Shown here in pieces: positions 1 through 64,000 of a stretch of 64,000 bases of DNA. The stretch covers positions 372,001 through 436,000 of the forward strand of contig NZ_JAEINV010000001.1 of NCBI RefSeq assembly GCF_016342705.1, read 5' to 3'. The notes beneath the pieces were generated by a model. That model was not told the DNA's origin. It was given only the letters and a program-made list of their open reading frames with translations, and ran no database searches. A program made the translations under genes and the position numbers. Every line of letters starts with the position of its first letter. The stretch's first letter is position 1. The stretch is from Lutibacter sp. Lineage in GTDB: Bacteria > Bacteroidota > Bacteroidia > Flavobacteriales > Flavobacteriaceae.

Positions 1-846
1 AAAGATTATGCTACACGTCATCAAGTAAAAAAATACTACACAAACGCTGATGATTTAATAAATGATACTGATATTGATGCTGTTTATATAGCTACACCGC
101 CAGACACTCATAAATTGTATGGGTTAAAGGTTGCTGCTGTTGGAAAACCATGTTGTATTGAAAAACCTTTGGCACCAAGTTATGCTGATAGTATAGAAAT
201 TTTTAATGCTTTTAATAAAACAAATACTCCGCTATTTGTTGCGTATTATAGACGAACACAACCTAGATTTAATCAAATTAAAAAATGGATTGATGAAGGA
301 ACTATTGGTGAAATTAGGCATATTAACTGGCATTTAAGTAAAACTACAAGTGAGCAGGATTTATCAAAAGAATACAATTGGCGAACAGATATTAAAGTGG
401 CTCCAGGTGGTTATTTTGATGATTTAGCCAGTCACGGAATTGATTTATTCACCTATTTTTTGGGAAATATTACTGAAGCGAAAGGCATTAGTTTAAATCA
501 ACAAGGTTTATATTCTGCTAAAGATGCGATTACGGCTTGTTGGGTACATGAAAATGGAATTACTGGTGCCGGAAGCTGGAATTTTGGTTGTAATTTAAAT
601 GAAGATATTGTAAAAATTTATGGAAGTAAAGGTTCTATTGTATTTTCAGTTTTTGAGAATGCTCCAATTGTGTTGGAAAGTGCGTTAAAAAATGAAAGTG
701 CAATGATTGAGCATCCTGAAAATGTACAATATTTTCATGTAGAAGCTATGAGAAATTTTCTTTTAAAAGGAAAAGAACATCCTTCAATGGGTAAATCTGC
801 ATTGCATACAAGTTGGGTAATGGATAAGATTTTGGGAGCTATTTAA
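1..846 (+). CDS. Gfo/Idh/MocA-family oxidoreductase, 5' end outside window
   Basis: NAD(P)-dependent sugar or polyol dehydrogenase-like protein. The reading frame is open from base 1, so the ATG at 115 is internal: residues read upstream of it (DAVYIATPPDTHK) are the typical end of the Rossmann nucleotide-binding half. The family's EKP motif follows at visible residues 54-56, and the C-terminal half has the family's substrate-domain pattern (GGYFDDLASHGIDLF with an Asp and His near the active site). 281 residues are visible and perhaps 40-50 are missing at the N-terminus. The substrate cannot be told from sequence. The next gene starts 4 bases after the stop and is probably co-transcribed. 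Confidence 0.88.
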   Translation, partial: KDYATRHQVKKYYTNADDLINDTDIDAVYIATPPDTHKLYGLKVAAVGKPCCIEKPLAPSYADSIEIFNAFNKTNTPLFVAYYRRTQPRFNQIKKWIDEGTIGEIRHINWHLSKTTSEQDLSKEYNWRTDIKVAPGGYFDDLASHGIDLFTYFLGNITEAKGISLNQQGLYSAKDAITACWVHENGITGAGSWNFGCNLNEDIVKIYGSKGSIVFSVFENAPIVLESALKNESAMIEHPENVQYFHVEAMRNFLLKGKEHPSMGKSALHTSWVMDKILGAI

Positions 847-850
847 TAGT

Positions 851-1453
851 ATGGATTTATTTAGTGTAAATTCTTTTCAAAATATATTGCCATTTGATGG
901 TGAAGTATTAGATTATGGTTTGGTATTAAATAGTGAGAATTGTTCTTATTATTTCAATATTTTTTTAAATGCTGGTTTTTGGGAACACGATGAGTTTGTA
1001 ATGTTTGGTAAGCAAATTATAACAGCACGTAAAGTCGCTTGGTTTGGAGATTTAGAGTGTCAATATTCTTATTCTAGTTCAATAAAAAAGGCAATTGCTT
1101 GGACTCCAGAATTACTTTCAATAAAAAATTTAGTGGAATTAAAAACAGGAAAAACATTTAACTCCTGCTTATTGAATTTATATCATAATGGAAATGAAGG
1201 AATGGGTTGGCATCAGGATAATGAAAAGGAATTAGGTAAAAACCCAATAATTGCCTCTTTAAGTTTAGGTGTAGCTCGAAAATTTTCTTTCAAACATGTG
1301 CAATCAAAACAAAAAGTTGATATCCTTTTACAACCAGGAAGTTTATTACTGATGAAAGGTGAAACGCAAGAAAAATGGTTGCATAGTGTGCCTAAAACAA
1401 CCAAAGTGAAATCCCCAAGAATTAACTTAACGTTTAGAAATATTGAGAACTAA
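851..1453 (+). CDS. alkB: AlkB-type Fe(II)/2-oxoglutarate dioxygenase
   Basis: Predicted cytoplasmic DNA or RNA dealkylation enzyme that removes methyl lesions by oxidation with 2-oxoglutarate. The 200-residue protein shows the iron ligands H121-x-D123 (WHQDNE) and H178 (WLHSVP), and the 2-oxoglutarate-binding arginine pair R190 and R196 (RINLTFR spacing R-x5-R), all at the positions expected for AlkB/AlkB-like proteins. Its length is normal for the short bacterial and plant-like AlkB homologues. It lies 4 bases after the oxidoreductase gene and its 3' end overlaps the convergent 108-residue gene by 4 bases. Whether it acts on DNA or RNA is not decided by the sequence. Confidence 0.88.
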   Translation: MDLFSVNSFQNILPFDGEVLDYGLVLNSENCSYYFNIFLNAGFWEHDEFVMFGKQIITARKVAWFGDLECQYSYSSSIKKAIAWTPELLSIKNLVELKTGKTFNSCLLNLYHNGNEGMGWHQDNEKELGKNPIIASLSLGVARKFSFKHVQSKQKVDILLQPGSLLLMKGETQEKWLHSVPKTTKVKSPRINLTFRNIEN

Positions 1454-1776
1454 TTAGTGTATTTCCAATAATGCGGATTGGTATCTTCAGAAACCTGATT
1501 CCAATAATCTTGATTCACTTTATGCCCGTCAAACGTTTTTAATTTACGTTCAAAAACCCAAATAGTTGGATTAAAAACCATATCGGTCACAGCAACAGTG
1601 TATAATTGAGGATCTTCTTCTGTTTTGCGTTTCTCTTCTTCTATAATTACTTCAAAACCATTGTGCTCTAATAGTTTTTTTAAAAAGTCTTTTCTATTTT
1701 CATCTGTATTTTTTTCAACAAAAGTTACTCTTGTTTCACCAATACTACCAAATGAATGTTTTCCGTCTAAACCCAT
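1450..1776 (-). CDS. Unknown 108-residue protein at the end of the nuo operon
   Basis: I do not recognise this protein. It starts 6 bases after nuoN and is probably the last cistron of the complex I transcript. It is soluble, has no signal peptide and is rich in Lys and Glu, with a charged helix-like stretch around residues 20-50 (DENRKDFLKKLLEHNGFEV) followed by likely beta strands and a Trp-rich end (NPTIWVF, DYWNQV, HYWKYTN). It ends by overlapping alkB by 4 bases tail to tail. Translational spacing suggests a real gene; a role in complex I is only an inference from position. Confidence 0.7.
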   Translation of the reverse strand: MGLDGKHSFGSIGETRVTFVEKNTDENRKDFLKKLLEHNGFEVIIEEEKRKTEEDPQLYTVAVTDMVFNPTIWVFERKLKTFDGHKVNQDYWNQVSEDTNPHYWKYTN

Positions 1777-1782
1777 AATTTC

Positions 1783-3210
1783 TTAATTAATAACACTACT
1801 TAATTCATAAATATAGTCGTATAACGGACTATATAATCCTAACACTAAAATACCAATTACTGTAATTAGTAATCCTAATTTCATATATAATTTATTCTCA
1901 AAAAATGGAATTGGATTTTCACTTCTTCTAATAAACATAGCTCTAATAACTAATAAATAATAATATAAAGAAATGGTTACGTTTACAACTGCTAAAAATA
2001 CTAATAAATAATAGCCTTTACTTGCGGCAGCAGTAAATAAGAAAAACTTACCAAAAAATCCTGCAACTGGTGGTATTCCTGCTAATGAAAATAGAGCTAG
2101 CATCATTACCAAACTTAACTTTGGATTTGTTCTGTACAAGCCGTTATAATCATCCATATTTTCTTTACCCGTTTTTAATGAAATCGCTTGAACAACGCCA
2201 AAAGCAGCTAAGTTCGAGAAGATATAAATCATTACAAAATAAACAATAGTTGCTATTCCTAATTGCGTTCCAGTTATTAAACCTAATAATATAAAACCGG
2301 CTTGTGCAATAGATGAAAATGCTAAAAAGCGTTTCATATTTTGTTGGCGAAGCGCAAATAGGTTACCAATAAACATAGTTGCTAATGCTACTACATATAC
2401 CATATTTTCCCAAACATGCATTAGTGGTTTAAAAATGGTAAACATTAATATCATTAAAATAAATACAGCAGCACCTTTTGAAATTACTGATAAATAGGAT
2501 GCAACACTAATTGGCGCACCTTCATACACATCGGCAGTCCAAAAGTGAAATGGTACTAAAGATATTTTAAATGATAAACCAGCAAAGAATAAAATAAATC
2601 CTAAAATTGTTAAGTTGTTTGAAACAATTACTTCAATAATATCGTGAAAAAAGATAGAACCAGAAGTTGCGTATAATAACGAAATACCAAATAATGAAAC
2701 TCCTGAAGCCAATGCTGCAGAAAGAATTAATTTAATACCTGCTTCACTAGATTTTCTTTTAGTAGTCTCATAAGCCGCTAAAGCTGCAACTGGTAAAGTT
2801 GATAACTCTAAACCGATGTAGAACATTAAAAAGTCACCAGCAGAAATCATAAAATACATTCCTAATAAGGAGGAGAATAATAAAATAAAGAATTCTGTTC
2901 CTCTGTTTTCTCCAACTATTTTTTCTTGAATCCAATCAGCGGATTGCAATAATAAAATAAACACTCCAATATTTAATACATTCTTAAAAAAGTGAATCAA
3001 ATTATTAGTTTGAAATGAACCTCCAAAAATACTGCATTCATCAATATGAAAAAATCCGACTGCGGTATGAAAACCAAATAAAAAGATAGCCAAATGCACC
3101 AAGCTGCTTTTTTTGGATTTACTTATAAAAATTTCACCAACCAATAACAACAATGTAATTGCTAACAGTAAAATTTCGTGTCTCATTAATAAAAAACTAC
3201 TTAAATTCAT
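1783..3210 (-). CDS. nuoN: Complex I subunit N
   Basis: Antiporter-like membrane subunit of the proton-pumping quinone oxidoreductase. The 475-residue protein is almost wholly hydrophobic with about 14 membrane segments, includes the family stretch SFKISLVPFHFWTADVYEGA (about residues 210-230) with the conserved Lys of the proton channel, and ends with several further helices. Length agrees with NuoN of other bacteria. It is the last recognised nuo gene; a 71-base gap containing a short heptad repeat separates it from nuoM, the largest gap inside the operon. Confidence 0.97.
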   Translation of the reverse strand: MNLSSFLLMRHEILLLAITLLLLVGEIFISKSKKSSLVHLAIFLFGFHTAVGFFHIDECSIFGGSFQTNNLIHFFKNVLNIGVFILLLQSADWIQEKIVGENRGTEFFILLFSSLLGMYFMISAGDFLMFYIGLELSTLPVAALAAYETTKRKSSEAGIKLILSAALASGVSLFGISLLYATSGSIFFHDIIEVIVSNNLTILGFILFFAGLSFKISLVPFHFWTADVYEGAPISVASYLSVISKGAAVFILMILMFTIFKPLMHVWENMVYVVALATMFIGNLFALRQQNMKRFLAFSSIAQAGFILLGLITGTQLGIATIVYFVMIYIFSNLAAFGVVQAISLKTGKENMDDYNGLYRTNPKLSLVMMLALFSLAGIPPVAGFFGKFFLFTAAASKGYYLLVFLAVVNVTISLYYYLLVIRAMFIRRSENPIPFFENKLYMKLGLLITVIGILVLGLYSPLYDYIYELSSVIN

Positions 3211-3243
3211 TTTTCTATATATTTTATAATTATCTATAAAAGT

Positions 3244-3278
3244 TTCAAATTCAAACTTTTAACTTTGTACTTTTAACT
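3244..3278 (-). repeat. Five degenerate heptanucleotide repeats between nuoM and nuoN
   Basis: Read on the minus strand, five successive 7-base units fit the pattern AGTTnAA loosely (AGTTAAA, AGTACAA, AGTTAAA, AGTTTGA, ATTTGAA). They fill half of the only long gap in the nuo operon, just after the nuoM stop codon. The left part can also fold as AAAAGTTT/AAACTTTT (3238-3245 with 3253-3260). Short heptad tracts of this composition occur between genes in flavobacteria, as I recall; function unknown. Confidence 0.5.
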
Positions 3279-3281
3279 AGT

Positions 3282-4769
3282 TTATAATACTCCTTGAATA
3301 AATGGTTGAATACTTTCTAACAGCATATCACTCAACCAAAGTGGTGCAACACCCATTCCTATAATTGGAATAAGCAATAATAATATCCCCGTTTTCTCGT
3401 ACCAAGTTGCATCTTCTAGTTGTAAATATTCACTATTTTTTATAGGTCCCATTAACATAATTCCAACCACTCTTAAAATATAAACGGCTGTAACAACAAT
3501 TGCCGAAACTGAAATAATAGTTGCAACGCGATAAAACATTCCTTCATTTTGAAAAGCACCAACAAATATGTTCATTTCAGCTACAAATCCACTAAATCCT
3601 GGTAAGCCTAATGATGCTAAACCAGCAATAACATAAATTGCAGAAATAAAAGGAATAACTTTTAATAAGCCACCTAATTTAGTGATGTCTCTTGTGTGAG
3701 TTCTTCCGTAAATCATTCCAATTAATGCAAAGAATAATGCTGTCATAAATCCGTGAGAAAGCGATTGCATTAAAGCACCGTTCCAAGCAGTTTTATTTAA
3801 CATTAATAATGCAAACAATACCATTCCTAAATGGCTTACTGAAGAATATGCGTTAATATATTTTAAATCGGTTTGTTTTAAAGCGCCAAACGCTCCATAA
3901 ATTACTCCGGTTGCAGATAAAATGATGAAGAACCAACTCCATTCAATAGCTCCTGCAGGTAACAAGAACATTGCAACTCTAAAAACACCATAACCACCTA
4001 ACTTCATTAAAACTCCAGCGTGTAACATAGATACTGCTGTTGGTGCAGATGCGTGACCATCTGGTGACCAAGTATGAAATGGGAATAAAGCTCCTAATAC
4101 TGCAAAGCCAATAAAAGTTAAAGGGAAAAATAATTTTTGAGCTTCAAAAGGAATATTTACTTGTGCGATTTCTAAAATATTGAACGTTAAAGCGCCACCA
4201 TCTGCATTAGAATTGAAGTAGATTCCTAAAACTCCAACTAATAAAACTGCAGAAGCCCCCATTAACATTAAAGTTAATTTCATTGCTGAATACTCTTTTG
4301 GGCCTGAGCCCCAAATTCCTATTAATAAATACATTGGAATTACCGCTATTTCATAAAAAACGAACATTGTAAACAAGTCAATTGAAATAAAGAATCCATA
4401 TACTCCAGTTGAAAGTACTAATAAGGAAATAAAAAATTCTTTAGGTAAATCATCTGTTTTCCAAGAAATAAATACACCAGCTAACACAACAATTGCGGTT
4501 AACAGTAATAAAGCAACTGAAATTCCATCAACACCAATAGCGTAATGTATATTAAATTGTTCAAACCAAATATAATCTTTGGTAAAAACCATAATATCCT
4601 TATTAATGGCTCTTTCTTTAAAATAAGCAAAAAGTAAATTGATTGCCATTCCAAGTTGAATAATACTTCCAACCATTGAAACTAATCGCGCTTGTTTTAA
4701 ACCTTTTGAAAATCCTAAAACTAAGATTGTTAAAACAGGTACAACGACAAAGAGTGATAAAATATCCAT
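3282..4769 (-). CDS. nuoM: Complex I subunit M
   Basis: Antiporter-like proton-channel subunit. The 495-residue, roughly 14-helix protein contains the NuoM signature FPFHTWSPDGHASAPTAVSM (about residues 228-247), with the conserved proton-channel acidic and lysine residues earlier (FYEIAVIPMYLLIGIWG, about 138-154). Length is typical. It sits 9 bases downstream of nuoL. The gene is in frame throughout with no disruption. Confidence 0.97.
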   Translation of the reverse strand: MDILSLFVVVPVLTILVLGFSKGLKQARLVSMVGSIIQLGMAINLLFAYFKERAINKDIMVFTKDYIWFEQFNIHYAIGVDGISVALLLLTAIVVLAGVFISWKTDDLPKEFFISLLVLSTGVYGFFISIDLFTMFVFYEIAVIPMYLLIGIWGSGPKEYSAMKLTLMLMGASAVLLVGVLGIYFNSNADGGALTFNILEIAQVNIPFEAQKLFFPLTFIGFAVLGALFPFHTWSPDGHASAPTAVSMLHAGVLMKLGGYGVFRVAMFLLPAGAIEWSWFFIILSATGVIYGAFGALKQTDLKYINAYSSVSHLGMVLFALLMLNKTAWNGALMQSLSHGFMTALFFALIGMIYGRTHTRDITKLGGLLKVIPFISAIYVIAGLASLGLPGFSGFVAEMNIFVGAFQNEGMFYRVATIISVSAIVVTAVYILRVVGIMLMGPIKNSEYLQLEDATWYEKTGILLLLIPIIGMGVAPLWLSDMLLESIQPFIQGVL

Positions 4770-4778
4770 ATTAATTTG

Positions 4779-6698
4779 TTAGTTTGTCCATAAATAAATA
4801 AAAACCAATGCTAAAACTACCACTCCAGCAATAAAGCCAAAAGCGTAATCTTGCAATTTACCTGACTGCATTCCTTTAATTTTTTCAGAAATTACAACCG
4901 TTTTATTACCAATTCCTTCCATTGTTCCATCAACATATTTTTTATCGAAAATAGCTATTGGCCAAGCGATTCTTTTGTATATTATTTTCTTTGTAACAAA
5001 CATGTAAATTTCATCGAAATAAAATTTGTTGTTTGCCCATTTGTAAAACATTCCAAAGGCATTTGCAAATCTGTCTGCTAAATCATTTTCTTTTTTATAG
5101 AAAACGTACGCTAATCCAATTCCAGTTAAACCAACAACAGTTGCAACAATTGCTAAAGGAATATTTAAGTGCGCTTCAAAGCCAACTCTATCAGCTGTTA
5201 TTAATTCACTAAAAGGAATAAAACCACCAATAAGACTTATAAATGCTAAAACCATTAAAGGAAATGTCATTGAAATATGTGACTCATGTGGTGCATGTTT
5301 GTATTGTGTGTCTTTTCCCCAGAAAATTCCAAAATACAATCTGAACATATAAAAAGCAGTTAAGCCAGCTACAAAAACACCCACAAAATAAATTAGCTTG
5401 TTGTGTTCAAAAGCAGCTACTAAAATTTCGTCCTTACTCCAAAATCCTGATAAAGGAAATACTCCAGAAATTGCTAGAGCAGCAATTAAAAATGTAATAT
5501 GTGTAATAGGCATATACTTACGTAAACCACCCATATCTTTTAAATAGTTACTATGTACAGCGTGAATTACAGAACCAGCACCTAAGAATAATAAGGCTTT
5601 AAACATGGCGTGTGTAAATAAGTGGAACATAGAAGCCATATAACCAACACCTTCGTGTCCATCATATCCAGAAACACCTAAGGCTAACATCATGTAACCT
5701 AATTGTGACATTGTTGAAAATGCCAATACTCGTTTTATATCAGTTTGAGTAATTGCGATGATTGCGGCGAATAAGGAAGAAAAAGCACCAACATAAGCAA
5801 CAACATTTAAGGCAAAACCATTTTCAACAAAATAATACATTGGAAATAATCTGGCTACTAAATATACACCAGCAACTACCATTGTTGCTGCGTGAATTAA
5901 TGCAGAAACAGGAGTTGGGCCTTCCATAGCGTCAGGCAACCAAATATGTAGTGGAAACATAGCTGATTTTCCAGCGCCACCCATAAAAATTAAAATTAAT
6001 GCCCAAGTGGTAATAGATAATCCCATAAATGAAGTGGATGCCCAACTTAAAATAGCATTTCCTTCAGGATTATTTAATGTTTGAAAATCGTATGTTCCAG
6101 AATAATAACCAATAATTAAAATTCCAATTAAGAACCCTAAATCAGCAAAACGAGTTACAATAAATGCTTTTTTTGCTGCAGCAACTGCTGAGGTTTTTGT
6201 GTAATAATATCCAATTAATAAATAAGATGAAACTCCTACTAATTCCCAAAAAATATAAATTTGGAATAAGTTTGTTGCCAATACCAAACCAAACATAGAA
6301 AAGGAGAATAATCCTAAAAAGGCAAAAAAGCGCGTATAACCATCATCACCTTTCATATAGCCTCTACTATAAATATGAACCATTAATGATATGATTGAAA
6401 CAACAATTAACATCATTACTGAAATAGGATCAATTAAAATACCCATATCTATTGCTAAGGTATCTGTAAAGTTCATCCACGTTGTTTTTTCAACAAATGT
6501 TTGATAAACACCATCAACTTTTCCAACTACAAAAAAGTATTGATAAGCTGTATAAAAAGATAATCCAGCCGAAGCAGATAATCCTGCAACACCAATATAT
6601 CCAGAAATAGCTGGTTTTATTTTTTGATTAAAAATTCCAAGCAGTAAAAATGCTGCTAAGGGAATAAGAGGTATTAATATTACGTAAGTAAAATCCAT
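4779..6698 (-). CDS. nuoL: Complex I subunit L
   Basis: Distal antiporter-like subunit with about 16 membrane helices and the long C-terminal lateral helix. The 639 residues include the core FWELVGVSSYLLIGYYYTK (about 150-168), FPLHIWLPDAMEGPTPVSAL (about 248-267) and HAMFKALLFLGAGSVIH (about 362-378), all NuoL hallmarks. It starts 13 bases after nuoK. Normal length; the C-terminal 100 residues carry the amphipathic helix and last membrane anchor. Confidence 0.97.
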   Translation of the reverse strand: MDFTYVILIPLIPLAAFLLLGIFNQKIKPAISGYIGVAGLSASAGLSFYTAYQYFFVVGKVDGVYQTFVEKTTWMNFTDTLAIDMGILIDPISVMMLIVVSIISLMVHIYSRGYMKGDDGYTRFFAFLGLFSFSMFGLVLATNLFQIYIFWELVGVSSYLLIGYYYTKTSAVAAAKKAFIVTRFADLGFLIGILIIGYYSGTYDFQTLNNPEGNAILSWASTSFMGLSITTWALILIFMGGAGKSAMFPLHIWLPDAMEGPTPVSALIHAATMVVAGVYLVARLFPMYYFVENGFALNVVAYVGAFSSLFAAIIAITQTDIKRVLAFSTMSQLGYMMLALGVSGYDGHEGVGYMASMFHLFTHAMFKALLFLGAGSVIHAVHSNYLKDMGGLRKYMPITHITFLIAALAISGVFPLSGFWSKDEILVAAFEHNKLIYFVGVFVAGLTAFYMFRLYFGIFWGKDTQYKHAPHESHISMTFPLMVLAFISLIGGFIPFSELITADRVGFEAHLNIPLAIVATVVGLTGIGLAYVFYKKENDLADRFANAFGMFYKWANNKFYFDEIYMFVTKKIIYKRIAWPIAIFDKKYVDGTMEGIGNKTVVISEKIKGMQSGKLQDYAFGFIAGVVVLALVFIYLWTN

Positions 6699-6711
6699 AA
6701 TTTCTTAACTA

Positions 6712-7029
6712 TTAATATTTCAAAATTTCAGTATCCTTAACTTCTACAGAAGCAATTTGTCTATATAAATTAATTATTATAGAAACAGCCAGCGCAGTTT
6801 CAGCAGCAGCCACAGCTATAATAAAAATTGAAAAGAACACGCCTTGTAACATATCTGGATATAAATATTTATTGATAACAACAAAGTTTATAACAGATGC
6901 ATTCAAAATTAATTCGATAGACATTAAAATTGAAATCAAGTTTTTTCTGGTAATAAAACCGTAAACGCCAATAAAAAATAGGATAGAGGTAACGGTTAAA
7001 ATTTCGTATATGCTAATTCCGGCTATCAT
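6712..7029 (-). CDS. nuoK: Complex I subunit K
   Basis: Small three-helix proton-channel subunit of 105 residues. The two buried membrane glutamates of NuoK can be seen in MSIELILNASV (second helix) and AAAETALAVSI (third helix). Its ATG overlaps the nuoJ stop by 4 bases, so the two are probably translationally coupled. Length matches the family. Confidence 0.96.
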   Translation of the reverse strand: MIAGISIYEILTVTSILFFIGVYGFITRKNLISILMSIELILNASVINFVVINKYLYPDMLQGVFFSIFIIAVAAAETALAVSIIINLYRQIASVEVKDTEILKY

Positions 7030-7550
7030 AATGTTGTATCATTTTTGTCGGTTAGTTTTTTCCCTTTTGCAATTACAATTGCACCAATCATAGAAGCTAA
7101 TAAAAGCACACTAATTACTTCAAATGGCAAAATAAATCCGCCAGTTTCGTAGCTTAATAATCCATAACCAATATCCTCTGTAGTTGTAGTTACTGAATTT
7201 TCAACAACATTAAATTGATGACCATAAATAGTGGTTAAAAAAACACCTAAGCCAACTAAACAGGCTAAACCAGTTAAAATTTGTTTTGATCTTTTTGCTA
7301 ATTCTAGTTCCATTTCAATATGATGAACCAATACTACTGAAAAGATGATTAGTACTATAATACCCCCTGCATACACTGTAAGTTGAATAGCTGCAAGAAA
7401 ATTATAATCTATTAAAAAATAAATACCTGCAATTCCACATAAAGTGAATAATAGGTAGATTACTGACCGAAGCATTTTTTTGCTAGTTACTGATGCGATT
7501 GCAAACACAATCATAATCAATGCTAAAATGTAAAATATAATTTGTTCCAT
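7026..7550 (-). CDS. nuoJ: Complex I subunit J
   Basis: Five-helix membrane subunit, 174 residues, with the conserved third-helix segment QLTVYAGGIIVLIIFSVVLV (about residues 57-76) that holds the pi-bulge region in NuoJ structures. A short periplasmic or cytoplasmic loop follows and the last helix ends in a lysine-rich tail. It starts 4 bases after nuoI and overlaps nuoK. Confidence 0.95.
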   Translation of the reverse strand: MEQIIFYILALIMIVFAIASVTSKKMLRSVIYLLFTLCGIAGIYFLIDYNFLAAIQLTVYAGGIIVLIIFSVVLVHHIEMELELAKRSKQILTGLACLVGLGVFLTTIYGHQFNVVENSVTTTTEDIGYGLLSYETGGFILPFEVISVLLLASMIGAIVIAKGKKLTDKNDTTL

Positions 7551-7554
7551 ATGC

Positions 7555-8031
7555 TTATTCTTCTACTCCAGCTTTTAATTTAGAGTTTGGTTGATTTAAA
7601 ACTTTGGTCAAATACGATCTATCGTAAACAGAGTTTTCAAAATTTTGGGCCCAAACAATGGCATCTGTAGGGCAGGCTTCTATACATAACCCACACATAG
7701 TGCACATTCCTAAATGATAAATATGCTGATCTATCATTTTTTTCTTTTTACCACTTTCTGGGTCAATTTGTCTGTCCCAAATAATTTCAATAGAACCATT
7801 TGGACAAGCTAATTCACATTTTTGACAACCAGTACAACGGTGTTCATTATTTTCATCGTGAGGCATTACCACTTCACCACGAAAACGTTCAAACATTTTT
7901 AATGTTTTTCGGTTGTCTGGATATTGTTGCGTGATGGCTCCTTTTCTTGAGGTTAAAAAGTACTTTCCGGTAACACTCATACCGGTAAGTAGCGTTTTTA
8001 TCCCTTTATATATGTCTCCAAAATAACTCAT
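7555..8031 (-). CDS. nuoI: Complex I 2[4Fe-4S] subunit I
   Basis: Peripheral-arm subunit holding clusters N6a and N6b, on the path to the quinone-site cluster in NuoB. Two ferredoxin motifs are visible: C66-x2-C69-x2-C72-x3-C76P and C110-x2-C113-x2-C116-x3-C120P. Length is 158 residues. Because NuoE, NuoF and NuoG are missing from the operon, this subunit is likely to be the surface-exposed electron entry point, as inferred for other 11-subunit complexes. It starts 5 bases after nuoH. Confidence 0.96.
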   Translation of the reverse strand: MSYFGDIYKGIKTLLTGMSVTGKYFLTSRKGAITQQYPDNRKTLKMFERFRGEVVMPHDENNEHRCTGCQKCELACPNGSIEIIWDRQIDPESGKKKKMIDQHIYHLGMCTMCGLCIEACPTDAIVWAQNFENSVYDRSYLTKVLNQPNSKLKAGVEE

Positions 8032-8036
8032 AATTC

Positions 8037-9101
8037 TTAAAATTGAATTGTTAGGTTAAGCCAAACAATTACTGCCATTAAAATGATGTTTAATAAGTTT
8101 AGCGGTAATAAATATTTCCATTCCAATGTCAATAGTTGATCAATTCTCAAACGAGGGAATGTCCAACGGAACCACATCATTAAAAATACCAGCATAAAAG
8201 TTTTTCCAATAAACCAAAAAACACCTAACCAAGGAATAGATTCTGTGATACCAAATGGTGATAACCACCCTCCAAAAAATACGGTAGTTGCAATGGCTGC
8301 AATAATAAACATGTTGATGAATTCCGCTAAAAAGAAATAAGCAAATTTCATTCCTGAATATTCAGTATGAAAACCAGCTCCTAATTCACTTTCAGCTTCC
8401 ACCATATCAAAAGGGGCTCTGTTTGTTTCGGCAGTTCCGGCAATCATATAAATCATAAATGCAATTACTGCAGGAATATGACCTTGAATAATTAACCAGC
8501 CGTTTTTTTGAACTTCAACAATTTCTGATAATTGCAAAGTACCCGTTAGTAAAACCATTGTTAATAATGATAAACCAACTGAAAGCTCGTAACTTATAGT
8601 TTGAACTCCACTACGCATTGCGCCAATTAAAGCAAATTTGTTATTACTTGCCCAACCACCTAATAAAATTCCAATTACACCAATGGATGAAATTGCAATT
8701 AAAAAGAAAATTCCAATATTAATATCAAAGGCTTGAAATTCTTGTGTGAAAGGAAAAACCGATAGCGCCATTAATGACGATACAATTACAAAATATGGTG
8801 CTAAATTGAATAAAAATTTATCAGCTTTTACAGTACCTGTTAATTCTTTTGAAACCAATTTTAAAGCATCTGCCATTGTTTGCAATAAACCCCAAGGTCC
8901 AACTCTGTTTGGCCCTAAACGTAATTGAAACCAAGCAGCTATTTTACGCTCTAATAAAACAAGATACAAACCTGCAACCGCAAAAATGGCTAAATAAATT
9001 AATGCGATGGTAACCATTGCTCCAATATTTGCAGCTCCTTCAGACATAAAGCCTGATAGCAATTCGGTAATGGTTTTTGTTATATTTAATGATATATTCA
9101 T
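8037..9101 (-). CDS. nuoH: Complex I subunit H
   Basis: Membrane subunit forming much of the quinone cavity with NuoD and NuoB. It contains ERKIAAWFQLRLGPNRVGPW (about residues 54-73) and the NuoH segment RAPFDMVEAESELGAGFHTEYS (about 224-245, charged residues of the E-channel). An upstream in-frame TTG at 9122 would overlap nuoD, but the ATG at 9101 gives the family-like start MNISLN and leaves a 10-base gap after nuoD, so I chose it. 354 residues, about eight helices. In 14-subunit operons nuoE, F and G would lie between nuoD and nuoH; here there is no room. Confidence 0.95.
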   Translation of the reverse strand: MNISLNITKTITELLSGFMSEGAANIGAMVTIALIYLAIFAVAGLYLVLLERKIAAWFQLRLGPNRVGPWGLLQTMADALKLVSKELTGTVKADKFLFNLAPYFVIVSSLMALSVFPFTQEFQAFDINIGIFFLIAISSIGVIGILLGGWASNNKFALIGAMRSGVQTISYELSVGLSLLTMVLLTGTLQLSEIVEVQKNGWLIIQGHIPAVIAFMIYMIAGTAETNRAPFDMVEAESELGAGFHTEYSGMKFAYFFLAEFINMFIIAAIATTVFFGGWLSPFGITESIPWLGVFWFIGKTFMLVFLMMWFRWTFPRLRIDQLLTLEWKYLLPLNLLNIILMAVIVWLNLTIQF

Positions 9102-9111
9102 TGTATTAATT

Positions 9112-10233
9112 TTATCTGTCAATATCTGGAATTACAAGATCTAATGTTGCCATAGATGCTACTAAATCTCCAATTTTACCACCAACTGCAATATGATTTA
9201 GCAATGATAAATTTGAAAATCCAGGAGATCGGAATTTTAATCTGTATGGATTTTTAGTTCCTGTACTATTTATATACACTCCTAATTCACCACGTGCAGT
9301 TTCTACTTTTTGATAAAACTCACCTTTTGGTAATTTTATAACGGCATTTGTTGCTACTTGAACATCACCTTCAGGAATGTTGTCAATCAACTGTTCTATA
9401 ATAGACATTGATTCCCACATTTCTTCAATTCTTACTTGGTAACGTGCAAAGCTATCTCCTTCAGTTTTTAATACTTCATTAAAAGTTACCTTATCTAAGG
9501 CACTGTAAGGATGGTGTTTTCTAACATCACAAGAATATCCAGATCCGCGACCAACTGGGCCAGAAGCTCCAAATGAAATAGCATCTTCTTTGGTTAACAT
9601 TCCAACACCTTTCATACGTTTTTGAAAAATTACGTTTCCAGTAAGTAATGTATCGTATTCTGGTAATTTTGTTTTAAAATGAGCAATAAACTCTTTTGTT
9701 CTTTTTACAAAATTTGGGTGAATGTCAAACATTAAACCACCAGGAATGTTGTAGTTCATTGTTAAACGGGCACCACAAGTTTCTTCAAAAATATCATTAA
9801 TCATTTCACGATCTCTAAAACCGTAAAAATAAGTAGTTAATGCGCCAACATCCATTCCCATAACTCCCCACCAAAGTGTGTGTGAAGCAATACGTGTAAG
9901 TTCACCAATAATAGTTCGTATAACTTTAACACGATCTGGAATTTCTAATTGCAATGCATTTTCAACAGTTAAGCAAACTGCTTCATTATTTATGTGTGAA
10001 GACAAATAATCCATTCTATCTGTTAAATGAACAATTTGCTGATAGCTGTCTCGCTCACACATTTTTTCGATAGAACGGTGAATGTAGCCTAAATCTGGCT
10101 CTACTTTTTTAATAATTTCACCATCAATGGTTAATAATAAACGCAAAACACCGTGAGTTGCAGGGTGCTGAGGTCCCATATTAATGAAATATTCTTCCGA
10201 TTTTAAGTTGCTATTTTTTATAGTTGTATCCAT
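9112..10233 (-). CDS. nuoD: Complex I 49-kDa-type subunit D
   Basis: Quinone-site subunit. The 373-residue protein begins with the conserved loop MGPQHPATHGVLR (about residues 19-31), whose His lines the quinone cavity, and continues with GYIHRSIEK and DRMDYLSSHINN. NuoC is encoded as a separate protein, unlike the fused NuoCD of Escherichia coli. It is 2 bases downstream of nuoC and runs straight into nuoH with only 10 bases between. Somewhat shorter at the N-terminus than many NuoD proteins. Confidence 0.97.
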   Translation of the reverse strand: MDTTIKNSNLKSEEYFINMGPQHPATHGVLRLLLTIDGEIIKKVEPDLGYIHRSIEKMCERDSYQQIVHLTDRMDYLSSHINNEAVCLTVENALQLEIPDRVKVIRTIIGELTRIASHTLWWGVMGMDVGALTTYFYGFRDREMINDIFEETCGARLTMNYNIPGGLMFDIHPNFVKRTKEFIAHFKTKLPEYDTLLTGNVIFQKRMKGVGMLTKEDAISFGASGPVGRGSGYSCDVRKHHPYSALDKVTFNEVLKTEGDSFARYQVRIEEMWESMSIIEQLIDNIPEGDVQVATNAVIKLPKGEFYQKVETARGELGVYINSTGTKNPYRLKFRSPGFSNLSLLNHIAVGGKIGDLVASMATLDLVIPDIDR

Positions 10234-10235
10234 AA

Positions 10236-10697
10236 TTACTTAATAACCATATTAATTTCATCTACATAATCTTTTCTTAATGGAAATCCTTCCCATTCAT
10301 CAGTTAAAAACAAGCGTTTTAAATTTGGATGGTTATTAAATTTTATTCCAAAGAAATCGAATACTTCGCGTTCGTGAAATTCTGCAGTTCTCCAAATATC
10401 ACAAACAGAATCAAAAGTTGGATTTTCTCTATCTTCAGTTTGAACTTTTACAACCACAATATGTCTGTGTGTAGTAGATTCTAAATGATAAATTACACCC
10501 AATGATTTTTCATAATCCATACCAGTTAAGCAAAATAAATAGTCTAAACTAGTTTCGGCATTGCTTTTTAATTGTGATAATAATTGGTGTAATTGTTCAG
10601 GTTTTACAGAAATATTTAAGAATTGAGAACCTTCTTCAGTAAATTCCAGTTCTGGAATCCAGCTGCTAATTAAGTTTTGTAATGCTTCGTTGGTCAT
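10236..10697 (-). CDS. nuoC: Complex I 30-kDa-type subunit C
   Basis: Peripheral-arm subunit of 153 residues without cofactors. The family signature is at the C-terminus: ERE(V)FDFFGIKFNNHPNLKR followed by DEWEGFPLRKDYV (about residues 108-144), the part that packs on NuoD and NuoI. Length is at the short end for a stand-alone NuoC. It starts 11 bases after the nuoB stop. Confidence 0.95.
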   Translation of the reverse strand: MTNEALQNLISSWIPELEFTEEGSQFLNISVKPEQLHQLLSQLKSNAETSLDYLFCLTGMDYEKSLGVIYHLESTTHRHIVVVKVQTEDRENPTFDSVCDIWRTAEFHEREVFDFFGIKFNNHPNLKRLFLTDEWEGFPLRKDYVDEINMVIK

Positions 10698-10708
10698 AAA
10701 TTATTCTT

Positions 10709-11305
10709 TTAAAGTCCTTCATCAAACCCATCAACAGGATTCACTTTATGTTTCATGTTTTCTGTTCTAATTTTATCTTGAAGCATTAACATGCCTTCTA
10801 GCAAAGCTTCAGGACGCGGAGGACAACCAGGAACATAAACATCAACAGGAATTACGTGATCTGCACCTTTAACTACAGAATAAGAATTGTAGAAAAACGG
10901 ACCGCCAGAAATAGCGCAAGCTCCCATTGCAATTACATATTTTGGTTCCGCCATTTGATCGTATAAACGACGTAGAACGGGTGCCATTTTATTAACAATG
11001 GTTCCTGCAATAATAATTAAATCGGCTTGTCTTGGGGAAGGCCTTGCAACCTCAAATCCAAATCTGGAATAATCGTGACGAGCTGCTCCTGTTTGCATCA
11101 TTTCAATAGCGCAACAGCTAGTTCCAAAATAAAGTGACCATAAAGAATTTGATCGTCCCCAGTTAATTATTTGATCTAATGAAGTAACAATTACGTTAGC
11201 TCCGTTACCTGCGGGAATTACTTTCCCAGGAAAGTCTGCTGGAACCTGCGGAACAGATTCGTTTGGTTCCATTTGACTAGTATATCGTTTTTTTTCTACT
11301 CCCAT
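10709..11305 (-). CDS. nuoB: Complex I cluster N2 subunit B
   Basis: Carries the terminal [4Fe-4S] cluster that reduces quinone. With the start used here (ATG at 11305) the ligands are the adjacent C64 and C65 ([10 protein letters not shown]), C130 (MGACAISGG) and C161 (VPGCPPRPE). A TTG 21 bases further upstream also opens the frame, but the ATG is preceded by AGGAG at ribosome-binding distance, one of the few clear Shine-Dalgarno sequences in the window, so I prefer it. It overlaps the end of nuoA by 10 bases, which suggests translational coupling. 198 residues. Confidence 0.95.
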
Positions 11306-11646
11306 TTTAATGCTCCTTTTTTCCAAGCGTATAATAATCCTAATCCTAAAATCACTAAAAATATAATAATTTCAATGAAAGCAACAGTACCCACATCCTT
11401 AAAAACAACTGCCCAAGGAATTAAGAATGCAACTTCTACATCAAAAATTAGAAATAAGATGGCAAATAAATAATAACCTACTTTAAATTGTACCCAAGTT
11501 GGTCCAATAGTGGTCATACCACTTTCATAAGGTTCTCGTTTTTGAGGATTGTCTGATTTATGCGAGATTAAATTTGATAAAAAATTTGCACCTGCAACTA
11601 AAACAATTCCAGCGAGTAGAAATACAATAATAGCTTCTGAACCCAT
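11296..11646 (-). CDS. nuoA: Complex I subunit A
   Basis: First gene of the nuo operon. Three-helix membrane subunit of 116 residues with the conserved KREPYESGM loop (about residues 36-44) after helix 1 and [15 protein letters not shown] (about 64-78) with the acidic residues shared by NuoA/ND3. Its start lies about 25 bases downstream of a well-matched promoter, and its stop overlaps nuoB. Confidence 0.95.
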
Positions 11647-11671
11647 TTTAATACGCTTTTTTATTAGTCTA

Positions 11672-11701
11672 CAAAAGTAGTAGATTAATTAAGATAATCA
11701 A
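11672..11701 (-). promoter_or_regulatory. nuo operon promoter
   Basis: On the minus strand TTG (11701-11699), a 19-base spacer and TACTTTTG (11679-11672) match the Bacteroidota consensus TTG-N17..21-TAnnTTTG. It lies about 25 bases before the nuoA start. The strong terminator of the kor operon is immediately upstream, so nuo is a separate transcription unit. Confidence 0.7.
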
Positions 11702-11753
11702 CCTATACTTTTTTTATTTAAAAATTACTGACAAATGTAAATGTATTGCAAAA

Positions 11754-11783
11754 AAAGATACCTGACTTAAATCAGGTATCTTT
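11754..11783 (-). terminator. Rho-independent terminator of korAB
   Basis: Perfect 12-bp stem (11754-11765 with 11772-11783) and a 6-base loop, followed on the minus strand by a run of seven T. It starts 11 bases after the korB stop and insulates kor from nuo. Confidence 0.88.
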
Positions 11784-11793
11784 GTTACATTTG

Positions 11794-12807
11794 TTACTTA
11801 ACTGTATATGTCTCACCGGAGAAGAATAAATCGTCGGTTTTTTTGAATTTTGAATTTGCTTTTACTTGTTTGGTTAATGCATCTTCACGTTCTTCAAAAG
11901 TAACATCATCAAAACTTCTTATAATTCCTGTAGCTACTGGATATTCTAATCTCACTAACATTTGATGCAATGTTGGGTCTTTTTCTTTGGCATCATGTAC
12001 TAATAGATCTTCTTGAGTAATGCCATTTTCACCAATAGTAACAACTTCCAATTTTAATTTATTTAAAACCAGTCCTTTGTCTCTGTTTTTTCCAAAAATC
12101 ATTGGTTTGCCGTGTTCTAAGAAAATTTGTTTATCTTCTTTAACATCTTTGTCTGTAATATTGCTAAAACATCCATCATTAAAAATAACACAGTTTTGTA
12201 AAACTTCAATAAGAGATGTTCCTTTAAATTTGTGAGCATCAATCATCATTTGTGTAATTTCTTTTGGAACATTACCACCAATTCGTCCAAAGAAACGCGC
12301 TCCAGCACCCAGTGCTAATTCTCCAGGAATAAAAGGAGGTTGCGTATTTCCATAAGGCGATGATTTAGTTTTTTGACCCACCAATGAAGTAGGAGAAAAC
12401 TGTCCTTTTGTTAAACCATAAATTTCATTATTGAAAAGTACAATGTTTAAATCTATATTTCTTCGTAATACATGTATGAAATGATTTCCACCAATAGCCA
12501 TAGAATCGCCATCACCAGTCATTACCCAAACACTTAAATTTGGATTTGCTAATTTAACTCCCGATGCAATTCCTGGTGCTCTACCATGGATAGTATGCAT
12601 TCCATAAGTATTCATATAATATGGAAAGCGTGATGAGCATCCAATACCCGAAATAAATACAACATCTTCTCTTTTAACACCCATCTCTGGTAATGCTTTT
12701 TGCATTGAGCGTAAAATCACATAGTCATCGCATCCTGGGCACCATCTTACTTCCTGATCACTAGTAAAATCTTTAAAAGTATATTTTTGTTCTGTAATTG
12801 CTTCCAT
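11794..12807 (-). CDS. korB: 2-oxoacid:ferredoxin oxidoreductase beta subunit
   Basis: Thiamine-diphosphate-binding subunit that, with KorA, oxidises 2-oxoglutarate (probably) to succinyl-CoA and reduces ferredoxin, or runs in reverse. Visible features are WCPGC (residues 22-26) and GIGCSSR (54-60) with cysteines of the [4Fe-4S] cluster, and the thiamine motif GDGDSMAIGG (98-107) with NNEIYGLTKGQ about 25 residues later. 337 residues, the normal length. It begins 2 bases after korA. The assignment to 2-oxoglutarate rather than pyruvate rests on similarity to Kor-type two-subunit enzymes of Bacteroidota and is not proved by a residue I can point to. Confidence 0.93.
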   Translation of the reverse strand: MEAITEQKYTFKDFTSDQEVRWCPGCDDYVILRSMQKALPEMGVKREDVVFISGIGCSSRFPYYMNTYGMHTIHGRAPGIASGVKLANPNLSVWVMTGDGDSMAIGGNHFIHVLRRNIDLNIVLFNNEIYGLTKGQFSPTSLVGQKTKSSPYGNTQPPFIPGELALGAGARFFGRIGGNVPKEITQMMIDAHKFKGTSLIEVLQNCVIFNDGCFSNITDKDVKEDKQIFLEHGKPMIFGKNRDKGLVLNKLKLEVVTIGENGITQEDLLVHDAKEKDPTLHQMLVRLEYPVATGIIRSFDDVTFEEREDALTKQVKANSKFKKTDDLFFSGETYTVK

Positions 12808-12809
12808 AA

Positions 12810-14666
12810 TTATTCTACTAATTTTTTAAATTCTTCAATCAGTTCATTATTTCCAAATGGTAATCCTTGTATTTTATTAAATTGTAAAAACTCAAATCCA
12901 TTAAAATTAATTTTCAGAATTTTAGCAAACTGACCGTTGTTTAATTCACAAACAATAATTTTTTTGAATTTTTTTAATAATTCTTCTGTATTTTTTGGAA
13001 GAGGGTTTATATAGTTAAAATGAGCTAAACCAATATTTTTATGGCCTTCTTCATTTATTTGCTTTACAGCAGAGTGTAAAGACCCGTAAGTTCCTCCCCA
13101 ACCAATAACTAATAAGTCACCTTCTTCAGCAAATTCAGGTTTAATTTCAGGAATATAGTTTTGAACACGTTTAATTTTTTCAGCTCTTACCTTTGTCATG
13201 ATTTCATGATTTTCAGGAGCTTGAGAAACATTACCGGTAATTCTATCTTTTTCCAGTCCACCAATTCTATGCTCTAAACCTGGGGTTCCTGGGATTGCCC
13301 AATTACGTGCTAAAGTTGCTTCATCTCTATCATATGGATGACAATTTTCAGAAGCATTTTTAGAAATTCTATTTTTAATATCAGGTAAATCATTCAAGCT
13401 TGTAATTTTCCATGGAGCTGATCCATTAGCTATATAACCGTCTGTTAATAAAATGACAGGGGTCATATGTTCTAAGGTTAATTTTGCTGCTTCGTATGCG
13501 TATTGAAAACAGTTGGCAGGTGTACTTGCAGCAATAACAATTACAGGGCTTTCCCCATTTCTACCATACATAGCTTGTAATAAATCTGATTGCTCCGTTT
13601 TTGTTGGTAAACCTGTTGATGGACCACCACGTTGAACATTTACAACAACTAAAGGTAACTCCATAATCATAGCTAAACCTAAAGCTTCACCTTTTAATGC
13701 TAAACCAGGTCCTGACGTTGTTGTAATTGCTAAATCTCCCGCAAACGATGCACCTATTGCTGATGCAATACCTGCAATTTCATCTTCCGCTTGAAAAGCT
13801 TTTACGCCAAAATGTTTGTGTTTTACTAATTCGTGTAAAATGTCGGTTGCAGGTGTTATAGGATACGAACCTAAAAATAGTTCTAATCCAGATTTTTCTG
13901 CAGCCGCTAAAAATCCCCATGCTGTAGCTGTATTACCCATAATAATTCTATAGGTACCGGGTCTCATTTTAGCAGGAGAAATTGTGTACGCATTCGGAAT
14001 TAATTCTAAAGTTTCAGCAAAGAAATATCCAGCATTTAATACTTTCGTATTTGCTTCAATTAAATGAGGCTTCGACTTAAATTTTTTCTTAAAGAAGTCA
14101 ATAGTGTAATCTCTTGAACGTCCGTACATCCAATAAACCATTCCTAAAGCAAACATATTTTTACTACGGGTGATAGATTTATTATCTAAACCTTCAACAC
14201 CTTTTAAAGCTTCTTTAGTTAAAGAGGTCATATCCACCTGAATAACTCTATAATTTTCAAGACTGTTATCTTCCAGTGGATTGGTTTCATACTGTGCTTT
14301 TTCCAAATTTTTCTTTGAAAAGGCATCAGAGTCAACAATAATAGTATGGCCAGGCTTTAATGCGTGTAAATTTGTTTTTAAACCAGCAGGATTCATGGCA
14401 ACCAATAAATCTAAATTATCTCCAGGTGTACTCACTTCAACACTTCCAATATGAACCTGAAAGCCAGAAACACCATATAAACTTCCTTGAGGAGCTCTAA
14501 TTTCTGAAGGGTAATTTGGGAAAGTTGCAATGTCATTTCCAAACATGGCAGATGTGTCAGAGAACTGAGTTCCTGTAAGCTGCATTCCATCACCAGAGTC
14601 ACCAACAAATCGAATTACGACTGCTTCAACAACTTCTGGTTGTAATTTTACTTTATCTGAAATCAT
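12810..14666 (-). CDS. korA: 2-oxoacid:ferredoxin oxidoreductase, fused gamma-alpha subunit
   Basis: Partner of KorB. The N-terminal 190 residues are the gamma domain (VIRFVGDSGDGMQLTG at about 17-32), fused to the alpha (pyrimidine-binding) domain with GSYPITPATDILHEL (about 267-281) and TTSGPGLALKGEALG (about 318-332). 618 residues, typical of the two-subunit Kor architecture used by aerobes and microaerophiles. The divergent neighbour is a ferredoxin, the expected electron acceptor. Upstream a TATATTTG box can be seen. Confidence 0.93.
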   Translation of the reverse strand: MISDKVKLQPEVVEAVVIRFVGDSGDGMQLTGTQFSDTSAMFGNDIATFPNYPSEIRAPQGSLYGVSGFQVHIGSVEVSTPGDNLDLLVAMNPAGLKTNLHALKPGHTIIVDSDAFSKKNLEKAQYETNPLEDNSLENYRVIQVDMTSLTKEALKGVEGLDNKSITRSKNMFALGMVYWMYGRSRDYTIDFFKKKFKSKPHLIEANTKVLNAGYFFAETLELIPNAYTISPAKMRPGTYRIIMGNTATAWGFLAAAEKSGLELFLGSYPITPATDILHELVKHKHFGVKAFQAEDEIAGIASAIGASFAGDLAITTTSGPGLALKGEALGLAMIMELPLVVVNVQRGGPSTGLPTKTEQSDLLQAMYGRNGESPVIVIAASTPANCFQYAYEAAKLTLEHMTPVILLTDGYIANGSAPWKITSLNDLPDIKNRISKNASENCHPYDRDEATLARNWAIPGTPGLEHRIGGLEKDRITGNVSQAPENHEIMTKVRAEKIKRVQNYIPEIKPEFAEEGDLLVIGWGGTYGSLHSAVKQINEEGHKNIGLAHFNYINPLPKNTEELLKKFKKIIVCELNNGQFAKILKINFNGFEFLQFNKIQGLPFGNNELIEEFKKLVE

Positions 14667-14733
14667 AATTTATGATAATTAGAAAATTTTATTTAAATTT
14701 ATTGAAAATAATTTAATGCTTATAGCATACTGT

Positions 14734-14741
14734 CAAATATA
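14734..14741 (-). promoter_or_regulatory. Candidate -7 box of korAB
   Basis: Minus-strand TATATTTG, matching TAnnTTTG, 68 bases before the korA start. I see no good TTG element at the usual distance, so only the proximal box is supported. Confidence 0.4.
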
Positions 14742-14760
14742 ATTTTACTTTTTAACACAG

Positions 14761-14806
14761 TAAATGACTTTTGTCACATAGCTTTAGCTAAAATTGTATA
14801 ATTTTG
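14761..14806 (+). promoter_or_regulatory. Ferredoxin gene promoter with imperfect Crp/Fnr-like palindrome
   Basis: TAATTTTG at 14799-14806 fits the -7 consensus about 30 bases before the ferredoxin start. Eighteen bases upstream ends TAAATGA-N6-TCACATA (14761-14780), a palindrome matching at 5 of 7 arm positions, of the same TGA-N6-TCA type and almost the same placing as the sites before nos and mce (19 bases there). The -33 element would be TTTTG inside the palindrome, with a long spacer. Confidence 0.4.
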
Positions 14807-14837
14807 TGAAATTAATAAATATTAAAAATTAGTAAAC

Positions 14838-15188
14838 ATGGCTATTAAAATAACCGACGAATGTATAAATTGTGATGCTTGTATTTCTGAGTGTCCAAAC
14901 AATGCAATCTATGAACCAGATAGTGAGTGGGCGTATGCTGACGAAACTGCTTTAAGTGGAACAATTACTTTGCCAAATGGTGGTACAGCTGATGCTGATG
15001 CTATGAATGAAGCGAAATCTGATGAGTTTTACTTTATTGTAACTGATAAATGTACTGAATGTAAAGGTTTCCATGATGAACCACAATGTGCTTCTGTTTG
15101 TCCAGTTGATTGTTGTGTTCCTGATGAAGATCACGTAGAAACTGAAGATCAGTTATTAGCTAAAAAAGCTTGGTTACACGGAGAGTAA
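14838..15188 (+). CDS. 2[4Fe-4S] ferredoxin, Alvin-like
   Basis: Low-potential electron carrier in the cytoplasm. 116 residues with cluster ligands C9-x2-C12-x2-C15-x3-C19P and C72-x2-C75-x8-C84-x3-C88P; the longer second loop (x8) and the extra C-terminal residues are typical of Allochromatium vinosum-type ferredoxins. About 50 acidic residues-rich positions lie between the two motifs, a longer linker than in clostridial ferredoxins. Divergent from korAB, so it is the natural acceptor for that enzyme and a candidate donor to the NADH-module-less complex I next door. Confidence 0.93.
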   Translation: MAIKITDECINCDACISECPNNAIYEPDSEWAYADETALSGTITLPNGGTADADAMNEAKSDEFYFIVTDKCTECKGFHDEPQCASVCPVDCCVPDEDHVETEDQLLAKKAWLHGE

Positions 15189-15191
15189 TCT

Positions 15192-15243
15192 TTGTATTAA
15201 ATAAAAAACCCTGAAAATTTTCAGGGTTTTTTATTTAATACAA
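15192..15243. terminator. Bidirectional terminator, 52-bp perfect palindrome
   Basis: The whole interval is self-complementary, base 15192 pairing with 15243 inward without a mismatch; the core is ACCCTGAAAA/TTTTCAGGGT flanked by A and T runs on both sides. It starts 4 bases after the ferredoxin stop and ends 11 bases before the lepA stop on the other strand, so it can end both transcripts. Confidence 0.9.
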
Positions 15244-15254
15244 TTAAAAAAAGG

Positions 15255-17051
15255 TTAATCATTTAGTTTTAATACAGCCATAAATGCTTCTTGTGGAATT
15301 TCTACATTTCCAACCTGACGCATACGTTTTTTACCTTTCTTTTGTTTCTCTAATAACTTACGTTTACGAGAAATATCACCTCCATAACATTTTGCTGTAA
15401 CATCTTTTCTTAATGCTTTTACTGTTTCACGCGAAATTATTTTAGCACCAATTGCTGCTTGAATTGGAATATCAAATTGCTGACGAGGAATTAACTGGCG
15501 TAATTTTTCACACATTTTTTTACCAATATTGTAAGCATTATCTGCATGAATTAATGATGAAAGCGCATCAACCGAAGTTGCGTTCAATAAAATATCAACC
15601 TTCACTAATTTTGAAGCTTTCATTCCAACAGGATGATAATCAAAAGAAGCATACCCTTTTGAAACTGTTTTTAAACGATCATAAAAATCAAAAACAATTT
15701 CAGCTAAAGGCATATCAAAAGTTAATTCAACACGTTCCGGTGTTAAATATGTTTGGTTAACAATTTGACCTCTTTTTTCAATACATAAACTCATTACTGG
15801 TCCAACAAAATCTGATTTTGTTATTATTGTAGCTTTTATATAAGGCTCTTCAACACGATTTAATTTTGATGGTTCAGGTAAATCTGAAGGGTTATTAACT
15901 AAAAGTATTGTATCAGGATGTTTGTTTGTAAAAGCATGATATGAAACGTTTGGTACTGTTGTAATAACTGTCATATCAAATTCGCGCTCTAATCTTTCTT
16001 GAATAATTTCTAAATGCAACATTCCTAAGAAACCACATCTAAATCCAAAACCAAGTGCGGCGGAGCTTTCAGGAATAAACACTAAAGAGGCATCGTTTAA
16101 TTGCAGCTTTTCCATTGAAGAACGTAGCTCTTCATAATCTTCGGTGTCAACAGGGTAAATTCCTGCAAAAACCATTGGTTTTACATCTTCAAAACCTTCA
16201 ATCCTTTTATCAGTTGGGTTCATAAAATCTGTAATAGTATCACCAACTTTAATTTCACTTGCAGTTTTTACTCCTGTAATTAAATAACCAACATCACCTG
16301 CTTTAATACTTTGTTTAGGTATTTGTGTTAATTTTAATGTACCAACTTCATCGGCTGAATATTCTTTAGCAGTAGCCATAAATTTGATTCGTTGCCCTTT
16401 TTTTATTTCTCCATTCATTACTCTAAAATAAGTTTCAACACCTCTATAAGAGTTGTAAACTGAATCAAAAATTAAAGCTTGCAAAGGTGCATTTACATCA
16501 CCTTTTGGAGCTGGTACTTTTTCAATAATAGCTTTTAAAATTGCATCAACGCCAAAACCTGTTTTTCCACTTGCATGAATTACATCTTCTGGTTTGCAGC
16601 CTAATAAATCTACAATATCATCGGTAACTTCTTCTGGATTTGCGCCTGGTAAATCTACTTTATTTAGTACTGGAATGATCTCTAAATCATGTTCTAAAGC
16701 TAAGTATAAATTAGAAATAGTTTGTGCCTGAATACTTTGTGCGGCATCAACAATTAATAAAGCGCCTTCGCAGGCAGCAATAGATCTAGATACTTCATAT
16801 GAAAAATCTACGTGACCAGGAGTGTCAATTAAATTTAAAACATATTTTTCACCTTCATAAGTGTAGTCCATTTGAATGGCATGACTTTTTATGGTAATTC
16901 CACGTTCACGCTCCAAGTCCATAGTATCTAATAATTGGGCTTGTTCTTCACGAGCAGTTGTTGTTCCGGTAAGGCTTAACAATCTATCAGCCAAGGTGCT
17001 TTTACCATGGTCAATGTGCGCTATAATGCAAAAATTTCTAATGTTTTTCAT
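15255..17051 (-). CDS. lepA: Elongation factor 4 (LepA)
   Basis: Ribosome-associated translational GTPase. The 598-residue protein starts with [15 protein letters not shown] (G1, about residues 11-25), then [10 protein letters not shown] (G2), DTPGHVDF (G3) and NKVDLPG (G4), followed by domains II, III, V and the LepA-specific C-terminal domain ([22 protein letters not shown] near the end). Normal length. It follows the Gfo/Idh gene by 74 bases but has its own TATATTTG box. Confidence 0.98.
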
Positions 17052-17080
17052 ACTTCGTAATCCTGTCTTCTTATTTGGCG

Positions 17081-17088
17081 CAAATATA
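17081..17088 (-). promoter_or_regulatory. Candidate -7 box of lepA
   Basis: Minus-strand TATATTTG, 29 bases before the lepA start. No clear TTG at standard spacing is visible, so confidence is moderate. Confidence 0.45.
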
Positions 17089-17125
17089 ATGAAATAGTTT
17101 TGCCTTTAACAGCTAAAATTTTGTT

Positions 17126-18106
17126 TTAGTCGTGGTTAGGAAAAACTATACCTGCTTCTTTTCTAATTGCATCTAAAATACTCATTAAATCTATACTAGT
17201 TGATAATGGTAAAATAGGGCTTTCAATTAAGTTTTTATCTAAACAATCCATCACGTGAATGGCTTCAAATTGATATCCTAAATTTGGTCCTGCATCAAAA
17301 GATATCTGTTGATTTTTAGTTGTTGTTTGTAATAATATTGGTTCGTTTGAAAAGCGATCATATGCAATATGTCCTTTTTCAAAACTTAATTCTACATCAT
17401 TTTTATAGTCACTTTTAAAACTTGAGTTTAAAATAGCAGAAGCCCCGTTTTCATAACTTAAAAAAACAGTAATACTTTCTTCAGATCCTGTTGGGCTAAA
17501 TTGTGGAATTGCTTTAATCTGTGTTGGTTTTCCTAATAACATTAATGAAGTGAAAACAGGATAAATACCTATGTCTAATAGCGATCCAGCTCCTAAATCT
17601 AAATTATATAATCTGCTTTCTGGGTTGAATTCTCCTAAAAAATTAAAATCGGATTTAACCATTTTTAATTTTCCTAAATCTTCATTTTTAATTAGTTCTA
17701 ATACTTTTTTAAATTTTGGACGAAAACGTACCCAAAAAGCCTCCATTAAAAACGTGTTATTTTCTTTTGAAGCTTGTATCATTTGTAAAACTTCTTTTAA
17801 GTTTATGGCAAATGCTTTTTCACATAATACTGCTTTTTTATGGTTTAAACATAATAAAGTGTGCTCTAAATGATGACTGTGAGGTGTTGCAATATAAACA
17901 ACATCTACAAATGGATCTTTTACCATCTCTTCATAAGAGTCAAAAGACTTTTCAAACCCAAATTCTGAAGCGAAATTATTCGCATTTTCTCTATTTCTAG
18001 AAGCTGCTGCGTATAAATTAGCCTTGGGTAACTCTTTTAATTCTAACGCGAATTTTTTTGCAATTTTTCCGCAACCTAAAATTGCCCAGTTGTATTTTTT
18101 ATTCAT
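17126..18106 (-). CDS. Gfo/Idh/MocA-family oxidoreductase, dihydrodiol dehydrogenase-like
   Basis: NAD(P)-dependent oxidoreductase of 326 residues, full length. The Rossmann start is AILGCGKIAKKF (residues 8-19); the usual EKP motif is CEKAFA here (about 94-99), Ala replacing Pro; and GAGSLLDIGIYPV (about 172-184) is typical of the trans-1,2-dihydrobenzene-diol dehydrogenase-like branch. The substrate is unknown. It is 7 bases downstream of a PD40-propeller lipoprotein gene and probably in one operon with it. It is a different branch from the partial protein at the window start. Confidence 0.88.
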   Translation of the reverse strand: MNKKYNWAILGCGKIAKKFALELKELPKANLYAAASRNRENANNFASEFGFEKSFDSYEEMVKDPFVDVVYIATPHSHHLEHTLLCLNHKKAVLCEKAFAINLKEVLQMIQASKENNTFLMEAFWVRFRPKFKKVLELIKNEDLGKLKMVKSDFNFLGEFNPESRLYNLDLGAGSLLDIGIYPVFTSLMLLGKPTQIKAIPQFSPTGSEESITVFLSYENGASAILNSSFKSDYKNDVELSFEKGHIAYDRFSNEPILLQTTTKNQQISFDAGPNLGYQFEAIHVMDCLDKNLIESPILPLSTSIDLMSILDAIRKEAGIVFPNHD

Positions 18107-18113
18107 TTTATAA

Positions 18114-19217
18114 TTATTCTACCCAATCTGCAATAAACAAATTGGTGTCGTGTGTTCCGTTATTATTTCTGTTTGAAGAGAAAACTATTTTTTTACCATC
18201 TGGAGAAAACATTGGGAAAGCATCAAAAACTGTATCAAAAGTAATTTGTTCTAAACCGGTTCCATCAACGTTTATCATAAATAAATTAAAGCTATGTTTA
18301 GTTTTATGATTGGATGAAAAGATTACTTTTTTACCTGAAGGATGAAAAAATGGTGCCCAGTTAGCGCTTCCTAAATTGGTGATTTTTGTTAATTCACTAC
18401 CGTCAACATTGCAAATATATAATTCCATATTAGTAGGTTGAACCAAGCCAACAGCTAATAAAACTTTATATTCTTTAATTTCCGCTTCGGTTTTTGGACG
18501 CGATGAACGGAAAATTAATTTAGTTCCATCTGGAGAAAAGAATGCACCACCATCGTAACCTAGTTCATCGGTTATTTGCTGAACATTGCTTCCATCTAAA
18601 TTCATAGTGAAAAGTTCTAAATCTCCAGTTCTGGTGGATGTAAATACAATTTTATCACCTTTTGGAGAAACAGTTGGCTCAGCATCATATCCTTTTTCAA
18701 AAGTTAATTGTTTTAATTGATTACCATTTATATCTGCTGTAAAAATGTCAAAACCTTCATAAACTGGCCAAATATATTTATTTCCATAATCCTCTTTTTT
18801 TGGAACTGGAGGACAATTTTTATCAGCCAAATGTGTTGATGAATAAATAATTGTTTTATTATCAGATAAAAAATAACTGCAAGTAGTTCTTCCTAAACCA
18901 GTGCTTACCATTTGTGGTTTAGTGCCTTTACTTAAATCGTCAGAAATGTCCATTGTGAAAATTTGATCACAGCCTAAACCCCAAATATTACTAGCCTGAA
19001 ACACCAATTTTTTATTATCAAAACTCCAGTAGGCTTCAGCATTATCGCCACCAAAAGTAAGTTGTTTTATATTTTTTAAATGTTTTTCTTGAGGATAATG
19101 TATGGTGTTTACAATTTTAGTAGCGCCAGATTTTCCATCGTAACTACTAGAGTTATGCGCAGATTTACATCCAATAAATAACCCTAAAACAAGTAATGCT
19201 GTAATATTTAATTTCAT
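18114..19217 (-). CDS. TolB-like PD40 beta-propeller lipoprotein
   Basis: Secreted lipoprotein of 367 residues: signal peptide ending in LFIGC (lipobox, Cys17). The body is built of repeated PD40/WD40-like blades such as SPKGDKIVFTSTRTGDLELF and SPDGKKIVFSSNR, the pattern of TolB and of Bacteroidota peptidase-associated propellers. No catalytic domain follows, so a binding or scaffolding role is likely. Probably co-transcribed with the downstream oxidoreductase. It is divergent from dusB, with a TATTTTTG box at 19244-19237 for this gene. Confidence 0.83.
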   Translation of the reverse strand: MKLNITALLVLGLFIGCKSAHNSSSYDGKSGATKIVNTIHYPQEKHLKNIKQLTFGGDNAEAYWSFDNKKLVFQASNIWGLGCDQIFTMDISDDLSKGTKPQMVSTGLGRTTCSYFLSDNKTIIYSSTHLADKNCPPVPKKEDYGNKYIWPVYEGFDIFTADINGNQLKQLTFEKGYDAEPTVSPKGDKIVFTSTRTGDLELFTMNLDGSNVQQITDELGYDGGAFFSPDGTKLIFRSSRPKTEAEIKEYKVLLAVGLVQPTNMELYICNVDGSELTKITNLGSANWAPFFHPSGKKVIFSSNHKTKHSFNLFMINVDGTGLEQITFDTVFDAFPMFSPDGKKIVFSSNRNNNGTHDTNLFIADWVE

Positions 19218-19236
19218 ATTGATATTTTTAGAGTTT

Positions 19237-19244
19237 CAAAAATA
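19237..19244 (-). promoter_or_regulatory. Candidate -7 box of the PD40 lipoprotein gene
   Basis: Minus-strand TATTTTTG, 20 bases before the start codon; no convincing distal TTG. Confidence 0.42.
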
Positions 19245-19281
19245 CAATTTAATTAAGAATTCATAAATAATTTAAATTATG

Positions 19282-19289
19282 TATTTTTG
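19282..19289 (+). promoter_or_regulatory. Candidate -7 box of dusB, inside the longest open frame
   Basis: TATTTTTGC matches TAnnTTTG with the commonly following C. It lies 3 bases after the first in-frame ATG (19279), which therefore would not be in the transcript; this supports the downstream TTG start for dusB. Confidence 0.55.
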
Positions 19290-19308
19290 CGCACTTAATT
19301 TTTTGATT

Positions 19309-20289
19309 TTGATTAAAATAGGCAATATAGAATTATGTGATTTCCCATTGTTGTTAGCACCAATGGAGGATGTGAGTGATCCACCTTTTAGAGCGTTGTG
19401 CAAAGAACAAGGTGCAGATGTGGTGTATACGGAATTTATTTCTTCAGAAGGATTGATTCGTGATGCTGCAAAAAGTAGAAAAAAACTGGATATTTATGAA
19501 AAAGAACGTCCAGTTGGAATCCAAATATTTGGAGCAAATTTAGAATCGATGCTTAGAACAGTTGAAATTGTTGAACAATCGAATCCTGATATTATTGATA
19601 TTAATTTTGGTTGTCCGGTTAAAAAAGTGGTTAGCAAAGGAGCTGGTGCTGGAATTCTAAAGGACATAGATTTAATGGTGAGTTTAACCGAAGCTATGGT
19701 AAAACACACCAAATTACCTATCACTGTCAAAACACGTTTGGGTTGGGATGAAGCGTCTATTAAAATTGTGGAGGTTGCTGAACGCTTACAAGATGTTGGT
19801 TGTGCTGCAATTTCTATTCATGGTAGAACGCGTAAACAAATGTATAAAGGCAATGCTACTTGGGCGCCAATTGCAGAGGTGAAAAATAATTCTAGAATGC
19901 ATATTCCTGTTTTTGGAAACGGAGATGTAAATTCTCCTGAAAAAGCCCTAGAAATGAGAGATAAATTTGGTTTGGATGGCGCTATGATTGGCCGTGCAAG
20001 TATTGGAAATCCTTGGTTTTTTAAACAAGTAAAGCATTTTTTTGAAACAGGTGAACATTTACCCGAAATTTCTATTGCTGAGCGTGTTGAAATGGCTCGT
20101 AGGCATTTGCAGATGGAAATTGATTGGAAAGGTGTTGAGATTGTTGGAGTTATGGAAACGCGTCGTCATTATACCAATTACTTTAAAGGAATTCCAGATT
20201 TTAAAGAATATCGTTTAAAAATGGTGAAGTCAGATACAGCGCAAGGCGTTTATGATGCTTTTGATGAAGTGTTACAGAAATTCGCTTAA
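19309..20289 (+). CDS. dusB: tRNA-dihydrouridine synthase B
   Basis: FMN enzyme that reduces uridine to dihydrouridine in tRNA. Features are the N-terminal LLLAPMEDVSDPPFRALC, the catalytic Cys in INFGCPVKKVVSKGAGAG, KTRLGWD, SIHGRTRKQMY and the phosphate-binding GNGDV plus GRASIGNPWFF. The longest frame starts at ATG 19279, but its first residues are not family-like and a TATTTTTG promoter box covers them; starting at TTG 19309 gives M-I-K-I-G-N-I-E-L, as in flavobacterial relatives I recall, and 326 residues. The next gene overlaps its stop codon by 1 base. Confidence 0.93.
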   Translation: MIKIGNIELCDFPLLLAPMEDVSDPPFRALCKEQGADVVYTEFISSEGLIRDAAKSRKKLDIYEKERPVGIQIFGANLESMLRTVEIVEQSNPDIIDINFGCPVKKVVSKGAGAGILKDIDLMVSLTEAMVKHTKLPITVKTRLGWDEASIKIVEVAERLQDVGCAAISIHGRTRKQMYKGNATWAPIAEVKNNSRMHIPVFGNGDVNSPEKALEMRDKFGLDGAMIGRASIGNPWFFKQVKHFFETGEHLPEISIAERVEMARRHLQMEIDWKGVEIVGVMETRRHYTNYFKGIPDFKEYRLKMVKSDTAQGVYDAFDEVLQKFA

Positions 20290-21014
20290 TGAATTATATA
20301 CGAGTAATTTTAATTGTATTTATTTCATTTTTTTCGTCTTGTATTTTTAATGGAAATTCAAGTGCTGAATTAAAAATAGTTAATTCTTATAAGTTAAATA
20401 TAAAAGAACCTTCAGGAATTACGTATTTCAACAATTATTTGTTTATTGTAAGTGATTTTAATGGCGTGGTTTATAAAGTTGATTTGAAAGGGAAAATTGT
20501 TGATGAAATTAAAATTAAAACTAAAGATTTAGAAGGTATTACTGTTAATGATAATGGAGATTTCTTTGTTGTGAGTGAGTCTAAAAGGGCTTTGTTTCAA
20601 ATTAATAGTAATGGTGAAATCATTAAAAAAAATAAGGTAAAAGGAAACCAAAAGCACAATAATAGTGGTTTAGAAGGACTTTGTTTTAGTTTGGACAATG
20701 ATAGTTTTTATGCAGTAAATGAAAAATCACCAAAACAGCTCTTAAATATTTCAAAAAAAGGAAAAATACTTTCAGAAATAAATATAGATTTTGCCAAAGA
20801 TTTATCGGGTATTTGTGAAGACACTGCTAAAGAGAATCTATGGTTATTGAGTGATGAATCACAAAAAATATTTAAAACTACAAAAAAGGGAGAGCTACTT
20901 AAAAGTTATAAAATTCCAGTTAAAAAGGCCGAAGGTATTGTAGTTGTTCAAAAACAAATTTATATTGTGAGTGATTCTCAGAATAAATTATATGTTTTTA
21001 AAAAGCCTAATTGA
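20289..21014 (+). CDS. SdiA-regulated (YjiK)-like propeller lipoprotein
   Basis: Secreted lipoprotein of 241 residues with signal peptide MNYIRVILIVFISFFSSC (lipobox SSC, Cys18). The mature part has four or five short propeller strands repeats of the type EPSGITYFNNYLFIVSDF, LEGITVNDNGDFFVVSES, LEGLCFSLDNDSFYAVNE and LSGICEDTAKENLWLLSDE, the pattern of the SdiA-regulated domain family. Function is not known for this family in Bacteroidota. Its start overlaps the dusB stop (TAATG), so translation is probably coupled; it ends before a strong bidirectional terminator. Confidence 0.8.
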   Translation: MNYIRVILIVFISFFSSCIFNGNSSAELKIVNSYKLNIKEPSGITYFNNYLFIVSDFNGVVYKVDLKGKIVDEIKIKTKDLEGITVNDNGDFFVVSESKRALFQINSNGEIIKKNKVKGNQKHNNSGLEGLCFSLDNDSFYAVNEKSPKQLLNISKKGKILSEINIDFAKDLSGICEDTAKENLWLLSDESQKIFKTTKKGELLKSYKIPVKKAEGIVVVQKQIYIVSDSQNKLYVFKKPN

Positions 21015-21030
21015 TTGTTCAAGTAATTAA

Positions 21031-21069
21031 ATAAAAAAGCAGTTTGAAATTTTCAAACTGCTTTTTTAT
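21031..21069. terminator. Bidirectional terminator between the YjiK-like gene and katG
   Basis: Perfect 19-bp inverted repeat around a single central base, core GCAGTTTGAAA/TTTCAAACTGC flanked by A6 and T6. It follows the plus-strand stop by 16 bases and the katG stop by 15, so it serves both. Confidence 0.88.
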
Positions 21070-21084
21070 GGTTAGATATTTAAT

Positions 21085-23319
<2,235 letters not shown>

Positions 23320-23497
23320 TTAAGTTACAATAAAGTAAGTATAAATTATTATTATCAATAAAAATTAACAATAGTTATTTCTTATACTTAAATAAATATT
23401 TAAAGTTTGGGGTGAAGTGAACGACTATTATTGTTTTGAATAACAGTCTAGTAAATTTAATAGAAAAATTTTATTTTAAGCAGAAATCAACTAACTA

Positions 23498-24700
23498 TTA
23501 TTCAACCAGCTTTTTAGAAATACGACTACTAGCAATTATTGATGCTAAAAAGCCTAAAATCAAAATGGTTGCCATTACGGTAAAAACATTGGCATAATTA
23601 AACTCAACAGGATAGGCTAGATTAGGTGTAATCATAAATAAGCTATACTTTTTTTGAAGTAATACGAGCAGTATTCCTATGGTTAGGCCTATAAAAAGTC
23701 CAACTACAGATAGTAAAAAGCCTTGTAAAATAAAAACACGTTTTATATCTTTTATGGTTGCGCCAATATTATATAAGGTTTTTAGATTGTCTCTTTTATC
23801 TAATATCATCATAATAATAGCGCCAATTACATTAAATAATGCTATTATTAAAATAAGCGTAAATATTAAATAGGAAGCTAAATTCTCTGTATTTAGCATT
23901 TTATAAAAAACAGCATTTAGCTGTTCTCTGGTTTCAATTTTAAATTCAGTTCCTAAAGTTATATTTAAATCATCAATTATTTTTGCGCGCTCTTTAATAT
24001 TGGTGACTTTTAATTCTATTGCTGAAATTTGTTCAGGTTTATAATTCAGTAGTTCTTGTGCAACTTCTAGAGATGTAAATGTGTATTTTTTATCAATTTC
24101 ATCGGTTAAGGCGAATATGCCAATTGGTTGTGTGTGAATTTCTGTAAAAGCGTTATTTGGATTTGTAATATAGCCAGAACCTGGCTTTGGAACATATATT
24201 TTTAGTGGTTCTAAATAATCAAAAACACCAACAGATAAAATAGCTGAAATTCCGTTTCCAACTACTGATCCATAGGGAACTTCAGTATTTAACCAACTTC
24301 CAATATAAACAGTAGTATCAATACTATTTACATTGGTGTAATTAACATCAACTCCTTTAATATAGGCAATATGTGTTTTTTGGTGAAATTCAAAAAAAGC
24401 ACGTTCTTCAATTACTTTTGAAAATGATGCAATTCCTTTTTGTTGTTCAATTTTTGATTGAAATGTTTTATCAAAAAGAAAAGATTTTCCTTTTTCAGAA
24501 GTTATTTTAATATCCGGATCAGAAGTGTTTAAAAACCCAATGCTAAATTCTCTAAGTCCAGAAAAACCAGAAAGAACAATAAATAAAGCGAGTGTTCCAA
24601 TAACAACACCAATTGCAGCAATAAATGTGATAATATTTATAGTATTGTTGCTGCTTTTAGAAAATAAATATCTTTTGGCTATGTAAAAAGGAAAATTCAA
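23498..24700 (-). CDS. LolC/LolE-type ABC transporter permease
   Basis: Inner-membrane permease of the lipoprotein-release or MacB-like type. 400 residues with one N-terminal membrane helix (FIAAIGVVIGTLALFIVLSGF, about 28-48), a large periplasmic domain to about residue 270 and three C-terminal helices of an FtsX domain (FNVIGAIIMMILDKRDNLKTLYNIGA marks the loop). No ATPase is adjacent; in Bacteroidota the LolD-like partner is usually encoded elsewhere. It follows rbfA after 1 base, an arrangement I recall as common in flavobacteria. Confidence 0.88.
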   Translation of the reverse strand: MNFPFYIAKRYLFSKSSNNTINIITFIAAIGVVIGTLALFIVLSGFSGLREFSIGFLNTSDPDIKITSEKGKSFLFDKTFQSKIEQQKGIASFSKVIEERAFFEFHQKTHIAYIKGVDVNYTNVNSIDTTVYIGSWLNTEVPYGSVVGNGISAILSVGVFDYLEPLKIYVPKPGSGYITNPNNAFTEIHTQPIGIFALTDEIDKKYTFTSLEVAQELLNYKPEQISAIELKVTNIKERAKIIDDLNITLGTEFKIETREQLNAVFYKMLNTENLASYLIFTLILIIALFNVIGAIIMMILDKRDNLKTLYNIGATIKDIKRVFILQGFLLSVVGLFIGLTIGILLVLLQKKYSLFMITPNLAYPVEFNYANVFTVMATILILGFLASIIASSRISKKLVE

Positions 24701-24701
24701 T

Positions 24702-25094
24702 TTATCGTTTTTGACGTTTGTCTAAAATATCAGGATTTGTAATTGGATTTTCGTTTTTGCCACGCAAAGCATTGTCAATATTCTCAATATAATCTAAACT
24801 ATCATCAATATAAAAAGCTAATTCAGGCATTCTTCTAAGTTGATCTCGTGTTCTTCGAGCCATTTCATATCTAATAGTTGAAGTGTTTTCCTGAACTCCT
24901 TTTAAAATAATTTCACGTTTTAATTGTGGAAAAACGCTTAAATATACTTTAGCTTGAGATAAATCAGAAGTAACATTTACTTTGGTAACAGATATAATTA
25001 CGCCCTTCATTCCATCTTGAGCGGCGTGTTGTAGAACTTCTGCTAAATCTTTTTGTAAAACACCTGCTATTTTTTTTTGTCTGTTTGTTTCCAT
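24702..25094 (-). CDS. rbfA: Ribosome-binding factor A
   Basis: 30S subunit maturation and cold-adaptation factor. 130 residues with the KH-like fold pattern: N-terminal helix RQKKIAGVLQKDLAEVLQ, strand VIISVTKVNVTSDLSQAKVYLSVF (about 31-54) and RYEMARRTRDQLRRMPELAFYIDDSL (about 78-103). Normal length. A TATCTTTG box ends only 4 bases before the ATG, so the message is probably leaderless. Confidence 0.95.
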   Translation of the reverse strand: METNRQKKIAGVLQKDLAEVLQHAAQDGMKGVIISVTKVNVTSDLSQAKVYLSVFPQLKREIILKGVQENTSTIRYEMARRTRDQLRRMPELAFYIDDSLDYIENIDNALRGKNENPITNPDILDKRQKR

Positions 25095-25098
25095 AATG

Positions 25099-25106
25099 CA
25101 AAGATA
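25099..25106 (-). promoter_or_regulatory. Candidate -7 box of rbfA giving a leaderless message
   Basis: Minus-strand TATCTTTGC matches the consensus. It ends 4 bases before the rbfA start codon, so transcription would begin at or next to the ATG. No clear distal TTG is seen. Confidence 0.5.
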
Positions 25107-25279
25107 ATAGTTAAATATACATAATTTCTATTTTATTTTTATTCATAACTAATTACTGCGAGTTTTAAAAGTTTTTATGAGTAACGTTTTTTTAAAGTCT
25201 TATATTTCTTAAATTTGAGTATCTAATGAATGTGGATATTATACTTTAATTTTTTTTTTTGAACATACACCATTTAAAA

Positions 25280-25717
25280 ATGCCACGAAAAACAGTATTT
25301 TTTATAATATTAAGTATATTTTTATTAACAGTATATTTAGTGTTTTCTGGAGCAGAAATTCTTAGTAGACCTTTAATAAATGCTATAGGAATGCCTTTTG
25401 GAACATTAATTTCATGGATTGGCATTATAACATTTCCTTTTTCAATTTATTTTGCTTGTAAGCATATTAATAATCCGAAAACTAGATTTTCAAAAAACTA
25501 TCAAACAGTTTTAAAAATACTAATAATACTAGCATTTTTATGGGGTATTGTGGGTTACTATTTAGCAGATAATTGGGCTTTTAATTTTTCAAGTAAATCA
25601 GTATTTAGAGGAGGAGTGAAAGCAGCTACTTATTTTTGGAATTATACTTACACAATAGTTATTTTACCCATACTATTTGTTATTGTTTACGGTTTACATT
25701 CAGTATTAAAAAAATAA
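25280..25717 (+). CDS. Four-helix membrane protein of unknown function
   Basis: Not recognised. With the ATG at 25280 the protein has 145 residues; a TTG at 25259 would add seven and is less likely. Four hydrophobic segments can be seen at about residues 5-25, 40-60, 78-98 and 118-140, with short basic loops (NNPKTRFSKNYQ) and a lysine C-terminus, so an integral inner-membrane protein is likely. It stands alone between rbfA and ftsX with 119 bases before the ftsX start. Confidence 0.7.
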   Translation: MPRKTVFFIILSIFLLTVYLVFSGAEILSRPLINAIGMPFGTLISWIGIITFPFSIYFACKHINNPKTRFSKNYQTVLKILIILAFLWGIVGYYLADNWAFNFSSKSVFRGGVKAATYFWNYTYTIVILPILFVIVYGLHSVLKK

Positions 25718-25781
25718 ATATTAACCGAAAATTAAAATAGAAAACAAATTTCTTCGTTCTTAAATTAATCGTTTGTTTCAC

Positions 25782-25812
25782 TTGCTACAACTAACAACAA
25801 ATTTGTATATTG
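25782..25812 (+). promoter_or_regulatory. Promoter of the ftsX operon
   Basis: TTG (25782-25784), a 21-base spacer and TATATTGC (from 25806), one T short of the TAnnTTTG consensus. It lies 25 bases before the TTG start of ftsX. Confidence 0.5.
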
Positions 25813-25836
25813 CAGCCTATTTAATACATATTACTT

Positions 25837-26715
25837 TTGGATAAATCATTTGAAAAATATCAAAAAAGACGATTAAGATCTTCATACTTTTCGGTTATCA
25901 TAAGCATTGCTTTGGTGCTTTTTTTGGTAGGAATTTTGGGACTTATTGTTTTAAAAACCAATAGTATAACAAAACATTTTAAAGAAAAAGTGGCTATCAC
26001 GGTTTTTTTAAAAGACGATGCTAATAATGATGATATCAAAATTTTACAAGCTGAATTAAAAAAGGCGGAGTACACAAAATCTGTTACTTTTATTTCAAAA
26101 TCCGTTGCTGCAAAAAAATATAGTGAAGAAATAGGTGAAAACTTTTTAGACTTTTTGGGAGAGAATCCGTTGAAAGACGCCATAGATGTTTCATTAAAAT
26201 CTGATTTTGTGACTCCAGAAAAAATGATGGAAATAGAAAATCAGCTAAAAATTAGAAGTATTGTTGCTGAAGTTTCTTATGATAAACCTTTAATTGAACT
26301 TTTAACTAAAAACATAACGCGTTTAAGTTTTTGGATGCTATTATTTAGTGGTTTATTTACACTTATTGCGGTAGTTTTAATTAATAGTTCTATCAGATTA
26401 TCAGTTTATTCTAAGCGTTTTACTATAAAAACTATGCAAATGGTGGGTGCAACTAAAGGATTTATTAGAGTGCCATTTATTATTCAAAGTATAAAACTAG
26501 GAGTTCTTGGAGCCTTAGTTTCTATAACCGGGCTGTTAGTTTTTATTATGTATGTGAATAAAATGGTTCCTGAAATTGAACTTTTATCTGATTATGAAAT
26601 TTTAGGAATTTTATTTTCAGCAATTATTGCACTTGGAATTTTAATAACTTGGATTAGTACATTTTTTGCAACTCAAAGGTTTTTAAATTTAAGAACCGAT
26701 GAATTATATTATTAA
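25837..26715 (+). CDS. ftsX: Cell-division protein FtsX
   Basis: Membrane protein that, with FtsE, links cell division to peptidoglycan hydrolysis. 292 residues with a cytoplasmic start (FEKYQKRRLRSSY), helix 1 at about 17-40, an extracytoplasmic domain to about 165, and three C-terminal helices. The start is TTG: the codons before it run to a stop after four positions without an ATG, and the residues from this TTG match FtsX starts of relatives. ftsE is not adjacent, which is usual in Bacteroidota. It heads the ftsX-DUF3098-uppP-truB operon. Confidence 0.93.
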   Translation: MDKSFEKYQKRRLRSSYFSVIISIALVLFLVGILGLIVLKTNSITKHFKEKVAITVFLKDDANNDDIKILQAELKKAEYTKSVTFISKSVAAKKYSEEIGENFLDFLGENPLKDAIDVSLKSDFVTPEKMMEIENQLKIRSIVAEVSYDKPLIELLTKNITRLSFWMLLFSGLFTLIAVVLINSSIRLSVYSKRFTIKTMQMVGATKGFIRVPFIIQSIKLGVLGALVSITGLLVFIMYVNKMVPEIELLSDYEILGILFSAIIALGILITWISTFFATQRFLNLRTDELYY

Positions 26716-26717
26716 AA

Positions 26718-26963
26718 ATGAAAGAAAAGAATCAAAATAACCAAAACGAGTTTTTGTTTGGAAAAAGGAATTATATAATAATGCTAATTGGTATAGTAGT
26801 TATAGCAGTAGGTTTTATTTTAATGGCAGGAGGCGGAAGTGATGACCCCAATGTTTTTAATGAAGAAATATATAATTTTAGAAGAATCCGTTTAGCACCA
26901 ACACTAGTTTTAATTGGTTTAGCAATTGAAATTTATGCCATTATGGCGAAGTCTAAAAAGTAA
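26718..26963 (+). CDS. DUF3098 membrane protein
   Basis: 81-residue protein with two membrane helices (about residues 17-38 and 59-76) and between them [20 protein letters not shown], the family's conserved loop. The function is not known. It is always found, as I recall, between ftsX and uppP in Bacteroidota, and here it is 2 bases from each neighbour, so it is co-expressed with cell-wall genes. Confidence 0.9.
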
Positions 26964-26965
26964 GC

Positions 26966-27778
26966 ATGAATTATATTGAAGCAATTATTTTAGCTATTAT
27001 TGAAGGGTTTACAGAATATTTACCTGTTTCTTCAACAGGACATTTAATTATTGCATCCTCTTTTATGAAAATTGCAAACGATGATTTTACCAAACTATTT
27101 ACTATTGTTATTCAGTTAGGTGCTATTTTAGCGGTTTTAGTGTTGTATTGGAAACGCTTTTTTCAAAGTTTAGATTTTTATATTAAGTTATTGGTTGCAT
27201 TTATTCCTGCTGTAGTTTTGGGTTTATTGTTGAATGATGTAATTGATAAGTTATTAGAGAGTCCATTAGTAGTTGCAACTTCATTAATTTTGGGAGGAAT
27301 TTTATTGCTAAAAGTTGATGATTGGTTTAAATCTAACGAAGAAATTGATATTAAAAATCCAACGGCACATTCAAATATAAGTTATGTGACGGCTCTTAAA
27401 ATTGGCTTTTTTCAATGTTTGGCCATGATTCCTGGAACTTCAAGAAGTGGAGCGACAATAGTTGGAGGAATGTCTCAAAAATTAAATAGAAAAACGGCTG
27501 CTGAGTTTTCATTTTTTTTAGCAGTGCCAACTATGTTTGGTGCTACAGGTAAAAAATTACACGATTATTTTGGTGCAGGTTTAGTGTTAAATGATGCGCA
27601 AATTAACTATTTAATTATCGGAAATATTATAGCCTTTATTGTGGCTTTAATAGCTATTAAATCCTTTATTGATTACTTAAGTAAAAAAGGTTTTAAGGTA
27701 TTTGGATATTATAGAATTGTTTTAGGAGTTACTTTATTATTTATTCATTATTTTATTTATCCATTATCTATTATTTAA
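26966..27778 (+). CDS. uppP: Undecaprenyl-diphosphatase
   Basis: Inner-membrane phosphatase that recycles the carrier lipid for peptidoglycan synthesis and gives bacitracin resistance. The 270-residue, roughly eight-helix protein has both active-site motifs: [16 protein letters not shown] (about residues 13-28) and [10 protein letters not shown] (about 157-166). It starts 2 bases after DUF3098 and shares one base with truB. Confidence 0.96.
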
Positions 27779-28470
27779 TGTTAACTGTTGAAGATTTTAA
27801 AAATGGACTAGTTTTATTAATAGATAAACCTTTGGAATGGACTTCCTTTCAGGTAGTTAATAAAGTACGTTGGCATATTCGTCAAAAGTTCAATTTAAAG
27901 AAAATAAAAGTTGGACATGCTGGTACTTTAGATCCTTTAGCAAGCGGTTTGTTAATTATTTGCACTGGAAATTTCACAAAAAAAATTGATGAATATCAAG
28001 GGCAAATTAAAGAATATACAGGTGAAATAACTTTAGGAGCAACTACGCCAAGTTATGATATGGAAACCGAAGTAAATGAAACCTTTAAAACGGAGCATAT
28101 TACGGATGCTATAGTTCATAAAACAGTTCAGCAGTTTATTGGTGAAATAGATCAAAAACCACCTATGTTTTCAGCATTAAAAAGAGATGGAGTTAGATTA
28201 TATGATATGGCTCGCGAAGGAAAATCCATCGAAATTCCTTCTAGAAAAATCACTATTTCAGAATTTGAGCTCACTAAAATTGAATTGCCAAAAGTTGAAT
28301 TCAGAGTTGTTTGTAGCAAAGGAACATATATTCGTTCATTAGCTTTTGATTATGGCAAAGCGTTAAATTCTGGTGCTTATTTATCAAAATTAAGAAGAAC
28401 CAAAATAGGTGAATTTAACGTTGAAAATGGGTTAGAACCTTTAGAGTATATTGAAAAACATTTAAGCTAA
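27778..28470 (+). CDS. truB: tRNA pseudouridine-55 synthase
   Basis: Makes pseudouridine 55 in the T loop of tRNA. 230 residues with the catalytic motif [14 protein letters not shown] (Asp at about residue 51), the loop [21 protein letters not shown] and [15 protein letters not shown]. It is the short form without a PUA domain. Its ATG overlaps the uppP stop by 1 base. It ends 1 base before a convergent gene. Confidence 0.96.
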
Positions 28471-28471
28471 A

Positions 28472-28960
28472 CTACTTTTTTACCAATCTTCCTAGCCAGC
28501 TCTCCATAATATTAATTTCCCAGTTATAACGTAACTCCTCCTTAATAGTTATCATATTATTAAAAACAATAGTTTTTTCAGAAACACCTTTGGATTTTAT
28601 CATTTTTTTAAACTCAATAATATCTTTGTATTGCACAAATTCTCCTTGCTTATAACAAACATTTATTTTATCTAATAATACAATTTCAAATTTTTTCTCT
28701 AGCTCTATAATAAATGAGGTTAAAGCATCGTGCGCTTCAAGGCTAACAGAGTTTTCTGTGTCATTTGCGGTAACAAGAATAAATCTATCGTGCTTAATTA
28801 AATAAGAGCATTCAATTTCATTTCTATCGGATTTCCAACTTGATAAAAAAGTTTCTAATTTGGTAGTTATCTCTTCAGTTTCTTGTGGATAAAATTTTCT
28901 ATTAGAAGGGAAAACCCAAATTTTTGATTCCTCTGGAATAGTACTAAAACCTACGATCAT
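28472..28960 (-). CDS. Conserved flavobacterial protein often labelled ABC transporter ATPase
   Basis: 162-residue soluble protein. Its pattern (start IPEESKIWVFPSNRKF, middle ELEKKFEIVLLDKINVCYKQGEFVQY, then SEKTIVFNN and ESWLGR) matches a family in Flavobacteriia that databases call ABC transporter ATPase, as I recall. There is no Walker A, signature or Walker B motif, so that name is not supported by this sequence. The function is unknown. It is monocistronic or grouped with the thioredoxin-like gene 47 bases upstream. Confidence 0.75.
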   Translation of the reverse strand: MIVGFSTIPEESKIWVFPSNRKFYPQETEEITTKLETFLSSWKSDRNEIECSYLIKHDRFILVTANDTENSVSLEAHDALTSFIIELEKKFEIVLLDKINVCYKQGEFVQYKDIIEFKKMIKSKGVSEKTIVFNNMITIKEELRYNWEINIMESWLGRLVKK

Positions 28961-29007
28961 TAATTATAATTTTGGGTAAAGATATTGAAAATAACAGTAG
29001 GTTAACC

Positions 29008-29607
29008 TTATGAAGCCTTTAATAGTTTCAATAGATCGTTCTGAGTGCTGTTTCCTTTATCCTTATTGTACCAAATTTGTAAATCCTTTTTAAACTCGGC
29101 ATCAATTACACCATTTTTTGCTTTATAATCTTGTACCATTTTAGTAGCAATTAATGGTCTTGGCCCCCAAGTGTTAATAACGTTATTATTTTCATCAATA
29201 ATTATTGTTTTTGGAATTGATTTGCTTCCATTTGTTAAAAATTGATTCATTAATTCTTCATTTTCATCACGTAGCACAATTTTTAAATCAATTAGATCTG
29301 AATTCTCAGCAATTAAATTTAAAATAGGTACAATTTGAGCGGCATCACCACACCAACCTTCAGCAATAACCAAAAAAGTAAATTTTTTATGAAGTTGTTT
29401 TAATGAATTTAAAGTTTCTTCAGAAATCTTTAAAGTTTTATCTAGCCTATCCATACGTTTATCGTTTAACAAGCTATAATCTAACAAAGCTTCCGATTGT
29501 TCCTCACCAGTTGATAAACCCTGTTGTAGTAAATTTTTAATTGTATCTCTATATTGTTTGTAGGTTAATCCTTTTAATAAACTGCTCTCTATTAGTGCGT
29601 TATTCAT
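29008..29607 (-). CDS. Thioredoxin-fold protein with a CGDA site
   Basis: 199 residues. A helical N-terminal region is followed by a thioredoxin fold with FLVIAEGWCGDAAQIVPIL (about residues 76-94) and the cis-proline SIPKTIIID. The usual CxxC is WCGDA, a single cysteine, so it is unlikely to be a dithiol reductase; the family (Thioredoxin_9-like) is common in Bacteroidota. It is cytoplasmic, with no signal peptide. It lies just upstream, on the opposite strand, of the nos operon control region. Confidence 0.82.
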   Translation of the reverse strand: MNNALIESSLLKGLTYKQYRDTIKNLLQQGLSTGEEQSEALLDYSLLNDKRMDRLDKTLKISEETLNSLKQLHKKFTFLVIAEGWCGDAAQIVPILNLIAENSDLIDLKIVLRDENEELMNQFLTNGSKSIPKTIIIDENNNVINTWGPRPLIATKMVQDYKAKNGVIDAEFKKDLQIWYNKDKGNSTQNDLLKLLKAS

Positions 29608-29768
29608 ATTTTTTTATTATTTTTAACTCAATAATTTGTCGACTTTTCATTTAAAGCTTACAATTTAATGTAGATAGTTAATTTAGTTGGGCAAATTTAC
29701 AGTATTTTCAGTGTAGTTATGTTACTTGAATTACCAATAAAAAGATAAAAACATCTTTTATTCTTTAA

Positions 29769-29788
29769 ATTATGATTTTTATCATATT
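29769..29788 (+). promoter_or_regulatory. Crp/Fnr-like palindrome before the nos operon
   Basis: ATTATGA-N6-TCATATT, arms matching at 6 of 7 positions. It ends 19 bases before the TACATTTG box, which places its centre roughly 42 bases before the expected start of transcription, the classic activator position. The same sequence and spacing occur before the methylmalonyl-CoA operon. No matching regulator gene is in the window. Confidence 0.6.
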
Positions 29789-29815
29789 TGTTGTGATTTT
29801 AGAATCTTACATTTG
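29787..29815 (+). promoter_or_regulatory. nos operon promoter
   Basis: TTTG (29787-29790), a 17-base spacer and TACATTTG (29808-29815) match the Bacteroidota consensus at both elements. The distal box touches the palindrome. The fasciclin start codon is 33 bases further on. Confidence 0.72.
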
Positions 29816-29847
29816 TTGAATTATCATTAACGTTAATAATATATTTT

Positions 29848-30426
29848 ATGAAAAAAATCAATTTAACCTTTGCGCTTTTAGCAGTATCAGCACTTTTCAT
29901 TGTTTCTTGCAATGGGGGAGAAAAAAAACAAACAAGTGAAACTACAGCAACAGAAGTTGTTAAAACAGGACTTGGACAATCGGCTGTAAAAGATACAGTT
30001 TCAGCAGCAAACGTATTACAAGTTGCACAATCTTTAGATGATTTTAAAACATTGGTTGTTGCAGTTAAAGCAGCAGGTGTAGAAGATGCGCTAGTTAATA
30101 CAGGGCCATTAACAGTTTTTGCACCAGTAAATGCTGCATTTGATAAATTACCAGCAGGAACAGTGGAAGATTTATTAAAGCCTGAAAATAAATCGAAATT
30201 AGCAATGATTTTAAAAAATCACGTTGCACCAGCAAATTATCCTGACACTCAATTATCTAAAGAAGCAAAAAAAGGAAGAAAATTGTATATGGCTTCTGGC
30301 AATTATTTAGTAGTTGAAGAGAAAGAAGATGGTATTTATGTAGGTGGAACAAAAATATTAAAAACTGTTCAAGTAAGTAATGGTTGGATACATGTAATTG
30401 ATAATTTATTACTTCCGACAGAATAA
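29848..30426 (+). CDS. Fasciclin-domain lipoprotein, first gene of the nos operon
   Basis: 192 residues with signal peptide MKKINLTFALLAVSALFIVSC (lipobox, Cys21) and a low-complexity Thr/Glu linker before one fasciclin (FAS1) domain from about residue 60 (LKTLVVAVKAAGVED, then GPLTVFAPVNAAFDKLPAGT, the domain's H1 and core motif, and YLVVEEKEDGIYVGGTKILK). FAS1 domains mediate protein or matrix contacts; no cofactor site is seen. Its place before the cytochrome and nosZ, behind the operon promoter, suggests an envelope role in N2O respiration, but that is inference. Confidence 0.9.
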   Translation: MKKINLTFALLAVSALFIVSCNGGEKKQTSETTATEVVKTGLGQSAVKDTVSAANVLQVAQSLDDFKTLVVAVKAAGVEDALVNTGPLTVFAPVNAAFDKLPAGTVEDLLKPENKSKLAMILKNHVAPANYPDTQLSKEAKKGRKLYMASGNYLVVEEKEDGIYVGGTKILKTVQVSNGWIHVIDNLLLPTE

Positions 30427-30460
30427 TTAAATAAATCAAAAATTAAATAATAAGAGTAAC

Positions 30461-30928
30461 ATGAAATTAAAAGTATTTGTATTAGCTGGTATGGTGGCAT
30501 TAGTTGCAAGCTGTGGAAGTGATGGAAAAAAGGATGATAAATCTGCGCAACCACAAGAGGAAGTTAAAGAAGCAGTTGAAGTTGACCCAATGAAAGATAA
30601 AGGAATTGGACCAGTTAAAAGTATAACTTTAGGAGAAATTGATCAAGCAATGGCAGATCAAGGTCATGAATTGTTTAAAGCAAAGTGTTCAGCATGTCAT
30701 AAAGAAGATAAACGTTTTGTTGGGCCTGCTTTAGCAGGTGTAACAGAAAGACGTACTCCTGAATGGATTATGAATATGATTTTAAATCCTGAAGTAATGG
30801 TTGCTGAAAATCCAATTGCAAAACAATTATTGGCAGAATATTTATCTCCAATGGCAAATCAAAGTTTAACTGAGCAAGAAGCAAGGTTCGTATTAGAATA
30901 CTTCAGAACTTTAAAGGTTGCAGAATAA
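30461..30928 (+). CDS. Monohaem cytochrome c lipoprotein
   Basis: 155 residues. Signal peptide ends in ALVASC (Cys19), followed by an acidic and lysine-rich linker (to about 60), then one class I cytochrome domain: haem site CSACH (about residues 72-76), KRFVGPALAGV and the distal Met in YLSPMANQSLTEQE. Being lipid-anchored on the envelope and encoded directly before nosZ, it is the likely electron donor to NosZ, or a link between the quinol-oxidising complex and NosZ. 34 bases separate it from the fasciclin gene. Confidence 0.92.
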   Translation: MKLKVFVLAGMVALVASCGSDGKKDDKSAQPQEEVKEAVEVDPMKDKGIGPVKSITLGEIDQAMADQGHELFKAKCSACHKEDKRFVGPALAGVTERRTPEWIMNMILNPEVMVAENPIAKQLLAEYLSPMANQSLTEQEARFVLEYFRTLKVAE

Positions 30929-30973
30929 ACCTTCATAAGTAAAAAAGAAAACAACAAACAAACAAATAATAGT

Positions 30974-32950
30974 ATGAAAACAATTTTTAAATCTTTATTA
31001 GCATTAACAATAGTATCTACAATACTAAGTAGTTGTGGTAACGGGGGCGACAAAGGTAAGCAAGGAGCTTTATCAGGCTCTGCTGCAGAAAAAGTATATG
31101 TTGCTCCAGGTGAACACGATGAATTTTATGCATTTGTTTCTGGTGGATTTAGTGGGCAGTTAGCTGTTTACGGATTACCTTCTGGTCGTTTATTTAAAGT
31201 AATTCCAGTTTTTTCAGTAGATGCTGAAAAAGCGTATGGATTTAATGAAGAAACAAAACCAATGCTAAACACTTCTCACGGATTTATTCCTTGGGATGAT
31301 TCTCACCATCCAGACATTTCGCAAACAGCAGGTGAATTAGATGGTCGTTGGGTATTTATTAACGGAAATAATACACCGCGAATTGCAAAAATTGATTTAA
31401 CAACTTTTGAAACTACCGAGATTATTGAAATCCCGAATTCAGCAGGTAACCACAGTTCATCTTTCGTAACTGAAAATACAGAATATGTTGTTGCTGGTAC
31501 TCGTTTTTCTGTGCCTTATCCACAAAGAGATATGCCAATTAAAGAGTATAAGGGGAATTTTAAAGGAGCTTTAACTTTTATTTCTGTTGATCCAAAAGAT
31601 GGAACAATGGATATTAAGTTTCAAATTATGATGCCAGGATTTAATTATGATTTATCACATCCAGGAAGAGGAAAATCTCACGGATGGTTCTTCTTTACAA
31701 CCTATAATACTGAAGAAGCTAACTCGTTGTTAGAAGTAAATGCATCTCAAAACGATAAAGATTTTATTGCAGCAATTAACTGGAAAAAAATTGAAGAATA
31801 TGTGAATAATGGTGGTGGTACAAAAGCCCCAACAAACTATGCTCACAATGTGTATAGTGATGAAACACATAGTGCAACTTCAACAATGAAAAAAGAAATT
31901 TTAATTGTAAATCCTTCAGATGTACCTGGAGCAATTTATTTCTTGCCAACACCAAAATCTCCTCACGGTTGTGATGTTGATCCAACTGGTGAATATATTA
32001 TTGGAAATGGAAAATTAGCGGCAGAATTAACAGCACATTCATTTACAAAAATGTTAGCAGCTATTGAAGGTAAAAAGTTTGATGGTGAAGCTTATGGTAT
32101 TCCAATTTTAAAATATGAAGATATTTTAGGAGGAGTTGTGAAACAACCAGGTTTAGGCCCATTACATACTGAGTTTGATGGAAAAGGATATGCATATACA
32201 ACATTCTTTATTTCTTCAGAAGTTGTAAAATGGAAATTAGGAACTTGGGAAGTTATTGATAGAAAGCCAACATATTATTCTGTTGGTCACTTAATGATTC
32301 CTGGAGGAAATTCAAGAAAACCTTTTGGGAAGTACGTGTTAGCAATGAACAAAATTACTAAAGACCGATATATTCCTACTGGTCCAGAAGTAACGCAATC
32401 GGCTCAGTTATATGATATTACAGGTGAAAAAATGGAATTATTATTAGATTTCCCAACAATTGGAGAACCACATTATGCAGCAGGTATTCCAGCGGAATTA
32501 ATAAAAGAACGTTCTAAAAAAATATATAAATTAGAAGAAAATAAACATAAATATGTAGTCAAAACTGAAGCTGAAAGTAAAGTTGTTAGAACAGGAAATG
32601 AAGTACATATTTATATGACAATGATTCGCTCTCACTTTTCTCCTGATAATATTGAAGGTGTTCAAGTTGGGGATAAAGTATATTTCCACGTAACTAATTT
32701 AGAGCAAGACTATGATGTTCCTCATGGAATTGCAATGATTGGAGCGCAAACTTCAGAATTGTTAATTATGCCAGGACAAACTGAAACATTTGTTTGGGAA
32801 CCAAAACAAGTTGGAGTTTGGCCATTCTATTGTACAGATTTCTGTTCAGCATTACACCAAGAAATGCAAGGTTATGTGAGAGTTTCTCCAAAAGGATCAA
32901 ATGTTCCTGTAACTTACACACTTGATGGTGACGCAATAGGTGCAGAATAA
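30974..32950 (+). CDS. nosZ: Nitrous oxide reductase, clade II, lipoprotein form
   Basis: Copper enzyme that reduces N2O to N2. 658 residues. The CuA site is at the C-terminus: His584 (DVPHG) and C620-x3-C624-x3-H628-x2-M631 (FYCTDFCSALHQEM). CuZ histidines appear in DDSHHPD, GKSHGWFF, NYAHNVYS, SPHGCDVDPTG and LHTEFDGKGYAYTTFF. There is no twin-arginine signal; instead a Sec-type signal with lipobox ILSSC (Cys21), so this is the Sec-dependent clade II type and is probably membrane-anchored. No C-terminal haem domain, in contrast to Wolinella-type enzymes. Confidence 0.97.
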   Translation: MKTIFKSLLALTIVSTILSSCGNGGDKGKQGALSGSAAEKVYVAPGEHDEFYAFVSGGFSGQLAVYGLPSGRLFKVIPVFSVDAEKAYGFNEETKPMLNTSHGFIPWDDSHHPDISQTAGELDGRWVFINGNNTPRIAKIDLTTFETTEIIEIPNSAGNHSSSFVTENTEYVVAGTRFSVPYPQRDMPIKEYKGNFKGALTFISVDPKDGTMDIKFQIMMPGFNYDLSHPGRGKSHGWFFFTTYNTEEANSLLEVNASQNDKDFIAAINWKKIEEYVNNGGGTKAPTNYAHNVYSDETHSATSTMKKEILIVNPSDVPGAIYFLPTPKSPHGCDVDPTGEYIIGNGKLAAELTAHSFTKMLAAIEGKKFDGEAYGIPILKYEDILGGVVKQPGLGPLHTEFDGKGYAYTTFFISSEVVKWKLGTWEVIDRKPTYYSVGHLMIPGGNSRKPFGKYVLAMNKITKDRYIPTGPEVTQSAQLYDITGEKMELLLDFPTIGEPHYAAGIPAELIKERSKKIYKLEENKHKYVVKTEAESKVVRTGNEVHIYMTMIRSHFSPDNIEGVQVGDKVYFHVTNLEQDYDVPHGIAMIGAQTSELLIMPGQTETFVWEPKQVGVWPFYCTDFCSALHQEMQGYVRVSPKGSNVPVTYTLDGDAIGAE

Positions 32951-32982
32951 TATTCTTTTTTGATTGATTTTTAAAGGAAAAA

Positions 32983-33013
32983 AAACGGGCAAGAAATTTA
33001 AACTTGCCCGTTT
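32983..33013 (+). terminator. Hairpin after nosZ, weak terminator or processing signal
   Basis: Eleven-bp perfect stem (AAACGGGCAAG, 32983-32993, with 33003-33013) and a 9-base loop, but only three T follow, so termination may be partial. It lies 33 bases after nosZ in a 158-base gap, and would lower expression of the maturation genes relative to nosZ or protect the nosZ message. Confidence 0.6.
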
Positions 33014-33108
33014 CCAATAACAAAATAATTTTAAGAGTTACTTGTTCTAAAAAAAGTTTTAAAAAAACTTTCAGCAGATTTTTTATTAAAACTTAAAACA
33101 AAAAAACA

Positions 33109-33699
33109 ATGAAAAAATCTAAAATATTAATGATAATAGGTTCTCTGTTATTATTAGGACTGTTTGTGTTTCCACTTTGGAATATTACTTTAGAGGCACC
33201 TCAATATCCAATTCCTTTAGGTATGGATATTCATATTACTAAATTTGTTGATACTCATGAATTTGATATAAAAAACATCAATTTAATGAACCACTATGTA
33301 GGTATGCAATACATACCAGAAACTATTCCTGAATTTAAAATATTCCCTTGGGCAATTGGAATTATGACAGTACTTGGTGTTATAATTGGATTTTTTGGAA
33401 ATCATAAATTATTTTTAGTTTGGTTTATTGTAATGTGTATATTAGGAATTGCAGGAATGTATGATTTCTATTTATGGGAATATGATTATGGTCATAATTT
33501 AAGTCCTAAAGCAATTATGAATTTTAAAAACCCAGATGGTTCAGTTATGGGATTCCAACCACCTTTGTTCGGATCTAAAGATATTTTAAACTTTAAAGCA
33601 CATTCCTACCCAAGGTTGGGTGCTTATTTCATGTTTGTGGGAATGTTTTTAACTTTTACAGCCTTTTTTGTTGGGAAGAAAGAGGTGAATTCTAAATAA
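33109..33699 (+). CDS. Four-helix membrane protein of the nos operon
   Basis: 196 residues with helices at about 6-25, 84-104, 106-126 and 170-190 and an exported loop after helix 1 (residues 27-80) rich in His, Met and Tyr (GMDIHITKFVDTHEFD, NHYVGMQY). A second loop (EYDYGHNLSPKAIMNFKNPD) also has His and Met. The position directly after nosZ recalls NosB, the membrane protein of unknown function in clade II nos clusters, but I cannot show homology. The potential metal ligands suggest copper handling or quinol contact; this is inference. Confidence 0.8.
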   Translation: MKKSKILMIIGSLLLLGLFVFPLWNITLEAPQYPIPLGMDIHITKFVDTHEFDIKNINLMNHYVGMQYIPETIPEFKIFPWAIGIMTVLGVIIGFFGNHKLFLVWFIVMCILGIAGMYDFYLWEYDYGHNLSPKAIMNFKNPDGSVMGFQPPLFGSKDILNFKAHSYPRLGAYFMFVGMFLTFTAFFVGKKEVNSK

Positions 33700-33720
33700 C
33701 GTTTATTAATTTATATGTTA

Positions 33721-33754
33721 AAACGAATATAAAAAACAATCTATATTCGTTTTA
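33721..33754 (+). terminator. Hairpin before nosL
   Basis: Perfect 12-bp inverted repeat (AAAACGAATATA at 33721-33732 with 33743-33754), 10-base loop, right arm ending in TTTT. It sits 22 bases after the membrane-protein stop. It ends exactly where the first in-frame ATG of the nosL frame (33755) begins, which argues for the later start at 33788. It may be a partial terminator. Confidence 0.6.
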
Positions 33755-33787
33755 ATGTATATTTATAATCTAAAAAAATCGAAAATA

Positions 33788-34234
33788 ATGAGAACTAATT
33801 TCTACAAACCAATTATTGGTTTAGGTATTTTATTGCTTACAATTTCGTGTAAAGTTGAACCAGAAGCTATTGATTATGGAAAAGATCAATGTAGTTTTTG
33901 TGTAATGAATATTGTTGATAAAACACACGCTACACAATACGTAACTAAAAAAGGAAAACAGTTTAAATTTGATGCCATAGAATGTATGGTAAATGATTTA
34001 GTTGAAAAAAATGAAGAAGATTTAGCAATTTTACTGGTTTCAAATTATGCCAATCCTGGAGAAATGATAGATGCTAAAACGGCGTCCTATTTAATAAGTA
34101 CAGCCATAAAAAGTCCGATGGGCGCAAACCTTTCTGGAGTTTCTTCCATAGAAAAAGCGGAAGAATTACAGCAAAAATATTCTGGAGAGATTTATACTTG
34201 GCAGCAACTTAAACAAAGACTTTCAGATAAATAA
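33788..34234 (+). CDS. nosL: NosL copper-chaperone lipoprotein
   Basis: Supplies copper to NosZ in the envelope. The start at 33788 gives MRTNFYKPIIGLGILLLTISC, a clean lipoprotein signal (Cys21), whereas the ATG at 33755 would add eleven non-signal residues next to a hairpin. The copper motif is CSFCVMNI (about residues 32-39), with a further Cys in FDAIECMV and YSGEIYTWQQL near the end, typical of NosL. 148 residues. It is 1 base before nosD. Confidence 0.93.
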   Translation: MRTNFYKPIIGLGILLLTISCKVEPEAIDYGKDQCSFCVMNIVDKTHATQYVTKKGKQFKFDAIECMVNDLVEKNEEDLAILLVSNYANPGEMIDAKTASYLISTAIKSPMGANLSGVSSIEKAEELQQKYSGEIYTWQQLKQRLSDK

Positions 34235-34235
34235 A

Positions 34236-35474
34236 ATGAAAAAAGTCACCTTATTTCTTTTACTTTTCAGTGTTACCTTTCTTTATGCAAAAAGAATTGA
34301 GGTTTGTAAAAATTGTGAAATTTTAACAATTAAAAAGGCTATGGAATTGGCTGAGGATGGTGATGAAATTTTTATAAAAAAAGGCATATATAAAGAAAAT
34401 GATATTGAAGTAAATAAAGCAGTTACAATTTCTGGTGAAAAAGGAACAATAATTGATGGTGGTTTTATCAGTGGTGTTTTGCATATTACATCAGATAATT
34501 TTGTGTTGAAAAATATTAAAATTATTAATGTAGGTGTAAGTTATACCAAAGATTTTGCAGCTGTAAAAGTTGTAAAATGCAAAAATTTCATCATAGAAAA
34601 TATTGAGCTAAATCAAATATTTTTCGGAATATTAATAGAAAAATCACATTACGGAAAAATTATTGGCAACAAACTTTCAAGTACGGCTAAAGATGAAGCA
34701 AATTCTGGAAACGGAATTCATATTTGGCACAGTTCCAATATGATAGTGGATAGTAATGAGGTTTTTGGAATGCGTGATGGCATTTATTTTGAATTTGTTA
34801 CAGAAAGTAAGATTCATAACAATAGGAGCCATCACAATGTAAGATACGGTCTTCATTTTATGTTTTCAAACAATGACACTTATTATAACAATGAATTTAA
34901 AAATAATGGAGCAGGTGTTGCTGTAATGTTTTCAAAATTCATTACTATGTATCAAAATAAATTCTTAAACAATTGGGGATCTGCATCTTATGGATTGTTG
35001 TTAAAAGAAATTTATGATACTCAGATTTACGATAATCTTTTTCAGGAAAATACAATTGGAATAAAGGGTGAAGGTTGCACACGCATAAATTATAAAAACA
35101 ATACTTTTTTGCGAAACGGTTGGGCAATTAAAATTGCAGGTGCTTGTTATACTAATGTTTTTGAAAAAAATGATTTTATGCATAACTCTTTGGATTTGGC
35201 ATACAATACAAAAGTGAACGACAATAAATTTGAAAATAATCACTGGAGCGAATATACCGGGTACGATTTGGATAAGGACGGTGTGGGAGATATACCTTAT
35301 AGGCCTGTTAAATTGTTTTCTTATATAGTAAATAGAACTCCAGAAGCTTTGGTTTTATTAAGAAGTTTATTTGTTGATATCATCAATTTTTCAGAGAAAG
35401 TTTCGCCTGTTTTTACACCTGATGATTTGATGGATAAAAAACCTATAATGAATAAAATAAATGATAGATTTTAA
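34236..35474 (+). CDS. nosD: NosD periplasmic beta-helix protein
   Basis: Copper-site assembly protein of NosZ, working with the NosFY transporter. 412 residues: signal peptide to about residue 18, then a right-handed parallel beta helix with repeated asparagine-rich turns (for example NNRSHHNVRYGLHFMFSNND and YDNLFQENTIGIKGEG) of the CASH type, and the NosD C-terminus NHWSEYTGYDLDKDGVGDIPY. Length is normal. The end of the gene overlaps nosF by 14 bases. Confidence 0.94.
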   Translation: MKKVTLFLLLFSVTFLYAKRIEVCKNCEILTIKKAMELAEDGDEIFIKKGIYKENDIEVNKAVTISGEKGTIIDGGFISGVLHITSDNFVLKNIKIINVGVSYTKDFAAVKVVKCKNFIIENIELNQIFFGILIEKSHYGKIIGNKLSSTAKDEANSGNGIHIWHSSNMIVDSNEVFGMRDGIYFEFVTESKIHNNRSHHNVRYGLHFMFSNNDTYYNNEFKNNGAGVAVMFSKFITMYQNKFLNNWGSASYGLLLKEIYDTQIYDNLFQENTIGIKGEGCTRINYKNNTFLRNGWAIKIAGACYTNVFEKNDFMHNSLDLAYNTKVNDNKFENNHWSEYTGYDLDKDGVGDIPYRPVKLFSYIVNRTPEALVLLRSLFVDIINFSEKVSPVFTPDDLMDKKPIMNKINDRF

Positions 35475-36168
35475 AAATTTACATAAAAAATTTGGGAAAC
35501 TAGTTGTTCTCAATGGTCTTGATTTAAATATAAAAGAAGGTGGAATTTTCGCTATTTTAGGGCCAAATGGTTCAGGGAAAACTACTTTAATTAAATGTTT
35601 ATTGGGAATGGTTATTCCAAATGAAGGATCTATTGCTTATAAAGGTAAAAGTGTTTTGCGTAAATGGGATTATAGAAACGACTTAAATTATTTACCGCAA
35701 ATTGCTAATTTCCCACCAAACCTTACAGTTGTTGAACTAATTGAAATGGTTAAAAATTTAAGACCTAAACAATCTTATGAACAAGACTTAATCAAGCTTT
35801 TTGGATTAACAGATTCACTTCAAAAAAAATTAGGAAATCTTTCTGGAGGTACAAAACAAAAGGTAAATATTGTACTCACCTTTATGTTTGATAGTAACTT
35901 AATAATTTTAGATGAACCAACAAATGGGCTAGATCCAATTGCTTTAATTCATTTAAAAGAATTAATTCTGAGAGAAAAAGCAAAAGGAAAAACTATTTTA
36001 ATTACTACACATATTATGAGTTTTGTTGATGAAATGGCCGATGAAATTGTGTTTATTTTAGATGGTAAAATTTACTTTAAAGGAAGTGTAGATGCGTTGA
36101 AAAAACAAACAAATAATGACAATTTAGAACACGCTATAGCTAATTTAATAGCCAAACAATATGCTTAA
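35461..36168 (+). CDS. nosF: NosF ABC transporter ATPase
   Basis: ATPase of the NosDFY complex needed for CuZ maturation. 235 residues with Walker A GPNGSGKT (about 34-41), signature LSGGTKQKV (about 126-134), Walker B LIILDEPTNGLDP (about 147-159) and the switch His in TTHIMSF. The start lies inside the nosD tail and its own end overlaps nosY by 8 bases, so the three are translationally coupled. Confidence 0.95.
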   Translation: MIDFKNLHKKFGKLVVLNGLDLNIKEGGIFAILGPNGSGKTTLIKCLLGMVIPNEGSIAYKGKSVLRKWDYRNDLNYLPQIANFPPNLTVVELIEMVKNLRPKQSYEQDLIKLFGLTDSLQKKLGNLSGGTKQKVNIVLTFMFDSNLIILDEPTNGLDPIALIHLKELILREKAKGKTILITTHIMSFVDEMADEIVFILDGKIYFKGSVDALKKQTNNDNLEHAIANLIAKQYA

Positions 36169-36943
36169 AATATTAAAATATAGTTTTTACGATTTAATGC
36201 GTAGCCGTTGGAGTTATGTGTATTTTTTATTCTATTTATTATTGGGTTTTGTATTACTATTTTTAAATAATGATGTAAACAAAGCCGTAATTACATTAAT
36301 GAATATTATAATTGTGTTAACTCCACTTATTGGAACTATTTTTGGTGTTATGTACTATTACAATTCAAGAGAATTTACGGAATTGTTATTGGCGCAACCC
36401 ATCAATAGAAAAAAGATTTTTATGGGCCAATTTTTGGGTATTTCTATTTCATTAACGCTAAGTTTAGTGTTGGGTTTAGGAATTCCATTTATGTTATATG
36501 GTTTGTTTAAATCAACAGCAATTTTTAACTTCGGATTGTTGTTAGTTGTTGGCTCTTTTTTAAACTTTATTTTTGTAGCTCTTTCATATAACATAGCACT
36601 TTCAACAGAAAATAAAATTAAAGGCTTTGGGTATGCAATTTTAATGTGGTTGTTTTTAGCGGTAATTTACGATGGTGTTTTTCTAATTTCTCTAGTAATG
36701 TTTGATGAATATCCGTTAGATAAGTTTTCATTAATTGCAACAATGTTTAATCCAATTGATTTGTCTAGAATTCTTATTTTATTAAAATTAGATATTTCTG
36801 CACTTTTAGGATATACTGGAGCTGTGTTTAGAAAATTTTTTGGAACCAATTTAGGAATGATGCTTTCTATGTCAATTTTAATTTTATGGGTGTTAATTCC
36901 TGTAGTTCGAATGAATTTAAAATTAAAGAATAAAGATTTTTAA
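36161..36943 (+). CDS. nosY: NosY ABC transporter permease
   Basis: Membrane partner of NosF. 260 residues with six predicted helices, the second loop YYYNSREFTELLLAQPINRKKIFMG (about 67-91) being the cytoplasmic coupling region. Last gene of the nos operon; nosR and nosX are absent, as is usual for clade II clusters. Confidence 0.94.
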   Translation: MLKILKYSFYDLMRSRWSYVYFLFYLLLGFVLLFLNNDVNKAVITLMNIIIVLTPLIGTIFGVMYYYNSREFTELLLAQPINRKKIFMGQFLGISISLTLSLVLGLGIPFMLYGLFKSTAIFNFGLLLVVGSFLNFIFVALSYNIALSTENKIKGFGYAILMWLFLAVIYDGVFLISLVMFDEYPLDKFSLIATMFNPIDLSRILILLKLDISALLGYTGAVFRKFFGTNLGMMLSMSILILWVLIPVVRMNLKLKNKDF

Positions 36944-36955
36944 AATTATTTCTTC

Positions 36956-36980
36956 ACTCTAAATTAGAGTACTATTTTTG
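36956..36980 (+). promoter_or_regulatory. Promoter region of the Bax-inhibitor-like gene with palindrome
   Basis: TATTTTTG (36973-36980) fits the -7 consensus 22 bases before the start codon. Directly upstream is the palindrome ACTCTAA-A-TTAGAGT (36956-36970), which occupies the place between the distal and proximal boxes and could be an operator. No clear distal TTG. Confidence 0.42.
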
Positions 36981-37002
36981 TTGAAAATTAAATGAACGTA
37001 CT

Positions 37003-37716
37003 ATGGAAAATAATTTACCAGACCCAAATTTTAGCCAAAAGCAATTAGACATAAGTCAAACTATTTCAGTTTATTTAACAAAAGTGTATAACTGGATGGC
37101 TGTTGCGTTGTTGCTAACGGGTGCTGTTGCATATTTTACTGCTCAATCAGAAACGATGATTCAGGCAATTTTTGGAAATAGAATATTGTTTTTTGGATTA
37201 ATTATTGGAGAATTAGCCTTAGTAGGATATATTTCAGCTAGAATTAACAAACTTAGTTCATATAAAGCCACATTGCTATTTTTAAATTATACCATTTTAA
37301 ATGGTTTAACAATGGCGGTTATTTTTATGGCCTATACTTCAGCGTCTATTTCTACAACATTTATTATTACTGCAGGAACATTTGGAGCTATGAGTTTGTA
37401 TGGCTATTACACTAAAAGTGATTTAACAAAAATAGGGAGTTTGGCATTTATGGCATTAATAGGTATTATAATCGCTTCTGTTGTTAACATGTTTATGAAT
37501 AGTGAAATGATGTCATGGATTATTTCTTATTTAGGAGTGGCTATATTTATTGGACTAACTGCTTATGATACTCAAAAATTAAAAAGAATAGCTATTAATG
37601 GTTTTGAAAATGAAGAAAGCATGGAAAAAAGTGCCATTCTAGGTGCTTTAACTTTATACTTAGATTTCATAAATTTATTCCTTTTTTTATTGAGAATTTT
37701 GGGAGATAGAAAATAA
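37003..37716 (+). CDS. Bax inhibitor-1/YccA-family membrane protein
   Basis: 237 residues, seven predicted helices, with the family core YSFTAQSETM-like start region, LNGLTMAVIFMAYT (about 101-114), YGYYTKSDLTKIGS (about 133-146) and the C-terminal FIGLTAYDTQKLKRIA (about 185-200) whose Asp pair acts in pH sensing in BsYetJ. Possible roles are calcium flux or membrane quality control; the role here is not known. It has its own promoter 59 bases after nosY and is not obviously part of the nos operon. Confidence 0.9.
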   Translation: MENNLPDPNFSQKQLDISQTISVYLTKVYNWMAVALLLTGAVAYFTAQSETMIQAIFGNRILFFGLIIGELALVGYISARINKLSSYKATLLFLNYTILNGLTMAVIFMAYTSASISTTFIITAGTFGAMSLYGYYTKSDLTKIGSLAFMALIGIIIASVVNMFMNSEMMSWIISYLGVAIFIGLTAYDTQKLKRIAINGFENEESMEKSAILGALTLYLDFINLFLFLLRILGDRK

Positions 37717-37759
37717 ATCAGCTAAGAATTTTACCTGAATAAATTCATGAAATAATTAC

Positions 37760-37786
37760 TTGTTTTTATGAATATGCGTATCTTTG
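37760..37786 (+). promoter_or_regulatory. meaB promoter
   Basis: TTG (37760-37762), a 16-base spacer and TATCTTTG (37779-37786). The proximal box is perfect and the spacer is one base shorter than usual. It is 59 bases before the meaB start. Confidence 0.5.
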
Positions 37787-37845
37787 TTATTCGTCAAAAT
37801 TCATATCAAAAGCTATTTTATTTTAGCTGATAGACCCTAAAATTT

Positions 37846-38865
37846 ATGAAGAACTACAAACCAAAAGGAAGGCTCGCCGCAAAGCAATATATTGATGGTA
37901 TTTTAAAAGGTGACAGAGTATTGTTGTCTAGAGCAATTACTATTATAGAAAGCAATTTAGACAGCGATAAAGTGCTGGCGAAGGAAATCGTACAATCTAT
38001 TCTTCCATATTCAGGAAAATCTATTAGAATTGGTATTACGGGTGTTCCAGGCGTTGGTAAAAGTACTTTTATTGAAGCTTTTGGAAAATATTTAATTACC
38101 CAAGGAAAAAAAGTTGCTATTTTATCTATTGATCCAAGCAGCCAACGTTCAAAAGGAAGTATTTTAGGTGATAAAACCCGAATGGAAGATTTGGCTAATA
38201 TGCAAGAAGCTTACATTCGACCTTCAGCTTCTGGAGATACTTTAGGTGGTGTTGCCAACAAAACAGGGGAAACCATGCTTTTATGTGAAGCAAATGGTTA
38301 CGATGTTGTTTTAATTGAAACCGTTGGAGTAGGGCAAAGCGAAACTGCCGTTCACGGAATGACAGATTTCTTTTTATTGTTAATGCTTTCTGGCGCTGGT
38401 GATGAATTGCAAGGGATTAAAAAAGGCATTATGGAAATGGCCGATATGGTAGTTATAAATAAAGCCGATGGTAATAATGTTAGAATGAGTGAAATGGCGC
38501 GTTTACAATACCAAAATGCCTTACATATTTTTCCACAATCTGAGTCCGGTTGGAGTCCTGTTGTGAGTACAGCATCAGCTATAAAAAATATTGGAATTTC
38601 TAATGTTTGGGATGAAATTGAAAAATTTCAAAAATTGGTTGATGAAAATGGCTATTTCTTAAAAAATAGAAATCACCAACAAATAGATTGGATGTACAAC
38701 AATATTAATGAAGAATTAAAACGGTTGTTTTATGGGTCAAAAAATATTAAAAGTCATTTAAAAGCTTTGGAAAAAGAAATAATTGCTTCTGAAATTTCTC
38801 CTGTAAAAGCTGCTGAAATTATGATTCAAGAATTTAAAAAATCGTTCACTACAGAATCTCATTAG
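37846..38865 (+). CDS. meaB: MeaB GTPase, methylmalonyl-CoA mutase chaperone
   Basis: G3E-type GTPase that protects and reloads the B12 cofactor of methylmalonyl-CoA mutase. 339 residues with Walker A TGVPGVGKST (about 66-75), the SIDPSSQRSKGSILGDKTRM switch region (about 98-117), IETVGVGQSE (about 160-169) and the NKADG guanine motif. The mutase genes lie 1 kb away on the other strand; only the HAD gene intervenes. It has its own promoter, so it is not in the mutase operon. Confidence 0.95.
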   Translation: MKNYKPKGRLAAKQYIDGILKGDRVLLSRAITIIESNLDSDKVLAKEIVQSILPYSGKSIRIGITGVPGVGKSTFIEAFGKYLITQGKKVAILSIDPSSQRSKGSILGDKTRMEDLANMQEAYIRPSASGDTLGGVANKTGETMLLCEANGYDVVLIETVGVGQSETAVHGMTDFFLLLMLSGAGDELQGIKKGIMEMADMVVINKADGNNVRMSEMARLQYQNALHIFPQSESGWSPVVSTASAIKNIGISNVWDEIEKFQKLVDENGYFLKNRNHQQIDWMYNNINEELKRLFYGSKNIKSHLKALEKEIIASEISPVKAAEIMIQEFKKSFTTESH

Positions 38866-38891
38866 GTTCATTCCATTATAGGAAAAACAAA

Positions 38892-39704
38892 TTATTTTAT
38901 ATTTCTTGATTTTATCAATTGTTCAAGTACAATTTCAACACCAAAATTGTTATTGCTTTTGGTTTCATATGTTGAAATTCTTTTAACATTTGGATGTGCA
39001 TTTTCCATAGCATAACTATAATCGGCCAAAGCTAGCATTTTTAAATCGTTGTTATAATCACCAAAAACCATAGTTTCTTCTTTAGTAATACCTAATTTTT
39101 GTTGCAGAGAACTAATTGCGAAACCTTTATTTGCATCACTATGTGAAATATCTAACCAATGTTCGCCGGAAACTATTACTTGTAATTCATTTTCTAAGTG
39201 TTTTACTGCAGGATATATATGAGTTTCTGAACAATTAAAATGATAAGCGGCAATTTTAAAATATGTATCTTCTGTTATTTTAGTTAAGTCATTTACTATG
39301 CTATATTCAGAATAATAATTTTTAAATATTTTAATAAAATCCTCATCTTTAGTTTCTATATAAGCGGCACTTTTGCCACATAAAACAATGTAAACATTGT
39401 CTAGTTTTCGTAATATATTAATTGTTTTTGAAATGGATTTAAAAGGAATTTCACAAGAAAACAATTCTTCATCTCCGTGCTTTGCAAATGCCCCATTTTC
39501 AGCAACAATTGTTATTTCATCTCTAATTTCTTCAAATCTATCTACAATGCTATAATATTGTCGCCCGCTTGCAGCTATAAATTGTATGTTTAGCTTTTTC
39601 AATTCTTTGTAAATAGAGAAAAAACGATCACTTACTTCACTTTTTGAGTTCAGTAACGTGCCATCCATATCGGTAACTACTAATTTTACTTTTGAAAAAT
39701 CCAT
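38892..39704 (-). CDS. Cof-type HAD-IIB phosphatase
   Basis: 270-residue haloacid-dehalogenase hydrolase with motif I VVTDMDGTLLNS (about 9-20), motif II AASGRQ, motif III lysine followed by motif IV MVFGDYNNDLKML (about 211-223). The C2 cap (residues 80-190) marks the Cof family that dephosphorylates sugar phosphates, FMN or pyridoxal phosphate; the substrate is not fixed by sequence. It is single, convergent with meaB by 26 bases. Confidence 0.9.
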   Translation of the reverse strand: MDFSKVKLVVTDMDGTLLNSKSEVSDRFFSIYKELKKLNIQFIAASGRQYYSIVDRFEEIRDEITIVAENGAFAKHGDEELFSCEIPFKSISKTINILRKLDNVYIVLCGKSAAYIETKDEDFIKIFKNYYSEYSIVNDLTKITEDTYFKIAAYHFNCSETHIYPAVKHLENELQVIVSGEHWLDISHSDANKGFAISSLQQKLGITKEETMVFGDYNNDLKMLALADYSYAMENAHPNVKRISTYETKSNNNFGVEIVLEQLIKSRNIK

Positions 39705-39765
39705 AGGTTAAGTTCAGGTGCTAAGAAATTGTATTCTAAATTTTAATTTATGTAAAAATAAAAAA

Positions 39766-39886
39766 CTGCTTAAAAAGTATTTTATTCGTCATTCTGAAAT
39801 AATTTCAAAATCTCATCATTTTGATTTTGAATTATTATGTGAACCTAAACTAAGTTCAGGTTGACGATTTTTTACTTTTTAAGCAG
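39766..39886 (-). terminator. Terminator of the methylmalonyl-CoA operon, loop expanded by a repeat
   Basis: A perfect 14-bp inverted repeat (CTGCTTAAAAAGTA at 39766-39779 with 39873-39886) is followed on the minus strand by a T5 run, the form of a Rho-independent terminator, but its loop is 93 bases long and is filled almost wholly by a paired repeat element (39787-39866). It follows the mutase large-subunit stop by 21 bases. Confidence 0.65.
39787..39866. repeat. Palindromic interspersed repeat, two inverted 30-base units
   Basis: The left unit (39787-39816) begins CGTCATTCTGAA and ends TCTCAT; the right unit read on the minus strand (39866-39837) begins CGTCAACCTGAA and ends TTCACAT. They match at about 20 of 30 positions. 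Units of the form CGTCATTCTGAA..TTTCAGAATCTCAT are widespread dispersed repeats in Bacteroidota genomes, from memory. A 20-base AT-rich loop separates them. Confidence 0.7.
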
Positions 39887-39907
39887 CCTTAATTGTTTAT
39901 TTAAAAC

Positions 39908-42040
39908 TTAATCTTGTTCTAAATATAGTTCCATTATTTTAATGGCCGATTCAGAAATAACAGTACCAGGACCAAAAATGGCAGCTACTTTTCTTTCTAA
40001 TAAATAATCATAATCTTGCGCTGGAATAACTCCACCTGCAAATACCATAATATCTGGTCTTCCTAATTTTTCTAATTCACCAATTAATTGAGGAATTAAT
40101 GTTTTATGACCAGCAGCTAAACTAGATGCTCCAACAAAATGCACATCATTTTCAATTGCTTGTTTTGCAACTTCTTCAGGAGTTTGGAATAATGATCCCA
40201 TATCTACATCAAAACCTAAATCAGCAAAACTAGAAGCTACTACTTTAGCACCTCTATCGTGCCCATCTTGACCCATTTTTGCAATCATTACTCTTGGTCT
40301 TCTACCTTCAATTTCAGCAAATTTATCTGCTAATTTTTGAGCTCTTGCAAAAGTATCATCGTTATTTACTTCTTTTCCGTACACACCACTTATTAATTTA
40401 GTATCAGCTTTATGTCTTCCAAAATGAACTTCTAAAGCATCAGATATTTCACCTAAAGTAGCAAAATTTTCAGCAGCTTCAACAGCTAAAGCTAATAAAT
40501 TTCCTGTACCAGTTTCAGCACATTTAGATAATGCAGCAATAGTTGCATCTACAACAGCTTGATCTCTATTTGCTCTTAATTTTTTCAAACGTTCAATTTG
40601 AGAATCTCTAACAACAGTATTATCAACTTCTAAAATTTCTATATTAGATTTTTCAGTTGTTTTAAACTTGTTAACACCTACTAAAATATCTTGACAAGAA
40701 TCTAAACGAGCTTGTTTACGAGCAGAAGCTTCTTCAATACGTAATTTTGGAACTCCAGTTTCAATAGCTTTTGCCATTCCACCTAATTCTTCAACTTCTT
40801 CAATTAATTTCCAAGCTTTTTTAGCAATTTCTTGTGTTAAATATTCAACATAATAAGAACCAGCCCAAGGATCAACAGATTTGGTCATTTGGGTTTCATC
40901 TTGAATAAATATTTGTGTATTACGAGCAATACGAGCAGAGAAATCTGTTGGTAAAGCAATTGCTTCATCTAAAGCATTTGTGTGTAAAGATTGTGTTCCT
41001 CCTAAAGTAGCAGCCATTGCTTCAATACAAGTACGAGCTACGTTGTTAAAAGGATCTTGTTCACTTAAACTCCATCCTGATGTTTGACTATGCGTACGCA
41101 AAGCCATAGATTTTGGATTTGTTGGATTGAAAGATTTTATAATTTTTGCCCAAAGCATACGTGCAGCACGCATTTTTGCAATTTCCATAAAGTGATTCAT
41201 TCCTACCGCCCAGAAGAAAGATAAACGAGGTGCGAATTCATCAATTTTTAAACCAGAAGCTAATCCAGTTCTAATGTATTCCATACCATCGGCTAGAGTG
41301 TAAGCCAACTCAATATCTGCAGTTGCACCCGCTTCTTGCATATGGTAACCACTAATTGAAATAGAGTTAAACTTAGGCATATTTTTAGTGGTGTAATCAA
41401 AAATATCACCAATAATTTTCATGGAAGGTAATGGTGGATAAATATAGGTGTTACGCACCATAAATTCTTTTAAAATATCATTCTGAATAGTTCCGGAAAG
41501 TTTATCTAAAGAAACACCTTGTTTTCTTGCAGCAGCAATATAAAAAGCCATAATAGGTAGTACAGCACCATTCATTGTCATAGAAACAGACATTTTATCT
41601 AATGGAATTTGATCAAACAAAATTTCCATATCTAAAATAGAATCTATGGCAACACCAGCTTTACCAACATCACCAGTTACTCGTGGATGATCAGAATCGT
41701 ATCCACGGTGTGTAGCTAAATCAAAAGCAACAGATAATCCTTTTTGACCAGCAGCAAGGTTTCTTCTGTAAAATGCATTTGATTCTTCAGCAGTTGAAAA
41801 ACCTGCATATTGTCTAATTGTCCAAGGACGCATAGCGTACATTGCACTATAAGGGCCTCTTAAAAAAGGCGGAACACCAGCTGCATAACCTAAATGTTCT
41901 GCTTCTGAAATATCTTCTTTTGTAAAATGTTTTTTTACGGATATTCCTTCAGGAGTATTCCAAACGTCTTGATTCTCTGAAGTTGCAGCAGTTTGTTTAA
42001 CGGCTGAATTTATTTTTATATCTGAAAAATCTGGTTTCAT
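39908..42040 (-). CDS. mutB: Methylmalonyl-CoA mutase large (B12-binding) subunit
   Basis: Adenosylcobalamin enzyme that interconverts succinyl-CoA and (R)-methylmalonyl-CoA. 710 residues: N-terminal TIM barrel with [20 protein letters not shown] (about 71-90, CoA tunnel) and [15 protein letters not shown]-type active-site segment ([20 protein letters not shown], about 358-377), then the cobalamin domain with DGHDRG (about residue 594) and [12 protein letters not shown]. It lies 5 bases after the small-subunit gene and ends the operon. Confidence 0.97.
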
Positions 42041-42045
42041 ACTTC

Positions 42046-43836
42046 TTAAGATTTAATTGTTTTTTGAACTTTACTTTGAATGCTTGAAATTGTTGTAATA
42101 ACATCAGATCTCAAGTTTACGCATCCATCTAATCCAGCTGCAGTTAATTCATCCATATTAGTTGGAGCTCCTGCAATTAATAAAACTTTTGTGCTATTTA
42201 AAGCTCTAAATGTTTTTACAAATGCAAGTGCAGTTTCATTGTAATCTTCATCAGAACTACACATTACAACTACATTAGAATCTGATTTCGCGCTTAATTC
42301 AGCAGCTTTTTCAGCGCTTTCAAAGCTTTTTTCTTGTAATACATTGTATCCACTAACTCCAATAAAATCGTAAGCAAAAGCAGCTCTTGCTTTACGCATA
42401 GTTAAGTTTCCATAACTAGATAATTCTACTATTGGACGTTTTTTTGTTGCGGTAACAAACTCTTCAGTAGTTTTTCTAATAGCTTCAATTTCTAAAGAAG
42501 CTCTTCTAGGTGTTAATACTTTTGGGTTTGCAATTTCTCCTGCTGAAAGTATGCTAGAATCTAGCTTTTCCATGAGGTTAGGGTATTTGTTAATACCAAC
42601 CATTGGAGTTCTACGTTGACTTATTAATTTTAATTTTTGTAAACGAATTTCAGCAATTTGTTGTTGAATTGTTTCGTTTTGAAAGGCGGTATAAAAACCT
42701 CCTTCAGCTTCAATAGCTTTAAAAAGTTCTAATGCTTTTTCAGCTATTTTTACGGAAACTTCTTCTATATAATAAGATCCATCAACTGGATTTGAAACTT
42801 TACCAAAGTAAGATTCTTCTCTTAAAATAGTTGTGATGTTTCCTGCAATTCTGCTTGAAAAATCTGATGGGTTTTTAAATTCTTTATCGTAAGCATCAAT
42901 TAAAACACCATCTACATTTCCTAATATTGCAGACATTGCTTCTGTTGTACAACGTAATAAATTAGTTTCAGCATCAGTTACTGATTTGCTCCAAATTGAA
43001 GTTTTAGCAGTAATTGTGTTTGAAAAATCTACAACACCATATTTAGCAGCTACTTCAGTTAATAAGTTATTGAAAGCTCTAAATTTACCAATTTCAACAA
43101 AATATTCTAAACCTATTGCTAGTTGAACGTTTAAATTGTTGAAAATATCTTGAGCTGTAATACCTTTTTCTGTTAATTTTTCAACTAAAAAAACCAAAGA
43201 ATTTAACGTGTATGCAACTTCTTGAACTTGGTTTGCACCTGAATCTAAATATTCAGTTCCGGAAATTGTGATGGCTTTAAAATTAGAGAAATTGGCAGTT
43301 AATTTTACTAATTCTGCAGTAATTTCAACTTGGCTAGCATCAAATGAACCTGTAGTTACATAGTTAGAAATGATACCTGTATTTATAAAACCTCTTAAGT
43401 TTTTACCTTTTGCAAAAGCAACTAAATCTGTTGTAAAAGCAACTGCATTAGATGTTAATTTAAAAGAAACAGTTATTTCATTTAAATCTAATCCGTTTAA
43501 AAGGGTAGCGGCAGATACATTTTCTTTTAATTCAAAAATGATTCCGTTTATACCTTCTTCAATAGCTTTTGCAGCTAATTTATTTCCATTTTCAGCTGTT
43601 GTAACAACAATGCTTCTGTAATTTACTAATGATTGAGAATTTTCACCAGTATTTTTAAGACAGTTAATGGTGTCTTCTGCGGTGTAAAAAGGTTCAATAT
43701 TAATTTGACTCAAGTTTTTCCAAACTAAGGTTTTGTTGTAATCTGCACCTTTTAAATCTGCGGTTACTCTTTCCATCCAATCTTGTTTTGAAACAGGACT
43801 GAATTCTGAAAAAAGTGATTTGTTTTTATCGTTCAT
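42046..43836 (-). CDS. mutA: Methylmalonyl-CoA mutase small subunit
   Basis: Non-catalytic partner of the large subunit. 596 residues with the same barrel and Rossmann domains ([27 protein letters not shown], about 300-326) but no DxHxxG cobalamin motif in the C-terminal domain, as expected for this subunit. It begins 70 bases after the CoA-transferase gene, with a hairpin in between, and is translated closely with the large subunit. Confidence 0.95.
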
Positions 43837-43863
43837 AATATTTTATATTAATTGAGATATAAT

Positions 43864-43898
43864 AAATTGCTAATCTTTTTTAAAAAGATCAGCAATTT
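43864..43898 (-). terminator. Hairpin between CoA-transferase and mutase genes
   Basis: Seventeen-position inverted repeat with one mismatch and a 1-base centre (AAATTGCTaATCTTTTT with its complement). The T-run on the minus strand is weak. It lies 9 bases after the CoA-transferase stop, inside the apparent operon, so it may cause partial termination. Confidence 0.5.
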
Positions 43899-43906
43899 AA
43901 ATAAAA

Positions 43907-45196
43907 TTATTTAACCATTAAGCTGCTTCCAAATCTTTCGAAAATTGCTTTATCAAGGTCTTCTTGATGGTTTGGATGTGCAATATTTCTTAATGATTGT
44001 GCACGTTGTTTTAAGTTTTTACCAAATAATTCTGCAACACCATATTCTGTAGCCACAAATCTTGCATGTGCACGAGTTGTTACCACACCAGCACCTTGTT
44101 TTAACATAGGTACAATTTTGGAAACTCCTTTTTGAGTTGCAGAGGTAATAGCAATAATTGGTTTTCCTCCAACAGATAATGCTGCTCCACGCATAAAGTC
44201 CATTTGACCTCCAACACCTGAGAACATTCTTGGTCCGATAGAATCTGCACAAACCTGACCAGTAAGGTCAATTTCGATAGCTGAATTAATTGCTGTTACT
44301 TTAGGGTTTTGACGAATAACTGCTGTGTCGTTTACATACGCAATATCTCTCATCTCTATTTCAGGATTGTTATCCATGAAATCGTATAATCTTCTTGTTC
44401 CCATTGCAAATCCCGATACAATTTTGTAAGGATTTGTTTTCTTTTGTGAGCCGTTTACTACACCTTTTTCAACTAAATCTACTAAGCCTTCAGAAAACAT
44501 TTCAGTATGTATTCCTAAATTTTTATGGTTTGTTAAAAAAGTTAGTACAGCATTTGGAATACCTCCAATTCCCATTTGCAATGTTGCTCCATCTTCAATA
44601 ATGGCAGCAATGTTTTTACCAATTGCTTTTTCTTCTTCTGAAGGAGTTACAAATTTCATTTCATGAATTTCTTCAACAACTTCAACACATGCGGTGAAAT
44701 TTCTAAAATGAACTTGTGCATCACCAAAAGTACGTGGCATACGTGGGTTTATTTGTGCAATAACAGTTTTACCTTGTTCAACACCTGCAAGTACAATATC
44801 AACAGAAACACCTAATGAACAAAATCCGTGTTCATCTGGAGGTGAAACGTTTACCAATACCACATCTAAAGGCATATGCCCTAGACGGAATAAACTTGGA
44901 ATATCACTTAAGAAAATTGGAATATAATCTACAGTTTCTCCAACCATTTTTCTAACATTTCCTCCAATAAAAAATGCACTAGTATGGAAACTTTCTCTTA
45001 ATTCAGGTGCTACATAACCACATTCACCTTCAGTGTGTAAATGACAAATTTCTACTCCTTTTAATTCAGGACCACGTGCAACCATGGCTTTAATTAAAGT
45101 TTGAGGAGTGGCAGAACCACCTTGAATCAAAACACGATCTCCTGATTTAATCAATTTTACAGCGTCTTGGGCTGTCATCATATTCGGTATTTTCAT
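43907..45196 (-). CDS. Acetyl-CoA hydrolase/CoA-transferase family protein
   Basis: 429-residue class I CoA-transferase of the 4-hydroxybutyrate/butyryl-CoA:acetate type. The catalytic Glu is in INSAIEIDLTGQV (about residues 248-260), followed by GVGGQMDFMRGA and ISATQKGVSKIVP-like loop. In an operon with methylmalonyl-CoA enzymes the likely job is propionyl-CoA:acetate or propionyl-CoA:succinate CoA transfer, closing the propionate cycle without ATP loss; this is inferred from context, since the fold alone does not give the substrate. 30 bases after the Na+-pump beta gene. Confidence 0.88.
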   Translation of the reverse strand: MKIPNMMTAQDAVKLIKSGDRVLIQGGSATPQTLIKAMVARGPELKGVEICHLHTEGECGYVAPELRESFHTSAFFIGGNVRKMVGETVDYIPIFLSDIPSLFRLGHMPLDVVLVNVSPPDEHGFCSLGVSVDIVLAGVEQGKTVIAQINPRMPRTFGDAQVHFRNFTACVEVVEEIHEMKFVTPSEEEKAIGKNIAAIIEDGATLQMGIGGIPNAVLTFLTNHKNLGIHTEMFSEGLVDLVEKGVVNGSQKKTNPYKIVSGFAMGTRRLYDFMDNNPEIEMRDIAYVNDTAVIRQNPKVTAINSAIEIDLTGQVCADSIGPRMFSGVGGQMDFMRGAALSVGGKPIIAITSATQKGVSKIVPMLKQGAGVVTTRAHARFVATEYGVAELFGKNLKQRAQSLRNIAHPNHQEDLDKAIFERFGSSLMVK

Positions 45197-45226
45197 TTTT
45201 TTAATTTTAATTCTATTTTTTAATAT

Positions 45227-46552
45227 TTATCCTAAGAAACTTAAAATGATACCAGCGGCAATTGCAGAGCCAATAACTCCTGCAACATTTGGTGCCATAG
45301 CATGCATTAGTAAGTAATTGTTTTTATCGGCTTTTAATCCTTCAGCATGTACAACTCTTGCACTATCTGGTACTGCGGAAACACCAGCGGCACCAATTAA
45401 CGGGTTTATTTTTTCATCACTTTTTAAGAACAAGTTCATAAATTTGGCAAATAGTAAACCTCCCATAGTTGCAATAACAAATGAAATTGCACCTAATCCA
45501 AAAATTAACATAGAATCTTTTGTAATAAAGATATCTGCTTGTGTTGAAGCACCAACGGTAACTCCTAAAAGAATGGTTACAATATCTATTAATTTGGTAC
45601 GTGCTGTATCAGCTAATCTTTCAGTTCTTCCAGATTCTTTTAATAAGTTACCAAAAAATAACATTCCTAATAAAGGCAATGCACTTGGTGAAATAAAAGT
45701 AGTTAACAATAAAGCAACAATAGGGAAAATCATTTTTTCCTTTTGAGAAACCGCTCTAGGTGGTTTCATTCTAATTAATCGCTCTTTTTTTGATGTTAGT
45801 AACTTCATAATTGGAGGCTGAATTACCGGTACTAATGCCATATATGAATATGCAGCAATGGCAATTGGTCCAATTAAGTTTTTTACTGTAGTGCCATCAG
45901 GTAAAATATTAATACCATTTGCCAATTTTGATGAAAGGAAAATTGCTGTTGGTCCATCTGCACCACCAATAATACCAATTGCACCAGCTTCAGGAAGATT
46001 AAATCCTAAATATAAAGCACCTAAAAATGTTGCAAATACACCAATTTGTGCTGCAGCACCTAATAACATTAATTTTGGATTTGCAATTAACGATGAGAAA
46101 TCTGTCATTGCTCCAATTCCTAAGAAAATTAATGGAGGGTAAATTCCTTTTACAACACCAAAATATAGGTAATTTAAAACTGATCCTGTTTCATAAATAC
46201 CAGTTTGATTGCCAGCTACAAATGGAATATTACCAAGAATAACACCTGTTCCAATTGGAATTAATAAAAGGGGTTCATAATCAAATTTAATTCCAAGGTA
46301 AATAAATACAATTCCAATTAAAATCATAATTAAATTACCACCTGCAGCATTTGCAAATCCTGTATATGAATAAAATTGTTTAATTCCATCAAACGCTTCT
46401 TGTATAAAACTTTCTGAAGAACTTTCTTCAACTTGTTCTACAGTAGAAACAGGTAATGTGCTTTGTGCATTTGAATTAGTATTTATCCCAAGTGCTGGTC
46501 TAATAAATACCAATAAGGATAATACAGAAAATATTATAAATAGTTTTTTCAT
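45227..46552 (-). CDS. Na+-pumping decarboxylase beta subunit
   Basis: Membrane channel subunit of methylmalonyl-CoA (or oxaloacetate) decarboxylase that exports Na+ on decarboxylation of carboxybiotin. 441 residues with about 10 helices and the conserved Asp motif IGIIGGADGPTAIFLSSKLA (about 191-210). The first 65 residues are an extra segment: a signal-like helix (MKKLFIIFSVLSLLVF) and a Ser/Gln/Glu-rich stretch, not part of the usual subunit. Assigned to the methylmalonyl-CoA branch because of neighbours. Confidence 0.94.
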   Translation of the reverse strand: MKKLFIIFSVLSLLVFIRPALGINTNSNAQSTLPVSTVEQVEESSSESFIQEAFDGIKQFYSYTGFANAAGGNLIMILIGIVFIYLGIKFDYEPLLLIPIGTGVILGNIPFVAGNQTGIYETGSVLNYLYFGVVKGIYPPLIFLGIGAMTDFSSLIANPKLMLLGAAAQIGVFATFLGALYLGFNLPEAGAIGIIGGADGPTAIFLSSKLANGINILPDGTTVKNLIGPIAIAAYSYMALVPVIQPPIMKLLTSKKERLIRMKPPRAVSQKEKMIFPIVALLLTTFISPSALPLLGMLFFGNLLKESGRTERLADTARTKLIDIVTILLGVTVGASTQADIFITKDSMLIFGLGAISFVIATMGGLLFAKFMNLFLKSDEKINPLIGAAGVSAVPDSARVVHAEGLKADKNNYLLMHAMAPNVAGVIGSAIAAGIILSFLG

Positions 46553-46607
46553 GTTTTTTCTTTTTATGTGTTATAGCTTATTAATTACGCTATAACTCTT
46601 AAAGTTC

Positions 46608-47027
46608 CTATGCTAGTTCAATCATTACTTCATTTTGTAAAACTTGTTGACCAATTTTTACTTGAATAGCTGTAACTTTTCCTGCTTTTTCTGAAGCTAT
46701 ATTGTTTTCCATTTTCATGGCCTCTAAAACTAGAAGTCTATCGCCAATTTTAACTTCATCACCAATATTAACATCAATGGATAATACCGTACCCGGAATT
46801 GGAGCCACAATTTTTGTGTTTGATGAGCTTGGATTAACTTTTAGTAATTCTGCAGGTCTTTTTGATGCAGATCTAACTAAAGTAGGAGTTTTGGAAACCT
46901 TAACTTCTTCTTTTAGTTTAACAGAATATGCAGTTCCGTTTACTTCCAGATCAATAATATTATCTTCGTGAGAAACAATTTTAACATTGTAATTGTTATC
47001 GTATATTCTAAATTTGAAATTTTTCAT
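46608..47027 (-). CDS. Biotin carrier subunit of the Na+-pumping decarboxylase
   Basis: 139 residues. The C-terminal 70 form a biotinyl domain with the biotin lysine in VLEAMKMENNIA (Lys about 108); the N-terminal half is a small domain linked by a Ser/Pro/Asn-rich hinge (KRPAELLKVNPSSSNTKI). It carries the carboxyl group from the carboxyltransferase to the beta subunit. 55 bases before the beta gene. Confidence 0.93.
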   Translation of the reverse strand: MKNFKFRIYDNNYNVKIVSHEDNIIDLEVNGTAYSVKLKEEVKVSKTPTLVRSASKRPAELLKVNPSSSNTKIVAPIPGTVLSIDVNIGDEVKIGDRLLVLEAMKMENNIASEKAGKVTAIQVKIGQQVLQNEVMIELA

Positions 47028-47083
47028 TTTTTATTTTTGTTTATAGTTAAAGGTTTTATCCTTACATGCTAATAATCATTAAT

Positions 47084-47446
47084 TTATCTAAGGTTATTAT
47101 GCGTTCCGTATATTTTTGAACTCCAAGGCGAATATAATTTTCTAGCTTGCTTTATTGTAAGTACAGCATTTTCTTCATCGTGTTGTTCTTTTAAATACAA
47201 ATGTATTGCTGTTGATATTGCAGCCGCTATTTCACCTGTAAATTGTTCATTAACATTGGGTGAAATATCTTTAATCTTTTTATCTCTCCCTTTGGTAATA
47301 ATTTTATAGATGTATAGCAATACTGGTAATCCAAATTTAAAAAAAGCGGTTAGCAATAATAAGGCACCAAATACAATTAATAAACCAGTAATTAAGATTA
47401 CGTAACCTTCACTTATTTGGTCGATGTATAATTTCATGTATAACAT
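47084..47446 (-). CDS. OadG-type gamma subunit of the Na+-pumping decarboxylase
   Basis: 120 residues with one N-terminal membrane helix (GYVILITGLLIVFGALLLLTAFF, about 14-36) and a soluble charged C-terminal part ending ARKLYSPWSSKIYG, which matches the gamma subunits of Bacteroidota pumps. It anchors the complex and, in relatives, binds zinc. Its ATG overlaps the carboxyltransferase stop (TAATG). Confidence 0.85.
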   Translation of the reverse strand: MLYMKLYIDQISEGYVILITGLLIVFGALLLLTAFFKFGLPVLLYIYKIITKGRDKKIKDISPNVNEQFTGEIAAAISTAIHLYLKEQHDEENAVLTIKQARKLYSPWSSKIYGTHNNLR

Positions 47447-49005
47447 TATAGTGGAATATTTGAGTGTTTTTTAGGTGGGTTAACTTCTTTTTTATTTGCT
47501 AATAACTCTAACCCTCTAATAATTCTAAAACGAGTATTTCTTGGCTCAATTACATCATCAATAAAACCATATTTTGCAGCAACATAAGGGTTGGCAAATT
47601 TATCGTTGTACTCATCTTCTTTTTTGTCGATGTATTCTTGTTTTTCCTCAGCATCCTCAATTTTACGAATGTTAGAACCTTCTAATACTTCTACAGCTCC
47701 TTTAGCTCCCATTACTGCAATTTCAGCTGTTGGCCAAGCGTAGTTTAAATCTCCACGTAATTGTTTACAACTCATTACATCATGTGCTCCACCATAAGAT
47801 TTGCGCAAAGTAATAGTAACTTTAGGGACAGTTGCTTCACCATAAGCAAAAAGTAATTTTGCTCCATGAAGAATAATACCTCCATATTCTTGACCAGTAC
47901 CTGGTAAGAAACCTGGAACGTCCACAAGAGTTACAATAGGAATATTAAAGGCATCGCAAAAACGAACAAACCTTGCAGCTTTTCTTGAAGCCTCAATATC
48001 TAAAACACCTGCGTAGTATTTTGGTTGGTTGGCAACAATACCAACTGAACGTCCATTAAAACGAGCAAAACCAACACAAATATTACGTGCATAATTTCTG
48101 TGAACTTCTGTAAATTCACCATTATCTACAAGTACTGAAATCACATCAACAATATCATATGGTTGATTTGCGTTTTCAGGAATCATTTCATTTAAAATAT
48201 CATCTAATCTATCAATTGGATCATCACAAACAATTGATGGTGGCTCTTCTAAATTATTTGAAGGTAGGTAACTCATTAATTTTCTGATTAATAATAAGTT
48301 TTCTTCATCATTTTCAGCAAGGAAATGTGAAACTCCAGATTTTGTTGAATGAATTTGAGCACCTCCTAATTGTTCTGTTGTAACAACTTCACCAGTAACA
48401 GTTTGTACCACTTTTGGGCCTGTAACAAACATATAACTTGTTTGGTCTGTCATTATAGTAAAATCAGTTAATGCTGGAGAATAAACGGCTCCCCCGGCAC
48501 AAGGTCCTAAAATTGAGGAAATTTGAGGAATTACTCCAGAAGCCATAATGTTTCTTTGGAAAATTTCGGCATAACCAGCTAAAGATCTAACACCTTCTTG
48601 AATACGAGCTCCACCGCTATCATTTAATCCAATAACAGGAACTCCAATTTTCATTGCCATATCCATAACCTTACATATTTTTAAGGCATATGTTTCAGAC
48701 AATGAACCTCCAAATACAGTAAAATCTTGCGAGAAAACGTACACAATTCTTCCATCAATAGTTCCATGACCGGTAACAACACCATCGGAAAGATAAATTT
48801 GTTTATCTAAACCAAATGACTTAGTTCTATGTGTTACAAACATGTCAAATTCTTCAAAACTATTATCATCTAAAAGAATGTCAATTCTTTCACGAGCAGT
48901 AAGTTTCCCTTTTGCGTGTTGCGAATCAATTCTTTTTTCTCCTCCACCTAATTTTGCTTCGGCTCTTTTTTGAATTAATTCATTGATTTTATCTTGATTT
49001 GCCAT
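47446..49005 (-). CDS. mmdA: Methylmalonyl-CoA decarboxylase/propionyl-CoA carboxylase carboxyltransferase subunit
   Basis: 519-residue biotin-dependent carboxyltransferase with the two crotonase-like halves. The acyl-CoA and carboxybiotin oxyanion sites are [20 protein letters not shown] (about 121-140) with [16 protein letters not shown], and in the second half [23 protein letters not shown] (about 357-379). No biotin carboxylase gene is next to it, and the channel and carrier genes are, so a decarboxylase pump is the better reading than a carboxylase. Confidence 0.94.
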
Positions 49006-49029
49006 TTTTTTATAAATTTTCTTGATTTA

Positions 49030-49434
49030 TTATTTTTTTGAACAAAGTTCAGTTAACACTCCGTGTGTTGATTTTGGGTGTAAAAACCCAATATTTAAAC
49101 CTTCAGCTCCTTTTCTAGAAACTTTATCTACTAGTGCAACACCTCTTTCTTCGGCCAGTTTTAGTGCTTCTGTGGCATTATCAACGGCAAAAGCAATATG
49201 GTGGATTCCTTGTCCTTTTTTCTCAATAAATTTACCAATTGGTCCATCTGGAGAAGTGCTTTCTAATAATTCAATTTTTGTGGTACCTACCAAAAAAAAG
49301 GCTGTTTTCACTTTCTGATCAACAACCTCTTCTATTGAGTAGCATTTCATTCCTAAAACCTCTTCATAATATTTTATTGATTCTTCTAAGTTGTTTACAG
49401 CTATTCCAATGTGCTCTATATGTGAAATATTCAT
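49030..49434 (-). CDS. mce: Methylmalonyl-CoA epimerase
   Basis: Interconverts the S and R forms of methylmalonyl-CoA, joining the decarboxylase to the mutase. 134-residue vicinal-oxygen-chelate protein with the metal His of IEHIGIAVNNLEES (His about 8), the Glu/His of GQGIHHIAFAVDN (about 78-90) and the conserved HPKSTHGVLTELC end (about 118-130). First gene of the eight-gene operon; 24 bases before mmdA. Confidence 0.95.
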   Translation of the reverse strand: MNISHIEHIGIAVNNLEESIKYYEEVLGMKCYSIEEVVDQKVKTAFFLVGTTKIELLESTSPDGPIGKFIEKKGQGIHHIAFAVDNATEALKLAEERGVALVDKVSRKGAEGLNIGFLHPKSTHGVLTELCSKK

Positions 49435-49513
49435 AATTATATAAAATTTAGTGTTATTTTTTACTTTTTTCTAAAGGAGAAGTGAAGTTTTTTACCTTTT
49501 CTAGTTTAGATAA

Positions 49514-49560
49514 CAAAATTAGAGCATAGTAAAAGTTAAAAATATGATAGATGTCATATT
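49514..49560 (-). promoter_or_regulatory. Promoter and Crp/Fnr-like palindrome of the methylmalonyl-CoA operon
   Basis: On the minus strand the perfect palindrome AATATGA-N6-TCATATT (49560-49541) is followed by 19 bases and TAATTTTG (49521-49514), about 80 bases before mce. The palindrome type, the 3' arm and the 19-base distance are the same as at the nos promoter. The distal TTG is missing here, as expected for a promoter that depends on an activator. Confidence 0.6.
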
Positions 49561-49661
49561 TGCCCTAAAACTACTAAAACGTTTTAGTGATTTCATCTTG
49601 GCTTTTTGAACTATTTTTTAACATTTATATTCTTAATTTTGGTGGTTTGAAACTAATAATA

Positions 49662-49699
49662 AAATAAAAAACCTCAATATTAATCGAGGTTCTTTATTT
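49662..49699 (-). terminator. Terminator of the threonine dehydrogenase gene
   Basis: Fourteen-position stem with one mismatch (AACCTC/GAGGTT core flanked by A and T tracts) and a 10-base loop. It overlaps the last bases of the gene's stop codon at 49698-49700. Confidence 0.6.
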
Positions 49700-50654
49700 A
49701 TGAAAGGTTATATTTTATTTTTAAGCTATGAAGCATATTTTTACTCATCTTTTTTAAGTCAAAATGATGTTGCCAACCCCAATCTTCTCTTGCTCTTGAA
49801 TCATCAATGCTTTTTGGCCAACTATCTGCTATGTTTTGTCTGAAATCTGATTTGAATGAAATTTTAAAATCTGGAATTTCTTTCTTTATTTCTTCTGCAA
49901 TTTCTTCAGGAGTAAAACTAATTGCAGCTAAATTATAGGAAGATCTTATTTTAATGTTTTCTGGTTTGGTATTCATAATTTGAATGGTTGCATCTATGGC
50001 ATCATCCATATACATCATTGGTAATTTAGTTTCTTTGTTTAAAAAAGAAGTATAAGCCCCTTTTAAAAGTGCTTCATGGTAAATTTCTACAGCATAATCT
50101 GTAGTTCCACCTCCAGGATTTGTTTTCCAACTTATAATACCTGGGTAGCGAATGCTTCTAACATCTACACCAAATTTATTGAAATAATACTCACACCATC
50201 GTTCTCCAGCTTGTTTGCTTATTCCATATACAGTTGAGGGTTCCATAACTGTTTCTTGTGGAGTGTTTTCTTTTGGTGTTGTTGGTCCAAAAACAGCAAT
50301 TGAGCTTGGCCAGAATACTTTTTTAATGTTGCCTTCTTTGGCAATATTTAACACATTAAAAAGCGAATTCATATTTAACTCCCAAGCTTTTGCTGGGAAT
50401 TTTTCACCCGTTGCGGAAAGCATTGCAGCCATTAAGTAAACTTCATTAATGTTGTATTTAGTTATAATTCCTAAAACAGAATCATAATCTATTGCATTAA
50501 TAAACTCAAAAGGTCCGGATTGCATTAATTCTTTATCACCTTCTCTAATATCGGAGGCTATAACATTACTGGCTCCGTTTATTTCGCGTAATTTTAAGGT
50601 TAATTCTGTACCAATTTGTCCACAGGCACCAATTACTAATATGGTTTTGCTCAT
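49698..50654 (-). CDS. tdh: SDR-type L-threonine 3-dehydrogenase
   Basis: NAD-dependent enzyme converting threonine to 2-amino-3-oxobutyrate. 318 residues when started at ATG 50654 (a TTG 12 bases upstream is less likely): Rossmann motif ILVIGACGQIGTEL (about 5-18), catalytic Tyr in YGISKQAGERWCEYYF (Tyr about 140, Lys 144) and SIRYPGIISWKTNPGGGTTDYA typical of the GalE-like threonine dehydrogenases such as that of Flavobacterium frigidimaris. 60 residues of the C-terminal domain bind the substrate. Monocistronic. Confidence 0.88.
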   Translation of the reverse strand: MSKTILVIGACGQIGTELTLKLREINGASNVIASDIREGDKELMQSGPFEFINAIDYDSVLGIITKYNINEVYLMAAMLSATGEKFPAKAWELNMNSLFNVLNIAKEGNIKKVFWPSSIAVFGPTTPKENTPQETVMEPSTVYGISKQAGERWCEYYFNKFGVDVRSIRYPGIISWKTNPGGGTTDYAVEIYHEALLKGAYTSFLNKETKLPMMYMDDAIDATIQIMNTKPENIKIRSSYNLAAISFTPEEIAEEIKKEIPDFKISFKSDFRQNIADSWPKSIDDSRAREDWGWQHHFDLKKMSKNMLHSLKIKYNLS

Positions 50655-50794
50655 TAAAAAAATCAACTTAATTTATCTATCAAAGATACAGAAATTAAAT
50701 TTTCAAATTTTAAAATATTGTTTTTTGCGAAAATGATATGTTTTTTTATAAAACATTTTATTTATTAGTACTTTTGAAGTCAATTAATTTTATA

Positions 50795-51403
50795 ATGAAG
50801 TATTTATATCCCTTTTTATTATTCATTTTATTGTTGAATTTTTCTTGTAATAGAACTTCAGCAGTGCAAGAAGTAGCAGATTCTAAAGATTCTGTTGTTG
50901 TTAATGATAGAATTACAAATCAATTAGGCGAAACATTAGTTCCAAGAGCTAATGAAGATTTATCTAAATGGAAAGAATATGAAAATGTTGATGAGTTTAT
51001 GCTTAAATTTTACAATGTTAGTAGTATGGAGGCGCTATCATATGCGCAAGAATTGGCAGATTTAGTGAAGTTAATGAAAGATACAATTCGTATTGAAAAA
51101 TTGAATGAGTTAAGTGTAATAGCGAGGTTTAATGTGTTACATAATGAAACATTGAGATTGGCTGATATGACTGAAATTTCATCAATTAAAAAGGAAGAGG
51201 TTAAAGAGGAGGTAGGAAGAATTTTAGAATTATATGCCGCTTTAAATTCTAAAATTAATACTATTTATAAAACTGAAGATGTACAAAATTCTCTTGAAAT
51301 TGATACAGAAGTTCCTGTAAAAATAGAAGATAAGCGTGAAAATGATGAGTATAGAAGAATGTATAATGGCGTTAATAAATCTACAAAAAGGATTATTCAG
51401 TAA
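50795..51403 (+). CDS. Lipoprotein of unknown function
   Basis: Not recognised. An ATG at 50738 is in frame, but starting at 50795 gives MKYLYPFLLFILLLNFSC, a clean lipoprotein signal (Cys18), so I chose that. The mature part of about 185 residues is mostly helical and highly charged (DLVKLMKDTIRIEKLNELSV, KKEEVKEEVGRILELYAALN), probably coiled-coil-like, on the envelope. It ends 5 bases before a convergent gene. Confidence 0.72.
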   Translation: MKYLYPFLLFILLLNFSCNRTSAVQEVADSKDSVVVNDRITNQLGETLVPRANEDLSKWKEYENVDEFMLKFYNVSSMEALSYAQELADLVKLMKDTIRIEKLNELSVIARFNVLHNETLRLADMTEISSIKKEEVKEEVGRILELYAALNSKINTIYKTEDVQNSLEIDTEVPVKIEDKRENDEYRRMYNGVNKSTKRIIQ

Positions 51404-51408
51404 ATGTA

Positions 51409-51768
51409 TTAATAAGTGTTTTTAGTTAGTTCTTTCGCTTCAAATTCTTCAATTTTAAGTACTTTATTATTATCATATTCAATTTTAGTCACTTTATCTT
51501 TGTTCCAGTAGGTCCAAACACCAACTTTTGCACCATTATTGTAAGTTGCTAAACATTTTCTAGATCCATCTCCATTATAACTTTCCCAAGAAGCGTGTAA
51601 TTTGCCTTCTTTTGTGTAAAACCCATGTTGCATTATTGCGCCATTCTCATAATATAAAGTAATTTCTTGTAAATCGCCTTTAGTTTCGGTTTTTGGCAAA
51701 TATTTTGTTTGTGAAAATACTGAAACAGAAAATAGTAATACTGCTAAAATTAATAGAAATTTTTTCAT
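51409..51768 (-). CDS. Secreted MORN-like repeat protein
   Basis: 119 residues with signal peptide MKKFLLILAVLLFSVSVFSQ and three or four MORN_2-type repeats (EITLYYENGAIMQHGFYTKE, LHASWESYNGDGSRKCLATY, NNGAKVGVWTYWNKD). Such proteins in Bacteroidota are named after the YwqK antitoxin family, but nothing here suggests a toxin. Role unknown, likely envelope or extracellular. Confidence 0.78.
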   Translation of the reverse strand: MKKFLLILAVLLFSVSVFSQTKYLPKTETKGDLQEITLYYENGAIMQHGFYTKEGKLHASWESYNGDGSRKCLATYNNGAKVGVWTYWNKDKVTKIEYDNNKVLKIEEFEAKELTKNTY

Positions 51769-51853
51769 TAGTTGACTTTTATAGTTAAGCCAAATTTACG
51801 GAATTAAATAATTTTTAAAAATGATTAAAATCATTGATATAGTTGATTGAAAA

Positions 51854-52324
51854 TTAAACTATTGCCTTTACAGTTTTAAAAACCAAATTAGACTCAAAAC
51901 CTTTAGAGATAAGGTAGTTAGCTAGTTTTGATGTTTTTTTGAAGTTATTTGGCTCTTTTATAAGGTGTAATTTTTTTTCTGCTAATTTTTCAAGCGTATT
52001 CAAATATTCAGTTTCATCAATTTCTTTTAGCGCAGTATTAATGTTATATGTAGATATATTTCTAAATTTTAACTCATTTAAAATACGTTGCTTTCCCCAA
52101 TTTTTTATAGAAAATTTTCCTCGAACAAATGCTTTAGCAAAACGTTCTTCATTTAAAAAATTATGTTGTAGTAAGTGTATAATAATTTTTTCTTTCGCTT
52201 CCGGAATCATATTTAAATCATACAGTTTTTGCTCTACTTCTTTATGACAACGTTCTTGATAAGCACAATAATTTTCTAAGAGTTTTGTAGCTTCATCAAC
52301 CGTATATGATTTATCATTTTTCAT
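51854..52324 (-). CDS. recX: RecX regulatory protein
   Basis: Modulator of RecA. 156 residues in three helical repeats: LLENYCAYQERCHKEVEQKL, FLNEERFAKAFVRGKFSIKNWGKQRI (the RecX hallmark, about 58-83) and KLANYLISKGFESNLVFKTV near the end. recA is not adjacent, as in other flavobacteria. It starts 10 bases after the cupin gene and is probably co-transcribed with it. Confidence 0.93.
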   Translation of the reverse strand: MKNDKSYTVDEATKLLENYCAYQERCHKEVEQKLYDLNMIPEAKEKIIIHLLQHNFLNEERFAKAFVRGKFSIKNWGKQRILNELKFRNISTYNINTALKEIDETEYLNTLEKLAEKKLHLIKEPNNFKKTSKLANYLISKGFESNLVFKTVKAIV

Positions 52325-52334
52325 GTTAAATAAT

Positions 52335-52799
52335 TTACTTTTTTGGCTCGTTTGATGTTATTACAAAAATTATTAAGGGTTCATTTGTTGTATTTTTTAC
52401 AGAATGAAAACCAATTCCATTTACGGCAGTTATACTCCCTTTTTTTATTTTTTGAGTTCTAATAGAACCAGTTACACCAGCTCGGTCTGCATATTCTCCT
52501 TCACCTTGCATAACAACGTATAATTCTTGTTCATTTCTGGTTCCGTGAGTGTGAAAACCTGCTTGGTCATCTTTATTCAAAAAAACCATATAAGCGCCAA
52601 TTCTGTTATTAACTAATTCGTCAACACCAAACATTTGAAGCAAGTACACAGTTCCATTTCCGTTGTACATAGCTTCTCTTTTGTCTACTCTAACAACGCT
52701 GCGAACTTCATTTCCAAAAGGTGTGACGGTTAAATCTAAATATTGAGATATAGTTTCAATTACTTTATTTTTTTCTAGATCTTCAGCTGTTTCTTTCAT
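52335..52799 (-). CDS. Cupin-domain protein
   Basis: 154 residues. The cupin barrel is in the C-terminal half with the first motif GFHTHGTRNEQELYVVMQGEGEY (about 80-102; His, His and Glu metal ligands) and the second motif AVNGIGFHSVKNTTNEPLII (His about 133). The N-terminal 60 residues are less typical. Possible dioxygenase or sugar-binding protein; the ligand is unknown. Co-directional with recX. Confidence 0.85.
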   Translation of the reverse strand: MKETAEDLEKNKVIETISQYLDLTVTPFGNEVRSVVRVDKREAMYNGNGTVYLLQMFGVDELVNNRIGAYMVFLNKDDQAGFHTHGTRNEQELYVVMQGEGEYADRAGVTGSIRTQKIKKGSITAVNGIGFHSVKNTTNEPLIIFVITSNEPKK

Positions 52800-52815
52800 C
52801 TTTTTGTTAATTAAA

Positions 52816-52855
52816 AAGGTTGCTTAAAAGTATTAAATTACTTTTAAGCAACCTT
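52816..52855 (-). terminator. Terminator of the RND efflux operon
   Basis: Perfect 17-bp stem (AAGGTTGCTTAAAAGTA at 52816-52832 with 52839-52855), 6-base loop, then T5 on the minus strand. It lies 29 bases after the RND permease stop. The stem resembles the interrupted terminator at 39766-39886. Confidence 0.88.
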
Positions 52856-52884
52856 AAATATTAGCACTCTTTTTATAAATTAAG

Positions 52885-55800
52885 TTATTGTTTTCTGTTT
52901 AATTTTACTTTTAAATTATTAATTAAAGAATACATTACAGGTACAATAATTAAAGTTAAGAAAGTAGCGAATGTTAAACCGAAAATAATTGTCCAAGACA
53001 TTGGTCCCCAGAAAGCTACGTTTTCACCACCAATATAAAATTGTGGGTCAAATTCCGTAAACAACGTCATAAAATTAATGTTAATTCCAATGGCTAATGG
53101 TAACAATCCTAAAATGGTTGTAATTGCCGTTAACAATACAGGACGCAAACGAGTTTTTCCACCTTCAACAATACTTTCATAAATTAAATCTTTTGATAAA
53201 GTACCTTCTTCTAAACCTTGCTCTTCACGTTTTCTAATCAATATTAAATTGGTATAGTCAATCAATACAATGGCGTTGTTTACTACAATTCCAGCGAGGG
53301 AAATAATACCAATCATTGTCATCATAATTACAAACTCCATTCTAAATATTATTAATCCGAGCAATACTCCAATTAAACTTAAAAGAACTGATAATGATAT
53401 AATTATAGGTGTTGAAGTTGAGTTAAATTGCCCAACTAAAATTAAAAATATTAAGAAAACCGCAATTAATAATGCTTTACTTAAAAAGGCCATTTCTTCG
53501 GCTTGTTTTTCTTGCTCACCAGTAAAAGAAACGGAAACATTTTTAGGTAAATTATAGTTTTCCATCACCTTTTTAATTTGGTCGTTTATTTCTGTTGCGT
53601 TATAACCTTCAAGAACATTTGAGAAAATGGTAATAACTCTATTTAGTTCTTTACGTTTTACTGCACTAAATGTTGATGAGGTTTCAGAATGTGCCACTGC
53701 AGAAACTGGAACCTGAACAATTTGTCCATTACTTGCATTTCTAAATGTAATTTTCTGATTTAATAAAGATTCTTTATTATAACGGTATTTATCCATTAAA
53801 CGAATATTAATTGGATAATCATCTTCGCCATCTTTAAATGTTGAAACTTCTTTACCAAATAATGATGTTCTAATAGCATCTCCAATTTGTCCAGTTGAAA
53901 TATTTAAACTTCTGGCTTTTTGTCTGTCAATTATAAAAGGTAATTCTGGTTTTCCTTGTTCAACATCTAAACTTAATTCTTCAATACCTAAAATATTAGC
54001 ATCATTAATGTGTTGTTTAATCTTTTCTGACGTTGCTAATAATTCTTCATAATCATCCCCAGAAACCTCAATATTAACTGGCGCTCCGGTTGGAGGTCCA
54101 TCCGAAGGTCTATCTACAGTAATATTTACACCAGGAAAGTTTTTTAACAATTGTCTTATTTCAACTAAAACATCATCAGTATCAACATCACCACGATCCA
54201 TAAATTTTACAAAATCTACAGTAATACGCGCTTTATTTGGTGTTGTACCACCTTGCTGACCTTGGTTTGGATCACTGGTTCCTTCACCAACCTGACCAAT
54301 TACTGAAGTTATTATTTGGTTTTTACCATTTACTTCATATTTCTTTAAATAATCTTGAATTTTATTTTCAATTTCAATAGAAAGGTTATTGGTGACTTCA
54401 ATGTCAGTTCCAATTGGATATTCTAAATAAACATACACTTGTTTTGGCGGCGTTTCTGGAAAGAATAATACTTTTGGAGGGAAAATAGCAAATAATACAA
54501 ATGAAAAGAATAGCAATCCAAATGTTCCTAAAAAGAACCATCTAGGTCTTTTTCCTTTTAAAGTATATACTAATGTTCTTTCATAAAAAGCTTCAAGTCT
54601 TGGTAAAAATATTGTTTGAAACCACTCGGTTGCAGGACTTAAAAATTTGGTATTTATAACACGTAATAATCCTGCCAAAACCAACAATAAACCAATTACA
54701 TTTAAAGCTTTTGAGTCAGTTGATAAGCCACCAATTATAAATAAAACACCTACAGTAAACAAGGCGCTACTAAAAATTAATATTCTTTTAAAGTTAACTT
54801 CATCTTCTTTTATTTTCATATAAACAGAAGTTAACATAGGGTTTATTAATAAAGCTACAAACAGCGATGAACTTAATACAATTATTAAGGTAATTGGTAA
54901 ATAACGCATAAATTCACCCATCATTCCTGGCCAAAAAGCCAATGGAAGGAAAGCAGCTAATGTTGTTGCAGTTGATGCAATAATTGGCATTGCAACTTCA
55001 CCAACACCGTATTTTGCAGCATCAATTTTAGAATAACCTTCATCTAATAATCTGTATACATTTTCAACAACTACAATACCGTTATCAACTAGCATTCCTA
55101 AGGCAATTACAAGGGAAAATAATACCATTGTATTTAATGTTACGCCCAACGCACTAAGTATAATGAAAGACATAAACATAGACAACGGTATAGCAATTCC
55201 TACAAATAATGCATTTCTAATTCCAAGGAAGAAAAGTAATACTAAAACCACTAAAATAATTCCTAAAATAATACTGTTTTCAAGGTCAGCAACCATTGTT
55301 TTAGTATCATTAGTTTGGTCGTTGGTTTTAGAAACATTTAAGTTTTCTGGAAAATATTCTTCTTTTGCTTTTGCTAAAATAACGTCAATTTGTTCTGAAG
55401 CGTTTATTAAATTTTCTCCACCACGTTTTGTAACATCTAACATTAAAACGGGTTGCGAAAATTCACGAGCAAAACTTTCTTTTTCTTGCTCTTTAAAGCT
55501 AACAACTGCAATGTCTCTCAAATAAACAATATTATTGTTTTCTTGTTTTACAATAATGTTTTCAATTTCTTTAGCCGATTTAAATTCGCCAATAACACGA
55601 ACATTTCTTCTAATACCATTTTCAAGTAAATCACCACCAGATACGGTCATGTTTTCATTTTGAATGGCCATGGCAATATCATTAAAGCTAATTTGAGATG
55701 TTTCCATCTTGTACAAATCAACACTAATTTCAATTTCTTTATCTTGAATTCCTCTAATATCTACTTTAGATATTTCTGGAACTTTTTCAATTTCTTCTTC

Positions 55801-56301
55801 TAAATATTCACCATATTCTTTTAATTGATCCATAGAGAAATCTCCAGATAAATTAATGTTCATAATTGGCATTAATTCGGCAAAGTTCAACTCTTGAACA
55901 TTTGGATCTGCAGGTAAATCTTTCGGGAAATCTTTATCAGAAGTTGCGGCATCCACCTTATCTTTTACTTTACGTAAAGCTTCGGTTGGTGTTACGCTAA
56001 AATCAAATTTTACTTGTATGGATGAGAAACCTTCAATAGAAGTTGAAACAATTTCATCAACACCAGAAATTCCATTAATCTCTTTTTCTAAAGGTCTGGT
56101 TACCAGTTTTTCTATATCTAATGCAGAGTTTCCAGGATAAGGTGTAGAAACGTAAATTTCTGGCACAACAATTTCTGGAAACGATTCACGAGGCATACTT
56201 GTGTATGAGAAGATACCTGCTATAAATATCATAGCAATGATCACAAAAACGGTCATTTTATTATAAATGGACCACGTGGATATTTTAAATTCTTTATTCA
56301 T
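52885..56301 (-). CDS. RND efflux transporter permease
   Basis: Inner-membrane pump of an HAE/AcrB-like tripartite efflux system, 1138 residues, with the two repeated halves of six helices and large periplasmic loops. In the first half the relay motif is LVDNGIVVVENV (about 402-413): AcrB's second Asp is Asn. In the second half AcrB's Lys is replaced in GIVVNNAIVLIDY (about 1005). Two extra membrane helices (about 505-552) lie between the halves. The substrate is not predictable. Downstream of the adaptor by 33 bases. Confidence 0.95.
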   Translation of the reverse strand: MNKEFKISTWSIYNKMTVFVIIAMIFIAGIFSYTSMPRESFPEIVVPEIYVSTPYPGNSALDIEKLVTRPLEKEINGISGVDEIVSTSIEGFSSIQVKFDFSVTPTEALRKVKDKVDAATSDKDFPKDLPADPNVQELNFAELMPIMNINLSGDFSMDQLKEYGEYLEEEIEKVPEISKVDIRGIQDKEIEISVDLYKMETSQISFNDIAMAIQNENMTVSGGDLLENGIRRNVRVIGEFKSAKEIENIIVKQENNNIVYLRDIAVVSFKEQEKESFAREFSQPVLMLDVTKRGGENLINASEQIDVILAKAKEEYFPENLNVSKTNDQTNDTKTMVADLENSIILGIILVVLVLLFFLGIRNALFVGIAIPLSMFMSFIILSALGVTLNTMVLFSLVIALGMLVDNGIVVVENVYRLLDEGYSKIDAAKYGVGEVAMPIIASTATTLAAFLPLAFWPGMMGEFMRYLPITLIIVLSSSLFVALLINPMLTSVYMKIKEDEVNFKRILIFSSALFTVGVLFIIGGLSTDSKALNVIGLLLVLAGLLRVINTKFLSPATEWFQTIFLPRLEAFYERTLVYTLKGKRPRWFFLGTFGLLFFSFVLFAIFPPKVLFFPETPPKQVYVYLEYPIGTDIEVTNNLSIEIENKIQDYLKKYEVNGKNQIITSVIGQVGEGTSDPNQGQQGGTTPNKARITVDFVKFMDRGDVDTDDVLVEIRQLLKNFPGVNITVDRPSDGPPTGAPVNIEVSGDDYEELLATSEKIKQHINDANILGIEELSLDVEQGKPELPFIIDRQKARSLNISTGQIGDAIRTSLFGKEVSTFKDGEDDYPINIRLMDKYRYNKESLLNQKITFRNASNGQIVQVPVSAVAHSETSSTFSAVKRKELNRVITIFSNVLEGYNATEINDQIKKVMENYNLPKNVSVSFTGEQEKQAEEMAFLSKALLIAVFLIFLILVGQFNSTSTPIIISLSVLLSLIGVLLGLIIFRMEFVIMMTMIGIISLAGIVVNNAIVLIDYTNLILIRKREEQGLEEGTLSKDLIYESIVEGGKTRLRPVLLTAITTILGLLPLAIGININFMTLFTEFDPQFYIGGENVAFWGPMSWTIIFGLTFATFLTLIIVPVMYSLINNLKVKLNRKQ

Positions 56302-56334
56302 TATAATGCTGTATTATTTAGTTTACAGATTTAA

Positions 56335-57465
56335 TTAATTGTTAATTTTAACAAAATCACCAGCTTTTACAATTCTAGCGCCTTTGTCTACCAACGTGTC
56401 AGTAGCTTCTAAACCTGCTGTAATAAATACTTCGTGGTTGTATTCTTTTAATATTGTGATTAACTTTTTAATAACCACATTTTCATTGTTTTCAGTTTTT
56501 AATGTAAACACATAATCGTTTCCTTTCTGATCTTTTTGCACTAAAGTTGAAGGAATTACCAAACCTTCTTGTTTAAAGTCAACAATTTTTAAATCAGCTA
56601 AAAGGTTAGGTTTAATAGTGTTGTCTTTATTCGGGATATTAATACGCGCTTTAAAACTTCTGTTATCTGGATTGATATAATTTCCAATTTGAGAAATTTT
56701 AGATTCCACTTCTTTTTCAATTGATGGGAAGTTTAAAATAGTTTCAGTACCAATTTTTACAACAGGTAAATACGTTTCAGTTACATCTGCTTCAATATAA
56801 ACATTGTCTAAGTTTAATAAACGTACAGTAGGTGTTTGTGGACTTGTTAATTCGCCAATTCTAGGGAAAACTTCATCTACAATTCCGCCAAAAGGAGCAA
56901 TAATTTTCATTTTTCTAGCCTGTGTTTTTAACGAAGCTAAATTGTTTTCTAAACTTTCTTTTTGCGCTTTTGCTTGTAAATATTGCATTTCTGAACCAAT
57001 TTTTTGATCCCATAAACGTTTTTGACGATCAAAAGTAGTTTTTGCTAAATTTAACTGTGTTGTTAATTCGGCAATGCTATTTTTAATGGCGCTATCATCT
57101 AATTGAATTAATGTTTGTCCAGCAGAAACTTTTTGACCTTCTTTAACGTAAATAGCTGTTACGGTTCCGCCCATTTCTGGTCTTATTTCAATGTTTTTAT
57201 CAGCCTGAACTACACCTTGTATTTCAATATAATGTTTAAAAACTTCTGTTTTAACTGGTAAAACAGTAACAACATGTAATTTTCTTGTAGTGTCTAATTT
57301 AGAAAGTTTGTCTTCAACAATTTTTAGTTGTTGGTTTAAACTATCAATCTGATTTATTAATGTATTTTTTTCAGAATTTAAATCTGAAATAGATGTTTTT
57401 TTAATTTCTTCTCCGCAAGAAATAAGAACTGTTGCTGCTATAAAAAGTAATATTATATTTTTCAT
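56335..57465 (-). CDS. RND efflux periplasmic adaptor lipoprotein
   Basis: 376 residues. Signal peptide ends LISC (Cys17), followed by a coiled-coil pair of heptads (NSEKNTLINQIDSLNQQLKIVEDKLSKLD), a barrel-sandwich lipoyl half IEIRPEMGGTVTAIYVKEGQKVSAGQTLIQLDD (about 98-130), the alpha hairpin, the second lipoyl half and the beta-barrel (about 230-300). It links the permease to the TolC-like pore. 12 bases after the TolC gene. Confidence 0.94.
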   Translation of the reverse strand: MKNIILLFIAATVLISCGEEIKKTSISDLNSEKNTLINQIDSLNQQLKIVEDKLSKLDTTRKLHVVTVLPVKTEVFKHYIEIQGVVQADKNIEIRPEMGGTVTAIYVKEGQKVSAGQTLIQLDDSAIKNSIAELTTQLNLAKTTFDRQKRLWDQKIGSEMQYLQAKAQKESLENNLASLKTQARKMKIIAPFGGIVDEVFPRIGELTSPQTPTVRLLNLDNVYIEADVTETYLPVVKIGTETILNFPSIEKEVESKISQIGNYINPDNRSFKARINIPNKDNTIKPNLLADLKIVDFKQEGLVIPSTLVQKDQKGNDYVFTLKTENNENVVIKKLITILKEYNHEVFITAGLEATDTLVDKGARIVKAGDFVKINN

Positions 57466-57477
57466 GTTGTTTGATTT

Positions 57478-58821
57478 CTAGTTGTTAATTGGTATGTTTA
57501 ATGCATTATCTAAAGCTGCTTTGTTTGCAATTAATTGCAGCATGTTTTGTAAATAATTTTGTTGCATTGTGTATAATTGTCTTTGTGCCTCAGAAAGTTC
57601 AAAACTGGTAGAAAGTCCTTCAAAAAACTTAATTTGTTGTTTTTTCTCTATACGTTCCGCTAATGCTAAATTTTGCTTAGAAGTTTCAAATTCTTCAACG
57701 CTAAATTTGTACTCTGTTTTTGCAGAAGCTAATTGCAATTGTAATTTTTGTTCAGTTTCTGTAAGGTTTGTTTTAGCTTTATCTAATTCAATTTTAGCCT
57801 GTTGAGTTCTAGAACTTCTGGCTAAACTACTGAAAATAGGAATGTTTAAGCTAACACCCAACAAAGAAGAATCGAACCATTTTTGATCTTTTTTTGTAAA
57901 ATCAAATTCTTGTCCATATCCTGCGTAACCAAAGTTTAAAAAACTACTTAATGTTGGTAATGCTTTGCTTTGTTCTAGTCTTACTAAAAGTTCATTAGCT
58001 CTTTCGTTGTTTTTTGCAATTTTAAAATCTATATGATTTTCAATAGATAAATCATTAGAAAGCAATTCTAAATCTAAATTTTCTTGGGCAAGTTTGTTTA
58101 AATTATCTGTTAATGTTAATGCTGTATTTATATCGGTTCCTAACGTAATGTTTAACATTTTGTAGGCGATGTTTTTCAAGTTTTTTGTTTTAGATAACTG
58201 ACTTTTTATAGATGCCAAAGTAATTTGTAATTGCTCTATACTTTCTTCTTCGGCCAAACCATTTTTATAAATCTCAATAGTTTCATCTAAGTTTTTTTGA
58301 AGTGTCGCTATATTTTTTTCCAAAATCTGCACACTTTCTTCACTTAAAAGTACGTTTCCGTAAGCATTAATTACTGCTTCTCTAATACCTAATTCCGTTT
58401 TTTCTTTGGCATTTTCGGAAATTTTTAAATAGGTTTTGGCAGATTGTAATCCAACTAAATAAGAGCCATCAAAAATTAACTGATTTAAAGTAGCGGTAGC
58501 ATTCATATTATGTTTTGTTCCAAAAGAAACTTCTGAAAATTCTCCTGCATTTCCACCAAAAAATTCAGCAGGAATTAAGGATACTTGTTGTTTTATCCAA
58601 TTTTGATAATCTATTGTTGCGCTAATTTGTGGAAGTCCCATAGTGGTAGTTTCCCACCTTTTTAATTTGGCAGCATCAATATCTCTAGTGGCATTTATGC
58701 TTGCATAACTATTTTTTAGAGCATAATCAATAGCTTGTTCAAGCGATAGCGAAATGCTTTCCTGTGAATTAATATGAACACTACAAAGTATTCCAATTAG
58801 TAGTAATATTGTTTTTTTCAT
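57478..58821 (-). CDS. TolC-family outer-membrane efflux protein
   Basis: 447 residues with signal peptide MKKTILLLIGILCSVHINSQ and two tandem repeats of long helices with short strands (first QAIDYALKNSYASINATRDIDAAKLKRWET, second RANELLVRLEQSKALPTLS), as in TolC. It forms the outer-membrane exit duct. It begins 3 bases after the tetR stop. Confidence 0.94.
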   Translation of the reverse strand: MKKTILLLIGILCSVHINSQESISLSLEQAIDYALKNSYASINATRDIDAAKLKRWETTTMGLPQISATIDYQNWIKQQVSLIPAEFFGGNAGEFSEVSFGTKHNMNATATLNQLIFDGSYLVGLQSAKTYLKISENAKEKTELGIREAVINAYGNVLLSEESVQILEKNIATLQKNLDETIEIYKNGLAEEESIEQLQITLASIKSQLSKTKNLKNIAYKMLNITLGTDINTALTLTDNLNKLAQENLDLELLSNDLSIENHIDFKIAKNNERANELLVRLEQSKALPTLSSFLNFGYAGYGQEFDFTKKDQKWFDSSLLGVSLNIPIFSSLARSSRTQQAKIELDKAKTNLTETEQKLQLQLASAKTEYKFSVEEFETSKQNLALAERIEKKQQIKFFEGLSTSFELSEAQRQLYTMQQNYLQNMLQLIANKAALDNALNIPINN

Positions 58822-58824
58822 TAT

Positions 58825-59430
58825 TTAATTTGCGTTTTGTTCAAGTTGTTGTTCTAGTATTTTAATTCCTTTTTCAGTTGAAATTGCTCTTGTGTGATAT
58901 TCTAAGGCCTTTAACTCTAGGTTGTTAATGGTGTTTTTGTTGTAATGATGTAAGTTAGTGTCATGCACGCTCATTACCAATGAAAAATAGAATTTTGTAA
59001 TTATTTCAATTTCAATATCTTTTCTGTATAAACCTTCATTTATTCCTTTTATAATATTTTTCTGAATACAATCTTTAAACATGCAAAATTCATCTGCCAT
59101 TAATTTATGATACGTTTTTGGATAATATTTTTGAAGCTGATACATTGGTGAATCATCACTATTTTTTAATAAATCTTTAAAAGCATTTTTAATTTCAAAA
59201 TTTTCTTCAATGGCGTTAAACCCTTTTTCACAAATACATGAAACTGAGTTATGAATAAGTTCATGTAAATGAGATATTGATTCATCAACCAGCTCTTCTT
59301 TATTGCTGAAGTATTTATAAATAGTCTTTTTTGAAATACCTAGTTCATTGGCAATATCATCCATAGTAACACTTTTAAAACCAAATTTTAAAAATATTTC
59401 TCCAGATTTTTGTAATATATTTTCTTTCAT
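58825..59430 (-). CDS. TetR-family regulator of the efflux operon
   Basis: 201 residues with an N-terminal helix-turn-helix: FGFKSVTMDDIANELGISKKTIYKYFSNKEELV (about 17-49). The C-terminal ligand domain has unrelated sequence rich in Cys, Tyr and Asn. First gene of the operon with TolC, adaptor and pump, 3 bases before TolC; probably an autorepressor. A 28-base inverted repeat lies at its promoter. Confidence 0.95.
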   Translation of the reverse strand: MKENILQKSGEIFLKFGFKSVTMDDIANELGISKKTIYKYFSNKEELVDESISHLHELIHNSVSCICEKGFNAIEENFEIKNAFKDLLKNSDDSPMYQLQKYYPKTYHKLMADEFCMFKDCIQKNIIKGINEGLYRKDIEIEIITKFYFSLVMSVHDTNLHHYNKNTINNLELKALEYHTRAISTEKGIKILEQQLEQNAN

Positions 59431-59459
59431 ACTTTCAATTTAATATAAAATTGCGGGTG

Positions 59460-59500
59460 CAAATATACGCAAGGAAACTTAAGAAACAAAAATAGTTTCC
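59460..59500 (-). promoter_or_regulatory. Promoter and operator of the tetR-efflux operon
   Basis: Minus-strand TTTG (59490-59487), 19 bases, TATATTTG (59467-59460): a perfect match to the consensus. The inverted repeat GGAAACT-N14-AGTTTCC (59473-59500) encloses the distal box, so binding there would block polymerase. Start codon 30 bases further on. Confidence 0.65.
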
Positions 59501-59591
59501 ATTGTTTTAACAATTTAATAACATTCAAAAAAATAGTTGAATTATTAATTGTAAAAATGAAATCTGTATTTTTACAAAAAAATATAATTAC

Positions 59592-60563
59592 ATGAACATT
59601 GAAGATACCTATAAGGAAGATTTTTTAGTCTATTTAAATGAAACAATTAAAATTAAAGAGCCTAAAAATTTATATGAACCAATTCATTATATTTTACAAA
59701 TAGGAGGTAAGCGTTTACGACCAATTTTAACTTTAATGACGTGTGATATTTTAAACGGAAATGTAAAAAATGCTTTTGACGCTGCATTTGCGGTGGAAGT
59801 ATTTCATAATTTCACTTTAATTCATGATGATATTATGGATAGCGCACCTATTAGAAGAGGCAAAGAAACGGTTCACATTAAATGGAATGTAAATACGGGA
59901 ATATTGTCGGGTGATGCAATGATGATTTTAGCATATCAATGTTTTGAAAATTATGAGCCGTTTATTTATAAAAAACTATTAAAACTATTTAACCAAACAG
60001 CTTTAGAAGTTTGTGAAGGACAACAATTAGATGTAGATTTTGAAGTTAGAAAGGATGTAACCATTGCTGAATACGTTAAAATGATAACTTATAAGACATC
60101 CGTTTTAGTGGCTGCGGCAATGAAAATGGGTGCAATAATTGCAGAAGTTAGTGATGAAGAAGCTGATAAAATTTATGATTTTGGATTGAATTTAGGTATC
60201 GCATTTCAATTACAAGATGATTATTTAGATACTTTTGGAGATGCAGCAACTTTTGGGAAACAAATAGGTGGAGATATTCTAGAGAATAAAAAAACATTTT
60301 TATATCTAAAAGCCATTGAAGTTTGTAATATTGAAGATAAAAATTTGCTTTTAAACTTATATAAATCAAAAGATGTTGATGACTCAAAAGTAGAGAAAGT
60401 GACTAATATTTTTGTTGAAAATAAAATTTCTGAACGTACCATAAATGAAATTGAAAACTACACAAATAAAGCATTTGAAACATTAGAAACGTTGTTAATA
60501 TCAGAAGAGAAAAAAGAAATTCTTAGAAATTTTGGAAGTAGTTTAATGAAACGCAGTTTATAA
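59592..60563 (+). CDS. Polyprenyl diphosphate synthase
   Basis: Trans-isoprenyl diphosphate synthase, 323 residues. First Asp-rich motif LIHDDIMDSAPIRRGKETVH (about 77-96), GGKRLRPILTLMTC, second Asp motif QLQDDYLDTFGDA (about 210-222) and KKTFLYLKA. It makes a precursor of quinones or undecaprenyl carrier; chain length cannot be assigned from residues I can see. The 115-residue gene follows by 2 bases. Confidence 0.93.
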   Translation: MNIEDTYKEDFLVYLNETIKIKEPKNLYEPIHYILQIGGKRLRPILTLMTCDILNGNVKNAFDAAFAVEVFHNFTLIHDDIMDSAPIRRGKETVHIKWNVNTGILSGDAMMILAYQCFENYEPFIYKKLLKLFNQTALEVCEGQQLDVDFEVRKDVTIAEYVKMITYKTSVLVAAAMKMGAIIAEVSDEEADKIYDFGLNLGIAFQLQDDYLDTFGDAATFGKQIGGDILENKKTFLYLKAIEVCNIEDKNLLLNLYKSKDVDDSKVEKVTNIFVENKISERTINEIENYTNKAFETLETLLISEEKKEILRNFGSSLMKRSL

Positions 60564-60565
60564 TT

Positions 60566-60913
60566 ATGTTAGCAGGGAAAAATTCTTTAGAACTATTAAA
60601 ATCAGTTGAAACTGAAAATTTAGTTGTTAAGTTAATAGAACAATTAAATAAAGATTTTCAGTTGGCAAATATTAATGAAGAATTTAAATTGAATATTTCA
60701 GTTCTTGAATTAAAGAATAATTTAGATAGTTTGTTATTGTATTTAATCACAAAAAAATATGATGATTATTTAAATCTTTTATACAGAATAGATGTTTCTG
60801 AAAAAGAAATGGCAACAATTAATAACAATAATTTAGTTGGAACCATTGAAAATATAACTTTTTTAGTTTTAAAAAGAGAATTTCAAAAAGTTTGGTTTAA
60901 AAATAGAACCTAA
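60566..60913 (+). CDS. Unknown 115-residue protein behind the prenyl synthase
   Basis: Not recognised by name. Mostly helical with many Leu, Asn, Glu and Lys; segments LKNNLDSLLLYLITKKYDDYLNLLYRIDVSEKEM (about 51-84) are highly amphipathic. No signal peptide or membrane helix. It starts 2 bases after the synthase and likely shares its message; it overlaps the convergent barrel gene by 17 bases. I recall similar short genes next to prenyl synthases in flavobacteria. Confidence 0.68.
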   Translation: MLAGKNSLELLKSVETENLVVKLIEQLNKDFQLANINEEFKLNISVLELKNNLDSLLLYLITKKYDDYLNLLYRIDVSEKEMATINNNNLVGTIENITFLVLKREFQKVWFKNRT

Positions 60914-61409
60914 AAACAGGTGTTAAGGCAGAAGGTTGTGTAATATTTTTAGTTTTATCATACAATAGATCATATCTTAAACCAACGGAGACATTCCCAG
61001 AAACATATTCAAGCCCTAAATAAAGCGCAGTTTGCCATTGAGAAAAACCTTCAGCATTATATTTTTGATTGATTTTCAACTCTTCTAATTCAGTAGATAA
61101 TTGCAGATAATTTATAGGTTTATATAAAACCAAAATGCTACCTCCAAATAAATTTGTGGTACTTCTATAAGCGGATTTATTTTTTATATATACATATGTA
61201 AGTCCTAGCCCTGCAGAGAATTCATCAGAAAAACCGTAAATAGCACTTGGTGAAATAGAAAATGTAGAATATGAACTTCCTAGGCCAATATTAAATCCAC
61301 CACCAAATCTAACATTTTCTAAAAAATTATTTGAAGTTGTGCTCTTTTGAGAAAAGGCATTCAAACTAGTTATAATAATTATAAACAATAAATAAGTAGT
61401 TTTGTGCAT
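60897..61409 (-). CDS. Small outer-membrane beta-barrel protein
   Basis: 170 residues from the ATG at 61409; a longer frame begins at 61517, inside the tRNA, and is rejected. Signal peptide MHKTTYLLFIIIITSLNAFSQ, then repeated amphipathic strands alternating hydrophobic and polar (FGGGFNIGLGSSYSTFSISP, SAGLGLTYVYIKNK, NVSVGLRYDLLYDK) and a terminal Phe (FRFYF), as in beta-barrels of about 8 strands. Function unknown, no close family that I can name. 3' end overlaps the neighbour by 17 bases. Confidence 0.78.
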   Translation of the reverse strand: MHKTTYLLFIIIITSLNAFSQKSTTSNNFLENVRFGGGFNIGLGSSYSTFSISPSAIYGFSDEFSAGLGLTYVYIKNKSAYRSTTNLFGGSILVLYKPINYLQLSTELEELKINQKYNAEGFSQWQTALYLGLEYVSGNVSVGLRYDLLYDKTKNITQPSALTPVFRFYF

Positions 61410-61466
61410 GTTACAAGCTTTAAGCGAATATAAAAAAATAATTGAAATAATTTTATAGGATAAATA

Positions 61467-61497
61467 TTGCGCATAAAGTAAATATGTATTATTTTTG
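61467..61497 (+). promoter_or_regulatory. tRNA promoter
   Basis: TTG (61467-61469), 20-base spacer and TATTTTTG (61490-61497). The tRNA begins 13 bases later, the expected distance for a stable RNA. Confidence 0.65.
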
Positions 61498-61509
61498 CGC
61501 CCAGTTTTA

Positions 61510-61583
61510 GGTCCCATAGCTCAGCTGGTTAGAGCATCTGACTCATAATCAGAGGGTCCTTGGTTCGAGCCCAAGTGGGACCA
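61510..61583 (+). tRNA. tRNA with CAU anticodon (Met, elongator)
   Basis: Full cloverleaf of 74 bases including discriminator A. The acceptor stem GGTCCCA pairs with TGGGACC, the D arm is GCTC..GAGC, the anticodon stem TCTGA/TCAGA holds loop CTCATAA with anticodon CAT, and the T loop is TTCGAGC. The 3' CCA is not encoded. CAU is shared by elongator Met and lysidine-modified Ile2; Met is preferred from its similarity to flavobacterial Met tRNAs that I recall, and initiator tRNA is excluded because the first pair is G-C. Confidence 0.93.
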
Positions 61584-61588
61584 CTTTT

Positions 61589-61620
61589 AAAAAGACTTTA
61601 CTTAGTTGTAGGGTCTTTTT
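61589..61620 (+). terminator. Rho-independent terminator after the tRNA
   Basis: Stem AAAAAGAC/GTCTTTTT extended by four weaker pairs, 8-base loop, then more T. It starts 5 bases after the tRNA. Confidence 0.82.
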
Positions 61621-61903
61621 TCATTTAAATATTGCTATTAGCTGAAAGGAATATTAAAAGAACAGTTTGCTTTTCATTGCGCACCAGTTATTGTTAAATT
61701 CCTGTATTTGGTCTAATTTATATAAATCTTCTTTTAAATTAATTAATTAGATTTATATTTGTAATGTAATAAAATATTGTTTTTAGCGTTTTTTATTTCA
61801 AGAAGATTTGAATAGTTATTTTTGTAATCAATTGAAATATAAATTATTAAAGTTTAATATTTATAATATTAATTATAATTTATTTGTAAATAAACCCCAA
61901 TAA
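61621..61903 (+). other. AT-rich noncoding stretch before the PID-CTERM gene
   Basis: With the tRNA terminator this is a 320-base region without a gene. I see no open frame of sense, no tRNA or riboswitch fold. Two boxes fit TAnnTTTG (TATATTTG at 61754-61761 and TATTTTTG at 61818-61825), either of which may drive the small gene at 61904; neither has a TTG at the proper distance. Confidence 0.45.
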
Positions 61904-62095
61904 ATGAAAAAAAAGAGTAACATATATATATTATGTTTTTTCTTTGTGTTTGTAAGTCTAGTAGGATATTCTAAAACTCCGCCTACCCCTATAGGTCCTC
62001 CAGCTGAACCAGGCTTGCCAATAGATGGAGGATTGTTTTACCTATTAATTTCAGGTGTGCTTTATGGTGTTTATGAATTGAAAAAGAAAAAATAA
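61904..62095 (+). CDS. PID-CTERM-like small secreted protein
   Basis: 63 residues: signal peptide (residues 1-23), a Pro/Gly stretch PPTPIGPPAEPGLPIDGG (26-43), one membrane helix (about 44-58) and a KKKK end. This order, with PID-G-G before the helix and a basic tail, is that of small proteins NCBI calls PID-CTERM protein-sorting domain proteins, as I recall; they are thought to be substrates of a protein-sorting system of the exosortase/sortase kind. The whole protein is little more than the sorting signal. Ends at the stop of the convergent ribE. Confidence 0.72.
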   Translation: MKKKSNIYILCFFFVFVSLVGYSKTPPTPIGPPAEPGLPIDGGLFYLLISGVLYGVYELKKKK

Positions 62096-62680
62096 TTATT
62101 TTTCTAATAGTCTAGCTACGTACTTACCAATTACATCAAATTCTAAATTAACACTAGTTCCAATTTTAAAAGTGTGAAAATTTGTATTTTCATAAGTGTA
62201 CGGAATAATTGCCACTGAAAATCTATTCTTTTTAGAATTTACAACGGTTAAACTTGTTCCGTTAATTGTTACAGAACCTTTTTCAATAGTTATATTGTTA
62301 TAAGAGTTATCATAGTCAAAATCAAAAAACCAACTACCATTTTGTTCAGTAACTGAAGTGCAAGTAGCAGTTTGATCTACATGTCCCTGGACAATATGGC
62401 CATCTAGTCTAGCTCCTAGAACCATAGCTCTTTCCAAATTTATTAAATCACCTACTTTAAGATCTTTAAAGTTAGATTTTTCAAGGGTTTCTTTAATGGC
62501 TGTTACAGTGTATTCATTCCCATTTATTTTTACAATTGTTAAGCAAACACCGTTGTGAGCAATACTTTGGTCTATTTTTAACTCATTTGTGAAATTACTA
62601 TCAATTGTTACGTGAATATTTTCACCTTCTTTAATTATATTTTTAACAGTACCTAAACTTTCAATAATACCTGTAAACAT
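62096..62680 (-). CDS. ribE: Riboflavin synthase alpha chain
   Basis: Dismutates two lumazine molecules to riboflavin. 194 residues in two similar barrels: N-terminal MFTGIIESLG with HNGVCLTI (about 42-49) and the second barrel GHIVQGHVDQTA (about 98-109) with GTSLTVVN. Normal length. Divergent from pdxA with 62 bases in between. No FMN riboswitch is visible. Confidence 0.96.
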   Translation of the reverse strand: MFTGIIESLGTVKNIIKEGENIHVTIDSNFTNELKIDQSIAHNGVCLTIVKINGNEYTVTAIKETLEKSNFKDLKVGDLINLERAMVLGARLDGHIVQGHVDQTATCTSVTEQNGSWFFDFDYDNSYNNITIEKGSVTINGTSLTVVNSKKNRFSVAIIPYTYENTNFHTFKIGTSVNLEFDVIGKYVARLLEK

Positions 62681-62701
62681 GTTTTTGTAAATTAAATTGA
62701 T

Positions 62702-62723
62702 TACTTTTGAAGTCTCAAAATTA
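62702..62723. promoter_or_regulatory. Divergent promoter boxes of ribE and pdxA
   Basis: TACTTTTG (62702-62709, plus strand) for pdxA and TAATTTTG (minus strand, 62723-62716) for ribE. The two back-to-back boxes share the 62-base gap; distal TTG elements are at poor distances. Confidence 0.4.
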
Positions 62724-62742
62724 AGAATAATTAACTTGTTTA

Positions 62743-63780
62743 ATGGACAAATTTGAAAAAATAAAATTAGGAATTTCTATAGGAGATTTTAATGGAATTG
62801 GCATAGAAATTATATTAAAAACATTTTTAGATAAAAGAATGTTAGATTTTTGTACACCTATTATATTCGGTTCAACAAAATTAATTTCTTTATGGCAAAA
62901 AAAAATCAATATCAATATACCTATTAATGGTATAAGAGAGGCAGACAAAGCAATTGAAGGGAAACTAAATGTTTTAAATTTATGGAAAGAAGATATTGAA
63001 GTTGATTTTGGAAATCCTACAAGTTCTTCTGGAGAATATGCATTTAAATCGCTGGAGGCGGCAACAAAAGCATTGAGCAATAGTGAAATTGATGTTTTAG
63101 TAACTGCACCAATCAATAAGGATAATATTCAGTCAGAAAATTTTAAATTTCCTGGGCATACGGAGTATTTAGAATCTCAATTAGAAGGAGAAAGTTTAAT
63201 GATTTTAATGTCTGACAATTTAAGAATTGGTTTAATTACAGGTCATATACCTGTTTCAAAAATATCAGAAACAATTACTTCAGACCTAATTCAAAAGAAG
63301 GTTGCTATTTTGCATCAAACGTTAATTGAAGATTTTGAAATATCTAAACCAAAAATTGCAATATTAGGGTTAAATCCACATTGTGGAGATAATGGAGTTA
63401 TTGGTACCGAAGATGATACAGTAATACGTCCAACCATTGCAAAAATTCAAGAAACTGGTAAAATTGTTTATGGTCCGTATGCTGCAGATAGCTTTTTTGG
63501 GTCTGGTAATTACAAAAATTTTGATGCTATTTTGGCCATGTACCATGACCAAGGTTTAGCACCGTTTAAAACGCTGGCATTTGGTGGAGGTGTTAATTTT
63601 ACTGCAGGTTTAAATAAAATTAGAACGTCGCCAGATCACGGAACTGCTTATGAATTAGCAGGAAAAGATAAAGCGAATATAAACTCATTTAAAGAGGCTG
63701 TTTTTAGTGCTATTCAAATTTTTAGAACCAGAAGTGAATATAAAAGTTTGACAGAAAACGTGTTAAAAATTTCTAATTAA
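62743..63780 (+). CDS. pdxA: 4-hydroxythreonine-4-phosphate dehydrogenase
   Basis: Vitamin B6 pathway enzyme (DXP-dependent route). 345 residues with TAPINKDNIQ (about 125-134), FPGHTEYLES (metal His about 141), AMYHDQGLAPFKTLAFG (about 265-281) and TSPDHGTAYELAG (about 291-303), all typical metal and substrate sites. Full length. Divergent from ribE. Confidence 0.96.
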   Translation: MDKFEKIKLGISIGDFNGIGIEIILKTFLDKRMLDFCTPIIFGSTKLISLWQKKININIPINGIREADKAIEGKLNVLNLWKEDIEVDFGNPTSSSGEYAFKSLEAATKALSNSEIDVLVTAPINKDNIQSENFKFPGHTEYLESQLEGESLMILMSDNLRIGLITGHIPVSKISETITSDLIQKKVAILHQTLIEDFEISKPKIAILGLNPHCGDNGVIGTEDDTVIRPTIAKIQETGKIVYGPYAADSFFGSGNYKNFDAILAMYHDQGLAPFKTLAFGGGVNFTAGLNKIRTSPDHGTAYELAGKDKANINSFKEAVFSAIQIFRTRSEYKSLTENVLKISN

Positions 63781-63834
63781 AAATAAAAACAATAAATTTT
63801 CAAAAATAATTTTATAATAGTATTTATAATTTTA

Positions 63835-63842
63835 TATCTTTG
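63835..63842 (+). promoter_or_regulatory. Candidate -7 box of the DUF177 gene
   Basis: TATCTTTGC, 22 bases before the start codon at 63865. No distal TTG in range. Confidence 0.5.
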
Positions 63843-63864
63843 CACGCTCAAATTGAAGTTCTAA

Positions 63865-64000
63865 ATGAAAGATTTAAAAGAGTTTGATATTTCTTTTATC
63901 GGATTAAAGGAAGGTTATCATCAGTTTGAATATATAATTAATAATAAGTTCTTTGATTTTTTTAAATACGATGAATTTAATGATTCAAATGTAAAAGTTG
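63865..64000 (+). CDS. DUF177 (YceD-like) protein, 3' end outside window
   Basis: 45 residues are visible from the ATG at 63865: MKDLKEFDISFIGLKEGYHQ, then FEYIINNKFFDFFKYDEFND. This opening (short Asp/Glu-rich start, then I-x-F-x-G-L-K-x-G-x-H-x-F) is that of flavobacterial DUF177/YceD proteins, which usually lie before rpmF (ribosomal protein L32), just beyond the window. Reading frame remains open to the end. Confidence 0.75.
   Translation, partial: MKDLKEFDISFIGLKEGYHQFEYIINNKFFDFFKYDEFNDSNVKV

Follow-up and report, generated by a model that had tools for sequence, protein, structure and literature searches.

A predicted FNR-type operator shared by nitrous oxide reduction and methylmalonyl-CoA decarboxylase operons of Flavobacteriaceae

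A palindrome that stands before two operons in a 64,000-nucleotide stretch of DNA from Lutibacter sp. (the window) probably acts as the binding site for a Crp/Fnr-family activator of the FNR type. The features of the sequence place it at -41.5 of sigma-A promoters, where it would serve a broad low-oxygen regulon that includes both the nos operon for N2O reduction and the mce operon for Na+-pumping propionate metabolism. The motif, its spacing, the list of its targets and its conservation are documented directly in the genome sequences; what reads the motif, and in response to what signal, is argued below from these sequences and from comparison with known systems.

The Sites and Their Promoters

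The operons and the neighboring gene are:

49030 to 49434, minus strand: mce, methylmalonyl-CoA epimerase, first gene of its operon (TIGR03081 above cut-off)
39908 to 49005, minus strand: remainder of the mce operon, with a carboxyltransferase (mmdA-like), an oadG-like gamma subunit, a biotin carrier, the beta subunit of a Na+-translocating decarboxylase, a CoA-transferase and two methylmalonyl-CoA mutase subunits
29848 to 36168, plus strand: nos cluster, with a fasciclin-domain protein, a cytochrome c-like protein, Sec-type NosZ, two ORFs without a family, NosD and an ABC ATPase
29008 to 29607, minus strand: Thioredoxin_9-family gene divergent from nos, whose homologues in relatives bear a site of their own

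In the mce operon, the beta subunit (TIGR01109) and the mutase (NF006944) are also recognized above cut-off, while the matches to the mmdA, oadG, CoA-transferase and small mutase subunit models lie under their curated cut-offs. The genes from mce to the mutase subunits lie on the same strand with short gaps and probably form one transcript.

The promoter elements are:

49541 to 49560, minus strand: predicted Crp/Fnr-type operator AATATGACATCTATCATATT of the mce promoter, AATATGA-N6-TCATATT, centre at -41.5
49514 to 49521, minus strand: -7 box TAATTTTG of the mce promoter, sigma-A, at -12 to -5 following PMC9723704
29769 to 29788, plus strand: the same predicted operator ATTATGATTTTTATCATATT before the nos operon, ATTATGA-N6-TCATATT, centre at -41.5
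29808 to 29815, plus strand: -7 box TACATTTG of the nos promoter, positioned following PMC9723704
51791 to 51834, minus strand: third unit, consisting of the palindrome, 22 nt and TAAATTTG, before the small ORF 51409-51768, with the same geometry as at mce and nos
49574 to 49587, plus strand: a second, perfect palindrome CTAAAACGTTTTAG, exactly 30 bp upstream of the FNR-type site of mce, centre at about -71.5

A first-pass annotation of this DNA had described the palindromes at mce and nos, their arms, the six-base interval between the arms, and a distance of 19 nt to the box; all of these details agree with the window sequence, in which the long form of the palindrome lies 19 nt from the box at both operons. 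In the shorter form used below, both promoters have ATGAY-N4-RTCAT with a TAnnTTTG box 22 nt on. A transcription start site map of F. psychrophilum places the sigma-A box TAnnTTTG at -12 to -5 (PMC9723704). Given this position and the spacer of 22 nt, the centre of the dyad would fall at -41.5, and transcription would start at 49509 for mce and at 29820 for nos. The -41.5 position is the class II position, from which Crp/Fnr proteins activate transcription.

The ORF that follows the third unit (51409-51768) encodes a small secreted protein of 119 aa, whose similarities to DUF6705 and MORN are both under the Pfam cut-offs. The second palindrome at mce, CTAAAACGTTTTAG, could serve as a further operator, centred at about -71.5. 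It is present in several Lutibacter-type mce promoters, and among the 260 loci compared, its exact form is confined to mce promoters, namely those of three overlapping host copies (L003, L028, L059) and six relatives (L069, L075, L077, L079, L080, L082). A separate hairpin-like stretch, noted by eye at about 49670-49691, could end the gene upstream of the mce site.

Tests Against Chance

The genome to which the window belongs (the host genome; 3.63 Mb in 35 contigs) has five matches to AWTATGA-N6-TCATAWT, three of them inside the window, versus one match to the reversed-pattern control. One of these three, an exact palindrome at 33479-33498, was treated as a chance occurrence; it lies inside ORF 33109-33699 and is without a box. 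Because in the listed sites ATGA is followed by a pyrimidine and TCAT is preceded by a purine, the motif was sharpened to ATGAY-N4-RTCAT, which occurs 49 times in the host genome versus 18 for the reversed control. When a TAnnTTTG box was required 19-25 nt downstream, 15 sites were found versus 0 for the reversed pattern. Widening the spacer to 5-35 yielded 20 matches and one control match, with 15 of the 20 at spacers of 21-23. The spacer is 22 in 10 of the 15 sites, 21 in four and 23 in one; with the box position taken from PMC9723704, these sites keep the fixed class II position (-41.5) that characterizes a Crp/Fnr regulon. Eight random genomes from an order-2 Markov model, matched in size to the host and in composition to the window, held 9-18 palindromes and 0-2 combinations of palindrome and box each. 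A degenerate search motif, WWTATGA-N6-TCATAWW with one mismatch, was discarded as too noisy (118 matches versus 66 for controls).

The refined motif was picked after the host-genome sites had been viewed, and consequently the other 148 genomes of the family provide the fair independent test. A scan of 149 genomes, host included, at spacers of 20-24 returned 686 sites versus 15 for the reversed pattern, with at least one site in 121 of the genomes; without the host, the count is 671 versus 15.

A mere coincidence of two AT-rich palindromes has therefore a negligible probability. A palindrome with up to three mismatches is frequent in the window (84 matches, 61.8 expected), as such an explanation would have it, but the counts for the host and for the family contradict it, as do the two conserved footprints at mce and nos described below. 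The earlier judgment that the joint match at the two operons is unlikely by chance thus holds, and the sites are far above chance in the host genome and in the 148 others.

Conservation in Relatives

The mce loci were compared in the best 80 of at least 249 relatives, among which the nearest named locus is that of Lutibacter maritimus (97% identity). Twenty of these 80 loci (L069-L087 and L092) were called flavobacterial-type from titles and scores. When at most one mismatch in the palindrome, at most one in the box and a spacer of 21-23 were allowed, the unit was found in 19 of the 20, L073 alone being without it, and in none with the reversed control. In 13 of the 20, the unit has no mismatch at all, and every one of these has a spacer of 22. 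Only 3 of the other 60 loci have the unit (reversed control, 0). The distance from the palindrome to the start codon ranges from 66 to 133 nt across loci. In the 19 rows, palindrome and box carry 1.4 bits per column versus 0.5 in the spacer, 0.5 in the 30 nt upstream and 0.3 downstream, values that favor the motif by construction because the rows were picked by a motif match. Several of the Lutibacter rows are close relatives; those of Maribacter, Formosa, Winogradskyella, Confluentibacter and Mangrovimonas are not.

Matches to NosZ were found in 208 of 397 genomes, and conservation of the nos site was scored in the best-scoring 30 of these 208. The unit is exact in 26 of the 30 and present with one box mismatch in one more, always with a spacer of 22. 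In these 27 loci, it lies 562-1243 nt upstream of the NosZ frame, and the reversed control gave 0. Three of the 30 loci (L231, L232, L237) are without it.

A Low-Oxygen Set of Targets

The first-pass annotation, which had proposed a regulon that probably responds to oxygen or NO, had expected a scan of the genome to lead to anaerobic or respiratory genes. Such genes follow eight of the 15 host sites, which stand before nos, the mce-mmd-mut operon, a norCB-like pair, pflB, feoAB, a ccoI-like ATPase gene, ccoNO and the pyruvate phosphate dikinase gene ppdK. The other seven sites stand before secreted, outer-membrane or unknown genes: ORF 51409-51768, a rhodanese, a FadL-like porin, a Phenol_MetA_deg-like gene, a DUF2971 gene and two genes without a Pfam match. 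The norCB-like pair consists of a cytochrome c gene and a COX1-type gene to which NCBIfam gave no name, and it is read as norCB because of its order, size and sequence; the heavy-metal P-type ATPase is read as ccoI because of its place. At ccoNO, the site precedes a 67-aa ORF without a family, which is followed by ccoNO and ccoP. An Rrf2-family regulator gene (L194 2957-3421) sits between tryptophanase and the norCB-like pair, and an Rrf2-like gene with its own FNR-type site was seen by eye in two relatives (L211, L221).

Targets were also named in seven relatives. Three of these (G143, G130 and G101; 21 sites) have only the receiver-Crp fusion protein described below, and four (G082, G145, G107 and G059; 28/29 sites) have only the Fnr candidate; one or two representatives of the main target types were confirmed by Pfam or NCBIfam, and the rest were named by eye. 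Overall, a site precedes ccoNO in six of the seven genomes, hemN in five, a nos-linked cytochrome c gene in five and nadA in four. In the fusion-only genomes, sites lie before ccoNO, nadA, nos-linked cytochrome c and universal-stress-like proteins (2/3 each) and before hemN, Thioredoxin_9 and a hibernation factor (1/3 each), the remaining targets being permease, YceI-like, TonB-type, oxidoreductase and unknown genes. In the Fnr-only genomes, they lie before ccoNO and hemN (4/4 each), nos-linked cytochrome c and Thioredoxin_9 (3/4 each), nadA, a norC-like gene and an Rrf2-like gene (2/4 each), and a hibernation factor, phosphate acetyltransferase and a ccoI-like gene (1/4 each), with others unknown or varied.

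Genes of micro-oxic and anaerobic metabolism, by which an FNR-type low-oxygen regulon is recognized, are consequently prominent both in the host (8/15 sites) and, as ccoNO, hemN and nadA, in the relatives. The regulon proposed at the outset to join the nos and mce operons is upheld by their shared sites and conserved spacing, but it is not specific to N2O and propionate; the two operons belong to a much wider, family-wide regulon of the FNR type.

The presence of nos and the norCB-like pair among the targets might also suggest a regulator of the DNR/NnrR type that senses NO rather than oxygen, and in G082 and G145 an Rrf2-like gene, identified by eye and divergent from the nos-linked cytochrome c gene, is preceded by a site. 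Nevertheless, NO sensing is unlikely, as most of the low-oxygen targets (ccoNO, hemN, pflB, nadA, feoAB) have no role with nitrogen oxides, and the candidate regulator retains cysteines at three of the FNR cluster positions.

The Fnr Candidate

Among 11 cNMP-binding matches in the host genome, the best candidate for the regulator is the following.

G000:C26:46401-47084: Fnr candidate L008, 228 aa, adjoining the ccoI-like gene and ccoNO; the promoter region that separates L008 from the ccoI-like gene carries a site

Its PF00027 (cNMP_binding) and PF13545 (HTH_Crp) domains, both above cut-off, are those of a Crp/Fnr regulator. Other Crp-family proteins of the host (L012-L016) differ, as judged by eye, in their recognition helices.

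In FNR, the recognition helix is defined by E209, S212 and R213. The helix of L008 reads T-E-S-A-I-R versus V-E-T-I-S-R in FNR; in an alignment of 31 rows, Ile replaces Ser in every row, and Glu and Arg are retained in 28. Ser212 of FNR contacts the first T of TTGA, and an Ile at this position would therefore fit the A of ATGA. In agreement with this, the host genome scan points to the use of ATGAY-N4-RTCAT in place of the operator of FNR proper, TTGAT-N4-ATCAA: the canonical TTGAY-N4-RTCAA with a box in the same geometry gave 0 sites in the host genome and 1 in the control.

The cluster ligands of FNR are C20, C23, C29 and C122. In solved FNR chains (5cvr, 5e44 and others, described as FNR type regulator and originating from Aliivibrio fischeri), three of the four cluster cysteines align with C4, C7 and C106 of L008, and the candidate has no cysteine at the C29 position. 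C4 and C7 are present in 31 of 31 rows, and C106 and an extra cysteine, C53, in 28 of 31, in an alignment that holds the host protein twice and has three rows that are partly gapped or misaligned. As a guess, C53 replaces the missing Cys29.

An Fnr orthologue was found in 18 of the 19 searched genomes that have mce loci (L081 left out, and the match in G159 cut by a contig end); of the 18 searched genomes that carry the mce site, 17 have one. A Mangrovimonas genome (L087) has only a fusion-type match, though its mce site is exact. Four of the 149 genomes (G026, G100, G123, G144) have Fnr but no site at the stringency of the search. Read in the direction of the Fnr gene, the palindrome that separates it from the ccoI-like gene is again followed by a TAnnTTTG box, here at a spacer of 32 (G000:C26:47119-47172), which possibly reflects autoregulation of another geometry, or chance.

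A Possible Second Reader

Three host proteins fuse a receiver to a Crp-type domain, and each adjoins a PAS histidine kinase. The pairs of kinase and fusion are:

L191, 4808-8039: PAS histidine kinase and receiver-Crp fusion
L192, 5437-8674: PAS histidine kinase and receiver-Crp fusion
L193, 5208-7429: PAS histidine kinase and receiver-Crp fusion

At least two of the three pairs are followed by a universal stress protein gene. Relatives of the fusion were found in 66 of the 149 genomes; in G061, G071, G110, G121, G134 and G156, the fusion and Fnr genes share a strand and are about 1 kb apart.

Presence was scored at E <= 1e-50 for Fnr and E <= 1e-60 for the fusion, cut-offs set after or while viewing the values. 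Genomes absent from the listed matches were counted as being without the gene, and such absences may be false because no more than 14 candidates per genome were scored in the search for the fusion. With kinship among the 149 genomes ignored, the mean number of sites per genome is 3.98 with Fnr only (n=53), 4.63 with the fusion only (n=30), 8.81 with both (n=36) and 0.63 with neither (n=30). For genomes of at least 2.5 Mb, the corresponding means are 4.11 (n=47), 4.82 (n=28), 8.81 (n=36) and 0.55 (n=11). A least-squares fit to the number of sites, which likewise ignores kinship, assigns +4.43 to the fusion (t 8.1), +3.64 to Fnr (t 6.2) and +0.1 to genome size (t 0.3). Three genomes (G048, G147, G086) have neither gene yet carry 2-7 sites; for two of the three, completeness is just 82% and 73%.

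Thus, the sites may be read by Fnr, by the receiver-Crp fusion, or by both, and the overlap between the target sets of fusion-only and Fnr-only genomes suggests that either protein could drive the one regulon. It is conceivable, if somewhat doubtful, that the sites are read mainly by the fusions, under the control of their PAS histidine kinases, rather than by Fnr; the FixL/FixJ/FixK pathway would then be collapsed into one protein. The number of sites does climb with the presence of the fusion when Fnr and genome size are accounted for, and the fusion-only genomes carry sites before ccoNO, nadA and hemN. A kinase-like ORF with H-box and G-box motifs adjoins the fusion in 11 of 11 loci of relatives and in 3 of 3 host loci, and Pfam confirms PAS, HisKA and HATPase domains for the three host kinases. 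Furthermore, the fusion helix reads TESLIR or TETLIR in 7 of the 11 relatives' loci, these being the ones where the search pattern matched (no match was obtained in 4 of the 12 loci L179-L190, of which L179 is the host), and two host fusions have TESLIR and TETFIR. However, the helix of the third host fusion (L007) is KETLAR; Fnr-only genomes, 53 in number, bear sites too; it is Fnr, not the fusion, that adjoins the ccoI-like gene and ccoNO in the host; and the statistics that favor the fusion are subject to the neglect of kinship and the limit of 14 candidates noted above.

Comparison With Known Systems

Within the same superfamily, a cAMP- or sugar-responsive regulon like that of BT4338 in Bacteroides (also named Cur or MalR) might be considered, and BT4338 is a Bacteroidota Crp-family protein whose palindrome also begins with TATG. 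Moreover, pflBA belongs to the BT4338 regulon (PMC3878776), and a Crp/Fnr homologue of Flavobacteriales has been predicted to sense carbon (PMC8510549). Even so, a carbon-responsive regulon is very improbable: the motif of BT4338 is TATGTTnTAnAACATA, and its targets are mostly sugar-utilisation genes, not the low-oxygen set, whereas the sites studied here, when compared with that motif, are TATGAY-N4-RTCATA-like.

The preferred, FNR-type reading finds its nearest parallel in the FNR regulon of Proteobacteria (E. coli FNR, Pseudomonas Anr, Bradyrhizobium FixK2), which has the same Crp/Fnr fold and the same N6 between the conserved TGA and TCA. Proteobacterial FNR-type regulators also use the class II position of -41.5, as in the flavobacterial sites. 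The proteobacterial targets include hemN, listed for Anr (PMC6588701), and nosRZ, listed for FixK2 (PMC5582078). In contrast, in the flavobacterial system the half-site is ATGAY rather than TTGAT and Ile occupies the place of Ser212; the promoter box is TAnnTTTG, Cys53 is an extra conserved cysteine, Cys29 is missing, and a methylmalonyl-CoA decarboxylase operon is among the targets. The FixL-FixJ-FixK cascade is likewise similar, having a PAS histidine kinase, a receiver and Crp-type DNA binding on cbb3 genes. It differs in that the receiver and Crp domains form one polypeptide in the flavobacterial fusion. In Nitrosophilus labii, which has a clade II nosZ, Crp/Fnr sites have been predicted ahead of napA, norE and nosB, with their first base 48-49 nt upstream of the respective start; there, unlike here, the motif is TTGA-N6-TCAA, the nosZ sites overlap the predicted start, and the available text makes no mention of a propionate operon (PMC11539149).

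The first-pass annotation knew of no description of a link between nos and the propionate operon; a literature search, as far as the texts were available, likewise found none, either of this link or of a flavobacterial FNR regulon. An FNR-type regulon as such is already known. The half-site, the set of cysteines, the second reader and the membership of the propionate operon appear, within the texts available, to be variations not found described. Judged by its features, the flavobacterial regulon would work like that of FNR, though it departs from the strict FNR motif and ligand set.

Proposed Mechanism

Taken together, these findings lead to a model in which an Fnr bearing an Fe-S cluster would bind ATGAY-N4-RTCAT when oxygen is low, and the dimer at -41.5 would contact RNA polymerase in the class II fashion, resulting in activation. 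Bound Fnr would then switch on micro-oxic respiration by the cbb3 oxidase, the reduction of NO and N2O, ferrous iron uptake, pyruvate formate-lyase and the succinate-to-propionate operon. The products of the mce operon would convert succinyl-CoA to methylmalonyl-CoA and this to propionyl-CoA and CO2, with Na+ pumping by the decarboxylase conserving energy; a comparable Na+-pumping fermentation of succinate to propionate is that of Propionigenium. The nos operon and the norCB-like pair would dispose of electrons on nitrogen oxides. If one low-oxygen switch governs both, the N2O operon (respiration) and the propionate operon (fermentation) would be parallel outputs for the disposal of electrons. 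In addition, these operators are probably targeted by the receiver-Crp fusion when it is phosphorylated with the help of a PAS histidine kinase.

A fuller form of this model would have two inputs converge on one class of operator, namely Fnr as an Fe-S sensor with rearranged cysteines and the kinase-controlled fusion, the latter acting alone where Fnr is undetectable, and would make propionate fermentation a standing partner of N2O respiration. This version is tentative, and we give it slightly less than an even chance.

The physiology reported so far agrees with the model in part. The cbb3 oxidase of F. psychrophilum is reported to be upregulated on oxygen limitation, in a paper whose main text has no word beginning with Fnr, Crp or palindrom (PMC9723704). 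According to an account of cultured Lutibacter and Maribacter, the latter with N2O reduction genes, both release propionate and succinate under anoxia (PMC10939381). In the same account, both acids are formed under oxic conditions too, negligible fatty acids are produced after 2 days of anoxia, and Maribacter does not grow without oxygen (PMC10939381); consequently, the propionate phenotype is in agreement with the model but not specific to it.

Implications

In permeable sediments, Flavobacteriaceae belong to the dominant facultative anaerobes (PMC10939381). A nosZ gene is frequent in the family as searched, with a match above the cut-off in 175 of 397 genomes. The rule that ATGAY-N4-RTCAT stands 22 nt before TAnnTTTG predicts which genes Flavobacteriaceae switch on without oxygen, and thus their N2O uptake and fermentation may be foreseen from sequence. 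Furthermore, a low-oxygen regulon would give a reason for the presence of a Na+-pumping succinate-to-propionate operon in Flavobacteriaceae.
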